From: Nymphaea colorata
Lineage: Eukaryota > Streptophyta > Magnoliopsida > Nymphaeales > Nymphaeaceae
Length of the DNA stretch: 64,000 nt
Assembly (NCBI RefSeq): GCF_008831285.2
Contig: NC_045150.1
Span: forward strand, 9,374,001-9,438,000
Reading direction: 5' to 3'
Numbering within the stretch: the stretch's first letter is position 1; every line of letters starts with the position of its first letter. Below are positions 1 through 64,000 of the stretch, piece after piece. Both the position numbers and the translations under genes were made by a program. The notes beneath the pieces were generated by a model. That model ran no database searches and had not been told where the DNA came from. It saw only the letters and a list, made by a program, of their open reading frames with translations.

Positions 1-159
1 TCACTTTTCCCAAATCCCTGTTTGGACACGAAATTTTTTTTGCAGATTAACATGTCAAGTGGAAAGAAACCCCAAGCTGCAGAAGGAGGGAAGATTGGAG
101 CTCGTCGTCCATTGCTAGCCAACTTTGGCAACACAATGGCAAATTTTGGCCACATAGTA

Positions 160-440
160 AAAAGTTGGAGGAAAGATGATCCATTTTTCACCTCACTAAG
201 AGTTTTTTCCAACAACGCTAATAGGCGGTCAGTTTTTCTTACAGCCGGGTCCCCGGGCTGGGCCCTCCACTTGTTGAGGGCCCGAAAACAGCAAAAAACC
301 TGGCCCAGCCCATTAAGGATTAAAAAATAATTTTTTTGTTTTAATGATATATATTTTATTACTAAAATTATATTTCATATTTAAAAAATTTATTTTATAA
401 ATTTTAAAAAATATTATTTTATTAAAACCGAGCCAGGCCT
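160..440. repeat. Dispersed GGGCCC/AT-rich repeat, solo copy
   Basis: The segment starts with a motif like GATCCATTTTTCACCTC, passes through a GGGCCC-rich block and ends in a long AT-rich run. The same order of motifs recurs in every unit of the array at 11.6-16.0 kb, but here no RNR1 sequence is attached. It therefore looks like the non-RNR1 half of the array unit occurring alone. No terminal inverted repeats were found. Positions 441-813 hold no recognisable gene. Confidence 0.6.
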
Positions 441-813
441 AACAGGCAAAAAGAAATGAACCAAAGGGTCCGACTTTTTTCCAAGGTAAAGTTACCCTCA
501 TCGGGTGATTTTGGCAGGGATAAATTCCCTGCGTTTGATGTCGTCGTGGAAAGCCGTACAAAAAAGTAAATTTTATTTGATGCACAGTAAAATCCATGCT
601 CATCAAACGGGCCTTAGGGATGCGTGCCATTACTAAAGAAGGCATCATTTGACCCGTGTTTTAGACCTGAGATCAAGTAAAGCTTGGCAACAATAAAAGA
701 GGTGAGGGATGGAGGCGAGAAATAGATTTGAAAAGCTCCATCATGTATCCACATGCACTGATGCCAATATCAAACCAATGAACGTACATGACTCGCTAAT
801 CCAGATATCTTAC

Positions 814-3800
814 CTTAGACCAAGCATAGAAATGCAAAGAAGTAAGTTTCCCAAAATTAGGTTGGTCCATGTAGATGTTCAGACTCTGACTCTGATCTAT
901 GTAGCACCCTCGGTCAATAGCAAGGTCCACCAGAATTTTTTGTTTGATCTCCCAAACGGTTCTGAAAAAATAACATCGAGTTTAACTACCAAAATAGAAG
1001 CTAAATAGGTGGGACGAGAAACACGTAAATAGTAGGATATGAATCTCCATACTTGTAAATTGATCTGAGATCAGCTGGAATCTCTGGGATTTTCTGAATG
1101 GAGCCATTCTCATATATTATTTTGTTCTTTAGAGAAGGAGACCAAAGACCCATTTCCGTCAAATCATTGAGAAGATGTTTGTTAACCACCACATATTCAC
1201 CACTGCAAACAATAGCAATTATCAGACAATTCTCAGATTCAGCTGAAAGAATGAGAGAAAGGGAAATGCCTAGAAAACAAACCTCAAAACCCTTCTACTG
1301 TAGATATTGGAAGTATACGGTTCTGGTAGATGCTGTGGGCATCAGAGCAACCAGAAGGGAATTCCTTAAGCCCTTGTTTGCAACCATTTCTCTTAAAGCA
1401 GGCCAATCCCACCGATTAGAAGGAGTTACTCCCCACATGTCAGGTTGGAAAATTCCCTGCATGAAATAGAAAAGGAAGGAGATAAATATATAGTAACCAA
1501 AGCATATTAAAATGCATAAAAATGAGTGATGATATACATATAGCCTCAGAGCAACTTCAACTTATTATAAACAGGCACACTGGCTGACATTCTGCTGAAT
1601 CTAAACTGCTTATGCATTGTTGTGCAAATGCACGACAGAGCATTTGGCCCTCATGCCTAAGTTTTCATGTCTCAGCATATAATTCTTGTTCTTAAAGGCA
1701 TCCAAATATTGTGGAGGATAGAATGTGAACAATAATGAAACGCAGCAGTGGACATTACGGTTCATAGACAAACCTTGCTTGCCGGACTCCCATGGTATGT
1801 CTCATAAGGGCCTTCTTTGGCAGAAAGTTCAGAAGAGGCTTTCAGAGCATTATAATAAATAGTTTCAAAAATGTCCTTGTTCAGTTGACGAGCCTAAGGC
1901 AGAAACAAAACAAATTTGAAGTCCAATCAGAAAAAATACAATAGCTGCAGGGCACAATAGAGCTAGTTTGGTGCAGTAACTAACCTCCTGTGAATCAAAA
2001 GACATCCCCAACAAGATAAAAGTATCAGCCAGTCCCTGAACCCCAATACCTATTGGCCTGTGTCGCATGTTTGATGTTCTTGCAGTCTCAGTAGGATAGA
2101 AGTTAACATCAATTATCTTATTCAAATTTGATGTGATTATAGAGGTGACCTAATAAAAAAGGAGGGGAAAAATATCATTCTCACTGAACTGATAGACAAA
2201 GAAACTGACAAAAGCCAAATGAAGACACAAACCTCAGCAAGTTTGTCAAAATCAAAATATCGATTGTATGAACCCCTGCTGCCAACCAGCTTGGATGGCT
2301 GGAAATCTTGTGGCAGACCCTGCAGAATGCCATAAGTTCAGACAAGCCAAGAAATTGCAAGTGTGATGCACAACTAGAATATTTTAGAACATGCACTTAC
2401 CTTTTCCTTGACAAAGCGAGGAAGAGCAAGTGATGCAAAGTTACAAACAGCAGTTTCTGTTGGACTTGAATACTCAACAATTTCAGCACACAGATTAGAA
2501 GACTTTATTGTACCCAAGTTTTGCTGGTTGCTTTTTCGATTGCATGTATCCTGCAAAAGATAGAGAGCTGCATAAGAATAAAAAATCTTAACTTAAAGCA
2601 ATACTTATGATTACTAAAGTTTGAGCAAATGAAGACCTTGTAAAGCATATAAGGGGTCCCAGTCTCAATTTGTGAAACCAAGATAGAGAACCAAAGCTTT
2701 TGGGCCTTCACAACCTTTTTTGCCTTTCCCTAAAATGGAAAAACAAAACCCACATTTCAAACAAAACAACATTCTAAAAAACTTAAGATTGCACCATAAG
2801 TTGCAACAAAAAAAACTTTGCAAAGTTGGATAACTTACTTCTGTCTCGTATTTAGTATATAGAGCTTCAAATTCCTCACCCCAGCAATCAGCTAGGCCTG
2901 GAGCCTCGCTTGGACAGAAGAGTGACCATGTTTCATCATCCTGGACCCTCTTCATGAAGAGGTCAGGTACCCAAAGTGCATAGAAAAGATCACGGGCTCT
3001 GTTTTCCTCCTATAGCAACCAAACATCTAAGTTCAGTCAAACAGAATCACCAAATGCATAATTTAATAGATTATGCATACAATACAACGACCAAACAGCC
3101 TGACATTCACATGCTTGCAAATTTAATCGGATTCATTATGTAACCCTGAAATCAAAATTTCAAAAGGTGACATTTGGATAGCATGTATCTACATGTTAAA
3201 AAGTTCAAACAGATCAGTACCGAACCCTGGTCAGATTCTCGAGTCTATTTTTTAACTGACTCAACCCAAGCCAAAAATCAAGTGGGATTGCCATTCCTCT
3301 TTTTACCAGCTTTTGTAAAATTAAAGTTGTGAAGACAGCTCTAAAAATTCCACTCAAAATCGAATTGAAGTCTAACAGGTACATCTAAAGCAGGGCGATG
3401 CAGAAAGCACGTGATAGTCCCAAAGCATTGGGTCCTCAATCACACTCTAATTCACAATTTCACATACACAGACGCGACATAGAAATAAAAAGAAGGGGGA
3501 GAAACTGTAACAGGACATGTTATAATAACAGCTGCAAATACCTTTCCATGATTCTTTCTCAGATCAAGAAACTCAAAGATGTCCGCATGCCATGGTTCCA
3601 GATACACAGCAAACGCACCTATGAGATGAAGAAGCATCACTTAAATTCAAAAGAACAAGATAATAAATACAACCCAAACTGCAGGATTCAAACATTGAAT
3701 ATCTAGGAACCTCCCCAACCAAGAAGTTCCAATACCATTCAACACTTAGCATCAGGAGAAAGGAAGCAAGATAACGTTTTTCAGGGAGTAAAAAATGTTA

Positions 3801-5162
3801 CCTTTCCTTTTGCCGCCCTCTTGTTCAACGTAACGAGCAGTGTCAATTAACACCCTCAGCATTGGAACAATCCCATTTGAAGTACCATTTGTACCACGGA
3901 TATAGCTGCCCGTTGCACGAATATTATGGACAGAAACACCAATCCCCCCATCGAATTTGCTAATGACAGCACATTCCGTCAGTGTATCATAGATACCTTC
4001 AATGCAGTCATCTTTCATGCAGATAAGGAAGCAGCTGCTCAACTGATAGAGAAATACCCATTAAAACTAGAAAGAAAATCGAAAGTACGACGGAGTATGA
4101 AAGCATTCCCAGCTTAAGCACACAAAACATACTTGAGGCCTGGGTGTTCCGGCATTGAAAAGAGTGGGCGAAGCATGGGTGAACCAGCGCTGGGACATTA
4201 AATGGTAAGTTTTCAATGCAGAATCAATGTCATCTTTGTGGATGCCAATGGCAACCCTCATGAGCATATGTTGTGGTCGTTCAACAACCTTCCCACCAAT
4301 CTTTAGGAGACATGACCCTTCCAGGGTCTTGAACCCAAAATAATCATAATCGTAATCTCTGTCGTATATGATTTCACCGTCCAGAAGAGCAGCATTCTGA
4401 AATAAGAACCACATTCAGACAATCAGGAAACAGAGGCTGCCGTTGTTTTCATCCAAAGAATAAGAAACTTTTTTCTGTTTCTGCGTTAAGAGAAAATCAC
4501 CTAAATATATGCTCTCAACTCAGGCCAATCAGAATAAGAAAAAAATTATTCAAATAACAAAAATTGCACGATGGGCCAAAAACAGATTAAAGGAAACCAG
4601 GATACGACACGAGAAAAAAATAAGATAAATGGACCTTCATAATTATCTCATAAACATCGTCTGCAATCAAAGGAGCCTTTTGCCCTGATCCTGAATTTAC
4701 ATGATTGTACATATCCTTGATTCTGAAAACACACAAAAAAAAAAACATCAGCCTCCATGAACAACCGAACAAAACTCGTATCCGTAAAAAAAATTGTATA
4801 TAAGCATCTGGGTAATCACACGTTTCCGAAAAGGACTTCTTAGTATGCTTATGCACATTTGAAACAGCAATCCTCGCTGCCAGCTTCACAAAAGAACGAG
4901 ATAGAATCAGAGAAAAACAAAAAATAAAAATTTGAGAAAAATCCAAAGGATTAATTCATTGTACTATAAACCCAGGGAAAACGGAAAATTCTAGGAAGAC
5001 ATAGAATGTGAATTACAGAGGTATAAACCCAGGGAAAACGGAAAATTCTAGGAAGACATAGAATGTGAATTACAGAGGCATAGTCAGAATGGTTGGTGGT
5101 CATGAGAACCAATTCGTCAAAGGGAGTAAGCTGAGTGGTGGTGACGCCAGTGTAGACGCCGC
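814..5162 (-). pseudogene. RNR1 large subunit, copy A (truncated, frameshifted)
   Basis: This is a decayed gene for the large subunit of class I ribonucleotide reductase, which makes dNDPs from NDPs in the cytosol. Exons read on the minus strand are 5074-~5162 (partial first exon), 4822-4883, 4635-4722, 4133-4396, 3802-4042, 3542-3618, 2839-3009, 2637-2729, 2401-2550, 2233-2319, 1985-2149, 1774-1893, 1283-1456, 1053-1202 and 814-961. Nearly all keep GT-AG borders and a consistent phase. The catalytic SSNLCAE motif is present in exon 2401-2550. Three defects are visible. The start codon and roughly the first 45 codons are gone. A deletion in exon 1283-1456 shifts the frame at the PTAST loop. 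The last exon(s), from the GLKTGMYYL region on, are missing. Long stretches of intact reading frame suggest recent decay. Confidence 0.9.
4965..5078. repeat. 57-bp tandem duplication in RNR1-A intron 1
   Basis: Two nearly identical 57-bp copies (the CCCAGGGAAAACGG motif at 4971 and 5028) span the intron 1 / exon 1 border of copy A. The second copy carries the actual donor site. Copies B and C have only one copy here. Confidence 0.85.
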
Positions 5163-6400
5163 TGTAGGCTGTAAATAGGCGGGGGAGCGAAGGTGGGCCT
5201 CCCTTTTAAAATTTTCCCTTCTCCCTCCTCGTGATTCGCATCACTCTACCCCACTTTGCCCAATTCCCTCCTTGTCCCTCTCATCTTAAAAGCTTCCTCT
5301 TTTTTTGTTATCTTTTCCTTTTTATTTTTCTTTCCTACCAATTAGGGCGTATGGAGATGATTATTCGATTCCTTATTCAATTTCCACGGACATTACTCTT
5401 CCATTATCACTAAAAAGTTGAATAAAGTGGTGAATGTCTCGTGTTTGATTTCAGTAGGAGTTACTTTTCCATTGATAATGAGATAAATACGTCGTTAAAA
5501 TACACAATGGTGTAGTAGTGCTAACATGCCACTCAACTGGGTGGAATGCATGAAATACACACCATGCGAGATTTTTCATGTCACGAATCTAGAATGTGAT
5601 TCTAGACATTTCGAAACTTGTCCTACCTCGAATGGTTTTTCTTTTTTGCCAGTACCATAGTGGTAATCAAACAGACATTTTAAAGGGATAAATATAATGA
5701 GGGACTTAATGTTCGACCCTCACAAGCGGCCATGTGAGGGATATTTTTATTTAAAAAAAAAAATGTTTTCAATTTATCTTTTGTCAGGTCGTTTTTTTTT
5801 ATCACAAGGGCACTTTTGTCAAATTGAAACAGTATTGCTGCTAGGAATGGTAACATATCTGAATTGGCTGTGGTATTCAACTGAACCACTGTGAAAGAGT
5901 CATATGTGAAAAAAAAAACGTAATATCTGATTAAAAAACATAAATAATATCTGATCGGATTCAGATTCATATATATAAAAATATCAAATGGGATTCCCAA
6001 TTAGATCAGAGTCAGATTGGAATGAACATCATGTTTCAATGCCTTTATATACTGAAAATCGGCAAAGATTCGGTTTAAATCTCATATTCTGATTTATACG
6101 TGAATATAAAAATAGGATTCAGATCTAATTTAAATGGTGAAATCATATTTCATATTCGGATTCGTATCTGAATACATGAACATCAGAAAGAACTAATATA
6201 ATTAAGAGTATGTTGGTTTGAATATAATCCGTAGACATCCCTGATTCCCATGTTTAAGACTCAAACACATATCCTCTTGAACATTCCTACTGCTTCAGTT
6301 GAATTAAAATATTGCTTTTTCAAGGAACCGATAATTGATTAGTTTTTATTCAGTTACGCATCATATAATACAAAAAAAGCCTTTGGTGCTTTCTTTCAAT
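5163..6400. repeat. Upstream flank of RNR1-A, duplicated at 20.0-20.6 kb
   Basis: No gene is seen. The part from about 5870 to 6400 matches 20070-20610 in order and wording (for example the GATCGGATTCAGATTC and ACGCATCATA motifs). The two copies mark the shared 5' flank of RNR1 copies A and B and imply that the whole locus was duplicated. Positions 6400-6946 hold nothing I recognise. Confidence 0.7.
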
Positions 6401-6946
6401 AACCTTTATACGAAAAGATGAATAATAAGGGCTCTCGGTCAACAATTATATGTGAGTAAGTCTTGAACTCTCTTAATTTAAGTACCTACCCCTGCCAGAA
6501 TATTGAGACTAACATGGGTCTTACAGCCTTTAGTGGGCTCGGAAAGTATCGTATAACCCCATTAACATGGGGCAGCAAAAGTAGAGTGGAAGGAAGCAAA
6601 AAAGAAGAGCCAGCCTCACGTAGAAACTTTCCATACAGTACTAAATTTAGCTCTCTCCCTCCCCCTCATCTGTACAACTTGTTCAGGACAACGGGCTTCA
6701 ACATGGTCCACCGGTTCAAGCACTAACTAAGACATAATTTTTTTTTGGTAAAGAATATATCAAAATATTAACACATATATTAAACTAATTTTGTGAGGTG
6801 TGCACACACCAACAATCGGGTTGTATTAGCCTGTGCAGAGCCCTTTAATAATAACGTTGGATCAGGAAGTTTCCTGTGCTTCTTCTCTGCCCGTGAATGA
6901 AAGGGCCAAGCCGCCCTGATGCCTAGCCTTTGTAATACCCTAAAAT

Positions 6947-7490
6947 TTAGGTCACCTGGGTGCGTTTCAGGTGAGCTCGCACCCGCACGGGTGCGTTGCG
7001 GGTGCGCACCCAATCAGCACCCGCTGATGAGCTCGCACCCAAACCGCACCCGGGGGTTGGATCTAGTTTCGAAACCAAATCTAAACCAAGTTTATGGTTT
7101 GGATTTAAATCTGATTTCGAGAAAAAACCAGATCCAAAATCCATAAAATCAAATCCACCATTCTCACCCGCCAGCCATTACATCTAAGTTAAATACATCT
7201 ATAGATATATTATATGTTCTTTTTTCTCTTTCAAAAAAAACGATACAGGACTAAAGAATGGTGGCTTTCATAAAACAATCTGTTTCTTTTTTGATTTTTT
7301 TCCACTACCATAAAATGTATAATTTTAATTGTGTTATTTAATTTCTACAAAAAATTAATAATAATAATAATATTATTATTAATATTAATAAAATATCTTC
7401 ACCGCACCGCCGCACCTAATTTTTTTGAGATGTACGACACCGGCACCGGCACCGGCACCGGCACCCGCACCCCGCACACAGGTGACATAG
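6947..7490. mobile_element. Non-autonomous hAT-like element, family 1
   Basis: The ends read TTAGGTCACC and, inverted, CTATGTCACC, followed inward by GGTGCG-rich sequence. The element is flanked by CCTAAAAT (6939-6946) and CCTAAAAA (7491-7498), an 8-bp target duplication with one mismatch. The interior has a CACCCG/CGGCAC-rich head and tail and an AT-rich middle, with a GGCACC minisatellite near 7440-7475. No transposase is present. It is related to 16427-17267. Confidence 0.75.
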
Positions 7491-7498
7491 CCTAAAAA

Positions 7499-8800
7499 TT
7501 GTTACAGCTTGAGGACGGACGGAATAAGCGACTGAACTGCGCCTACATGTAACTGTTTATGCTGAGGATCTTTGGTGGTGTTGTTTTCAAATGCATGCGT
7601 ATGAGGCAAGGATCTGTTTCTATTGATTTTTTACAACTTAGACGTGATTAAGAAGAATAAAGAAAATCGACGACAGGATAATAAAAATGAAGTTATAATT
7701 TCGAAACAAATGAGTGGCAGAAGTGTTTGATTGTCGATTTGGAAGGAACGCTGGTCGTGTCGGTGCGTATAGCTCCAAGTGAGCGCATCAGACGTTTTGC
7801 AATTGATTCAAATGTGTTTATGTGAATTATTTTTTCTTGAACATTTTTTCTTCATGTTGAAGTGTGAATCAATCGTGTGGCATTGGCGTAGTTTCACATC
7901 AAATGTCAGGAACGGGGCACTCTGTTCCAAGAACAGTGTGTTTGACATGTTCTAGCGACAGAATGTACATTTTGTCCAGGATTTTAGTGACATTAAAAAA
8001 AAAAACTATCCAATCACAACGGGGCTGGTTTCAAATTTCTCATATATAAATATGTATTTTGTAACATCCCCTTTTAGAAGATCAGTATCGCGAAACAAAT
8101 TGGGTATGTGCCGATACGGCTCATATTATCCATCCAACATGTTGATTAATCAAAACTAATGAATTAATCTTCATCCTTAATTCAGCATTTACCAATGATA
8201 TTGCCCGATGCATATCAGCGGCATACATCGGTTTTCAAATAATCGAGTATGATTTAGATTTTGATATCTAGGAATAATGCTTATTCACTTTAGCGGGAAT
8301 ATGAAATCCATTTTAGCAGCATGGATTTGAGAGGGAGAGGCGTAGACTTCAAAGTTCAAATACCAGAAATCACCCCTTCTCTTCTTCTCTGATTAGTAGT
8401 TAAAATGCCCTACAAGGCTATATTTGTTAGTCTCGTATCTAAGATCGGAGGCTGTGATTAGTTTTAGGTGAGCTCAACTGTTTGGAACAAATAATGGATT
8501 TCACAACTCTTAATATGAGATATGCATTATATTATGAAAACGTAAATTTGTAATCCACCAAATAGCCTGGAGTTCCTTGTACACTATGGTTTTTACTGAA
8601 CCTCACTCTAGGGATGATGAGGCTGAATTGAATTGTACATGCTGAATGGCTGGCTGCAATTATAGAGAGAGTTAATGGTAATTTTGAGATCATAGCAAAC
8701 AATGAAGGCTAGAAGCGTAGGCTTACAGCTATGGTGAAAGGCAAAAGACGGAGAAATAGCAACACATTAGGGCACTTAGCCACTGTTTAAGGCCGGGTAC
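7499..8800. other. No recognisable gene
   Basis: AT-rich sequence without splice-consistent coding blocks, RNA genes or clear repeats. Confidence 0.5.
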
Positions 8801-8817
8801 TTTGCCGACTGCCTACC

Positions 8818-8925
8818 GTAGAGGCTGGTGAGAAGATGCGTCAAATACAATATTATTAATATGGGAAAACGGTAGAGGCTGGTGAGAAGATGCGTCAAAT
8901 ACAATATTATTAATATGGGAAAAGC
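8818..8925. repeat. 54-bp tandem duplication
   Basis: A 54-bp unit starting GTAGAGGCTGGTGAGAAG occurs twice in direct succession with almost no change. Confidence 0.85.
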
Positions 8926-9701
8926 GATGGTGTGGCCCGCCCTGGCCCGTTAACAATTAAAAGAAATATTTTTTATTTAATAATATTGTATTTTATTATT
9001 AAAATAAATTTTATATTATAAAAAATTTATTTTATAGATTTTAGTATTAAGAAAATTATATTTCAAACAATCTTTTTTTATTATAACTGGGTCGAGCTGG
9101 GCTTGGGCCCAATGGGATATCAAGCTCGGGCACGAGTTTTGGACATAAGGCAGGAACAGACCCGGTTCTTACTGGGCCTGGTAGGCCCAATGCCCACCCT
9201 TAGTTTAGATAGGGGTAACCACCATCGTCCCTCTTAGGCATGGGTATTAGTACCTGGCATCCAGCCTGCCCGGGTCCAAGTGAAAGATTTTCATGGTCAA
9301 GCTCTTGCCCATTGCACCCGGCCTGGCCCCGGTCAACATCATAATGGGTCGGGCCCGGGTAATTTGACCTGGCTCGCTAGGGCCAGTTAGGTCTAGGGGT
9401 GGGCATCGGGTCGGCCCGTCGGGCCCGACCCAGCACGACCCATTTGATAATAAAAAAATATTTTTTTAATAATAATAATTTTTTTAAAGTTATTGGGCCG
9501 GATTGGGCCCCGTCGGGCCCTTAGCCCGGCCTGGGCCTAGTACCTGCCGGTGTCCCCGCCTTGCGCCCACCCTTAATCTAAGCCCTACAGCTACTGTTGT
9601 GTTCAATGTCAGAACCGGGTCCAAGCCCGCCTGATGTCTGAAACTCGGGCCCGGGCTTGATACCTGAAACCTAAGGTTTAGGCCCGGTTTGGCCCAATTA
9701 T

Positions 9702-9738
<37 letters not shown>

Positions 9739-9975
9739 ATAAGGGCTTGATACCTGAAACTTAAGGCGTAGGCCTGGCTCAGCCTAATTATAATAAAAAA
9801 AATTTAAAATATATTTTTTTTAATAATAAAATCTATATCCATAATAATAATAATTTTTTAAAAAAAGTTATTGGGCCCGCTCGGGCCCTTAACCCGGGCC
9901 GAGCTTAACCCGGGCCGAGCCGAGTACCTGCCGGTGTCCCGACCTTGCGCCCACCCTTAATCTAAGCCCTACATG
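8926..9975. mobile_element. Cluster of nested GGGCCC-rich non-autonomous elements
   Basis: Several blocks alternate GGGCCCGG-rich arms with AT-rich cores. Three blocks end in GCCCACCCTTA (near 9200, 9580 and 9960), and one begins GGGGTGGGCATCGGG (9395), an inverted match to that end. The last two also share the following TAATCTAAGCCCTACA, so a copy plus its flank was probably duplicated. A (TA)n run lies at 9703-9735. No transposase is seen. The exact boundaries are uncertain. Confidence 0.5.
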
Positions 9976-11095
9976 CTACAACAGTGGGGCAGCTGGGTTA
10001 AGCGTCCCTGAGTTTTTTATCTCCTGATTTGTATATCTTTCTTCTACCTATACTCATATTGATTTTTCTGCAAATCCCGTCTCCCAGCAACCGTTTTAGT
10101 GACAGTATCATTGTTGCTTTACCATTTTACTAATTTATCCAGTTCAGTTTCCCTGGTTTAAACCTCTATAGTGCTCGGAAAAGCGTCCAATAACCGAGTG
10201 AGCAGTTCATGCGTTATGAATAAAAGAGCATGAAGGTGGTGAACTTGCGTATAAGATCGAGAAGTGCGCTCAGACATTCAAGGGTTGGGTTGGAAATGCT
10301 TTGAGATCAAGTGGACCATGGTTGGGGAACCTTCGACATGACAGTCCAAGGATACAAGCAAACCTTTCAAGCATGCGCTCTTAAAAGGCAAATCCCTGCC
10401 ATAAAATAAAAGAGAACGTGTCGTTCCTGCTATGCGAATCAGGGTTCCGCTTGGTTTAACTTAGGGTTGTAGCAATTTGTAAACCTGGGTTTGGATGACG
10501 AAGACAGAAATAAAATGCCTTATTTATGGTTATTTATCAATCTACAATGCAACAGGAAAAGAAAGATGCAGTTGCCACTTATTGATCCTGGGGATATGTT
10601 TAGAACGCAGTAAGCATGCACTCGTTGGACATTTCAATGTAAAAGTTTAATTTCCTTTTTTTTGTTACTGTAAATTGATGAACAGCAAGATAATGAGCTC
10701 CAATTACTTGACAATTTCAAACTTGCAAGCCAAGTCTCGCAGTTTACTGTATATTCTCTATTTTAAACAATCTATACTTTTATCGTCGTTCCACCAAAAA
10801 AGGAACATTGTTAAAACATCATAGATTCACTAACTAACCAGTGAGAATAACCAAAGATAATCGGCATACAAATACAGCTAACTCCCACATGCCATGCACT
10901 CTTCTTGGTTTTCTAAGGAACAAACCATCTGCGCTATCTTGGTATCAAGATCATCATCTGCCACTGCTGGTTTATCCTGATGTGTGCATTAAGTTATTTG
11001 GTATCAGAAGAGAAATCAAAACAGGGAGATAGAGGTTAAGATAGAGGTTAAAGAACAATATAATGATATAAATTATACGAATGAAATGTTATCAC
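9976..11095. other. No recognisable gene
   Basis: Mostly AT-rich sequence; I see no family-like coding block, RNA gene or strong repeat. Confidence 0.45.
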
Positions 11096-11177
11096 CTGAA
11101 GCATAGAAGCATCTACAGTGAAATAGATTGCATTGGCCGCAGGACGGGAGCATAGATAATACATGCCCGTTTGCGAT
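11096..11177 (-). pseudogene. Orphan RNR1 C-terminal exon fragment
   Basis: On the minus strand this reads TGMYYLCSRPAANAIYFTV followed by DASMLQ and a GT donor at 11095-11094. That is the conserved near-C-terminal exon of the RNR1 large subunit, exactly the part missing from copy A. No acceptor or neighbouring RNR1 exon is recognisable beside it. A C in LCSR replaces the usual arginine. Confidence 0.8.
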
Positions 11178-11208
11178 GTATTACGGAGCCGGAATGACAA
11201 AAAATGAC

Positions 11209-11410
11209 ACATCGGAGAATGGATAAGGGCGATGGTGAAGGTTCTGCTGCGATGGTGGGTTTTTCCCATCATCGGCGCCATCTTTGCATCCATTGTCAGA
11301 GCGGGAATGACAGAAATGACATCACCAGCGACACCATCGGAGAATGGATAAGGGCGATGGTGAAGGTTCTGGTGCGATGGTGGGTTTTTCCCATCATCGG
11401 CTATCAGAGA
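11209..11410. repeat. 125-bp tandem duplication
   Basis: CATCGGAGAATGGATAAGGG and the following ~75 bp recur 125 bp downstream with single-base changes. It abuts the RNR1 fragment on one side and the large array on the other. Confidence 0.8.
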
Positions 11411-11619
11411 AGCTTACTGGTGGAGAATGAATGAATTTTACGGTGCGGCACAGCAGCGTCGATGCCCTTACATACTTAAAAAAATGGGGATTTGTGATGG
11501 AGGTTTTGCGCTAGTGTCGATGCTGCGTTCAATTGAAGACGAAGAAGAATCCGTCTATTAATGGTCATCAAAAGGGAGAGAACAAATCAAGAAGAGAGAG
11601 AGAGAGGTTTCGATGGAAG

Positions 11620-14600
11620 AACAATGAACCTGCCGCGGCCTGCCATACTGAGAAAAGAATGAAAACAACAATCCTAAACAACAATCCTAACAAAACTCGT
11701 ATCAGTAAAAAAACAACCTAATGTGAATTAGAGAAGCAAAAAAATAAAAATTTTAGAAAAATCCACCCGATCATTGTAATATAAACCTAGGTAAAACTGG
11801 AAATTCTATGGAGACATAAATGGGAATTACTAAGGCATGGTCAGGGTGGTTGGTGGTCATGGCAGCTGCCATCTCAGCAACCAATTCGTCGAGCTAGGTG
11901 GTGGTGACGCAGGTGTACACTCCGGTGCAAACCTAGCAGAGTTCATATTCATTACTACAAGAAACAACCTGTGCTCTGACGATCCATTTTTCACCTCCGT
12001 CGGAGTTCTTTCCAACATTGCTGAATAAGCCGTCAGTTTTTCTAGGTTTGGGTCCCGGGCCCAGACCGAATAAAACCCTGCCCCGGCTGGGCCCGGCCTG
12101 TTAAGGATTATTTTTTTTGTTTTAATAATATATATTTTATTACTAAAAATTATATTTTAGATTTAGAAAACAATCACCCTGCCGCAGCCTGCCTTGTTGA
12201 GAAAAGAAGGGAAACAACAATCCTAACAAGACTCGTATAGGTAAAAAAACAAATGTATATAAGCATCTAGATAATCTCACGTTTCTGAATTATGCAGATT
12301 TGAAACAACAATCCTACCAGCGAGGTTCATAGAATCAGAGAAACAAAAAAAATAAAAACTTTAGAAAAATCCACCAGATCATTGTACTATAAACACAGGT
12401 AAAACAGAAAATTTTACGGAGACAGAACAAGAATTACTGAGGCATGGTTACAGTGGTTGGTGGTAATGGCAGCTGTCATCTCAGCAACCAATTTGTCACC
12501 AGTGTAGACTCCGATGCAGACCTAGCAGAGTTCACATTCATCACTACAAGAAACAACCCATGTTCTGACGATCCATTTTCCACCTCTGTCAGAGTTGTTT
12601 CCAACATCGGTAAATAGACCGTCAGTTGTACTAGGTTTGGGCCACGGGCCCGAACAGAAAAAAACCTGGCCCAGGCCAGGCCTGACCTGTTAAGGATTAT
12701 TATTTTTTTGTTTCAATAATATATACTTTATTACTAGAAACTATATTTTAGATTTAAAAAACAATCACCCTGCCACGGCCTGCCTTGCTAAGAAAAGAAG
12801 GAAAACAGCAATCCTAACAAAACTCGTATCGGTAAAAAAACAAATGTATATAAGCATCTAGATAATCTCACGTTTCCGAATTATGTAGATTTGAAACAAC
12901 AATCCTACCCGCGAGCTTCACAGAAGAACAAGATAGATTTAGAAAAAACAAAAAAATAAAAACTTTAGAAAAATCAACCAGATCATTGTACTATAAACCC
13001 AGGTAGAACCGAAAACTTTACGAAGACATAGAATGAGAATTACTGAGAAATGGTTAGGGTGGTTGGTGGTCATGACAACTGTAATCTCAGCAGCCAATTC
13101 GTCGAGCTGGGTGGTGGTGACGCCGGTGTAGACCTAGCAGAGTTCATATTCAACACTACAATAAACAACCTATGCTCTGACGATCCATTTTTCACCTCTG
13201 TCAGAGCTCTTTCCAACATCGCTGAATATGCTGTCACTTTTTCTAGGTATGGGCCACGGTTCCGGACCGAAGAAAACCCGGCCCAGGCCGTGCACAGCCT
13301 GTTAAGGATTAAAAAAAAATTGTTTCAACAATATATATTTTATTACTAAAAATCATATTTTAGATTTAAAAAACAATCACCCTGCCGCGGCCTGCCTTGC
13401 TGAGAAAAAAAGAAGGAAAACAACAATCCTAACAAAACTCATATCGGTAAAAAAACAAATGTATATAAGCATCTAGATAATCTCACGTTTCCGAATTATG
13501 TAGATTTGACACAGCAATCCTACCCGCGAGCTTCACAGAAGGACAAGATAGAATCAGAGAAACAAAAAAAATAAAAATTTCAGAAAAATCCACTGGATCA
13601 ATGTATTATAAACCCAGGTAAAACGGAAAATTCTACGAAGACATAGAATGGTAATTACCAAGGCATAGTCAGGGTGGTTGTTGGTCATGGCAGCTGTCGT
13701 CTCAGCAGCCAATTCGTCGGCTTGGTGCTGGTGACGCCGATTTTCCAACATCGCTGAATAGGCCATCAGTTTTTCTAGGTCTGGGCCCCGAACCGAATAA
13801 AACCCGGCCCAGGCCGAGCCCGACCTGTTAATGATTAAAAAAAATGTGTTCTAATAATATATATTTTATAACAAAAAATTATATTTTAAATTTAAAAAAC
13901 AATCACCCTGCCACAGCCTGCCTTGCTCAGAAAAGAAGGAAAACATCAATCCTAACAAAACTCGAATGGGTAAAAAAACAAATGTATATAAGCATCTAGA
14001 TAATCTCATGCTTCCTAATTATGCAGATTTGAAAGAACAATCCTACCCGCAAGCTTCACACGCGAGCTTCACAGAAGAACAAGATAGATTTAGAAAAAAC
14101 AAAAAAATAAAAACTTTAGAAAAATCAACCAGGTCATTGTACTATAAACCCAGGTAAAACGGAAAATTCTACGGAGACATAGAATGGGAATTACTGAGGC
14201 ATGGTCAGGGTGGTTGGTGGTCATGGTAGCTGCGATCTTAGCAGCCAATTCGTCGAGCTGGGTGGTGCTGGCACCGGTGTAGACTCCGGTGCAGACCTAG
14301 CAGAGTTCATATTCATCACTACAAGAAACTACCCATGCTCTGACGATCCATTTTTCACCTCCATCAAAGTTGTTTCCAACATCGCGGAATAGGCCGTTAG
14401 TTGTTCTAGGTCTGGGCCACGGGCCCAGACAGAAAAAAACCCGGCCCAGGCCGGGCCTGACCTGTTAAGGATTAATTTTTTTTTTAATAATATATATTTT
14501 ATTACTAAAAATTATATTTTAGACTTAAAAATACAATCACCCTGCCGTGGCGTGCCTTGTTGAGAAAAGAAGGAAAACAACTATCCTAACAAAAGTCGTA

Positions 14601-15967
14601 TCCGTAAAAAAAACAAATGTATATAAGCATCTAAATAATCTCACGTTTCTGAATTATGCAGATTTGAAACAACAATCCTACCTGCGAGCTTCACAGAAGG
14701 ACAAGATAGATTTAGAAAAAACAAAAAAATAAAAACTTTAGAAAAATCAACCCGATCATTGTACTATAAACCGAGGTAAAACAGAAAATTCTACGGAGGC
14801 ATGGTCAGGGTAGTTGGTGGTCATGGCAGCTGCCATCTCAGCAGCCAATTCATCGAGCTGGGTGGTGGTGACGCCGGTGTAGACTCCGGTGCAGACCTAG
14901 CAGAGTTCATATTCATCACTACAAAAAAACAACTCATGCTTTGACGATCCATTTTTCACCTCCATGAGAGTTCCTTCCAACATCGCTGAATAGGCCGTCA
15001 ATTTTTCTAGGTTTGGGCCCCGGACCCGGTCCGAAGAAAACCCGGCCTGTTAAGGGTTAAAAAAAAAATTGTTACTAAAAATTATATTGTAGATTTAAAA
15101 AACAATCACCCTGTCGTACCCTGCCTTACTGAGAAAAGAAGGAAAACAACAATCCTAACAAAACTCGTATCGATAAAAAAACAAATGTATATAAGCATCT
15201 AGATAATCTCACGTTTCCGAATTATGCAGATTTGAAACGACAATCCTACCCGCGAGCTTCACAGAAGAACAAGATAGAATTAGGGAAACAAAAAAATAAA
15301 AATTTTAGAAATATCCACCGGATCATTGTGCTATAAACCCAGGTAAAACGGAAAATTCAGGGTGGTTGGTGGACATGGCAGCTGCCATCTCAGCAGCCAA
15401 TTCGTAGAGCTGGGTGGTGGTGACGCCGGTGTAGACTCATGTGCAGACCTAGCAGAGTTCATGTTCATCACTACAAGAAACAACCCATGGACGATCCATT
15501 TTTCACCTCCGTCAGACTTTTTTCCAACATCGCTGAATAGGCCGTCAGTTTTTCTAGGTCTGGGCCCTGGGCCCGAACCGAAGAAAACCCATCCCAAGCC
15601 TAGCCCGACCTGTTAAGGGTTAAAAAAAATTTGTTTCAATAATATATATTTTATTACTAAAAATTATATTTTAGATTTAAAAAACAATCACCCTATCGCG
15701 GCCTGTCTTGCTGAGAAAAGAAGGAAAACAACAATCCTAACAAAACTCGTATCAGTAAAAAAAACAAATGTATATAAGCATCTAGATAATCTCAAGTTTT
15801 CGAATTATGCAAATTTGAAACAGCAATCCTACCCACGAGCTTCACAGAAGAACAAGATAGAATCAGAGAAACAAATAAAATAAAAATTTTAGAAAAATCC
15901 ACCGGATCATTGTACTATTAACCCAGGTAAAACAAAAAATTCTACTGAGACATGGAATAGGAATTAC
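11620..15967. repeat. ~600-bp tandem array made of RNR1 exon/intron pieces
   Basis: About eight units begin near 11621, 12171, 12763, 13372, 13900, 14534, 15102 and 15685, each with a motif like CAATCACCCTGCCGCGGCC. In order each unit holds a remnant of RNR1 exon 2 (GATTTGAAAC...CGCGAGCTTCACAG, internally deleted), intron 1 (CATTGTACTATAAACCCAGG), the 3' half of exon 1 in antisense, a new segment with GACGATCCATTTTTCACCTC, a GGGCCCGG block and an AT-rich tail. Unit length is roughly 530-630 bp; the first unit is shortened and the one near 13372-13900 lacks its middle. Short plus-strand ORFs of about 63 codons recur in the units but are antisense to RNR1 exon 1. Confidence 0.9.
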
Positions 15968-16182
15968 CGAGGCATAGTCAGGGTGGTTGTTGGTCATGGC
16001 AGCTGCCGTCTTAGCAGCCAATTCGTCGAGCTGGGTGGTGGTGTCGCCGGTGCAGACCTTCTACGTGGCGCAGACAGAAACACAGCGCTTCTCGCGAGGC
16101 CATAGCTAAGCTTGTTCAAGCTAGTGGTGATCTTATCAAAGTGGACAGCCTCATTGCGCCCATCCCTCTTGATCACGTGCAT
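15968..16182 (-). pseudogene. RNR1 copy D, exon 1 only
   Basis: Exon 1 starts at 16182 ([20 protein letters not shown]) and ends with a GT donor at 15967. It is 215 nt against 228 nt in copies B and C. The 13-nt shortfall lies around 16070-16110, shifts the frame and destroys the conserved QKVC-GVY region. The 5' leader (16183-16330) resembles that of copy C, including an AGAGAG run. This exon is joined to the last array unit, so it probably marks the parental end of the array. Confidence 0.85.
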
Positions 16183-16426
16183 TTTGGCCGACAGAGATTG
16201 GGGACACTTCTTCCCATTGTAATTCAGCCAAACACTTTGCAACTGCCAGAGAGAGAGAGAGATGGGGAAAGAAGGATAGATAAAGATGAGGATGAGGAGG
16301 TGATGGCATATGCGAGCTGCTATAAAGGTTTCATGGACCAAACACTGTAGCATGTACTTTAGAAGTTAATTTTGTGCATGTCATTTACAGATGCCATTAA
16401 CAGATGCTCTCAACAGAAATTTAAAG

Positions 16427-17267
16427 CTATGTCACCTGAGTGCGGGGTGCAGGTGCGGGTGCCGGCACGACACATCTCAAAAAATTTAGGTGTGGCAGTG
16501 TGGTGAGAGTGTTTTATTATTATTATCATTGATTTATTATTATTATTATTATCTTCTATTATGGTTTTATCTACAAAGTTCAAAATAAAAAATTTTAAAT
16601 ATAACAAATTTAAGAATAGATAGTCAGTATAGTTCACTTTCAGTCATAAATGGACAAATACACACTTTTCATAAATGGACAAATACACTTGCACTTGAAT
16701 AACACAATTACACAAGTACACATTAATTTACACAACCTGATTCATATACGAAAATCATAATTAATTAGCTTGTCTCCACCCAGTAGTTTTGAAAGTTTGA
16801 AGACAAAAAAAAATATGCATTCCAATAAAATCAAGCTGATGTTAAGTAGCTGAATGAGTTTCCTTATTAGGGAAAACTAAAAGAATATACAAGTTCACTG
16901 TTTATTTTAGATTGCATAGCAAATGACAACTAAAATCAGTTTAAAATTCAGAAACAGGATATTGAAAAAAATTTCGAGCATATAATGCAAAGCACATCTA
17001 GGAGGGGCGAGGAAGACGCGGGTGATAGACAAGGGGAGAGGTTGACGCGGGTGGTTGACTTTGTCAAAAATTAAAAAAAACCCTAAAAATTGGACGAAAA
17101 TAGTAGACCGACATATATTTGACTGCACCCGACTCGGGTCAAATGCGAGTCGGAAAAGGACAATTTTAGTCGGGTGCAGTCTCAGCCGCACCTGACTCTT
17201 GTTTGACCGCGTTGGGTGCGCATCGACACGGGTGCAAGGCCAAACAGGGTGTACCCTGGTGACTTAG
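16427..17267. mobile_element. Non-autonomous hAT-like element, family 1, second copy
   Basis: The ends are CTATGTCACCTG and, inverted, CTAAGTCACCAG. A perfect 8-bp duplication, ATTTAAAG, flanks it at 16419-16426 and 17268-17275. GGTGC/CACCCG-rich arms resemble those of 6947-7490; the 841-bp middle is AT-rich. No transposase is visible. It separates copy D from copy B. Confidence 0.85.
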
Positions 17268-17354
17268 ATTTAAAGTATTGCTCTTCGAGCGGTTCCATTT
17301 AGTTCCAAAAGATTAATGAACACACAATAGAGCAAGTTTTGTGCAGTAACTAAC

Positions 17355-19846
17355 CTAATGTGAATCAAAGGGCATCCCCAACAAGATAAAAGTGTCAGCC
17401 AGTCCCTGAACACCAATACCTATTGGCCCGTGTCTCATGTTTGATGTTCTTGCAGTCTCAGTAGGACAGAAGTTAACATCAACTATCTTATCCAAGTTTG
17501 ATGTGATTACAGAGGTGACCTCATCAAAAAGGAGGGGAAAAATATCATGCTCACTGAACTGATAGACAAAGAAACTCACAAAAGCCAAATGAAGACCCAA
17601 ACCTCAACAAGTTTGTCAAAATCAAAATATCCATTGTATGAACCCCTGCTGCCAACCAGCTTGGATGGCTGGGAATCTTGTGGCAGACCCTGAAGAATGC
17701 CATAAGTTCAGACAAGTCAAGAAATTGCAACGTGATGCACAACTGGAATATTTTAGAACATTCAAGTACCTTTTCCTTGACAAAACGAGGAAGAGCAATT
17801 GATGCCAAGTTACAAACAGCAATTTCTGTTGGACTTGAATACTCAACAATTTCAGCACACAGGTTAGAAGACTTTATTGTACCCAAGTTTTGCTGGTTGC
17901 TTTTTCGGTTGCACTTATCCTGGAAAAGAATAGAAAGCTGCCTAAGAATTAAAAATATTAACTTAAAGCAATACTTATAATTAATAAAGTTTGAGCACAT
18001 GAAGACCTTGTAAAGCATATAAGGGTTCCCAGTCTCAATTTGTGAAACCAAGATAGGGAACCAAAGCTTTTGTGCTTTCACATCCTAAAATGGAAAAACG
18101 AAACCAACATTTAAAACAAAACAACATTCTAAAAACCTTAAGATTGCACATAAGCGAATCAAAAAACTTTGTAAAGCTGGATAACTTACTTATGTCTCGT
18201 ATTTTGTATACAGAGCTTCAAATTCCTCCCCCCAGTAGTCAGCTAGGCCTAGAGCCTCGCTTGGACAGAAGAGTGACCATGTTTCATCATCCTGGACCCT
18301 CTTCACGAAGAGGTCAGGTACCCAAAGTGCATAGAAAGAATCACGAGCTCTGTCTTCCTCCTATAGTAACCAAACATCTAAGTTCAGTCAGGCAGAATCG
18401 CCAAATGAATAATTTAATAAATTATACACATAAAACAATGAGCAAACATCCTGACATCTACTTGCTTGCAAATTTAATCGGATTCATTATGTAACCCTCA
18501 AATCAAAACTTCAAAAGGCAACATTTGGAAAGCATTTCGCTGGTCGATTTGCTAATGACACCACATTCCTTCAGTGTATCATAGACACCTTCAATGCAGT
18601 CATCTTTCATGCAGATAAGGAAGCAGTTGCTCAACTGAGAGAGAAGCACCCATTAAAACTAGAAAGAAAATCGCAAGTACGAAGGAACAGGAAAACATTC
18701 ACAGCTTAAGTACACAAAACATACTTGAGGCCTCGGTGTTCCGGCATTGAAAAGAGTGGGTGAAGCATGGGTGAACCAGCGCTGTGACATTAAATGGTAT
18801 GTTTTCAGTGCAGAATCAATGTCGTCTTTGTGGATGCCAACGGCAACCCTCATGAGCATATGTTGTGGCCGTTCAACAACCTTCCCACCAATCTTTATGA
18901 GACATGATCTCTCTAGGGTCTTAAACCCAAAATAATCATAATCGGAATCTCTGTCGTATATGATTTCACTGTCTAGAAGAGCAGCATTCTGAAATAAGGA
19001 CGCCATTCAGACAATAAGGAAACATAGGCTACCGTTGTTTTCATCCAAAATTAATTTAGAATAAGCAAGTTTTTTTCTGTTTCTACGTTAAGAGAAAATC
19101 ACCTAAATATATGCTCTCAATTCAAGCCAGTCAGAATAAGAAAAAAAATTATTCAATTAACAAAAATCGCACGATGGGCCAAAACAGATTAAAGGAAACC
19201 AGCAGAAAAAAATAAGATAAAGGGACCTTCATAATTATCTCATAAACATCGTCTGCAACCAAAGAAGCCTTTTGCCCTCATCTCGAATTTACATGATTAT
19301 ACATATCCTTGATCCTGAAACGCACAAAAAAAACAACAACAACAACAAAAAAGAACATCAGCCTCCATTAACAACCGAACAAAACTCCCATCGGTAAAAA
19401 ATAAAATGTATAAGCATCTGGGTAATCTCATGTTTCTGAAAAGGAGTCTTCCTATTCTTATGCAGATTTGAAACAGCAATCCTCCCCCGAGCTTCACAAA
19501 AGAACGAGACAGATTCAGAGAAAACAACAAATAAAAATTTGAGAAATCCACCGGATCATTGTTGTACTCTAAACACAGGTAACACTGAAATTCTAAGGAG
19601 ACATAGAATGGGAATTACAGAAGCATAGTCAGGGTGGTTGGTGGTCATGGCTGCAGCCGTCTCAGCAGCCAATTCGTCGTGCTGGGTGGTGGTGACGCCG
19701 GTGTAGACTCCGGCCCAGACCTTCCGAGCGACTTGGACGGGATCGCAGTGCTTCTGGCTGAGGCCATGGCTAAGATTCTTCAGGCGGGCGGTGATCTTAT
19801 CAAAGTGGACAGCCTCCTTGCGCCCGTTCCTCTTGCTCACGTACAT
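17355..19846 (-). pseudogene. RNR1 large subunit, copy B (multiple nonsense, internal deletion)
   Basis: Exons on the minus strand are 19619-19846 (start to DYAS, intact), 19432-19491, 19227-19314, 18725-18988, 18545-18634 (partial), 18190-18360, 18007-18084, 17770-17919, 17603-17689 and 17355-17519. The second exon is 60 nt instead of 62 and its donor GT has become AT. Stops are TGA at 19278-19280, TAA at 18190-18192 (last codon of its exon) and TAG at 17355-17357. About 0.77 kb is deleted relative to copy A, from within exon 5 through exon 6 into the next intron. Exon 18007-18084 has a 15-nt in-frame loss. Everything 3' of 17355 is absent. The NLCAE catalytic motif is still readable. Confidence 0.93.
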
Positions 19847-20029
19847 CTTCGCCGACGAAGATCGGGGACCCTTCTTCCCTGAGTAATTCCGCCGAACACT
19901 GGCAACTGCCACAGAGAGAGAGAGAGAGAGAGAGAGATAAAGATGAGGAAGAGGAGGCGATGATGGCTAATGGCGGGTAAAGAAGAAGGGAGCGCAGCGG
20001 CTCCAAATAGGCGGGAGGAAGGTTGGCGT

Positions 20030-20640
20030 CCTTTTCTTTTCAAAATTTTTGCCTTCGCCCTCAGGTTTCCCGCTGAATCACTGTGAAGGAGCTATAAGTT
20101 GGAAAAAAAACTTGATTTCTGATTAAAAACATAACTAATGTATGATCGGATTCAGATTCGGATATACAAAAATATCAAATGGGATCCCGAATTAGATCAG
20201 ATTCAGTTTGGAATAAATATCATGTACCAATGCCCTTATATGTTGAAAATCGGCTATTATTTGGTTTAAATCTCAGATTCTGATTTAACGTGAATACAAA
20301 AATAGGATTCAGATCTAATTTAAATGATGAAATCGTATTCCATATTCGGATTCATATGACCTTTCTTCACTAGTATTTGAGTCTGAATACATCAACAACA
20401 GAAAAAACTAATATAATTAAGAGCATATTGGATTGGAATATAATCCGTAGACATCCTTGATTTCCTTGTTTAAGACTCAAACGCATAACCTCTTGAACAT
20501 CCCTACTGCTTCAATTGAATTAAAACATTGTAGTTTTCCAAGGAACCGACAATTGCTTATTTCTTATTCAGTTACGCATCATAAGTACAAAAAAGCTTTT
20601 GGTGCTTTCTTGAAACCAACAGAAAAACATAAAAGAAAAA
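20030..20640. repeat. RNR1 5' flank, copy of 5870-6400
   Basis: From about 20070 to 20610 this matches the flank upstream of copy A. The match ends where intron 3 of copy C begins, so this is a breakpoint joining the upstream flank of copy B to the truncated copy C. Confidence 0.7.
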
Positions 20641-20655
20641 CATAAGATAAAGAAC

Positions 20656-21214
20656 CTTCATAATTATCTCATAAACATCGTCTGCAATCAATGGAGCGTT
20701 TTGTCCTGATCTCGAATTTACATGATTGTACATATCCTTGATCCTGAAACGCACAAAAAAAAAAAACAGAACATGAGCCTCCATGAACAATCGAACAAAA
20801 CTCGAATCCGTAAAAGAATAAATGTACATAAGCATCTGCTAATCTCACGTTTTAGAAAAGCATTTCTTTGTATTCTTGTGCAGATTTGAAACTGCAATCC
20901 TGGCCGCCAGCTTCACAGAAGAACGAATCAGAATGAGAGAAACAAAAAAAAAACACCAGGTAACAGAGACATAGAATTGGAATTACCGAGGCATAGTCAG
21001 GGTGGTTGGTGGTCATGGCTGCTGCCGTCTCAGCAGCCAATTCATCTAGCTGGGTGGTGGTGACGCCACTGTAGACGCCGGTGCAGACCTTCTGCGCGAC
21101 GCGGACGGGATCGCAGTGCTTCTCGCTGAGGCCATAGCTAAGCTTCTTCAGGCTGGCGGTCATCTTTTCAAAGCGGAGAGCCTCCTTGCGCCCGTCCCTC
21201 TTGATCACGTACAT
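20656..21214 (-). pseudogene. RNR1 copy C, intact exons 1-3 then truncated
   Basis: Exons are 20987-21214 (228 nt, start [12 protein letters not shown]), 20849-20910 (62 nt) and 20656-20743 (88 nt). All have GT-AG borders and unbroken phase, covering the N-terminal regulatory region of the RNR large subunit up to YEIIMK. After the third donor the sequence switches within about 15 bp to the flank seen at 20030-20610, so no further exon can follow. The leader (21215-21350) has an AGAGAG run. It is too short to be an enzyme; a truncated transcript is possible. Confidence 0.85.
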
Positions 21215-21399
21215 TTTCGCCGACGGAGATGGGGGACGTTTCTTCCCAGAGTAATTCAGCGGAACACTCTGCAACTCACAGAGAGAGAGAGAGATATCGG
21301 GAGAGAAGGATAGGTAAAGAGGAGGATGAGGAGGCGATGGCATACTGAGCTGCTATATAACGTTTACGCCATGTGGGTTCTGTTTTAAATTTTTAATGG

Positions 21400-22940
21400 T
21401 TGCAAATGGGATATTCTAATAAGTGAAAAGAGTGAATCACTCAGAAATATTCCAGCATGCGATTCTAGTTCTGAATGGTACTCGACATCTCAGTGGGACA
21501 CCATGAAAACAATTGGTCGGAATTAACTTCGGTGTCTGCCTCGATCCGGTAGAGTGGTTGAATCTAAGTGCAAATGGGATCTTCTAATAAGGGAAAACAG
21601 TGAATCACTCAGAAATATTCCTGCATGCGATTCTAGTTCTGAATGGTACTCGACCTCTCAGTCGGACATTATGAAAACAATTGGTCGGAATTAACTCCGG
21701 TGTCTGCCTCGATCCGGTAGTGGTTGAATCTTAATGCAAATGGGATCTTCTGATAATCTCAGAAATATTCTTGCTTGCGAATCTATTTCTGAATGGTACT
21801 CGACATCTGAGCCAGGCACCATGAAAACAATTGGCCGGAATTAACTTCGGTGTCTGCCTCGATCCGGTAGAGTGGTTGAATCTTAGTGCAAATGGGATCT
21901 TCTAATAAGGGAAAGCAGTGAATCACACAGAAATATTCCTGCATGCGATTCTAGTTCTGAATGGTACTCGACATCTCAGTCGGACACCATGAAAACAATT
22001 GGTCGGAATTAACTTCGGTGTCTGCCTCGATCCGATAGAGTGGTTAATGCAAATGGAATCTTCTGATAATCTCAGAAATATTCTTGCTTGCATTCTATTT
22101 CTGAATGGTACTCGACATCTGACCCAGACACCATGAAAACAATTGGCCGGAATTAACTTCGGTGTCTGCCTCGATCCGGTAGAGTGGTTGAATCTTAGTG
22201 CAAATGGGATCTTCTAATAAGGGAAAGCAGTGAATTACTCGGAAATATTCCTGCATGCGATTCTAGTTCTGAATGGTACTCGACATCTCAGTCGGACACC
22301 ATGAAAACAATTGGTCGGAATTAACTTCGGTGTCTGCCTCGATCCGATAGAGTGGTTAATGCAAATGGGATTTTCTGATAATCTCAGAAATATTCTTGCT
22401 TGTGAATCTATTTCTGAATGGTACTCGACATCTGAGCCAGGCACCATGAAAACAATTGGCCGGAATTAACTTCGGTGTCTGCCTCGATCCGGTAGAGTGG
22501 TTGAATCTTAGTGCAAATGGGATCTTCTAATAAGGGAAAGCAGTGAATCACACAGAAATATTCCTGCATGCGATTCTAGTTCTGAATGGTACTCGACATC
22601 TCAGTCGGACACCATGAAAACAATTGGTCGGAATTAACTTCGGTGTCTGCCTCGATCCGGTAGAGTGGTTAATGCAAATGGGATCTTCTGATAATCTCAG
22701 AAATATTCTTGCTTGCGAATCTATTTCTGAATGGTACTCGACATCTGAGTCAGGCACCATGAAAACAATTGGCCGGAATTAACTTCGGTGTCTGCCTCGA
22801 TCCGGTAGAGTGGTTGAATCTTAATGCTAATGGGATCTTCTAATAAGGGAAAGCAGTGAATCACTCAGAAACATTCTTGCTTGCGAATCTATTTCTGAAT
22901 GGTACTCGACATCTGAGTCAGGCACCATGAAAACAATTGT
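21400..22940. repeat. Dimeric higher-order minisatellite
   Basis: The motif GGTACTCGAC recurs near 21478, 21645, 21797, 21963, 22109, 22275, 22422, 22588, 22734 and 22901. Spacings alternate between about 166 and 147-152 bp, giving a ~313-bp dimer. The longer subunit carries GGGAAAGCAGTGAATCAC and the shorter lacks it (TCTGATAATCTCAG). Each ends with CTCGATCCGGTAGAGTGGTT. No known family was recognised. Confidence 0.92.
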
Positions 22941-23559
22941 GAATTACTGTGCTTCTTAGTATTTATTAATCTTTTATCCTGATTCCTGACACTGCAATTC
23001 TTCTCATGCCTTATCTTCTTTATCTCTCAAGAACTTGCTTCTCCTAAAATTCTGAAATAATTTTAATATTTTGAGGCTATGGTGCTCATATAGTTATTTT
23101 ATTTTCCTCAGTTTTGAATTCCGCCTCAATGTGGCTCTAGCAACTGGTGGAAATCTGGTGATGATGTCACGCATCAGGAATGTTGATGTCAAGCCATTCA
23201 GTTTCACATTTGCTTTTCATGCATACTTCTCTGTTTCAGACATCAGGTAATGATAATTGAAGATGTTTTACTTTCCAGTAACAACTACTGTAACTGCTCC
23301 ATTTTCTTCAGTATTTGTGGTAAAACTGAAGCTTTATGTCAAGTTCATATTTGAGCAAGTTATAGTTTACATGTGGCAACCTTGTTAAGATAGACATGGT
23401 AACTTTTTTTTTTTTTTGGGTTTGTTTGTAACCCAATTCTGGATATGCAGTAATGTGTACCTTCACCAGGTTATTAATATTCTGATACTAAAAATGATAA
23501 ATGCAAACTCAAATGGGCATGTTCCTCAATTCATTTTTTTAGAAGAAACATTCATGAAG

Positions 23560-23845
23560 GTTAACGTGGGTCTAAGCACACAAAATGGGCTTGCCAATGA
23601 TATTTTTGCTTATCAGAAGAGGATTGAAGCAGAAAGAAGATTGCACGAGGAGGGGAAGAGGAAATCAGGGGATAATATGATTCCTGATCTTCTGTACCGC
23701 AGGTATACCATAGAGGAGATAGAGAAGGCTACGCAAAATTTCTCTGAGTCTCTTAAAATTGGAGAAGGAAGGTATACCACACCCTTGTGGTTATCAAGGC
23801 TTTAAGGCCAGACGCAGCGCAAGGCAGACAACAGTTTCAGAAGGA
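23560..23845 (+). pseudogene. U-box receptor-like kinase fragment
   Basis: The reading ANDIFAYQKRIEAERRLHE ... YRRYTIEEIEKATQNFSES followed by LKIGEG matches the linker and start of the kinase domain in plant U-box-containing cytoplasmic kinases (PUB33 type). Just after GEG the second half of the glycine loop is missing and the frame shifts; the next block, IKALRPDAAQGRQQFQKEV, is in another frame and ends at a GT. It sits in the interval between two epimerase exons on the same strand, as an insertion of foreign exon material. Confidence 0.8.
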
Positions 23846-23896
23846 GGTTGGTTACTATATAAGCTTTACATAGACACCGGCAGAAGCACTTAAACA

Positions 23897-24464
23897 TAGG
23901 GCTGCACACGAGCCGAGTCGAGCTCGAGCTTGCCCAGCTCGAGCTCGACTCGACTCAACGAGCTCGAGCTTGAACTCGACTCGAACTCGAGTCGAGCTAC
24001 CTAACACAAGCTCGAGCTCGACTCGATTAAATAAAGTCGAGCTCGAGCTCGACTCGATTAACTCGATTAGCTCGTCTAAATAAAATATGATCATTCTTTT
24101 TAAAATATCTAGTAAATTTCATAACGTGGGATGAAATTTGTGAATCACTCAACCGAGTCAACCCTGCCAACAGTTTAGAGCTGCAAATAGACACCATTTG
24201 GTATTAGACTGTTCTCATTATTAACTATTATAGAATCATAAGCTGATGACTGAACAAAATGGAAATAGGACATAATGTATATAAACGAGTCGAGTCGAGT
24301 ATAAACGAGTCGAGTTCTTAAAACTCGAACTCGACTCATTTACTCATTCGAGTTTCATTGTAAGCTCGAACTCGACTCGTTTATAAACGAGTCGAGCTCG
24401 AGCCGAGTTTAACCGGGCGAGTTCGAGTCGAGCCCGAGCTGGCTCGACTCGTTGTGCAGCCCTA
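23897..24464. mobile_element. Non-autonomous hAT-like element rich in GAGCTCGA
   Basis: Perfect 12-bp terminal inverted repeats (TAGGGCTGCACA at 23897-23908; TGTGCAGCCCTA at 24453-24464) and a perfect 8-bp target duplication, CTTAAACA (23889-23896 and 24465-24472). The arms consist of degenerate ACTCGAGCTCGAGC repeats that could form long hairpins; the middle is AT-rich. No transposase is present. It lies just downstream of the kinase fragment. Confidence 0.93.
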
Positions 24465-25820
24465 CTTAAACATATCTGAAAATTTTCAATTGTAACCTTA
24501 TGTATTATGTGAAACAAAAAAGTGTTCATACCATCTGCAGGGCTTAGATCAACAAATCATTTTAGTAGCCTTCGAGACATTTTAACAGGTCACAAGGTTT
24601 TGCTAGGTTTTCAGTTCTGTCTGTCTCTATGTAGCAGAAGGTGCCGGCAGCTGAAGTCATGTGATATTGGGTGACATTGTCAGCAACTCAAGGTGGGACT
24701 AGCCGTGCAAGCCCAACATCTTATTTACCTTTTTTAATGCTTCCCGTAATTGATAATCCTGACATTGGCTCCCACTTAATTCCTGTACTATTTGCTTTCA
24801 TATAAATTTTTTTTGATTTCTACCTTCCTGCTCTGTGACTGCTGTACTTGTAATCTGTACATAAAAACAAGATTCCTCAGAGGCCATGGATCAGGTTCTC
24901 AGGATTGTCCTTCCTTATGCATATATATTGTCTGTAACATTCAAATGGGGGCCCTAGCATAACGTCTTAAGATAAAACAACTTCTCCTAGTAGGAAATAA
25001 GAATGCTCTGGGTTTTATCTGGAGTTGAGGGTGACTGCATTACTTAATTGAAGTGTCATTCTTTTTAAGTACTTTTGGTTGTTAGACACTTATACTTCCT
25101 ATACAGTTCTTCCTCAGGAAGCTAAAACAGATCAAATCAAGTGTTTCTTATCTGATGAGTGATTATCTACCATAAGACATTTTGTGCGGGTAAAGCCACA
25201 TATTTGGGGCCCAAGTATCCTGGAGAGGAAGCTGATATTGCTTGTAGCTCAGATAAATCAAGCATCATCGAATTTCACTATAAAAAAAAAACTTATATTA
25301 TAACGTGTTGCCCAAAGCACCTTCAGTGATAAATGCTATTTGTTGCATTTAGATGGACAGGATTTACCTCAGCACTCCAAATGTGATTGTTGTTCTCGAT
25401 CACGAGAAGAAGAGAACATTTGTTATAAGAAAGGAAGGACTGCCGGATGCAGGCAAGCCTTCCTTCAAAATGCATGTTCAATTGTCCATATTCTACTGTA
25501 ACAAGAACCAGATGTATTCCCAGAAGAAGAAATGGCTGAAATAAATATTGTTGCTTAGTGTGGCTACTCTTTTGATTATGATTGGAAACCCTGTTGATAG
25601 GTTATTTTTGTTGTGTTTGCTGGATCTGTGGCGACTGCACTGCATTTGTTTGCCATGCCATCTCCAATGGTTCTCTGTTTTTACGCAGAATGGAGCATAT
25701 TCTTTTGAACGGTAAATGCTTCCTTTCTTTGCCCTTTAGATGTGAAATAAATGTCTGGGGCGAAGAATGTGCATAACCAACATCGAGATTTTGTAAAAGC
25801 AATGCTGGATTTCTGATTTC

Positions 25821-26048
25821 AAGCATGCTAGCAGCTTCTGACCAACGAGAGGCCTGAAGAATTACTGTTTCTGTGTCAGACTTGAGGCTTGATTGTTTAT
25901 ACTTGGGCTTTGTCCAACACCTTTTAACGATTCAAAGCATGCTAGCAACTTCTGACCAACAAGAGGCCTGATGAATTACTGTTTCTGTGTCAGACTTGAG
26001 GCTTGATTGTTTGTACTTGGGCTTTGTCCAACACCCTTTAACAATTTA
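25821..26048. repeat. 114-bp tandem duplication in an intron
   Basis: The unit beginning AAGCATGCTAGCA and ending near CCAACACC(C)TTTAAC occurs twice with few differences, in the intron before the last epimerase exon. Confidence 0.85.
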
Positions 26049-26829
26049 TCATTGTCTGCAGAGCATTGAATACGTAAAAAAATTGCTTCAAATGTCTTTT
26101 AGCTCAAGTTCATCAATTCTTTGTTCTTTTGATGATTCTGCCGATTCACTCGACTCAGTCCAACTGCTCAATCTTATCACTTTCACCAACTCTGTTACAC
26201 CACTGCAGACTGATATTTTTTCAGTCTTTTTTCTCCCCTTACAGTTGTCTGGAATCCTTGGGAGGAGAAGTCGAAGTCTATGGTGGATTTTGGTGATAAT
26301 GAGTACAAGCAAATGCTTTGCGTGGATGGTGCTGCCATCGAGAAGCCGATAACGCTCAAGCCCGGGGAAGAATGGATAGACAGATTGGAGTTGTCAGTTG
26401 CTCCCTTAAGCTATTGTTTTTGAAATGACTTCGTTCTCTGAAAGCACTGAAATTTTTAGTTTGCAGCAATTTCACAAGAACACCATCATATCATATGTTC
26501 ATCCTTTTGAAGGGTAGAAGGTCATTGGCTTAAAATTCTGGCCTTGACCTGACTAAGTTATTGTACACAGAAGCAACACGATTAGCTCGATAAATTCTTG
26601 GTAAAGAGAAGCAAAGATTTACTTTTTCTTTTCCGGTTGATAAGGATGATATATTTCATGACTGCCGAAATCGAACCAACTCACATAACTCTTGACATTG
26701 CAACTAGTGGTGGCCGATCAGATATTTGTCCCAAAGCGCTGGGTCCATCTGTGAGATGATGTTAGCAAAAAAGGAGAAACGCCAAAAAGTAACGTGTCCG
26801 CAGAAGCCTTTCTCTATGTGAGAACACGC

Positions 26830-26901
26830 TATCAGAGCCAGGTTTCAATCCTGGGACCTGTGGGTTATGGGCCCACCACGCTTCCGCTGCGCCACTCTGA
26901 A
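26830..26901 (-). tRNA. tRNA-iMet (CAT), possibly decayed
   Basis: The 72-nt minus-strand sequence matches the plant initiator tRNA-Met: GTGGCGCAGCGGAAGCG D arm, GGGCCCATAACCC anticodon arm with CAT, and a GGTCCCAGGATTGAAACC T arm. No intron. Two differences from the form I know are visible. Base 1 is T, not A, so the 1:72 pair is a mismatch. The T loop reads ATTGAAA instead of ATCGAAA, losing C56 and with it the usual G19-C56 contact. A TTTTT run about 45 nt downstream could terminate Pol III. It may be a pseudogene. Confidence 0.85.
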
Positions 26902-27366
26902 CACTAAAGCCTTGGAAGAAACACAAACTTTCCCGCAAGACAGGATATATAAATTTTACACATAATAATCCTTGGTAATTTTACTTTTTCCACAGTAGAC
27001 CTGTATTCGTGTGGATATGAACAACAGCGAAAATAGAGGCACACATGTCCAACCAATGTAAGTGAAACTGACACATGATAACGTAAACACAATCCGGCAG
27101 ATAAGTATTTATTTTCAACTGCTTTTCGCACGAGATCAAACAGTGTCAGGTGAACCTGCTTTTGTCGAGCTAGAGAAGAAACAGTTCATAGTCATTCTCT
27201 GGCTGTTATTTTGCACTACAAAGATATTTAGATCGACGTATATAGAGCTTAGAAGCAACAAAAAATTATGAATTAAGACGCACATGCTTATTTTTAATCT
27301 TCAGTCTATCAGCAGAAACAATGAAAAATTACATACATGCCGATGCTAGACGACATAGAGGTGAAT

Positions 27367-28831
27367 TTAAGGTCCTCCAAGTATTGCATTCTCAATATCT
27401 TCTCTGCTTAATGCATAACTGAACCGTCTCTCCACATCCTTCTCAAGCTCTCCAGGCCCAGTCTTAAGGTATCTGCATCATTAATCACGCATTATGTTGA
27501 GAAAGCAATAACAGAGCATGCACAGCAAGGAGAAAAGAAGTAACTGACCTTAAAACTTACAGAACACTGACATAATTTCATGATCGAGAAAACATAATCA
27601 GGATCGTGGGGCTTTCTAGCGCAAGTGCTTTTTTAACTGGGACGAGCAAATAAAAAACTAAACAGGTAACAGGCTACCAGCACCTGATTTGAGGAATAAC
27701 ACTGCAAAAGATCTAGCATGAAATCCAGCAGTATAAAAGGAGTAGTTTTAATGGAGAAGAGGATGGAAGCAATTGGGGTCTATCAGCGAGCATTAGAGCG
27801 TCTTAAAGTAGTCTATAATGGCATGAAGAGATTTAAAGAATGGGGCCCTTCAGAAGGGAAAAGAGCAGGATGCGTAGGGAAGAAATTTTGGAGGTACCCT
27901 ACGATAATTCCATAGAGATAAAAGGAACAACTTCCTGCAAGGTCGCCCTTAGCAAAACACGGTGATCAATCATGAGTCACTAAACTTAGCGCGACCGAAA
28001 GATCCAGTGCCAGGAAAAAGAGGCTTCACTACTCGAAATAGGACAAAAAGGATGAAATTACACTATATTTTCGCTATCATCAAGACTGCTGCCAGTACCA
28101 TTGTCATTGTACAAGTACATCATGGCAGGCAGCAAGAAAAAACATATTTAATCCCCCACCTTTTCACTCATCGCATTTCTATAGCTTTTAGTAACATTGA
28201 TAAATATATGCTATTTCCTACGATAATGAGCAAAATCTGCGGATCAATTTGGAAGAAAAGTGAATTTCACAGCAAACAAAAACCTCATAGATGCTTTCCA
28301 GAAGTTTCACATAGAGGTGATTGTCGTTATCATTACGACAGTAACAGCAACGATTCACGTGAAAATGCCAGGATATCTGAATTAATCGCCGGAATTCTGA
28401 CATACAAAAGAAAACTGCAACGGAATGGGGACGAAAGAAGGGGACTGTAACCTAATGCAGAGGTCGGTGACGTCGAGGGAGAGCTGTGCGTGCCACTCGA
28501 GCTTCCGTATGAGCCAGACAGCCGGGTCGTCTTTCGTCTGTCGGAACCCTAGCTGGTTCAGCCACGCCTCGATGCACGGCAGACTGTGAGAATAGATCGG
28601 CTTCTTCTTGTCCGGCAACTTATCGATCCATTCATCCACCTCCGGTGACGAGGACGACGCTGCGAAAATTAGGGTCCCGATTCTCCGTCTCCCTGAGGAT
28701 TTGGGTAACACAGATCGCGACCACCCAGAAATCGAGAAACCCGATGAGCAAAACAGAAGGTGAGCAGCCCGATTTTGCAGAACCGATTCGGAAAGGGGAA
28801 GGGAAGCCAGAGGAAGGAAAATGGCGCGCAT
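27367..28831 (-). CDS. DUF3143-family protein, probably plastid-targeted
   Basis: Two exons, 28452-28831 and 27367-27472, with GT-AG borders give 161 residues. An in-frame ATG at 28897 would add 22 residues; I chose 28831 because the longer leader is very basic and unlike a transit peptide. Residues 1-~60 are rich in S, L and R and lack acidic residues, as expected of a chloroplast transit peptide. The mature part (from about residue 65) reads KKPIYSHSLPCIEAWLNQLG, then WHAQLSLDVTDLCIRYL, and ends YALSREDIENAILGGP. I recognise this as the small domain shared by cyanobacteria and plastids (DUF3143); its function is not known to me. It faces the Treslin-like gene head to head, about 1.1 kb apart. 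Confidence 0.85.
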
Positions 28832-29945
28832 TTTCCCCCCCTTGTTTCTTCGTTTTATCCTTCGTCTCCCTTGGATATCCGCCGTTCCGCTCGTCATTTG
28901 TGGACGATGAGAGAGAGAGAGAGAGAGTTGCCTTATCGGGTCAGACTTGGGCGCCAGTTATCCGGTACTACAACACCCACATGGATCGGATCAGGATTAA
29001 CAGGTTATGGATTACGTAGGTCCTAAAATCGGACCGGATCCAACCATATCAAGCAACAGTGGACAAAGGAAAATGGTGCACTGGTTGATGCAAATGCGTT
29101 CGCTTTAATTGGATCATGGATCTAGATCTAAAATGGTGTTCTCGGATTTGGATCCATGAAGTCTAAAACAAGCTCAATCGTGGTGGAAGAATGCCAAACA
29201 AAACATGTGTTCAAGTCAAACTTTATTTCTTATCATGTTATAGTCAAGTTCAAAACACTAAAAACAAAAAGGAAGTATATCGATATATAAACATAAACTG
29301 ATATATTATTTAGTTTGCTATCTTTTAAATTGCTAATAAAGTTTATTTAGTTTCCTTACTTTAAAATGACCGTGTAATGTGTATGATGTGATAAAACTAT
29401 ATCCATGGTTTATTAAACCTAGGGATGAAATTAATTGTGAAGTCAAAACATGTCTACGCTTATAAAACGTGTGATGCTCTTCCAGTGTTATTATTTCTAA
29501 TATTCATTGCAAACGTTCTCCCAAAAAATAAAAAGATACAAAAGTCATGAGTAAATAATTAAATATTTGACGAATATTTGCAGAGATTTATTTCAATGAT
29601 TTAAACATAAAAATGATCCAAATATGACAATGTTCAATGGATGGGAGGAAATGATGAGTGTTTGACCAATGTTTTGGTTACCCTAGAAAAGTTGATCCGA
29701 AGCAGAAACCAAACCGAACCCGAACCCGAACCGGAACCATATGTTTGTCGCGTTTTTGAATTTTGTAAAAATATTGGGGCAATTGGGAAATGTTTTGCTC
29801 CAAAGGCGGAAAGAGAAAAGGCGGGAAGCTCTCCGTCGTCCATCCCACGCTCTCCCGTTTTGAATTTCATTTTTAGAGAGAGAAAGTTAAAGCCCATCAA
29901 GGCCTTCCTCTTTTTCCTTCTCCCTCTCCCTCCCTCGCTCTCTCC
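28832..29945. promoter_or_regulatory. Bidirectional intergenic region
   Basis: This 1.1-kb region separates two divergent gene starts. Near the plus-strand gene (29860-29945) it is CT-rich (TCCCTCTCCCTCCCTCGC), typical of plant 5' leaders. A GAGAGAGAGAGAGAG run lies at 28911-28926. The centre (29170-29640) is AT-rich with no feature I can name. Confidence 0.45.
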
Positions 29946-32541
29946 ATGGGTTTTCCCTCTCTAGATCTCCCACAGACGCAGAGGGTCGTCTTCCTCATCG
30001 ATCTCCAACCTCTCTCCCAGCTCCCAGATCGCGATCTTTACGTCTCTGCGATCCTCAAATGCGCCGACCGTTTCCTCTCCCACCCTCCTCTCTCTGACTC
30101 CCTGTTCGCCTTCCGGCTCTTCTTCTCCTCCCTCAACCCTCTCCTCCCCACCACCCAAGTCGAGCGCCTGCTTGGCAGCTCCTTTTCGTCCACCATTTCC
30201 TTCGAACGGCCCTCTGACGTTGCGCGGTCCCTCGAATCTGCGCTTAGATCGGTCGCTTCTGGGACGTCGTCTCCAAGCCGTGCTGCGTTTGTAGCAGGAT
30301 CTCTTCAGCAGCTCCTCCTGGACTATGCTTGGGAGACTGCACTCCCTGATCTGCAAGGTACGGATGATGCTGCCGATTCTTGTTCTGGATTTCCCCCAAA
30401 TCTGATCCTTTTGTTCACGGTGGCACCAAGGACTAAGGAATTTCTCTATCGGTACTTTAACTTTGAAATTGACTCCAGAAATGATTGCGAAGATTGGTTT
30501 TCCAACAAATTTATTGAAACTTTTGGTGGCGTTCGCGAGAAATTTAAGGCTGTGGGCGCGAATGTGTGTTGGGTGGATGTTGGTTTTCCCAGCGAAAGCC
30601 AGAACGAAGAGAGAGATGGAAAAATACTGGGTGTCCTGGAGAGGGGGATTAAGGATTTAGGTTGGGGTTTTGTATCCTGTGATGCTATTGTTTTGGGTTC
30701 TTTGGTTGTTCCGTTCGGATTGATTTGGCCAATCGTTGCTTGTCCAACGGGGTTCAGTGGTCGCCGTTGTGGGACTGCGGAATTCAACCTTGAGGTTGCA
30801 GATGCGAACGGTAAGCCGTTGAAATGCAGACTGTGTGATCTTGAAATTGTTAATTTGAAGTTTCCTACCGATCACCTCGATCATTCTTTAAGTAAACCTT
30901 CTCCAGAACCAGAGCTTCAAAACTGCAACCCGCAGGATTTCTGGAAAAGATTTGATAATACGGGTGTTAAGATGCATGTGGACGAGGTTAGGGCAAAAGA
31001 TCAGCTTGCCGTCATGAGAGCGAGGACGGGGAATTTTGTTTTCCTCCGTGGCTTCTCTAGGAAGCATGAAGACGTATCCAAGAGAAAGAGATCGAAGAAG
31101 AAGTCTCGTACGGCCCCGTCGATAGCAGATGTGGTTCTTGAGCGGCTAAGATGGAAGGAGAATGAATTTATAGCGGGAAATCCTGAATGGCAGCTGCTTC
31201 TAACTTTTCTTTACAAGAGATTTAGTGTGGCGATAGTATCATTTTCTGATTTGAATGGATGTTCTGTTACGGGTATTTTGGAACCCTTTACTGTTCATAC
31301 GGCGATTCTTCAGATTCTGGATGACGGGCAGATCATGGATGGCTGTTCTCAAGAATGGCTTGGTGGAATTTCGATTAGTTCACACAAATCAGGTGGGGTT
31401 TCTGGTGATTCATTTTCTAACAAAAGAAGCAGTGGCTTCAAGGAAAGAGCAGAACGGAAGGATGCGAATTCTAGTGCTGTTACTGACCTTACATGGGATG
31501 CGCTTTATACATCTGTTCTCTGCAATTATTCTGGGGCAGAAGGTAGCATGGTTCCTGCCATGGATTTGCAGTCACTATGCCTGCATGGCGGTTTCAACGT
31601 TCCTAAGAGGTTGACCTTTTTGAAGTGCTGGATGAAGCAAAAGAAGAAACCAAAAGGTCATCAGAAGGCTGAACTAAGCAGAGGAGAACTGAAGGTGGAC
31701 TTCGAAGATAGAATGGAAGATATGCTTTTAAGTTCGCAACAATCTTGTCAGTCAGTCACAAACTTGGTGCAAGAAGGTCAAAACTTTTCTTCTTCTTGCC
31801 AATCGGTTGGGGAGAACTTGAATGATGAGCACATTAAACATGAACCTCCCGCTTCCTGTCTCGATGATTCTGATGCATTCTTTTCCAGCATTTGGCAAAA
31901 AATTGACCATGGACTATGCAACATGGAGGTGGATTTGGCATCTCTGGCTGAGCGCTTAGTCGACTTGTCCATCAAACACGTGCCAGCTAAGCATGATGGC
32001 AACGACACTCACGAGAAAAGTACCTCATCGAATTGCGACTCTCAGACTTCACAGATTGCTTGCGATATATCGGTTTTTGTTGACGTGGCAAAGCTTTTAC
32101 TAAGAAAGCCAAAAGAATTAGCAGCAAAGTACAAAAGGTTACTTGCTCCGTCCATGAGTGAGCCATCCAATTCTAACTTAGTCTCTGATCTCATATCCGA
32201 GGCCACTATCTCAGAAATCAAAGTCAGAGAGTATCCTTTTAGATGTTTTATTTCTTTGTTTTTAGTTGCTGCAATTAACTAGCAATTCGGCATCTTATAT
32301 CTGCTTTCTTCCTTAATGTGTACAAGGCATCAACTCCAGGTGCTATTTCGAATGGAGATACTCAAGGCGACAGTTGAAGTTTGCAGCAAAGATGAAATAG
32401 AAGATAAATGGGTGAAAGAAATATGTTTCTTGCTTCACAACATTGAGTTTGACCTGCAAGGAGGAATATTTGGTGGTGTCACACTTCTCGAGTTCACTGA
32501 CAGTACCGTAAAATCCAGGTACAAATGTGCATCTTACGAAT

Positions 32542-32581
<40 letters not shown>

Positions 32582-34913
32582 TATATATATATATATAGGC
32601 TAAAATCATGAATAGTTTTTTGAATCTGAATGTAGAATGGAAAATTATGTACTGTTAACACTCCAAAGTTAATTGCACGTAACAAGTATACTTAAGATTC
32701 CTTTGTTTCTAACTGTTATGAATGCAAGAGCTTATCTGCATAGTGTGGATATATGAGTTTGCTTTTAATTTTTCCGCTGACGTTTAGTACAGAACGAGTA
32801 TCACTAATATGGGTGATTTCCTACATTTTGGGGAAAATGATAATGATAATGACAATTGTTGAGAGAATATGACAAAAAGCCTCAATTCCTGACCTAGGTC
32901 ACATAGATAACGGTGTGGGTGCGGACAAGAATTTGAAGCAATTTCAAAAAACTTGGGTACAGGGACACAGCCCCATGCACACGCTCGTATATATACACAC
33001 ACACACGTGCTCACACACAGACACTATCATGATCAGAGAAAACTGAATTTGATCAGACAGAAAATCCAGAATATGTTAATTCTCTAGGCATAGCAGAGGA
33101 ATCGAGATCTGACCTAATACAGAGACAAAGAAAATTTGATCCGATGACAGAAAAAATTCAGAAAAGAGGATATGATATTATTTTAGGAAGAAAGGAATGA
33201 AACAAGAGGTAGAAAAAAGAGAACAAGATTTTAGACCGGAAAAGTGACGAAGATTTCTAACTGGAGGATCAAATTATTTGTATCTCAAAATTGGAAAAGA
33301 GGGAGGGAGATAGGCATAGAAAAAGTAAGAAAAAGAACAATGGTAGAAGGAGATGGAGAAAGAAAGTGGTTATATAAACTTAAACAAGGTTGCCTAACTT
33401 GCGCTGTTACTTAGCTCCATACTACATTTGAAGTCAATTTACGGTCACAAGATTCAGCCACCTTGTTCACACTTTGGCTTTCTATTAATGCTTCAGAATG
33501 AGTGCCTAGTGTCTGATTTTGGAATTCAGTTGCCATAGTAAACTGTAGATTTTCAGTTTGTGCTCAATTCTTGTGTTTGTTTTTCAGTAATTTCATCTGT
33601 TATATTCAAGTTTACAATTACTTTAGTTCTGTATGTTGTTTGTGTATAAACATATTTGCAGCATTATGAGACTGTGTTGTTAGACGATGCTCGCTGATAT
33701 GTGGGCTGGAGAAATGAACATTTTCATTTGTATTAAAACGTTTGTTAACTATTGTTTAAAATTTTAAATAAAGAATAGAAAGTTATCTGATGTGCTGTAT
33801 TTGTCAGCAAACCTATGCAGTCTGCTAATAATTGACTCAGAACATTAATATGAGGATTTCAAATAAAACTGTATTAGCAATAAACTGAGCAGCTCTCTCT
33901 TCATTAGCAAAGTATGAATGCAAAACTAAAGGGAAAAAGGCAAGGTAGAATGAGAGGAAGGGAGGGAGAGAGAGAGAGAGAGAGAGGCCAACATGGTTCA
34001 GCCTTGAGGCTATGTCAAAAAGCGTTTTCTTCTCTTAAGAGATCTTCAATGCAAAATGAGATATAGCAAAATGAAAGGCAAGAATTTGGGCAATGCTTTG
34101 AATCTGTCACACTGGGAGTGTGCTAAATATTTAATTCTGGGCTACCCTGTCGCCATCAATTACGATTCTCCATGAGTTTTTAATTCCTTGGATATATGGA
34201 ATCTATTCTTGGATTAACACAGTTATTTTGATGGTCTGACTTCAGTTTTTCCTGCTCAGAGAGTTGTAAGATTCAGACGACATACTCACCAATTCAAGTT
34301 TATATGCAGGTATGCAAATATTCTAGAAGGTGTCATACACAAGATTTACACAGAAATGGAGTTCTTGTCATTTGACAGTGTTCCCAGTGGATCGAATGAC
34401 AGCGATTCAAACCAAGCAGCCAATGATATCATTGATCCTCGAGATCAAGTTTCTGGAGCAGCATATGACAATGAAAACAGAGTAGCGATGGATAGCAGTG
34501 GATGCATTTCTCATTCTCTGCATCGTCTGGAAGGAGCATGCAGTACTGGAGAGAAACATCAAAACGAATTGTACGAGAAGCAATTAAAGAAAGCCCTAAA
34601 GAGCAGAGAACAAGCTCAAAAATGCTCATTCTTCAATAAACGATTGCCAGACCTGCAGAGAGTCTGGGCACCCAAGCATCTGGGAAAGGTGAACACGAGG
34701 CCCATAACAAAACATGATAGGAAGAAGCATGCTAGGGAAACAGCTGACGTAGTATATGAGACACCGGCACTAGCAACTAGAAAGAATAGACGGTTGCATG
34801 CAAGCAGAGGTGGTGAACATGCAGAAACTTCAAGCTTCAGATCTGTTTCAAAGGTGTTATTTCCAAGCTTTGAAAGCATAGAGATCTCCTCCGAATCTGG
34901 TTGCCAAAAATAG
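29946..34913 (+). CDS. Treslin/TICRR-like replication-initiation protein
   Basis: Three exons, 29946-32230, 32327-32518 and 34310-34913, join in phase to 1026 residues. Treslin (metazoan TICRR, related to yeast Sld3) helps load CDC45 at licensed origins once phosphorylated by CDK. The N-terminal ~230 residues follow the Treslin layout: a first beta strand VVFLIDL, a FAFRLFFSSLNPLL block, LQQLLLDYAWE, a FTVAPRTKEF block and VCWVDVGFP. A basic patch, KRKRSKKKSR, lies near residue 380, then PEWQLLLTFLYKRF. Exons 2-3 give HQLQVLFRMEILK and YANILEGVIHKIYTEM. The C-terminus has VWAPKHL, a T-P site near residue 975 within YETPALATRK, and VLFPSFESIEIS. The start is the first ATG of the long frame, with a CT-rich leader. 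Intron 2 is 1.8 kb. No defects seen. Confidence 0.78.
32549..32598. repeat. (TA)n microsatellite
   Basis: Almost pure TA with one interruption, 30 bp inside intron 2 of the Treslin-like gene. Confidence 0.95.
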
Positions 34914-36300
34914 CGTCTTACTGGTGCAGACTGCATCTGGTGTTTGATGGCACAAATACGCTGAACCCAGAAGCCCGTAAAGCCGAAAGTATGAAAGTTC
35001 AGTTTGTAATGAGCAACACCGCCTACATGCCGGTGTCTGCTTGGTGACTGAGATCAGCCATGCAAAGGACCATTTAAGCATGACAACCTTCCCTCTCTCA
35101 TATGTATTTGACAGAAGAATTTGCGATCTTTTACATCTCTAAGCTGGAAATTCCTGAAGCATGCTTGTGAGGCGTCTTAATTGAATGGATGGAGCTTATT
35201 TACCTTGAAGCGTAAAAGAAGGCAAATCAGATTGGTGCAACTTCAAGTTGGCATGAGACTATATTGTAAAAAGTGCTAAGTGAACTGGATGAGTCAGATC
35301 CATGTTTATCCGTGGACATACTATGAGCACATCGTGATTCTGTAACAATAAGGACGGCTGTATTTTTAAATAAAACCTTTGGGAAAATGATACTGACCCT
35401 GTGGAATCTTAAGAATTGTTGCCTTTATACAGCATTAAAAATGCGCTGTACCTTTAGAGTATGTTTGACGTTGTTCCTGCAACAGGCGAAATAAGATGTC
35501 CTGTTATGCTATTAAGAACTGGTGCAGCTTTTCCAAGAGGAACAACTATTGTTCTGGTTCGGTTTTGATGAAAGTTGCTCCGTTCGATTTTGTATTCTAG
35601 GGCAAGCATGTGAGCGTTATCTATTGTTTACATTTTTGCGCATTGTGCTGGAGCATGCAACTGAATATATGTTTTATTGGTTCAACTTGTAATGTTTTTT
35701 TGATCCTTAGTTTGACTTTGGTTTTGGTTATGATGGAATTAGATTATGGATCTCTTAAAATGCTCAATTTGATGCATTTGTCCAATAATTATATTGTTGA
35801 TACAGTTGATGTAAAACGTCTACACGGATGCATATTCAAACTTGAACCGTTGTACAAGCTTCTGCATGCAAACCTTGTCAAGAGTATAATTTGGATTGGA
35901 TTTTATGAGTCTTGTCCTAAAATGGTCCCAAGCAAATTGCCTACATCTACTTGGTTTTTAGGTCTTTAATCGAAATACATAACTTGTAGCACTTGTGCAA
36001 GAAGTGATTCCTAAGCATATGAAAACTAAAGGCCATGCCACTATGCATATAATCATAGGACTATATTACTTCCAGTTTGTAGACTAAACATAACCAGCTT
36101 TCTCTTGCTAAAAAGTTAGAGCCAACTTTTGCACGTTTGTCTTGACATAAAATAGTTGACAATTTGTTACTGGCTTAGGAGCAAGTGAACACATGGTAAA
36201 TTCTTGTGATTTTTTATCTAATAATCTTCCAAAGGACTATTACTTTTATCCAACTTTCAACTGGAAAAATTTGCCCATGCTAATTGTTCAGTCACCTCCT
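34914..36300. other. 3' flank of the Treslin-like gene
   Basis: Includes the probable 3' UTR (to about 35400, with AATAAA-like ATAAAACC near 35370). Beyond that the sequence is AT-rich with no supported gene. Confidence 0.4.
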
Positions 36301-38050
36301 TTTCCTAACTATTTTATTATATAGGACCTTGCTTTGAGGATGATGACTGGAACGTGTGAAGACAAGAGTGGTCTATACCACCTTAGAGTTCCTTCACATC
36401 TTCCAGTAGGTCTTGTTTCTTAAAGAACCCTTGACATTTTGCATGCTCAGTCTTGGAGATCCCTCTAGAAAACAAATGAGTTTCTTTTGTGATTATGATA
36501 GAAATATTTCCATGAATACAAACAATATATGTGCTGTTTGCCCACAAGAAAAGCAAACTTCCCTTCCTTCTACCTTGAGTGAAATTTCTTCAATAAAACC
36601 GTTTGATTTAATTCACTATGATATATGAGCTCTTTACCCACACACTTCCTTAATAGGAGCATTCTTCTTAACAACCATAGATGATTATACAAGGTATACA
36701 TGGTATTTAATGAGACAAAAGATTGAAACCCTGGATTACTAAAGATCATAGTTGTCTTGGCACTGAGCAATGGAATGGCGTTGGAGTTGAATGAAAGCAT
36801 CAGCAAGTTGCAAGAGCTCTTCGTTTCAAAGCAATCTACCATTAAAATTTTGGGGTGAATGCCTTCTTACAACCACATATCTAATAAACCGAACTCCAAC
36901 ACTTAAAGTCCTCTGGAGTGTCCTTTAAAAAAGAAACAATATTATGCTCGTCTAGAAGTTTACAGGTGTTTGGGTAATGCCACAAATTACAATATCACAA
37001 AAATCAAATTTGATCCTTGAGTAAAAAAATGTGTTTTTATTGGACATGCTTATGGACAAAAATCATATGTAGTCTCTGATTTGAAAAGCATGAAGTTCTT
37101 ACAAGCAAAGATATTGTATCTCTTGAATAAATATTTCCTCGTCATAATTCAAAAAGTTCATCGTTTGAACTAGTCCTGTAACTCCTAGATTTGAATAATG
37201 GTGTCATGTTGAATCCTTTAAGTCCAAGTGAACCGAACTCTCTTGGAATAGAAACTGAACCTCAAGAACCAAGTCCAAATCAAACTGTTGAGGATACTTC
37301 AACCACAACTCCAGATTTGAGCTCTTCTATGCCCAATGAAAATCAAGCTAACATATTGCCTCAAGCTTATGAAGATCTGGCTCAAAGAGAATGAAGACCT
37401 TCGGCTCATCGAAGGGATTTCTACTGCTCAAACTTCACCTATTTCAAAGTCCATTTCAAGCATTCTACTGGTTTTCAATTGATGAAATACATTCCTTTCG
37501 AAATATTCTATCCATGTCATAAAACTGTTCCTTGTTGCCGCAGAAGATGGATCCAATCACATATGAACTAGCTATACAAAAAATATGGTTGGAAAGAGGC
37601 AAGGTTAAATGAAGTCAAAGCATTGGAAGAAAACCCTATGTAGTCAGTGAGTAAGCCTTCCCATGGTGTTAAACTAATAGGCTATAAGTGGATTTACAAA
37701 ATCAAACAGAAAGCAAATAGTTCAATAAAAAGCTACAAGGCAAGATTGCAAGGCTTATTGCCAACGGATATGCATAAAAAGATGATTAAACTACATAAAA
37801 ACGTTTGCTCCTATATGGAACTTATTACTGTAAGGTGTCATTTATCAGTATCTGCAAAAAATTGGATTGTACACCAAATGGAAATGCGTAATGCTTCCTT
37901 GCATGAGGATTTGCGTGAACATGTTTACTTGACCTTGTGGTAAGGATATTCAAGAAGGGGAGAGAATGTTGTGCACAAACTATATCGCTCACCTTATGGT
38001 CATAAGCAGACATCAACACAATGGTTTGAGAAGTTTCAAAGGCGTCCTTG
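36300..38050 (+). mobile_element. Decayed Ty1-copia retrotransposon (integrase and RT pieces)
   Basis: Short blocks in several frames match copia polyproteins in order: a GAG-pre-integrase-like HLRVPSHLP block (36370-36410), integrase core pieces FDLIHYDIW and LTTIDDYTRYTW (36600-36710), [21 protein letters not shown] (36830-36900), a KCVFIGHAYGQK block (37030), then reverse transcriptase pieces GYKWIYKIKQKA (37680) and LYRSPYGHKQT (37980). Stops and frameshifts are frequent and no LTRs or target duplication were found. It is an old, incomplete copy with no coding capacity. Confidence 0.8.
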
Positions 38051-39546
38051 AATTCTTGATTTGAACAAGAAAAAACAGATTATTCCTCGCTTACTTTTTT
38101 GCTAACGAAATTTCTGTTGTGGCACGTTTGTCGTTTTTTCCTTCTCTTTTTTATTCATGTCTTGCTGCTTTCTACCTTCTCTTGAACAACTTCCAAGGTT
38201 GTTGCTTTCCTATCTAATTTGCCACGCAAGGGCGGTGTATTAAGTGGGCTTTGAGAGAATTTCCACCAAAGTTAGTGTATTCTCACCAGTTTCTTGACAA
38301 TCAGATGAAAGAATGTCATGGCTGTGAGCTGGTCAAACCTGTTCTGCTAAAGCCGCCAGTGTCATTTGAGACAATAAGATCGAATGTTTTACAAGACTGA
38401 TCTTCGAAGAAGATGCTTAGATTTCATCGATTTTGCTTCTCTGATTCTTTACTGCCTCTTGGGTATGTGCATTACCTCGCTCGCGGGGAACAGAGAAGGA
38501 AAACAGAAAGAAAGAAATAGAAGCTTTACGTGATAAAAAAAAAAAAAAGAGAAAGGAAAAGAACTAATCGTGCTTACACTAGGACAAAAAGGACAGAGAA
38601 GATGGATATGGAAACCAACACGTGGAAAAGATCGTTACAAAGAACTAATCGAACGGCAGATGAATAATGAAATCATCTGAAAATCAAAGGGCCATCACGG
38701 GGGAGCAAACCAATTTTTTTAGTTGTATCTAAGATTAATTTACGTTGCTTATAATCTTGAAGAATATTCTATATCCAGTTCTTGAAATGCTGAATTTGAT
38801 GAATCCGAAACGCGTACACTCCGTGCTCTGCTCATTCCTTTTTCGAGTATTTAAATGCGTTTGTTTAAATTCGAAACGGCCTGTGGCTGTTCTGGCCCGG
38901 AACATTCAGTCAAAACAAGCTTTTGATCTGATCGGTGAGGGCAGAAAGGAGCTTATCTCAAGGAATAAAGCAATTTGGAAAAAACACGATAAAGTTGAGG
39001 ATTTTCCCCTAGAAAGCGAACTTCAAACAACTAAGACGTTCTCTTGGACAGGCAAAGCACACACGTATGCGGAGAAAATGAAAGGGGGATGATTAAGGCG
39101 ATCAAATGAGGGAATGCCGACAGGGTTGAGACTTGAAAAAAAAAAAATCTTCAACTTGACAATTTTTACATTTTCCTTCTCAATGTCTGCTTATTTTAAC
39201 ACCTTTTACATTTCTTTCTTTCATCTGCCAACCACTGGGGAAAAACTTCAAAAATCTGAAACAGCAACCTAGGAAGTGGTCAGCCTGAAAAAATACAAGA
39301 CGTCCCAGAGATGGTAGAAAATGGTAAGATGAATACGAAAGGAATAAGCTAAAAACATGCCACAACAGAAATTTGATTAGAAAATCTGGCAAGTTTCTTT
39401 CCCGAACACTTTCCCGTTAGGCCCGATGGTGGAGGCCACTACAAAGACCAGATCAACCAGGGACGTCAGACTCGCTGTTAGCATGGGACAGGCAATACTA
39501 TACACAAAGAAGAACAGACAATTGAATCGGACACACCACAAAAGCA
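38051..39546. other. Intergenic; 3' flank of LRB-like gene A
   Basis: No supported gene. The part from about 39180 to 39546 contains the probable 3' UTR of the minus-strand gene; its GATGGTAGAAAATGG motif near 39310 recurs at the matching place (46988) downstream of the paralogue. Confidence 0.5.
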
Positions 39547-42500
39547 TCACTGGAGCAGCAGCTGCCGGACGGTCAGCTCGGCCCTCAGGTGCAGGGTGCC
39601 GTTGATGAAGTAAGGGCTGTCCTCTGCCATGAATGACCTCCAAGGAATGCCGAACAAGTTCCGGTAGCCCACTGCCTTACCACCATTGAACGTATAGTTC
39701 CCCCTGTACTTGCTCCCAAAGTCGCACGTTGGCTTTGATCGTGCAGCAAACTCATAATCAACTGCAACACTGACGATGCCCTTTTCCTGCATGCCGAGAA
39801 AGAGGCCAAAGCAGTGGAAGGAGCTCTGCTGGTCCATGTTACAATGGGCTGAGAGAAAGAAACCGTGGCCGCCCAAGTGAAATGCCTGAGAGTAGACCCG
39901 GCCGGACGGAAAGAGAAGCTCGCACTCTTCGTGCTTGAGATCGAGATAGACCACGCATTGCTGGTAAGGGACATCAAACTCGACGACCTTAACAGGACGG
40001 TACTTGTAAGCACGCTCTGTGAAACGCTTATTGGAAAACTCCTCAGAGACCAGCAGACGCTGCCGGTGAGGCGTTTCTGCCTTGAAGAAGAGGGCGTCCA
40101 GGACGACCTTGGAGGTGAGGTCAGTGTCCATGTCGCTGCAGGTGAGGACTTTCTTCAGCTTACGGCTGCTCATGTTGGGAAAACGGATGAGGCGACTGAG
40201 GCGTGAGCCCAGGACCTCTCGTCTCTCTTCAAGGTTTGGGTACTGCGCCCGAGCCCACTTCAGGACAAAATCAAAAACTGCATCCTCTGATGCAACTTGG
40301 AGATCGTCACTTGACAGTATCGCCTCTATGCCAGACAACGGCAAATTCATGATTTCTTCCTGGTGCCTGTGTACAAAATTTCCCAGCAATGAACAAATAC
40401 TAGTCATTCCAACTGTGTGTGTGTGTGTGAGACTTACTTCGATAGGTCCTTGAACCGTTTGGCAAGGAATTGCTTAGCAGCATCCGTCAAAGGTTGGACT
40501 GCATCTGCCATCAATACAGTGGAAGGAAGTTCAAGAAATAGAAGGGCAGATTCTGGAGTCATGGGGAGGTTCCGCAGCACTGTACTGCAATAGCGCATGC
40601 AAGAAGCAACCTCAAACTTGTCTGCGGCCATGAGGATATCTAGTAGTGCAGGAGGAGATGTGGTTGCTATCTTCTCACTGTACATATGGTTTAGAAGACC
40701 CATAACAGCATCTTCCTCTGGTCCAGTTCAATAGAAAAACAGAATCAGCGTTTGACTAAAACAGGAAAAAAATGTGCTCTGGAGGGTAAATAGAGCAAAA
40801 ATTATGGACTCGACCAAGGGGCTCATGGAACAAGGAAAAGGATCAGTAGGTAGGATGGACCAAGCCGTACGGTAAGTGATAAATCTCGGGCTCAAATGCC
40901 ATGCCTTAGTCCAGGTTGACTATCAAAACCCAGAATGAAGGAACTAGAGGAAGAAAGACACCCAAAAGGCTTGGTGGTTAGAAAATCGTGATACAGTAGT
41001 ATTTGCTTTCATGGAGGCTCAGATCATTTGAAGCCTGGTTTGCAGTGGCATTCAGCAATCCAGTATCCAGGACATCTCTGTAGTTGATTTTCAGGTTGAC
41101 ATCTCTGAAATCACAAATGAACCAACCTTAGCACCAATAGTGCCAACCAATGTTATAAAAGACATAGCGTATCGTGTATCGGTTGGGCCGACCTATACAC
41201 CGTATCGTAACGTATCGTAAATGTAGTGTAACGTATCATAAATTAGTTTTTTAATTCAAAAAAATATTTAAAAACAAAAAAATAGAAAAAAATCGGTAAA
41301 ATCAGGAAAAGCAAAAAATCAATTAAAAAAGTCATGTTTTATATATATTAAAAAAACTCATCACATCATTCATAAGCCATAATATATTAACAACAGTGAA
41401 CATTTAGAAATGACAAATAAGAAATTCGTAACAACATAATAAACATCCATCAGAACTTTAAAGTTTAAACTTTAAAGTGTTTTAGATTACATTACAAGTT
41501 TGCAACAAATAATATATTATGATTATCATCAATCAAGTTCCCATCATCCCCACGGGCCATGAGTAAACCTACGTTCTCCTCTAAATCGACAACTTATCAC
41601 ATAAATGGGTGATTTTTGTAGAAAAACTAGTAAAATTTCCCCTCTAACAACTTTTAGACATGTTTAGAAAGAGGGAGAAAAAAGCTTTTTTGTAAAAAAC
41701 CACAAAAAATAAATTTATCCCTGTATCGTACGATACGGGGGTGTATCAGGGCGTATCGTACAATATGGCCCCCGTATCGCACGATACGGCCGATACACCT
41801 ACGATACACAAGCGTATTGTAGGCATATCGTATAGGTTTTTCAAACCTATAAGATACGTATCGCACGATACGGGCCCGTATCGTGCGATACGGATAACAC
41901 TGGTGCCAACAGGTGGAGGAAGCATGTCGGCATTATTTTCTAGAAGGAGGTTTCAACAATTGGAACAAAGCCAGATAACAATGAAAAACTGTGGATGAAG
42001 TAACAATCAACTACGACTCGAGACAAAATTGGCCCGAGAAAACCTAATGATTACCACCAAAAATACACATATTATTAAATGTATGACATGGGAAGCAGAC
42101 GGTACCTGATGCACTAATTCGAAGCGTCACATCTCGCTGTTCCGACTCTTTCATACCATTTGAGAAAAGCTTGAAGAAAGAAAGAAAAGATAGAAACAAG
42201 TTCGGCGTTAAACTAAGAGATGAAAGGAAAGATAACAAGGTTATAAAAACAGATAAACATGTACTCACTTTGTAAAAAAAAGGACTCTTCCGAGCTAAAA
42301 CTGCAGAACTTATATGCATTTCTCTTACTCTCATCACCAATGAACAATCCATGCTATTGCTCCATGATGAGTACTTAAGCAAACCATCCTCACCTTTACA
42401 TGATGACACCAGAACCATTAATACAAGAATTGGCAAACTACAAGAAAGAGACTTTGTTTAACATCAGAAAAGAAAAAGTGCTAAGACCAAGTCATGGGAA

Positions 42501-45371
42501 TTTAAAACTTAAAAGTGCTAACAATCACAAAGTCAAAGCTAGTAAACAACAGATTCTAGAAGCCTACTCAATAGACTAACGCAAACAGTATCCTTCAAGC
42601 ATGTCTAATCAGTAATCAACTTTCATTGTGCAACAAGAAATGAAATGATATAGCATGTAGAATTTTAAACTTAAAATTTATGTAATGCAGTGATCACTAG
42701 CAACACTCTCCAATAACAGACTCATTAATATATCATCTCTTACATTTACTTCGTATGGCTAAGCAAATATGACAATTATCAACGAGTATCTACATTCATA
42801 AGGCATTGAAATATCCAAAATACATCAATCAAAATGCTCAGGTACTATAATAAGGTTGCCAAACTGAAAACAAAATTAAAACACAACATAGGAAATGAAG
42901 CAGGAAGTGAAGAACAATGCTGAACCAGCATGACCATCACATGCAAGCAAATCTCAATAGTAAAACTCGAAATGCTAATACCTCCTTGAGGGGATTCGTC
43001 CATCATTGCCACAGCTTCTTCATCTTGATTTTCCAATCCCAATCCATCGTCAAAATCTGGATGATTGGTTGAAGCTGAATAGTCAAGTTGTATGGCTAAT
43101 TCTGCCATTCATTCAATTTGACAATCCATATCATGTGGAACACCATCAAGAACAGTAAAGCAGGAAATAATAGAACTCAGAATGAAAACTACCATAAGCT
43201 ACAGAACAAATACACATGACAAAGAACCATCTGTTGAATTCCTATAAAAGTCAACCCTTGCTATGTAAGCAGTTGAATTAACAAAATCAGTGAACCTCCT
43301 TCTAATTTGGATGCAACCAGGATGATTTGGTCACGAGCAGGATAATCCTGACTAAGGTTTTATCCATCCAAACTCGACCATGTCTGGCACATGCTAGGAT
43401 GTGTCAGATACCTAAGCATGTATGATACACCCCTGCCATACAGATAGGAAGGATGTAATGGAACTATGTGTCTCATACTGCAAATAACATTTGAACTGGC
43501 CAAACAGCAATTCAGTCTGGTATTCCATTTCTAGTATTGTTCCTGAAACAGGGTTACAAGAAATCCACAAAAAGCTTTTGACTAATAGTCCAGAATCACC
43601 TTCATGAAATAATTTGATCAAATTCAAGAAATAAGATGTACTACTCGCCTTAATTTTTTTCTTTTTAAGCTTAAACAAATGAAGGCCAGTTCAAGTTTGA
43701 TTCCATCTTATTCATTATCTAAGAACTCGACTTGAGAACTCTGTCCAACACAAATCAACAACATTTTTGTTATCTTATACTCATACTAGATGGTTCCAAA
43801 CTCAAAAGACAGCAAAAGTAATGTGACCCTCAGGACACCGTTACCTTGAATGGTCACACTAAGGCATGAAGTGAAGTAGTCTAACATTATACAATTTTAT
43901 CTTTTGCACTCTCGTACTGAACGCTCACCAAGTAGCACCAATCACAATTGACATGTAATCGTTTCCCAGCGAGGCAAACAATCGAAAAAATGTAAAAGGA
44001 GATGGGAGGAGATAAGAAAAGACAGCAAACCATTTCATCCGAGACGCATGTCAATTACGTTGCCGGATATTATTAGGGGCTTCAAATCAAACTACTAAAA
44101 GAATAAGACAAACAAATGATTTTATAATAAAATATGGTTAAAATGATTGGAAAACCGGGTAAAAGAGAACCCAAAAAGGTAGACATGGAAGGAATTTAAA
44201 ATTCATTAAAGAGAAAAATAGGCTGCATTATAATTCCATTAAGGAAATAGTGGTTCCCGTTGTGAATTTTCTACTTCACTGGCGCGCGCGCACACGCAAG
44301 ATCAGTTGTGGAAGGGAAATTGGAAGGCACCTAATTCCTTCTCCTTATACAGGAAGCCAAAAAAGGAAAAAAAAAAAAGAAGGGGTTCCCTTTCACAACA
44401 AGACCAAAGGAATGAGAACCCTGGCCAATATTTTCTTCGTTATTAGATAAATAACGTGTCAAAAGGAGAAAAAAAAACAAGAAGGGAAACGGGACGAGAA
44501 GAAGGCAGCAAAAGATTGCCGTTCTATCAAATATCGTCATCAGAAAAAAATGCAAAGAACTTCCGTCGACCACAAGAAATAGGGGGGTGAATTACGGAAA
44601 TGAAACAAACCAGACATGTAAAACAACCGACAATCTGACAAGGAACGGAAGAATGCACAAGAAATAGGGGGGTGAATTACGGAAATGAAACAAACCAGAC
44701 ATGTAAAACAACCGACAATCTGACAAGGAACGGAAGAATGAACATGATAACGGAGAACCAAAAGAACAAAACAATTGCGTAGATGACAACGGAAAACAGT
44801 TGCAGGATATGGTATATACCTTACTACGTCACAAAGAATTCGCATAAAAACGTGAAATTTGGAAAACGTGCAATTTGGTAATGCATTTCTGGTATTCAAT
44901 GGAGGAAGCGATATTATTAGTTTTTTCTCTACACCTATTCAATTTCTTCTGATGTTTTAAAAAAACGAAAGATCAAAACGAAGACATCAAGCAAGGCGTA
45001 GGAAACCCTAAGAGGCGAAGAAGGAAAACGGAACTCTCGCGGCACTGCAGGGAACAAATAGAACCGAGAAGCGACAAGCTGGAACCGGAAACCACGAAAC
45101 CCGAAGAAATGGAAACGGAACCCGCACCTTTCTCGCGCTTGATCTCATCCCGCCGGCGTTTCCGATTCCTCGCCCATTCCGAGATGCTGAGGCAGGTCTC
45201 GTCATCCACGTTGTTCTCCGAGGTGCCACCGACGATCTCCAGCCTGAGAACTCGATCGGAGAAGTTCGGGTCATTGAACGCGAACGCGAAGTCCATGTCG
45301 CCGGACCGATCGCCGGCCGGCTCGGACTCCATCAGGGCACCAGGATCGAAGAGATCCACTCCCACCTTCAT
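39547..45371 (-). CDS. LRB/POB1-type BTB-BACK protein, copy A
   Basis: Six exons on the minus strand: 45128-45371, 42982-43101, 42269-42393, 42106-42169, 40438-40717 and 39547-40366, all GT-AG and in phase, 550 residues. The family (Arabidopsis LIGHT-RESPONSE BTB / POB1) acts as nuclear substrate receptors of CUL3 ubiquitin ligases, targeting phytochromes and PIF factors. The N-terminus [16 protein letters not shown] and [19 protein letters not shown] are family hallmarks. [14 protein letters not shown] near residue 69 is a likely nuclear signal. BTB spans about 135-250 ([35 protein letters not shown]), BACK about 255-350 ([17 protein letters not shown]), then a conserved C-terminal domain ending [13 protein letters not shown]. 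No broken residues. Copy B lies 1.9 kb upstream in its transcription direction. Confidence 0.93.
41148..41902. mobile_element. hAT-like non-autonomous element with CGTATCG repeats
   Basis: Flanked by a perfect 8-bp duplication GTGCCAAC (41140-41147 and 41903-41910). Ends read CAATGTTAT and, inverted, CAGTGTTAT. Both arms are full of CGTATCGTACGATACG-type palindromes; the middle is AT-rich. It lies in the intron between BTB exons 42106-42169 and 40438-40717 of LRB-like gene A. No such element is seen in the corresponding intron of copy B. Confidence 0.88.
44571..44741. repeat. 86-bp tandem duplication in LRB-A intron 1
   Basis: A unit containing AGGGGGGTGAATTACGG (44581 and 44667) is repeated with almost no change in the first intron of copy A. 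Confidence 0.9.
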
Positions 45372-45408
45372 AATCCCCTTTCCTGTCCCTTCCAGCCTCG
45401 AAGAAACC

Positions 45409-45417
45409 CTAGAGCAT
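45409..45417 (-). promoter_or_regulatory. Two-codon upstream ORF of LRB-like gene A
   Basis: The presumed 5' leader contains ATGCTCTAG, a start codon followed by one sense codon and a stop, ending 37 nt before the main ATG. The paralogue has ATGCACTAG at the same distance. Upstream ORFs this short usually lower or condition translation of the main frame. That the transcript includes this site is an inference. Confidence 0.6.
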
Positions 45418-45559
45418 GGAGAAGGAGTCCCTCTCCTGCTTCCGCAAAACCCTAATCCCCGACCGGAGCACAAGGATCAGACGATTTGCGGAAGCGCTCC
45501 GGAGAAGAGAACCGCAGAAAAGGCAACGACGACGGGAAGGTCCCGGCCGTGAATGCTTC

Positions 45560-47241
45560 ACTCCTTTTATAGACGATAAAAGTCTTGTCACCGGCTCGAA
45601 ACGCCCCTGAGTTGGCCTGCGTCGGACGAACTTGGGTCTGCTTGCCACGTGGATGAATCTTAACCCTTCAGTTTTATCAGCGCTGGACAAAAGACCAACC
45701 GGAGCCGTCCGATCGACAGTTGGTCAACTCCCATGTAACCGGACCCGGAAAACTTCATCACGTGTTAAAAACGGCCGAACGAGGACGAAAGCAGATTGGG
45801 AGAGAATTTGACGAATAAAAAACGGCTGATCTCTTCTTTCTTTTCTTTATTTTTTAAAATAAAAGTCAATCTTTTTTTTTTGCATTAAAAAAAGAAAAAC
45901 TATTTTGGTCGTAAAGGATTTTGTAGCTTTCGTTGACGTAGCTAAATAATTCGAGTCCGGACATTAAATTCAAAAAGGTTAAACGAATAACAGTTTACAA
46001 AAAGGATTCAAACTGTTCTTGTTTGTTTGAGCACGATCAATTCGAACTAGTTGTTTTGAACTGTCATTGTGAAATCGAACGAGAGTGGGAGATGAGGTGG
46101 AGATGGTAGGATGTGACTCGTGAAAAATTTGGAAACATTGATAAGAGGGACCGAATTGATTTGTTTTTATTGAAAATACTTTCTTTTATTATCACGGCGA
46201 CTTATTACTTTACATTCTTTGCTTTCGGGGTAATCTAGCTCTTGAGATTTCTGATTTCTGATATATTACAAAGACATGAAACTTTGTAGAAAACCAAAGA
46301 TGCAAGGGTTACGCTATAGATTTGTAAATATTGAATCTTAAAATTAATATACTTTTGTTCCCAATCAAAAGATTGGAAAACAAAAACAACACAAGACATG
46401 AGGTTTTTGAGTAACCCTTCTTTACATTGATGATCGGAAAATGAATATCGTGTTGTTTGATTTGGAGGGTTCACAAATTTCCAGCTAATCGTTCTAACCG
46501 CCAACAGGAGATCCTTGAAATTCTGAAAATGACATCACCATTTTGCCGATAATCTTCGCCTGAACTCCATTTTTCTCCTTCGCAAAAGTATTCGAGACTT
46601 CGGGTTTTTCTCTCTCTTTTGTTGTCTTTTCTCTGGCAAAATAACGAACTTTTTGTTGTTATCCTATTTTTGCTAGGCGGAGTCGCATGGATAGTACAAA
46701 CTACAAGGATATACAAGCATTTTTCAAATGATAAATATACTGTGCGAAATAGTTAATTGTTACAGAATTTTAACCACAATTAACAAAAGAGATGGAAGCA
46801 AAGTGCAAATCCCAGCTGATCATGGTGGTGGAGAGAAGGGAATGAATTTGAGAAAAAAGCCATTTATCAGTCGTATATAGATAGTTTAACTCTCAACGTA
46901 TGTATGCATATAGAAGACCGACGGCTACACGAATGAAGAATGTTCTCGCCAGAAGAAAGGAAAATACAAAGCCCGGACCTTCCGGACATGGTAGAAAATG
47001 GAGGGATAGAAACGAAGATGCTAGATACACAGAAATTTTTCATTAGAAATCTTAGAAGTTCCTTCCCATGTTCATCCCCTCCCATTGGGCGGACCTTGGA
47101 AAGTACTTTTAAGAGCACAACAACCAGGAACCTCTGCCTAGCTGTTAGCGAGCACCGGCGCCGCGGCAAATTCTGTACACAGACCCAAAAAAGAAAGAAA
47201 GAAAACGGAAAACAGACGCATCCCAAGGACTTGCAAGAGCA
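45560..47241. other. Region between the two LRB-like genes
   Basis: Contains the promoter of copy A (45420-~46100, GC-rich near the gene) and the 3' flank of copy B. No other gene is supported. Confidence 0.5.
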
Positions 47242-50200
47242 TCACTGGAGCAGCAACTGTCTCACGGTGAGCTCCGCCCTCAGGTGGAGGGTGCCATTGA
47301 TGAAGTAAGGGCTGTCCTCTGCCATGAACGACCTCCAAGGAATGCCAAACAAGTTCCGGTAGCCCACTGCCTTACCACCGTTGAACGTATAGTTCCCCCT
47401 GTACTTGCTCCCAAAATCGCATGCGGGCTTTGACCTAGCAGCAAACTCATAGTCGACTGCGACGCTGACGGAGCCCTTCTCCTGCATTCCCAGAAAGAGG
47501 CCGAAGCAGTGGAAGGAGCTCTGCTGGTCCATGTTACAATGGGCTGAGAGGAAGAAACCATGGCCCCCCAAGTGAAATGCCTGGGAGTAGACCCGGCCTG
47601 AGGGAAAGAGAAGATCGCATTCTTCGTGCTTGAGGTCGAGATAGACCACGCATTGTTGGTAAGGGACATCAAACTCGACGACCTTGATTGGTCGGTATTT
47701 GTAAGCACGCTCCGTGAAGCGCTTATTAGAAGACTCCTCGGAGGCCAGCAGCCGCTGCCGGTGAGGCGTTTCTGCCTTGAAGAAAAGGGCGTCCAGGACG
47801 ACCTTGGAGGCAAGGTCGGCATCCAGATCGTTGCAGGCGAGGACTTTCTTCAGCTTCCGGCTGGTCATGTTGGGGAAACGGATGAGGCGCCCCAGCCGGG
47901 AGCCCAGAACCTCTCGTCTCTCCTCGACTTTTGGGTACTGCAACCTAGCCCATTTCAGAACGAAATCAAAGACCGCATCCTCCGACGCAACTTGGAGTTC
48001 GTCGCTCGACAGTATTGCCTCTACGCCAGCCAACGGCAAATTCATAATTTCCTCCTGGTGCCTGCGAGCAAAATTTCCCAGAAAATGCGTAAATGATTAC
48101 ATGCTAGTCATTCCACAAGTTTCCTACTCTCTCCCTCTCCCTCTCCCTCTTACTTACTTGGAAAGGTCCTTGAAGCGCTTGGCAAGGAATTGTTTAGCAG
48201 CGTCTGTCAAAGGTTGGACTGCATCAGCCATCAAGACACTGGAAGGAAGCTCTAGATATAGAAGGGCGGATTCTGGAGTCATGGGGAGGTTCCGCAACAC
48301 CGTACTGCATTGGCGCATGCAGGAAGCAACCTCAAACTTGTCTGCAGCCATTAGAATGTCTAGGAGCGCGGGAGGAGATGTTGTTGTTACCTTCTCACTG
48401 TACATATAGTTCAGAAGTGCCATAACAGCTTCTTCCTCTGTTTCAATTCATGGAAAAGCTTAGGATCAGCATCCACGAAACCATGAAAAGAAAAGCGTTT
48501 TCAATTCCACTAGTCACTAGCCAGAGAAGGTGAATAAAACTAGCAAAGCAGAGGGATCAGACAAGCTAGTATCTACGTAAAGATCTTGGACTGAATTGCC
48601 TCCACGGCATCATCCAGGTTGACTATTCAAAACTCAAGAGAAGAAGAAAGATGCGGAAAAGGCTTACGGAATGAATGAAGTCTACAATATTATGAAAACC
48701 ACCAGGTTTTGAATTCCAGTAGTCACTAGGCAGAGAGTGAACAAGCAAAGGAGAGGGATCAAAGAAGCAAGGTGTACCCAGTATCTAGGGGAAGAAATCT
48801 TGGACTTAATTGCCTCCAAGTCATCATCCAGGTCGACTATTGAAAACTCGGGAGGAAGAAGGAAGAAAGATGCGGAAAAGGGCTTAGCAGTATGAAAGAC
48901 GTAGTACAATATTATCCTCGTACTGGAGGCTCAGATCATTTTGCAATGATATTTCAACCGCCCAGTATAGAGGATACCTCTGGCAGTTAGATTCGGGCCG
49001 CTGACTCTGAAATCACAAGGAACTGGCCTTAGCACCAGAAGCGCCAGCACTTGGAGGAAGCACATCAGCATTTTTCACCTAGATACTTTTTATAAGAACC
49101 ATGGCTTGAACTACCTGTGTCTAACAGCCATACGGCGCATCCAATCCCCACAACAACCCCAAAGTGCAAATTATGGAAGAATGGAATAACGGGAGTGAAA
49201 ATCAACTACTACTTCAGACAATAATGGCTTAAGGAATCCTACACGTTATTTTAAATGACATAAAATAGTGCGCACAACAATGCATTACCTGACGCATTAA
49301 TTCGTAATGTTACATCTCGTTGTTCAGATTCTTTCATACCATTCGAGAAAAGCTTCAGAGAAAAAGCAGATTAAAGAAGCTCCAGTTAGTTCAACAAGAA
49401 GCAGAAAGAAAAGACAAGTGTGCAATAAACTGAACAGAGTATAGTCGTATACTCACTTTGTAGAAAAAGGGACTCTTCTGAGCTAAGATTGCGGAACTGA
49501 TATGCATTTCTTTTACTTTCGTTACGATTGAACAGTCCATGCTCCATGATGAATCATTGCTAAGTGAACCATCCTCACCTTTGGAGAATAAACGCCACAA
49601 TATTAATGCAGGATAACTAAAAGTCGAAAATTACAAAAGAGAATATTTCGCAAGAGCAAGCCATCAAAGAAGTAACTTGCCATCAAATTCAATGCTGGCA
49701 TACAGTAGATTCTAGAAAGACTGCTTCAACCGAAAGGATGCCCCTAATGCAGACAGCTTCGATGAAGTCGTTTGCAAAATGATCGGAGGCAGAAATGCCA
49801 AATCAACTTCCCTTACAAAAAAGGAGTTGAGGTAGCATAGCTTATCAAACTTCAAGCACTAATTTGATATGGCAGGCACTGCTGTGTTCAAATTGGTTGG
49901 ATGCCTCCAAACACTGATCCAATACCCATTCTCAAGGCACATCGAGACTAGTAAAGGCACAGAGCTTACTTGGCTATTAGTTTTCTGTAGGTAAGGTGGA
50001 TTTTAAAAATATCCTGGTACATATATTAAGAAGCTAACTTCAAGGTTGCTAAAAATGGAGACAAAGTTGCAAAATAACACACAACACCGTAATTCAGTAA
50101 GAAGCAAAGAACAAGGCAGAAATCGCTAGACCATATCAGAGCTAAAGTTAATAAAGAAACTTGAAATATTTATACCTCCTGTAGGGGATTCTTCAATCAT

Positions 50201-53084
50201 TGCTTCACCATCTTCATCTTGACTTCCAAATGCAACTCCATCATCAAAATCTGGTTGATTGTTTAAAGCCGAATCATCATTGCATGCCATTGATCCTGCC
50301 ATTCATGCAATTTACAACCCACATCATGCGTCAAAACAGAACCCCAACATGGAAGGAAAAGAAGTAAATATAAAGAACTAGAAATTAACTTTACATGCTA
50401 CAGAACGAATGTGAATCACAGAGCACCTGGTCATTACGTTTAGAAGAAAGATATTATTGGTAAAATCAATCACTTATTACTTAGTTCATTTTATTTTGAT
50501 GAGATCCAACACACGAGTTAATTTGGAAATTATCACGGACAACAATAGATTCATCGATTGGATTATTGGAGTTATTCTTTCATTGGCTCGGGTTGTACCC
50601 TTTTAGCTATAGGAATTCTTTCAGGGGTAGCATGACTAATGAGGCATGGGGATCTTATTGGAATTGGTATCCCAAAGAAACCTGCACATTTATTACTGGG
50701 ACCTGTATGCAATATATCTATATACAAGTGCAAATAAAAGTTTGTAAGGTGTAATGTCTGTTCAATCCTTGAAACAGTCAATCCTGCTATAGAAGAGGCT
50801 AACTCAACAAGACGAGTTAACCCTTCCTATGAACCAGCAATGACCAGGATTAATTCTGACAAAAAGGTACGATCTGGCCAAACTGAACATTATCTGGTAT
50901 GTACTATGATGTAATAGACACTTTGGCATGCATGGGGGACTACCGATGAATGCATACTATTGGCAAAAATATCATTCTCAGGACTTCTGCGACAAGGTTT
51001 TCCTCCATCAATCAGAAACTTTGTTTTTCTCAGAAAATCTCGAGAATTCAGAAAAATAGAAATACATCAAATAATTTAGAAGTTTATGAAATTATGAGTT
51101 TCTAGTATTCTTCTTACAAAAAAAATCACCGACAAAAACAAAATAGTTACTAATATGTCAAAGGAAACACCAAAAGTTCAAAATATAGTAAAAATATTCT
51201 TGTGGAAAAATGTGGAAAAGTATGATTTTCTCAAGTTGGTGAATATTTTCAAAAGATCGAGATTTTCATAACTTTTTTTCCAGGGTTTAACACTTTAATG
51301 TGATATTTGGAAGTACAACGATATGTGTTAGCACGCGTTATGCACATTATAAAGAGAGATATTTGTGTTTGAGCTGCGGAAACAGCAAACGAGCCAGCAG
51401 ACTATTATGGCTAAACATTTCTGGAACAGTTTCAGAAAGAGGGCTATGAGAAATCCAAATGAAGGGGCTGAATAAGGACAGGAACAAACGCAGCTGCATG
51501 CTTTTGATTAATAATATAGAACCAATTTAACACGATACTTTGATCAAATTCAGGCAATAAGATGTAAGTTTCCTTCCTTTTATTTCTTTGAACTTAATAA
51601 ATCAAGCCTATTCCAAAGCTATCAAGTCCAGTTGAGTCAATTCATGTACATATTTCTCTTAATATCTGTGCAGAAGAAAACACCAACTTTTTGTTATCTA
51701 AACTCACGATAAATGGTCCAGCTAGTCAAAATTCAGATACGAACGAATCGTCCTGGCAACCAGCATTCACTCATACTAAAAGGGATTCCACTAAGAACTG
51801 TAAGGTGGCACAAATATATCGTTTCTATTTTCTACTCACACTGAAAACTCCGTACTTAATTCCAGTCATAATCGAGAAATAACCTTTTCTGACATTTTAT
51901 GTCCATCACCAGGCAACTAAAAAATAAAAAAAATGTCAGAAAAGAAAGAAGATAAAAAAAAATAGACAACGCCCTTTCATCCTGCTACCAGCTTATAGTC
52001 AACTTTACTCCTGACACATTAGCTAGGGGCTACCTTCAAGCCACTCAAAGAATAAGATCCAATAAATGACACTTTTTTCATTAAAATAAAAATAATTAAA
52101 TAGGCTGAAAAACCGTGTAGAATGACCCAAAGAGATGGACAGTTGGATGGCGATCTAAAAATTCATCAATGAGCGAACCATGTCTATTCACCCAAAAAAA
52201 AATTACGTCCCAAGCTTTCTCCCGTAAAACGTATGGAGCAAAAAAGGAAGTTGGGCAGCGTTTTTTTCACAACAAGTTCATTTCGCCCAATATATTCCGC
52301 TTTGCTTCTTCGACCTCTACCGAAAAAGGGAAAAGCAAAACAAGGATAAAAGGGCGAAAGGAAGGTTAATTAAGTTGGTATCTTCTAGCCATCTTCATTA
52401 TTCTAAATAACTATAAATCTTAGGAAAAGAAACATATATATAGAACGCATGGACACTTGGTAAGGGACAGAAAATAAAGAAAAATTTTCAGGGATACAAA
52501 AGGAGAAAATTCTGCGGACCCAAAAACCGGAAACCAGTTGTAAGATATACCTTAATACATATTGAACTTCATAAAGAAACTCCTATCTACCAATATAATT
52601 CTGCTATTCACTCTAGGAAGCGAGATTCAAAGAAATTTTCACTCTTCATGTGCTCAATTTCGTTTGGCATTCCACAATTTCCCCGACCGATGCCCCCAAA
52701 AACAAGAACGGGAGAAGCCCTAAGCAGAAGATCGAACTCACGCCCTCACTACAAAGGCACTCGCACAACTCAACAGTGGTGAAGGCAAACCAATCGGAAC
52801 CGAATCCACAAAATCCAAGGAAAGGGAAACCCGACCGTACCTTTCTCGCGCTTGATCTCCTCGCGCCGCCGCTTTCGGTTCCTCGCCCATTCCGTGATGC
52901 TGAGGCAACCCTCCCCGTCCTCCTTGCTCTCCGGCGACCCGCCGACGATCTCCAGCCTGAGCACGCGATCCGAGAAGTTCGGGTCGTTAAACGCGAAAGC
53001 GAAGTCTTTATCCGCGGACCGAGCGCCGGCCGCTTCCGGCTCCATCAGCGCGCGAGGATCGAAAAGATCCACTCCCACCTTCAT
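47242..53084 (-). CDS. LRB/POB1-type BTB-BACK protein, copy B
   Basis: Six exons: 52841-53084, 50176-50295, 49457-49578, 49289-49352, 48158-48437 and 47242-48061, GT-AG and in phase, 549 residues. Exon lengths equal those of copy A except the third, which is 122 rather than 125 nt (one codon fewer in the KYSSWSNSM / NDSSWSM stretch). Domains are as in copy A: family N-terminus, basic [21 protein letters not shown] and a C-terminal domain that is almost unchanged. Divergence concentrates in the linker of exon 2 and in the introns. This pattern fits an older tandem duplication with both copies under selection. Role as in copy A: CUL3 substrate receptor, probably nuclear. Confidence 0.93.
50553..50740 (+). 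pseudogene. Plastid ccsA fragment in an intron (NUPT)
   Basis: The plus strand reads [10 protein letters not shown], then AIGILSG, then after a one-base loss [20 protein letters not shown], and so on to a YIYTSANK-like end. This is the C-terminal haem-handling region of plastid ccsA (ycf5; WNWDPKET in the family), where D is Y here. The piece is non-functional and lies in intron 1 of LRB-like gene B, antisense to it. Confidence 0.85.
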
Positions 53085-53121
53085 ATCCCCCAGTTCTTCC
53101 CCCCTCAGCCTCGAGGGCAGC

Positions 53122-53130
53122 CTAGTGCAT
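53122..53130 (-). promoter_or_regulatory. Two-codon upstream ORF of LRB-like gene B
   Basis: ATGCACTAG in the presumed leader, ending 37 nt before the main ATG at 53084, matches the position and form of ATGCTCTAG in copy A. Surrounding leader sequence (GGGGATAAGGGTTTTGC against GGGGATTAGGGTTTTGC) is also conserved. Confidence 0.6.
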
Positions 53131-53259
53131 CCAGAGGATCCCTCCTCCCTTCCTCTCTGCAAAACCCTTATCCCCGAGCGAAGCGCAAGGATCAGACAAA
53201 CTGCGGAAGCGTTCTGGATGACGGAAGCGCGGACACGGAAGCGACGGAAAATTCTGGAA

Positions 53260-55380
53260 CGATAGAGGCGTCCGACGGGGCTTATATTCGGGGAGGTTCC
53301 CTCCCCGGACGAAAATACCCCTGCATTCCCCAGCGTCGGTCGGACTTGCCTTCCCGGAAGAACCCAAACCCTTTTGACTCTGCTGCGATCAACGGCGGCG
53401 GTCGGACGAACAGCCGGTCAAACCTGTTGCCGTCGAACGTGAACCACCCGAAGAGCTGCGCGTCACGTGTTTAACACCAGTGGACCCATCAGTGACGAAG
53501 CCAAAGCCAAACCAAATTCAACCAATCAATTTTTCCTTTTTTTTTTTTTACGATTTGATTTAGTATTTTTGTTGTTTAGATGAGTTTTTAATTTTTTTTT
53601 TTTTTTGGGTAATTCACAACCAAATCATTTGAATCGGTGAATCTGTTCTGCTGTCATTTGATTTTTACGACATTGAGTTCACCAACTATATGTAGTGACC
53701 TCGATAACAAGTTTGATTTAACCTTTCAAATTGGAAAAGGTCAAGGTTAGTTGAGGTGACACTTTAAACATAATTTTATTATTTAAATAATGTTTAAGTT
53801 GTTTATAAAAACCCAATTCTTAAAAAAACAAAAAATTTAATGTGTTAGCCAATAGTTCATCGGCAACACCACCACCAAATTATTGTGTCTTGTCAACCTT
53901 TTAAAGGTTTGTTTTGCAGAGGAAACTGTAAGTAAATATTTTATGAATATGATTTAAAGATTAAAGTAAATTTACAAAACACTTTCAAAAGTGGTTTACA
54001 AATTTGTAAAACAATTACAAATCGTTTCATTTGCCAAACTAAATGGCACGTAATGACACAGTATAGAATTGTTTCATAAATATGTCATGAAGAATAAGGC
54101 AGTTTCAAAAATTAAAAAAAAAAGTTTTATGATTTATAAAATAAATTTACCACAGTATTACCTAACGATCAAATCATTCACATCAAATGCCTATCACCAA
54201 TAAAACCTCCGTCCTTTTTCCGCTATTTTTGCTGGTAGCGTAATGCAACGTATATCAATCAATAGGAGCCAATAGCCCAATGCAGCCTATCCTTTAATTG
54301 TTTTTGAAGCAAAGATTTATGTCTAGACCGGACAGCTATTTGCGATGAATCTTGCTATTTTTTAATTGTAATTAAAATAAATTAGTTAGTATTTACTTTA
54401 TGAAATACAAAAATAAGGAAAAAGTTGATTTCTTCTTATCGATCCGTAAAATGATCTGAATTACGAGGACCAACTTCATTATATGGAAAAGTTGGTTACT
54501 GTGAATGAGAAAAATAGTATTCTTAAATCCAACAAGAAAAAAAAAAAAAAACTGTTTCACTTTATCCATGTAAAATTTATTCAAGATAAACTTTCAATAC
54601 AGCTTCAAAATTTGTTGTTATTATTGCGTCTGTCCTATACATGGCAGTGAAATCGAAGAAGAAGGAAGGGGGTTGGAGTTTTTCCTTAATTTTTTTTATA
54701 AAAAATATATATTTCAGACTTTTAACTTTTTTTCATATTTTTCTTTATGCTCCTAATTTTTTTTTTATTTAAACATAGCTATTTTAGTCATTACACACGT
54801 CTGTACATAGAGGTGTGCACATAGCCTGCTTTGACTTGAGTTGTCCAAATGATAGTGCTAGAAATTTGAGCACTAACACGAAAGATCTTGGATTTTAGGA
54901 GCACCAATATATAATAAACTAAGCTATACGGAGGAATCAATACTTAAATAAAATAAATTATGTCGGTCAGTGGGGGCAACTGCCCACACCAAGTTTCAGC
55001 ATTGATCGTCGGTAGAGGATCCGGTAGGATGTGCACACACATAAAGATCATCCGTTGATCTACCAAGGTTAGGCCCACTTTCAGAAATGGTTAACCTTCT
55101 TAGGCCCAGGTGGGTTCCAGAAATTTAACCCACTGGTCCACCCCATTCTGACTGACAGAGGCGGTGCTTATTATTTAAGTCCGAGCTTTCGATAATTTGA
55201 AAAGCATCACGAACGGCAGCGGACCACAAATCTTCGGGTCTTCGCCCAGTCGAGGATATCTTAACCACAAAGCAAGAGCCGCTCCAAGCCCCAACAATGT
55301 TTAATCCAAAACAAGGAAGCACCAACTTGCATGACTCGCTCTAATAGTATCATTTAGTTCTTTATAAGGTAATGGAAGTA
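53260..55380. other. AT-rich intergenic sequence
   Basis: Promoter side of LRB-like gene B, then long T- and A-runs. No supported gene. Confidence 0.5.
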
Positions 55381-55396
55381 TCTCTTTCACTTTGAC

Positions 55397-55727
<331 letters not shown>

Positions 55728-55739
55728 GTGCGGAGAAAT

Positions 55740-58700
55740 GGTACCTTTTTTTTGTTGCTGGTGAGAGAGAGAACATGAAGGAGACTGAATGGAGGTGCTT
55801 TATGTAAATGGGAGGATGGCTTTTATAGACGACCAGGAAAGAAAGGGGAAAACACAGAAAGATGAAGTCCTTCTTCGATAAGTAAGCACTTGCCAAATAG
55901 GAGAGAATTACGTATGTACTTAGCCGTTTGAACATGTCCTGGAATTTGCTTAATTGTTTATCGCTTGAGAAACAGCGAGCTAAACTTAGCGTGGAGGAGA
56001 TCACTTTTCTCCTTTTTCTTTTGTCAACTTCCTTATGAGATGGAGGTTCACGGCTTAAATAACTTCAGCCGATATCTTGTGTAGGGTCTAGAGCTTGTCT
56101 AATTGAATTGATACACCGACTCCGTGACGTAGCTCAAGATGTGGAACTATTGGCTTATTTAAGGCATTTAAGTTGAACGACAACGAACACTTCCTGTCCC
56201 TTTTCGCTTTTCTTTCACTCATTTAAAGTGGACTTGAACTTTGAAGTTGCTTGATTGTTGACGTCTTGCTGCTGGCATCGCGGGAAGAAGAGGAAGAACG
56301 TCCTTTTGAATCAAACGCGGACGCGAAGAACGAACGAACTTTTCATACAAAATGGATTCACGGGATGCTGCATGTGTGCCGATGATTAGAATTGAGATTG
56401 GCAAACGGGAGCAAATCACGGCCTGCCAGTTGAGCAAGGTTATGATTTAAATCTCATCCACGTCTCTTCTTCGGTGCTTAGAAAGATTTTTTCACTCTCT
56501 CTTTCTCCGACCCGCTTTCCCTTGCCCAACTCCTCCTCTCTTCGCTCCAGCTCTTATGTCCCCCAAAACTGGCGGCTGCCGGCGCCGGGAAATGACACCG
56601 GCAGCCTCCTCCCTCCCTTCCCCAACTTCTTCTTTCCCTACCTTATTCTTCTTAAGATGGGTAGACCATCCAGTCATATACATAGATGGTTGAAAGTTAT
56701 CTAACCATCTAATCAGGTCATCCATCTAAAAAACATAAATAGTTAAGTGAAAAGTGCACTACGTAATACTATATGATAAAAATGCAAATCACTTTTCTTT
56801 CCTATTTTTTCTCTTAATTGCCTACTATGTTAAAACGAATGTCTTTAATTAGATGGTTGTGTGATTATAAAAAAATCAGAGTCACCATTATATATATATA
56901 TATATACCCCCCGATGGATTGTGATTGAATTTTTTTCAAAAGATTCTACTCCGTGCTATACGAACTTCGTTTTTGATCGTGTAATTGAATTTTTCTTATT
57001 CGTTAAATAGATCGGCCTTCTGAAAATCACTCGTACCGAGTACGCCCATGTGGACTTGGTCAGACCAACCTTTTGCAAACTTCTCTTACTTTTATCAAGC
57101 AAAGTTAGGCTTGTTTGTGGATCTCTCGTTTTCCTTTGACTTTCTTGGACCCGAAGGTCTTAGATCAATTGGGTACAAGACATTCTCGAGTCGATTTGGC
57201 GTAAAGGTATTGGAAACCAAAGTTGGTCGTTGACCCTTACTTAAAAGGAAAATTGACCCAAAGTATTCAAATATTGATAAGCAGTATTATGTTTGTAAAC
57301 GGCTACCATTATTGAATAGAATTGTTATTGTGTCGTCTTCTCTGGCATCCTCTACTCCATTCAAACCAACTCTCAACGTTTCCGTGTAATCTATGCGAGA
57401 CATGGGCCAGTGGTACACGTTAGAACCAATAACCAGCATCAGCATTTGGCAACTTATGGCATCATACTACTCACGCAGGTCAAGTACCAGCTGCCTAAGC
57501 ATTTCAGGAAAACTTTGAATAGAGAAAGTGGAGCCTTAACATCATTTTTCTAAATCAGTATCACCCCCTTCCTTAAGCCGCCGGTCCAACTCGACGTGAG
57601 CCTGATGTATTTCAGTTAGCATGGCGCTCGTACCTGATTGGCACAGAGGCATAGTACTCACAGGAATAAACCTAATGTCAGTGTCAATTTCACCATTTAT
57701 GGCAGCATCAACCAAATTGCTCCTTACATTGTGAGTACGTATATATCAAGAACATAGTCACAAATAACGTTTTAGAGTTTTAAATGGCGAGGTTTCTTTC
57801 GAGTATAATACGACAAACTTCATACAAAAGAAACCATACACGTTGTGCCATTGTCTCAAAAAGTCTTCGCATTGGTTTGACCTTGTGGCTAAGAATGCAC
57901 ATTGCAAGCACAACGCTTTGACATGTTCTTCAGCTGAACATTTCAACGCCTTTGGCCCCCAAAAAAAAAAAACGTAACGAACGGACCATGGAAAATGCAT
58001 CTTAACTAACTCAGCAGTTTGGCAGATGAGGATGTTATTACATTGACCATCACAGCCAACCCACGTATAGGAGCAGGAGCAAAAAGAAGACCATAGATGG
58101 GAACAGGGAGCACAATGAAAGACCGTAGATGGGAACACTGAAGATACTTTTTTGCTTTATGAAGGTTTTATTTTGGGTGTAGAGACTTGGCTATTTAAAA
58201 GAAATTTTTATGTGAACAGGAACAGTATTTCATCATATCACTTTAAAGAAACGCCGAAGCTTTCACTCAACCCCTTGTCTCCCCTATGATATATAATCTG
58301 TTTTTGGTCCTTTGGGTGTCACACCGCCACGTTTCAACTTGCACATTAATGATTCACCTTTTACAACATAGATAATTGATGCTTGGAGATTCGAAATGAG
58401 AACTGGCTGCCTACCAGCGCTCGCCTGACCATTGTGCAACCTCTTCGGACGTCTAAATAAAGTTGCATGCAGAACTTTGTGGTTAGCTTATACATGCTTT
58501 GGCTTGTGCACAGACTCGGGGCCCATAAATTTTTCAAAATTGGATTTTAATATATTAAAAGACTTTCAATTACAAAGGCATTGTGTTTTGACTCTTTAAC
58601 GTGGATTTTAAATCCATGGTTGTTATACCATAGAGATATCTTGTCCTTGTTTAAACCATGGTTGTTATAGAGTCCATTTGGCAATAAGAACACTTTGTTA

Positions 58701-61700
58701 TTATTTCGATTGTTGAACAACCCTAGCTATATGAATTTTAGATTAGTTTTAGTTCTGAGATACGAAGCTATCAAACATAGCTTTATGATTAAATAGTAGA
58801 AGAGAAGAATTTAGATTTTGTACAGCATCCTAAAAAATGCTCCCCGCTTTTGGGATGTGACGGGTTTGGATTTGGGTTGGATACTTGTCTTAATAAAAGT
58901 TTGTGCAATAGAATATGAATTTTGGGCACACACTATTTTAAAAACCAAATTCAGATGAGACAACAAAAAATATAATGTGTATACGTACATGAGTTGCATT
59001 TTCATCAAATCCCAGACAAATATGAAACCTAGTTCTAGATATGAATCTGTTTAATAATTGAATTTAAATTTCTTTACCAAATACCGCTAAAAATGATATC
59101 AAACATAAAATGGTAATCATATAGATCTAATCTATTTACACTCAATCACTGACACTTTAAAGACTTTTTCCAGCCATTTAATTGGATGGATGAAGTTGGA
59201 GTGACGAAAAAGTATAAGATTTAAAAAAAAAATGATGGAAAACATAGATTGGATGCTATAAGGTGCACATATTGAAAGAAGATTCTAAACTTTTAAAATA
59301 TAAATTAAGTTGTACAGTGGACTATGAGCTGCAGCACGTTATAAGGTCTAATATAAAAGAAGATACTTACATAAATCTTTTGACCACGCCACCTTGTGGT
59401 TGGTTGATTTGACATTCGAAAAAATTGGCACCTAATGGTTGGCCCCAAGATCTGTCATTGATCTCTTGGAACGTGTTTGAATAATTGCTTCACACTTTGT
59501 TCCATAGATTTGACGTAAGATCCAAGATAAAATGCATAGTACAAATTTTCATTGTCCTTCAAACAAGGGTCTTAGTCAAATCTAATATGTGCAGCGGATT
59601 CTTATTTTACTTTTTTTAATTAGTAAATGGTTTGATTTAGGAGAAAAAAGAAAAGAAAAGGAGACTTAAAACCGTTTACGTCTTAAATTTTGAGGATTTT
59701 ATTTAAAAGTAGATGGTGGGTAATCAAACAGACACACACAAACCGTTAAAACTGAGTTTTCTCTTTCCATCCAAACAAGTTTTACAATCATTTTCTTTTC
59801 CTTATTTTCCTTCCTTTCTTTTCATTTTCATTTATTCATTCATTTTCTTTTCCTCTCAAACAGCGTTCTAAGGTTCAGAGCTATATAAAAATTTGGATAG
59901 AAAGTGATACACCTGTCAACTAAAGTGAGATTGAATAGCACAAAAATCCAACTCATGACAAGACTTCCACATTCTGCTTCCAGTTATACCAGTTGTTTAT
60001 TTTATTTCTTTAAACAAATGAAAAAATCTAAACTAGTTTGCATAGTTGGCTATCCTCGCATTTATATCAAATGAACGAATTTCGGTTACTGCATTTAATG
60101 AAGAATTCGTGGCTTTATATCTCACTTTCTGAAATGGTCGGCACTATTTGGACATCGGGTTAACCCGTCCTTTATTGCAAGATTGAAAAAAAAGGAACCG
60201 ATATCAAAATGCAAGTGTGTCTTCTGTATCTATCAGCCTTTTTCAACGGTTGAAAAGGACAGAGGGGCTTCTGAGCCTTTCCCATGGTGCAAGACATTCT
60301 CATAAGCCATGATAAGTCGGGTTTAGTTTGAAATTTTTGTTTCTAATTAACATGAGGTTAAAAAAAAAAATTATTAGCCAAAAAAGTCATCCCTCGATAT
60401 TCTTTTTATTAATATTCGATTGGCTTCTGATATATACAACATTTTTTAGACCTAAAAAATGAAAATTCCTGTTGAAGCATTGACCTTCCATGCTAATGAA
60501 ACCGGAAAGTTAGGCATTTAAGGTGATTGATGCGTTTTCCTCACATTTACATCAACTACGTGTATGAATTTGCCACATTCATATATTTAAGGACATAAGG
60601 GTGCCCCAAGCAAACAGCTTGTTCCGTCTGCCTCAAACACATCTTCTTACTTATCTCACATGGGAAACCATTTCCCTTTTATTTTCTTCAACATGCTTCA
60701 GACTTTCTCCACCAAACCATTAGAGTGTGACTTTATGAACAGGAGGAAACAATTTTCCTCATTTATGGAAGATACCCAATGATCCAAACTGCATTTAAGA
60801 GCCTTCTAATGGATACTGGATACATTAATCCGGCCGAATTCGGTGGATGCTGGAGAGATCTCGTAGAGTCTTGACTTTGTGCTGTGTTCATATCAATGTG
60901 ATAACAGAGATGCACCCTTCAATTTAAGGCTTACAATTACCATGCAAAATAATATTGTCCACAAGAATAAAATTATGAATATGCTTCGACCAACTATACT
61001 ATACACCTTCCAATAACAATACAAATAGTAAGGAATTCCTTGTCTAACCATAGTTGGTATTGGTATGGTTATGACCGAGTCGTAAAACTAAGGATGTAAA
61101 TGATTTGGATCTACAAATTTTTACTATATTGAAAGTGGTCAGATTCAACAAAATTGAGATACCAAATATCAAATTCAAGCAAAATATGCAAAAACATATA
61201 AACGAAGAAAAATAAAACATAATAAAATATTTAGAAAAAGGTAGGCAATGACACGTGGCAGTATCGGTAAGTCGCTTTCGCTTTGAGGCAGGCGGTTGTG
61301 GTTGCAGCCTTGTGGATCCCGTTAGCAAATGTAATTTCTCCTGTTTTTGAGGCCAATTGATTTGCCGTCTGCCGAAAGAGAGGCTAAACTTGGCATTCGA
61401 TTGGGAAAAGACTGGTGCTCCACTGGAAACGCTTGGTGGGCGGCACCGCCACGCTCCAACGGCTACCGCTTTCCAGAGTCGTCCACCAAAACACATCAAA
61501 CCTCGCTGTTGACGTCGATCACGATTTTGGATCTGTCTAACTGAGTCTGGTTAGAAAGTTTCGGATACGGTTATTATTCGGATTTGGATCCGGTACCCAG
61601 TCTCATAACCATATTTGAACCTAAGATCGACATCTGATAAAGGGATGACTTGGGTACGTATGAGAAATAAGATCTGGATGACTTTAGATCCAAATCTGAA

Positions 61701-64000
61701 TACATAAAATCTGATTGAAGTGGATTTGGCGAAGGCCGAATCCTAACCATTTGCTGCGTGAAGGTGGGGAGAATCAAGAATGGTTGTTGAAGGGGAAACG
61801 GACATTTTCTAGCGCATTTATCATGCTTCTATTTGGTGCTGAGAATTTTCTTTATCTTCCTCTTTAAGATCGTATTGCCTCCATCATGTTGAGGTCGAGT
61901 TGTATAAACGTAGAGCTCTCTTTGGATGTATCTCACAATATGAAACAAACAGTGCACAACTGGATCTCTTCCCCGTATATGTATATGCACGATTTGTTGT
62001 TTCTCATATTTCTTTTCTAATTTTCATTTGTTTTCGTTATCAGAGACAACAGAAGGTAATTGGCAGCAGAGACACTTTGTGAATGTTTCATAAATCGGTC
62101 CAAAAAATTGAGACAGATTAATCAAACATTAGTTATAGTAAGATGAACCTGCTTCCATCTTTGGGGCTGCTTCACGGGATACTTACCAAATGTCTTTACT
62201 GCCAAACAACCCTTCTGGGTTCGAATGTGTTAATGGTAAGGTTGAAAGGCAACCCTTTCTGAAGAGATTCAAGAAAGAATCCCAACGAAATAAATCAAAA
62301 TTAATGATTAAAGAAAAATAAAATCTTTTCGTAAAATTAGATTTAGTTTTCCTTGCTTATTGTTTGCCAAGATTAGAGGAACATTACCCATTTAAGCTCT
62401 TTCTATGCATTGTGTAATCAAGGCTCATGATGGTCTTTCATGGTGAAAAACTATGCATGTTTAATAAAAATAAGTTTTCATTGCTAGTTCTTATTTGTTC
62501 TGCTTCTTTTATATTTTCTCAACAGAACCGGAATGGCTGCCATGAATATTGGTGAATCAAATAGCAACGAGACTCAGATTACTTCTTGAGTAAGGGCAAC
62601 TTACCTCTGAGAAATATGATGTTGATTGTACCAATTATCCTAAGGCATAATAGATCTCACAAAGGGAAGATAAACTTTTGAGTGAATATCTTAGCACATT
62701 GAAAGGAATGCAGGATGAGCTCAACTCATATATCCTTAACGCTATTGATCATCCGAAAATCAAGAAGATTAAAGAGAAAGAAAGAAAGGATTTTCCTGGT
62801 GATTATAAAAATTAAATTTCTTCAAGCTATGGCCAAGAGGGGTTGTTGTGATATACACATCTCAATCTCTCTCTCTCTTAGTAAGACTAGTTCAAACCTT
62901 CGGATCTTAGAACAAGCATCAGAAGTCACCTTATCTATGATCAGGATCCAAGGCAAGCAAGTGCAGTATAACTTTAACTACATCTTTAGTCATCTAAACA
63001 AAATTATACATGGGTTATTGTCACTGTGACCATATTATCGGCAATATAACGGCCATCGAATGCATATGAGATCTATATAAACTGATTAAGCATCGTTCAA
63101 CAAACTTAATTAATAATTGACGGTTCACAAAGTGCAACTTGTAAAGGAAATGACAATTTGTACTGTCTCAATCTCAGTTCACATCTTATATTGAAAATTG
63201 AGAAAACTGATGCGTATCGACAATGCGCATCAGCTCGTACAGCTTGATTAGTAATTAAATCCAGCTTGATTTGTCAGACAATTTAAAATCAAACCAATAA
63301 TCAAACACATGCCATCTATTTACATCCTCATCTTCAATTCTTTCAAGCAGCACTAGCAACATTTATTTAAGACTTTTTCTGAATCTTTACCACAAAAATC
63401 TCAGGAAAAATAACTTGTCTAAGTGAACAAACTAAAAACAGTTGAACTTCTTCGCATGCTAATAGCTTTCCTCTGAAGTTTTTTATTAACTAGAATACAA
63501 TAGATTTAGCGGATAGGAAAGAAGCAACTTCTACCTCTTTTATATTGAAGCTTCAAACGTCGAGGCACGAAAGGACATATTTTTCGGGTTTTTTTAGGAT
63601 AATTGAAGATGTTGTCCCATTGTCCTCGATCCTTCTGCCGCGGCTAGTGCTACACATGCAAGTACGGAATCCTGCGGGTCGGATTTATTAACCGAATCCG
63701 TGAAGAACAGAGGGTCCAATGCTTCACCAGAATCAGACAGAGCTTGCAGTTTGCAACTGAATCCAGTTCCAATCCAAACTCACTCCAAAATCCAAAAAGA
63801 TTCAGAATCCAAATTTACGCTAATATGCATCTTAAGTCAGCCAGTTCCATGGACCATACAAAAAAACAAGCACACGAGTCCAAAATTGAGTAAATTAGAT
63901 CCAAATCTGAATCATTGACAAACGTTAGGAACAAAAAAAAATGTTAATGACAGCCGTGTAGAATGAGACCTCACCGAAATGATGCACAACTCAAAGAAGG
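55740..64000. other. AT-rich intergenic sequence without supported genes
   Basis: No splice-consistent coding block, RNA gene or clear element was recognised. Weak features only: a short (TA)n near 56890-56906; a stretch at 61550-61760 with repeated GGATTTGGATCC-like words resembling dispersed repeats elsewhere in the window; and CTCTCTCTCT near 62868-62878. Confidence 0.5.

Follow-up and report, generated by a model that had tools for sequence, protein, structure and literature searches.

Accounts of the first step by which single-copy DNA becomes a tandem repeat rest mostly on models, and the locus described here raises the question of whether that step can be read directly from a plant genome. 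We analyzed a window of 64,000 nucleotides from Nymphaea colorata (contig C13, NC_045150.1; C13:9374001-9438000) and searched the genome of this species (407.8 Mb in 783 contigs) for related sequence. A first-pass annotation of the window had described a tandem satellite composed of RNR1 gene slices fused to a GGGCCC/AT-rich repeat. Its observation and the gene origin that it proposed are right; its account of the partner of the gene slice and of the mechanism must be revised, as must the term "satellite".

An RNR1 (ribonucleotide reductase large subunit) gene is carried by contig C11, where exons 1 to 3 are open as judged by eye. On C13, RNR1 copies and fragments form a cluster that spans about 9333 to 9395 kb: copy Aup (9333.1 to 9338.9 kb), the sister pseudogene E (about 9359.0 to 9361.3 kb, 25 kb from the array locus), fragment F (9361.3 to 9362.4 kb), copy A (9373.5 kb to window position 5026), copy D (within the window and containing the array), copy C (two pieces within window positions 17323 to 20024), and copy D2 (window positions 20625 to 21334). 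Positions given below without a contig are those of the window. Five of its seven RNR1 open frames scored above the Pfam cut-off, one (copy D) scored below it, and one had no match; exon 1 of copy C matched an RNR large chain in the PDB at 9.1e-24. About eleven collinear pieces are common to window positions 680 to 16663 and C13:9334017-9361300, which identifies the two, at the level of sequence, as segmental duplicates. Elsewhere in the genome, RNR large-subunit matches on contig C439 (22,889 bases) are compressed into 1.6 kb (2839 to 4422), unlike the spread-out copies on C11 and C13, and possibly come from a foreign organism. The window also contains a long open reading frame of 778 amino acids (29946 to 32282) and two similar stretches with co-oriented open frames (39539 to 40772 and 47234 to 48492; 85% over 1.26 kb), which together with a second pair (45081 to 45531 and 52796 to 53246; 79%) represent a second duplication in the window.

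The array occupies positions 11620 to 16059 and consists of eight antisense RNR1 slices (minus strand) that alternate with seven partner pieces (plus strand), all in one orientation. Leftmost is slice U0 (11620 to 11934), whose left edge is intact and whose exon 2 was removed by a deletion of its own, followed by partner piece 1 (11935 to 12170), which is made up of a junction piece of about 43 bp, here called Q, and a fragment of an element, here called X, with the left part of a hAT-type MITE. To the right come U1 (12171 to 12523), piece 2 (12524 to 12761), U2 (12762 to 13135), piece 3 (13136 to 13373), and U3 (13374 to 13741), the right end of which was removed by the same deletion that truncates piece 4 (13742 to 13899). 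The remainder comprises U4 (13900 to 14298), piece 5 (14299 to 14533), U5 (14534 to 14898), piece 6 (14899 to 15102), U6 (15103 to 15450), piece 7 (15451 to 15684), and U7 (15685 to 16059). U7 runs, within copy D, from the 3' part of exon 1 through intron 1 and a deletion-bearing exon 2 into the start of intron 2. Because this last slice belongs to copy D itself, the array ends at 16059 and not at 15967; in our alignments the slice was trimmed at 16056. Self-BLAST paired multi-unit stretches at E = 0, with 80 to 84% identity over 1.4 to 2.1 kb, and seven slices and copy D were aligned to the C11 RNR1 gene, to which slices are 72 to 77% identical. Both the array and its kinship with RNR1 are thus far beyond chance, and the count of about eight antisense RNR1 slices in the first-pass annotation holds.

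Read in the sense of the gene, each slice comprises the 3' part of exon 1, intron 1, and exon 2, as had been described, and in addition the start of intron 2 and a tail of non-RNR1 sequence, about 50 bp long. All seven units that keep the relevant part of exon 2 (U1 to U7; U0 has lost it) carry a deletion of about 18 bp there. The deletion is absent from E, C, D2, Aup, the RNR1 sequence at window 4.7 kb, and C11, and fragment F has a different gap at the same site. The unit breakpoints are also held in common, as had been claimed. Where the exon 1 end of a slice meets the partner, the junction is identical in six of seven partner pieces, U4 having lost it through the deletion at 13742, and the junction from partner to slice is identical in all seven, with one extra base in U5. 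At the exon 1 breakpoint, copy D reads GACCT|TCTACG and the units read GACCT|AGCAGAG; exon 1 of copy D passes the breakpoint, and the parental end of the array is still visible.

We then considered where the partner came from. Sequence related to it is indeed present at window positions 175 to 440, where it had been taken for a stand-alone dispersed repeat; this stretch belongs to X, which lies in copy A on the plus strand (window 1 to 613; C13:9373916-9374613), measures 698 bp, and starts 85 bp before the window. The ends of X, GGCCCCGTTTGATG and CATCAAACGGGCC, match each other, and TTA stands on both sides (CATTTA|GGCCCC...GGGCC|TTAGGG). From this TTA target duplication and these terminal inverted repeats, features typical of such elements, we take X to be Harbinger-like, that is, of PIF/Harbinger type. 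In copy A, the sequence on either side of X corresponds to 10019 and 10133 of the joined C11 stretch, which places X in an RNR1 3' intron; E carries X in such an intron as well, and at 9333.9 kb the RNR1 copy has, by eye, the empty site. For the 3' end of X, 84 candidates were found, of which 40 were scored; 39 of these are matches other than the copy A insertion itself, and X is therefore a dispersed element. Its interior (1 to 240), searched against the genome, matched only copy A itself, E (bases 23 to 59), and five array units (175 to 239). A 128-base query across the slice|Q|X junction gave eight matches in the genome, namely six full junctions, truncated U4, and window 175 to 239 (X in copy A). 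Taken together, these matches indicate that the source of the partner is this X insertion, and that partner and slice follow the order seen in E. An open stretch within X (43 to 240, after TTTTTTTTGCAG) was considered as a captured gene exon and rejected; it had no Pfam or PDB match and no second genome copy by protein search, and we thus treated it as a chance frame.

The only dispersed component of the partner is a MITE that is nested in X and begins near window position 240. We presume it to be of hAT type; its dispersed copies show 8-bp target duplications and terminal inverted repeats. Flanks were inspected by eye (11 of 20 loci tried, nine examined): five have exact 8-bp duplications, two match at 7/8 (L041 and L046, one insertion that has been duplicated), one has a near match out of register, and one has none. 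No 8-bp duplication was seen at the copy nested in X, where the right end is degraded. The common junctions and the dispersal of this MITE part would suit the original proposal that a gene slice fused to an independent dispersed repeat and then spread stepwise from the copy D end as a satellite. Against that proposal, the non-MITE part of the partner was found only at X and in the array, and X itself lies in the same pseudogene family and stands in the same order. Nor does the fused unit recur elsewhere, as a satellite might: its junction is confined to one locus of about 4.4 kb in the genome. By the junction and X-interior searches this proposal appears largely refuted, and we regard it as very unlikely.

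The host of the array is a copy of RNR1. To the left, positions 10869 to 11172 (minus strand, the same sense as the slices) match 10358 to 10647 of the joined C11 stretch at 81% and also match the 3' regions of the copies at 9333.4, 9359, and 9373.5 kb. To the right, positions 16060 to 16300 (minus strand) hold the 5' part of exon 1 and upstream sequence beyond the unit breakpoint, with a broken frame and a C11 match that extends to 16300. No match to about 5952 to 10357 of the joined C11 stretch was found between window positions 10869 and 16300. With the RNR1 3' region on the left, exon 1 and upstream sequence on the right, and the stretch between unmatched, copy D is a single RNR1 pseudogene with an internal deletion, and the array lies within it. 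The open frame at 15994 to 16353 has an ATP-cone match restricted to residues 58 to 85, at 22 bits (family cut-off, 25.8). Copy D is, on its exon homology and lost coding capacity, an RNR1 pseudogene. Two flanks border the array. The right flank (16301 to 16663) is common to sister locus E. The left flank (LF; 11267 to 11619) is contiguous with slice U0, and both its sequence and its junction with the slice recur in E (L012:5984-6350). LF is probably also part of X, as its interior, on the basis of one C9 locus in which LF (81% to E) is followed 55 bases later by pieces of the X 3' end. Also left of the array, 11210 to 11276 is a 67-bp near-identical local duplicate of 11335 to 11401, which is single in E.

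Sister E preserves the locus with a single slice. At C13:9359984-9361300 (L012:5984-7300), the slice runs without interruption into the flank on either side; the array junction was not found in E, and no array is present there. In E, the MITE-bearing 5' portion of X stops about 65 bases left of LF. From these arrangements we propose a history that we consider reasonably probable, in which a deleted, X-bearing RNR1 pseudogene was duplicated and a tandem array then formed in copy D. An RNR1 copy with X in a 3' intron would first have undergone a deletion of about 4 kb that joined the X interior (LF) to intron 2. The resulting pseudogene would have had the order 3' exon, X, LF, intron 2/exon 2/intron 1/exon 1, which is still seen as E, and this segment would have been duplicated within the cluster. 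In copy D, a tandem duplication would then have linked mid-exon 1 to a site within X, Q lying at the join. A deletion inside X, from the middle of the MITE to the tail of LF, would have removed half of the MITE and most of LF and shortened the unit to about 600 bp; the join shares, by eye, about two bases (AA). Unequal exchange or comparable recombination may then have produced seven partner-slice units in a short time, after which the units would have decayed independently with little homogenization. Directly observed are the anatomy, the junctions, the single-copy sister, X with its empty site, and the restriction of the junction to one locus; the order of events, and in particular the placing of the array after the duplication, is inferred, as are the unequal exchange and the neutrality of the array.

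Several observations count for this history. The unit order X - slice is the E order X - LF - slice in shortened form; E is contiguous, with a single slice and without the array junction; and the slice|Q|X junction is confined to the array. The X interior at 175 to 239 occurs only in copy A and five units (23 to 59 also in E), and the matching ends of X, its TTA flanks, and its empty site point the same way, as does the exon 2 deletion, present in all seven informative units and absent from E. Against it, the assignment of LF to the X interior depends on one C9 locus, and Q has no source, a genome search having given no match outside the array. Part of Q, CACTACAAGAAA, bears some resemblance to a CACTA-transposon end; the genome holds no second copy of it, and we make no such claim. 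The partner could instead be filler DNA that was copied from elsewhere at the first tandem-duplication join. Such a duplication with an insert at its join predicts left (U0) and right (U7) edges that are intact on both sides, as observed, and Q lies at the join with its source unmatched. Most of the partner, however, comes from X, which adjoins the slice in the same order in E, such that only Q needs filler; we therefore consider a filler origin of the whole partner improbable.

The divergence among units bears on how, and when, the array arose. Slices differ by a mean of 11.2% (28 pairs; 8.3 to 15.6%) and partners by 13.7% (21 pairs; 8.9 to 18.4%). The eight units and E form a firm group (100/100), within which the trees are near-star and the inner groups weak (the best, U2, U4, and U5, at 91/93); this shape counts for the proposed history. 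Neighboring units are no more similar than expected (r = 0.19; 19% of 5040 orders give a value at least as high). Stepwise spread from the copy D end, for which the first-pass annotation had suggested a tree, is not shown by these trees or by neighbor similarity, although two features lean toward it. U6 is the unit closest to D (9.0% difference), and exonic changes relative to the other copies rise with distance from D (trend z = -2.5; 32, 35, 30, 26, 29, 31, 27, and 27 changes from U0 to U7 in 173 columns common to the eight units). This leftward trend is weak, since the rows share history, and noncoding sites have no clear trend (z = -0.97). Differences in root distance were considered as a sign of unit turnover and dropped, because turnover leaves root distances unchanged.

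The age of the array relative to the segmental duplication is the point at which another history competes. With the same anatomy and partner source, the array could predate the duplication, and E would be a contracted array, in which exchange between a first slice (with intact exon 2) and a last slice (with a 12-bp exon 1 deletion) left one copy. This 12-bp deletion, flanked by short direct repeats, occurs in both D and E and is absent from U0, U1, U4, U5, and U6 (the site is lost in U3); either it recurred or the array predates the split of D and E. Recurrence is plausible given the direct repeats and a similar deletion in U2. Unit divergence is as great as that of the D/E flanks near the array (left, 10.6% [37/348]; right, 11.3% [65/577], or 10.5% [39/370] without the exon) and exceeds that of the rest of the duplicated segment (7.5% [319/4241], 5.7% [33/577], and 7.9% [111/1399]); if one clock applies, the units are as old as the duplication or older. 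In the tree, moreover, E is not set apart from the units; a clade of units alone is neither found nor rejected (p-AU = 0.33). This counts against the history that we prefer. Conversely, E lacks the exon 2 deletion of the seven informative units, and within the same slice it is further from the eight units (11.8 to 17.2%; mean, 15.1%) than they are from one another, which argues for an array younger than the duplication. We regard the older array as unlikely, albeit a contender to be taken seriously, and tentatively retain the sequence of duplication followed by array formation in copy D.

Retention of the array as a source of small RNAs that act on RNR1 was also considered. Stretches of 26, 22, and 19 bases in the array are identical to C11 RNR1, and stretches of up to 40 bases to the 9338-kb copy. 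The near-star decay and a slice identity to C11 of only 72 to 77% speak against such a role, which from the sequence seems scarcely credible.

What, then, should the array be called? Its units are head to tail (seven partner-slice units and one slice), and to this extent "satellite" is apt; long arrays, several loci, and homogenized units, as the ranges of slice and partner divergence make plain, are not part of the picture. The array is local and decaying and is not a satellite family, and its formation resembles what duplication and decay would ordinarily produce in a cluster of plant genes. A second tandem array (21401 to 22939; 313-bp period, 4.8 copies, 95% matches) adjoins copy D2, and 651 bases of it, searched against the genome, matched only there and in short pieces at C13:9347286-9347634. 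Since this array lies in the same cluster, duplication of the RNR1 cluster may be an active source of arrays, and the array in copy D would be a nascent satellite with its single-copy sister, element, and both edges in one region; we hold this idea tentatively and find it rather doubtful. The deletion, duplication join, shortening, and amplification are readable here because the donor element is preserved together with both array edges and a sister that has one slice. With related species, these first steps could be ordered and dated.

Individual components of the locus resemble known systems. X has TTA on both sides and matching ends, like PIF/Harbinger-type elements, and the dispersed copies of the nested element have 8-bp flanking duplications and matching ends, like hAT-type miniature elements. 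A satellite built from a slice of a protein-coding gene is not reported among the literature matches listed, as represented by their titles and the start of their abstracts, a set that lies mostly outside the subscription literature. Duplicated pseudogenes in plants, as outlined in PMC7935947, are likewise fragmented gene copies in the genome, whereas here one fragment is tandemly repeated with a transposable-element spacer. The rye pSc200 and pSc250 arrays are described as having been co-amplified with adjacent transposons (PMC4857426); there, too, tandem repeats lie beside transposon pieces and short-homology recombination has been proposed, but the rye arrays are massive subtelomeric blocks and the present one measures about 4.4 kb inside a pseudogene. 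Satellites that arise from transposable-element remnants are outlined in a review (PMC12628747) as beginning with few tandem copies and forming long arrays later. They have in common with the RNR1 array a short tandem duplication that includes a transposable-element remnant, for which end-joining and non-allelic recombination have been proposed. In contrast to those satellites, more than half of the unit described here is a gene slice with a short tail, and its eight slices form no long array and lie at one locus.
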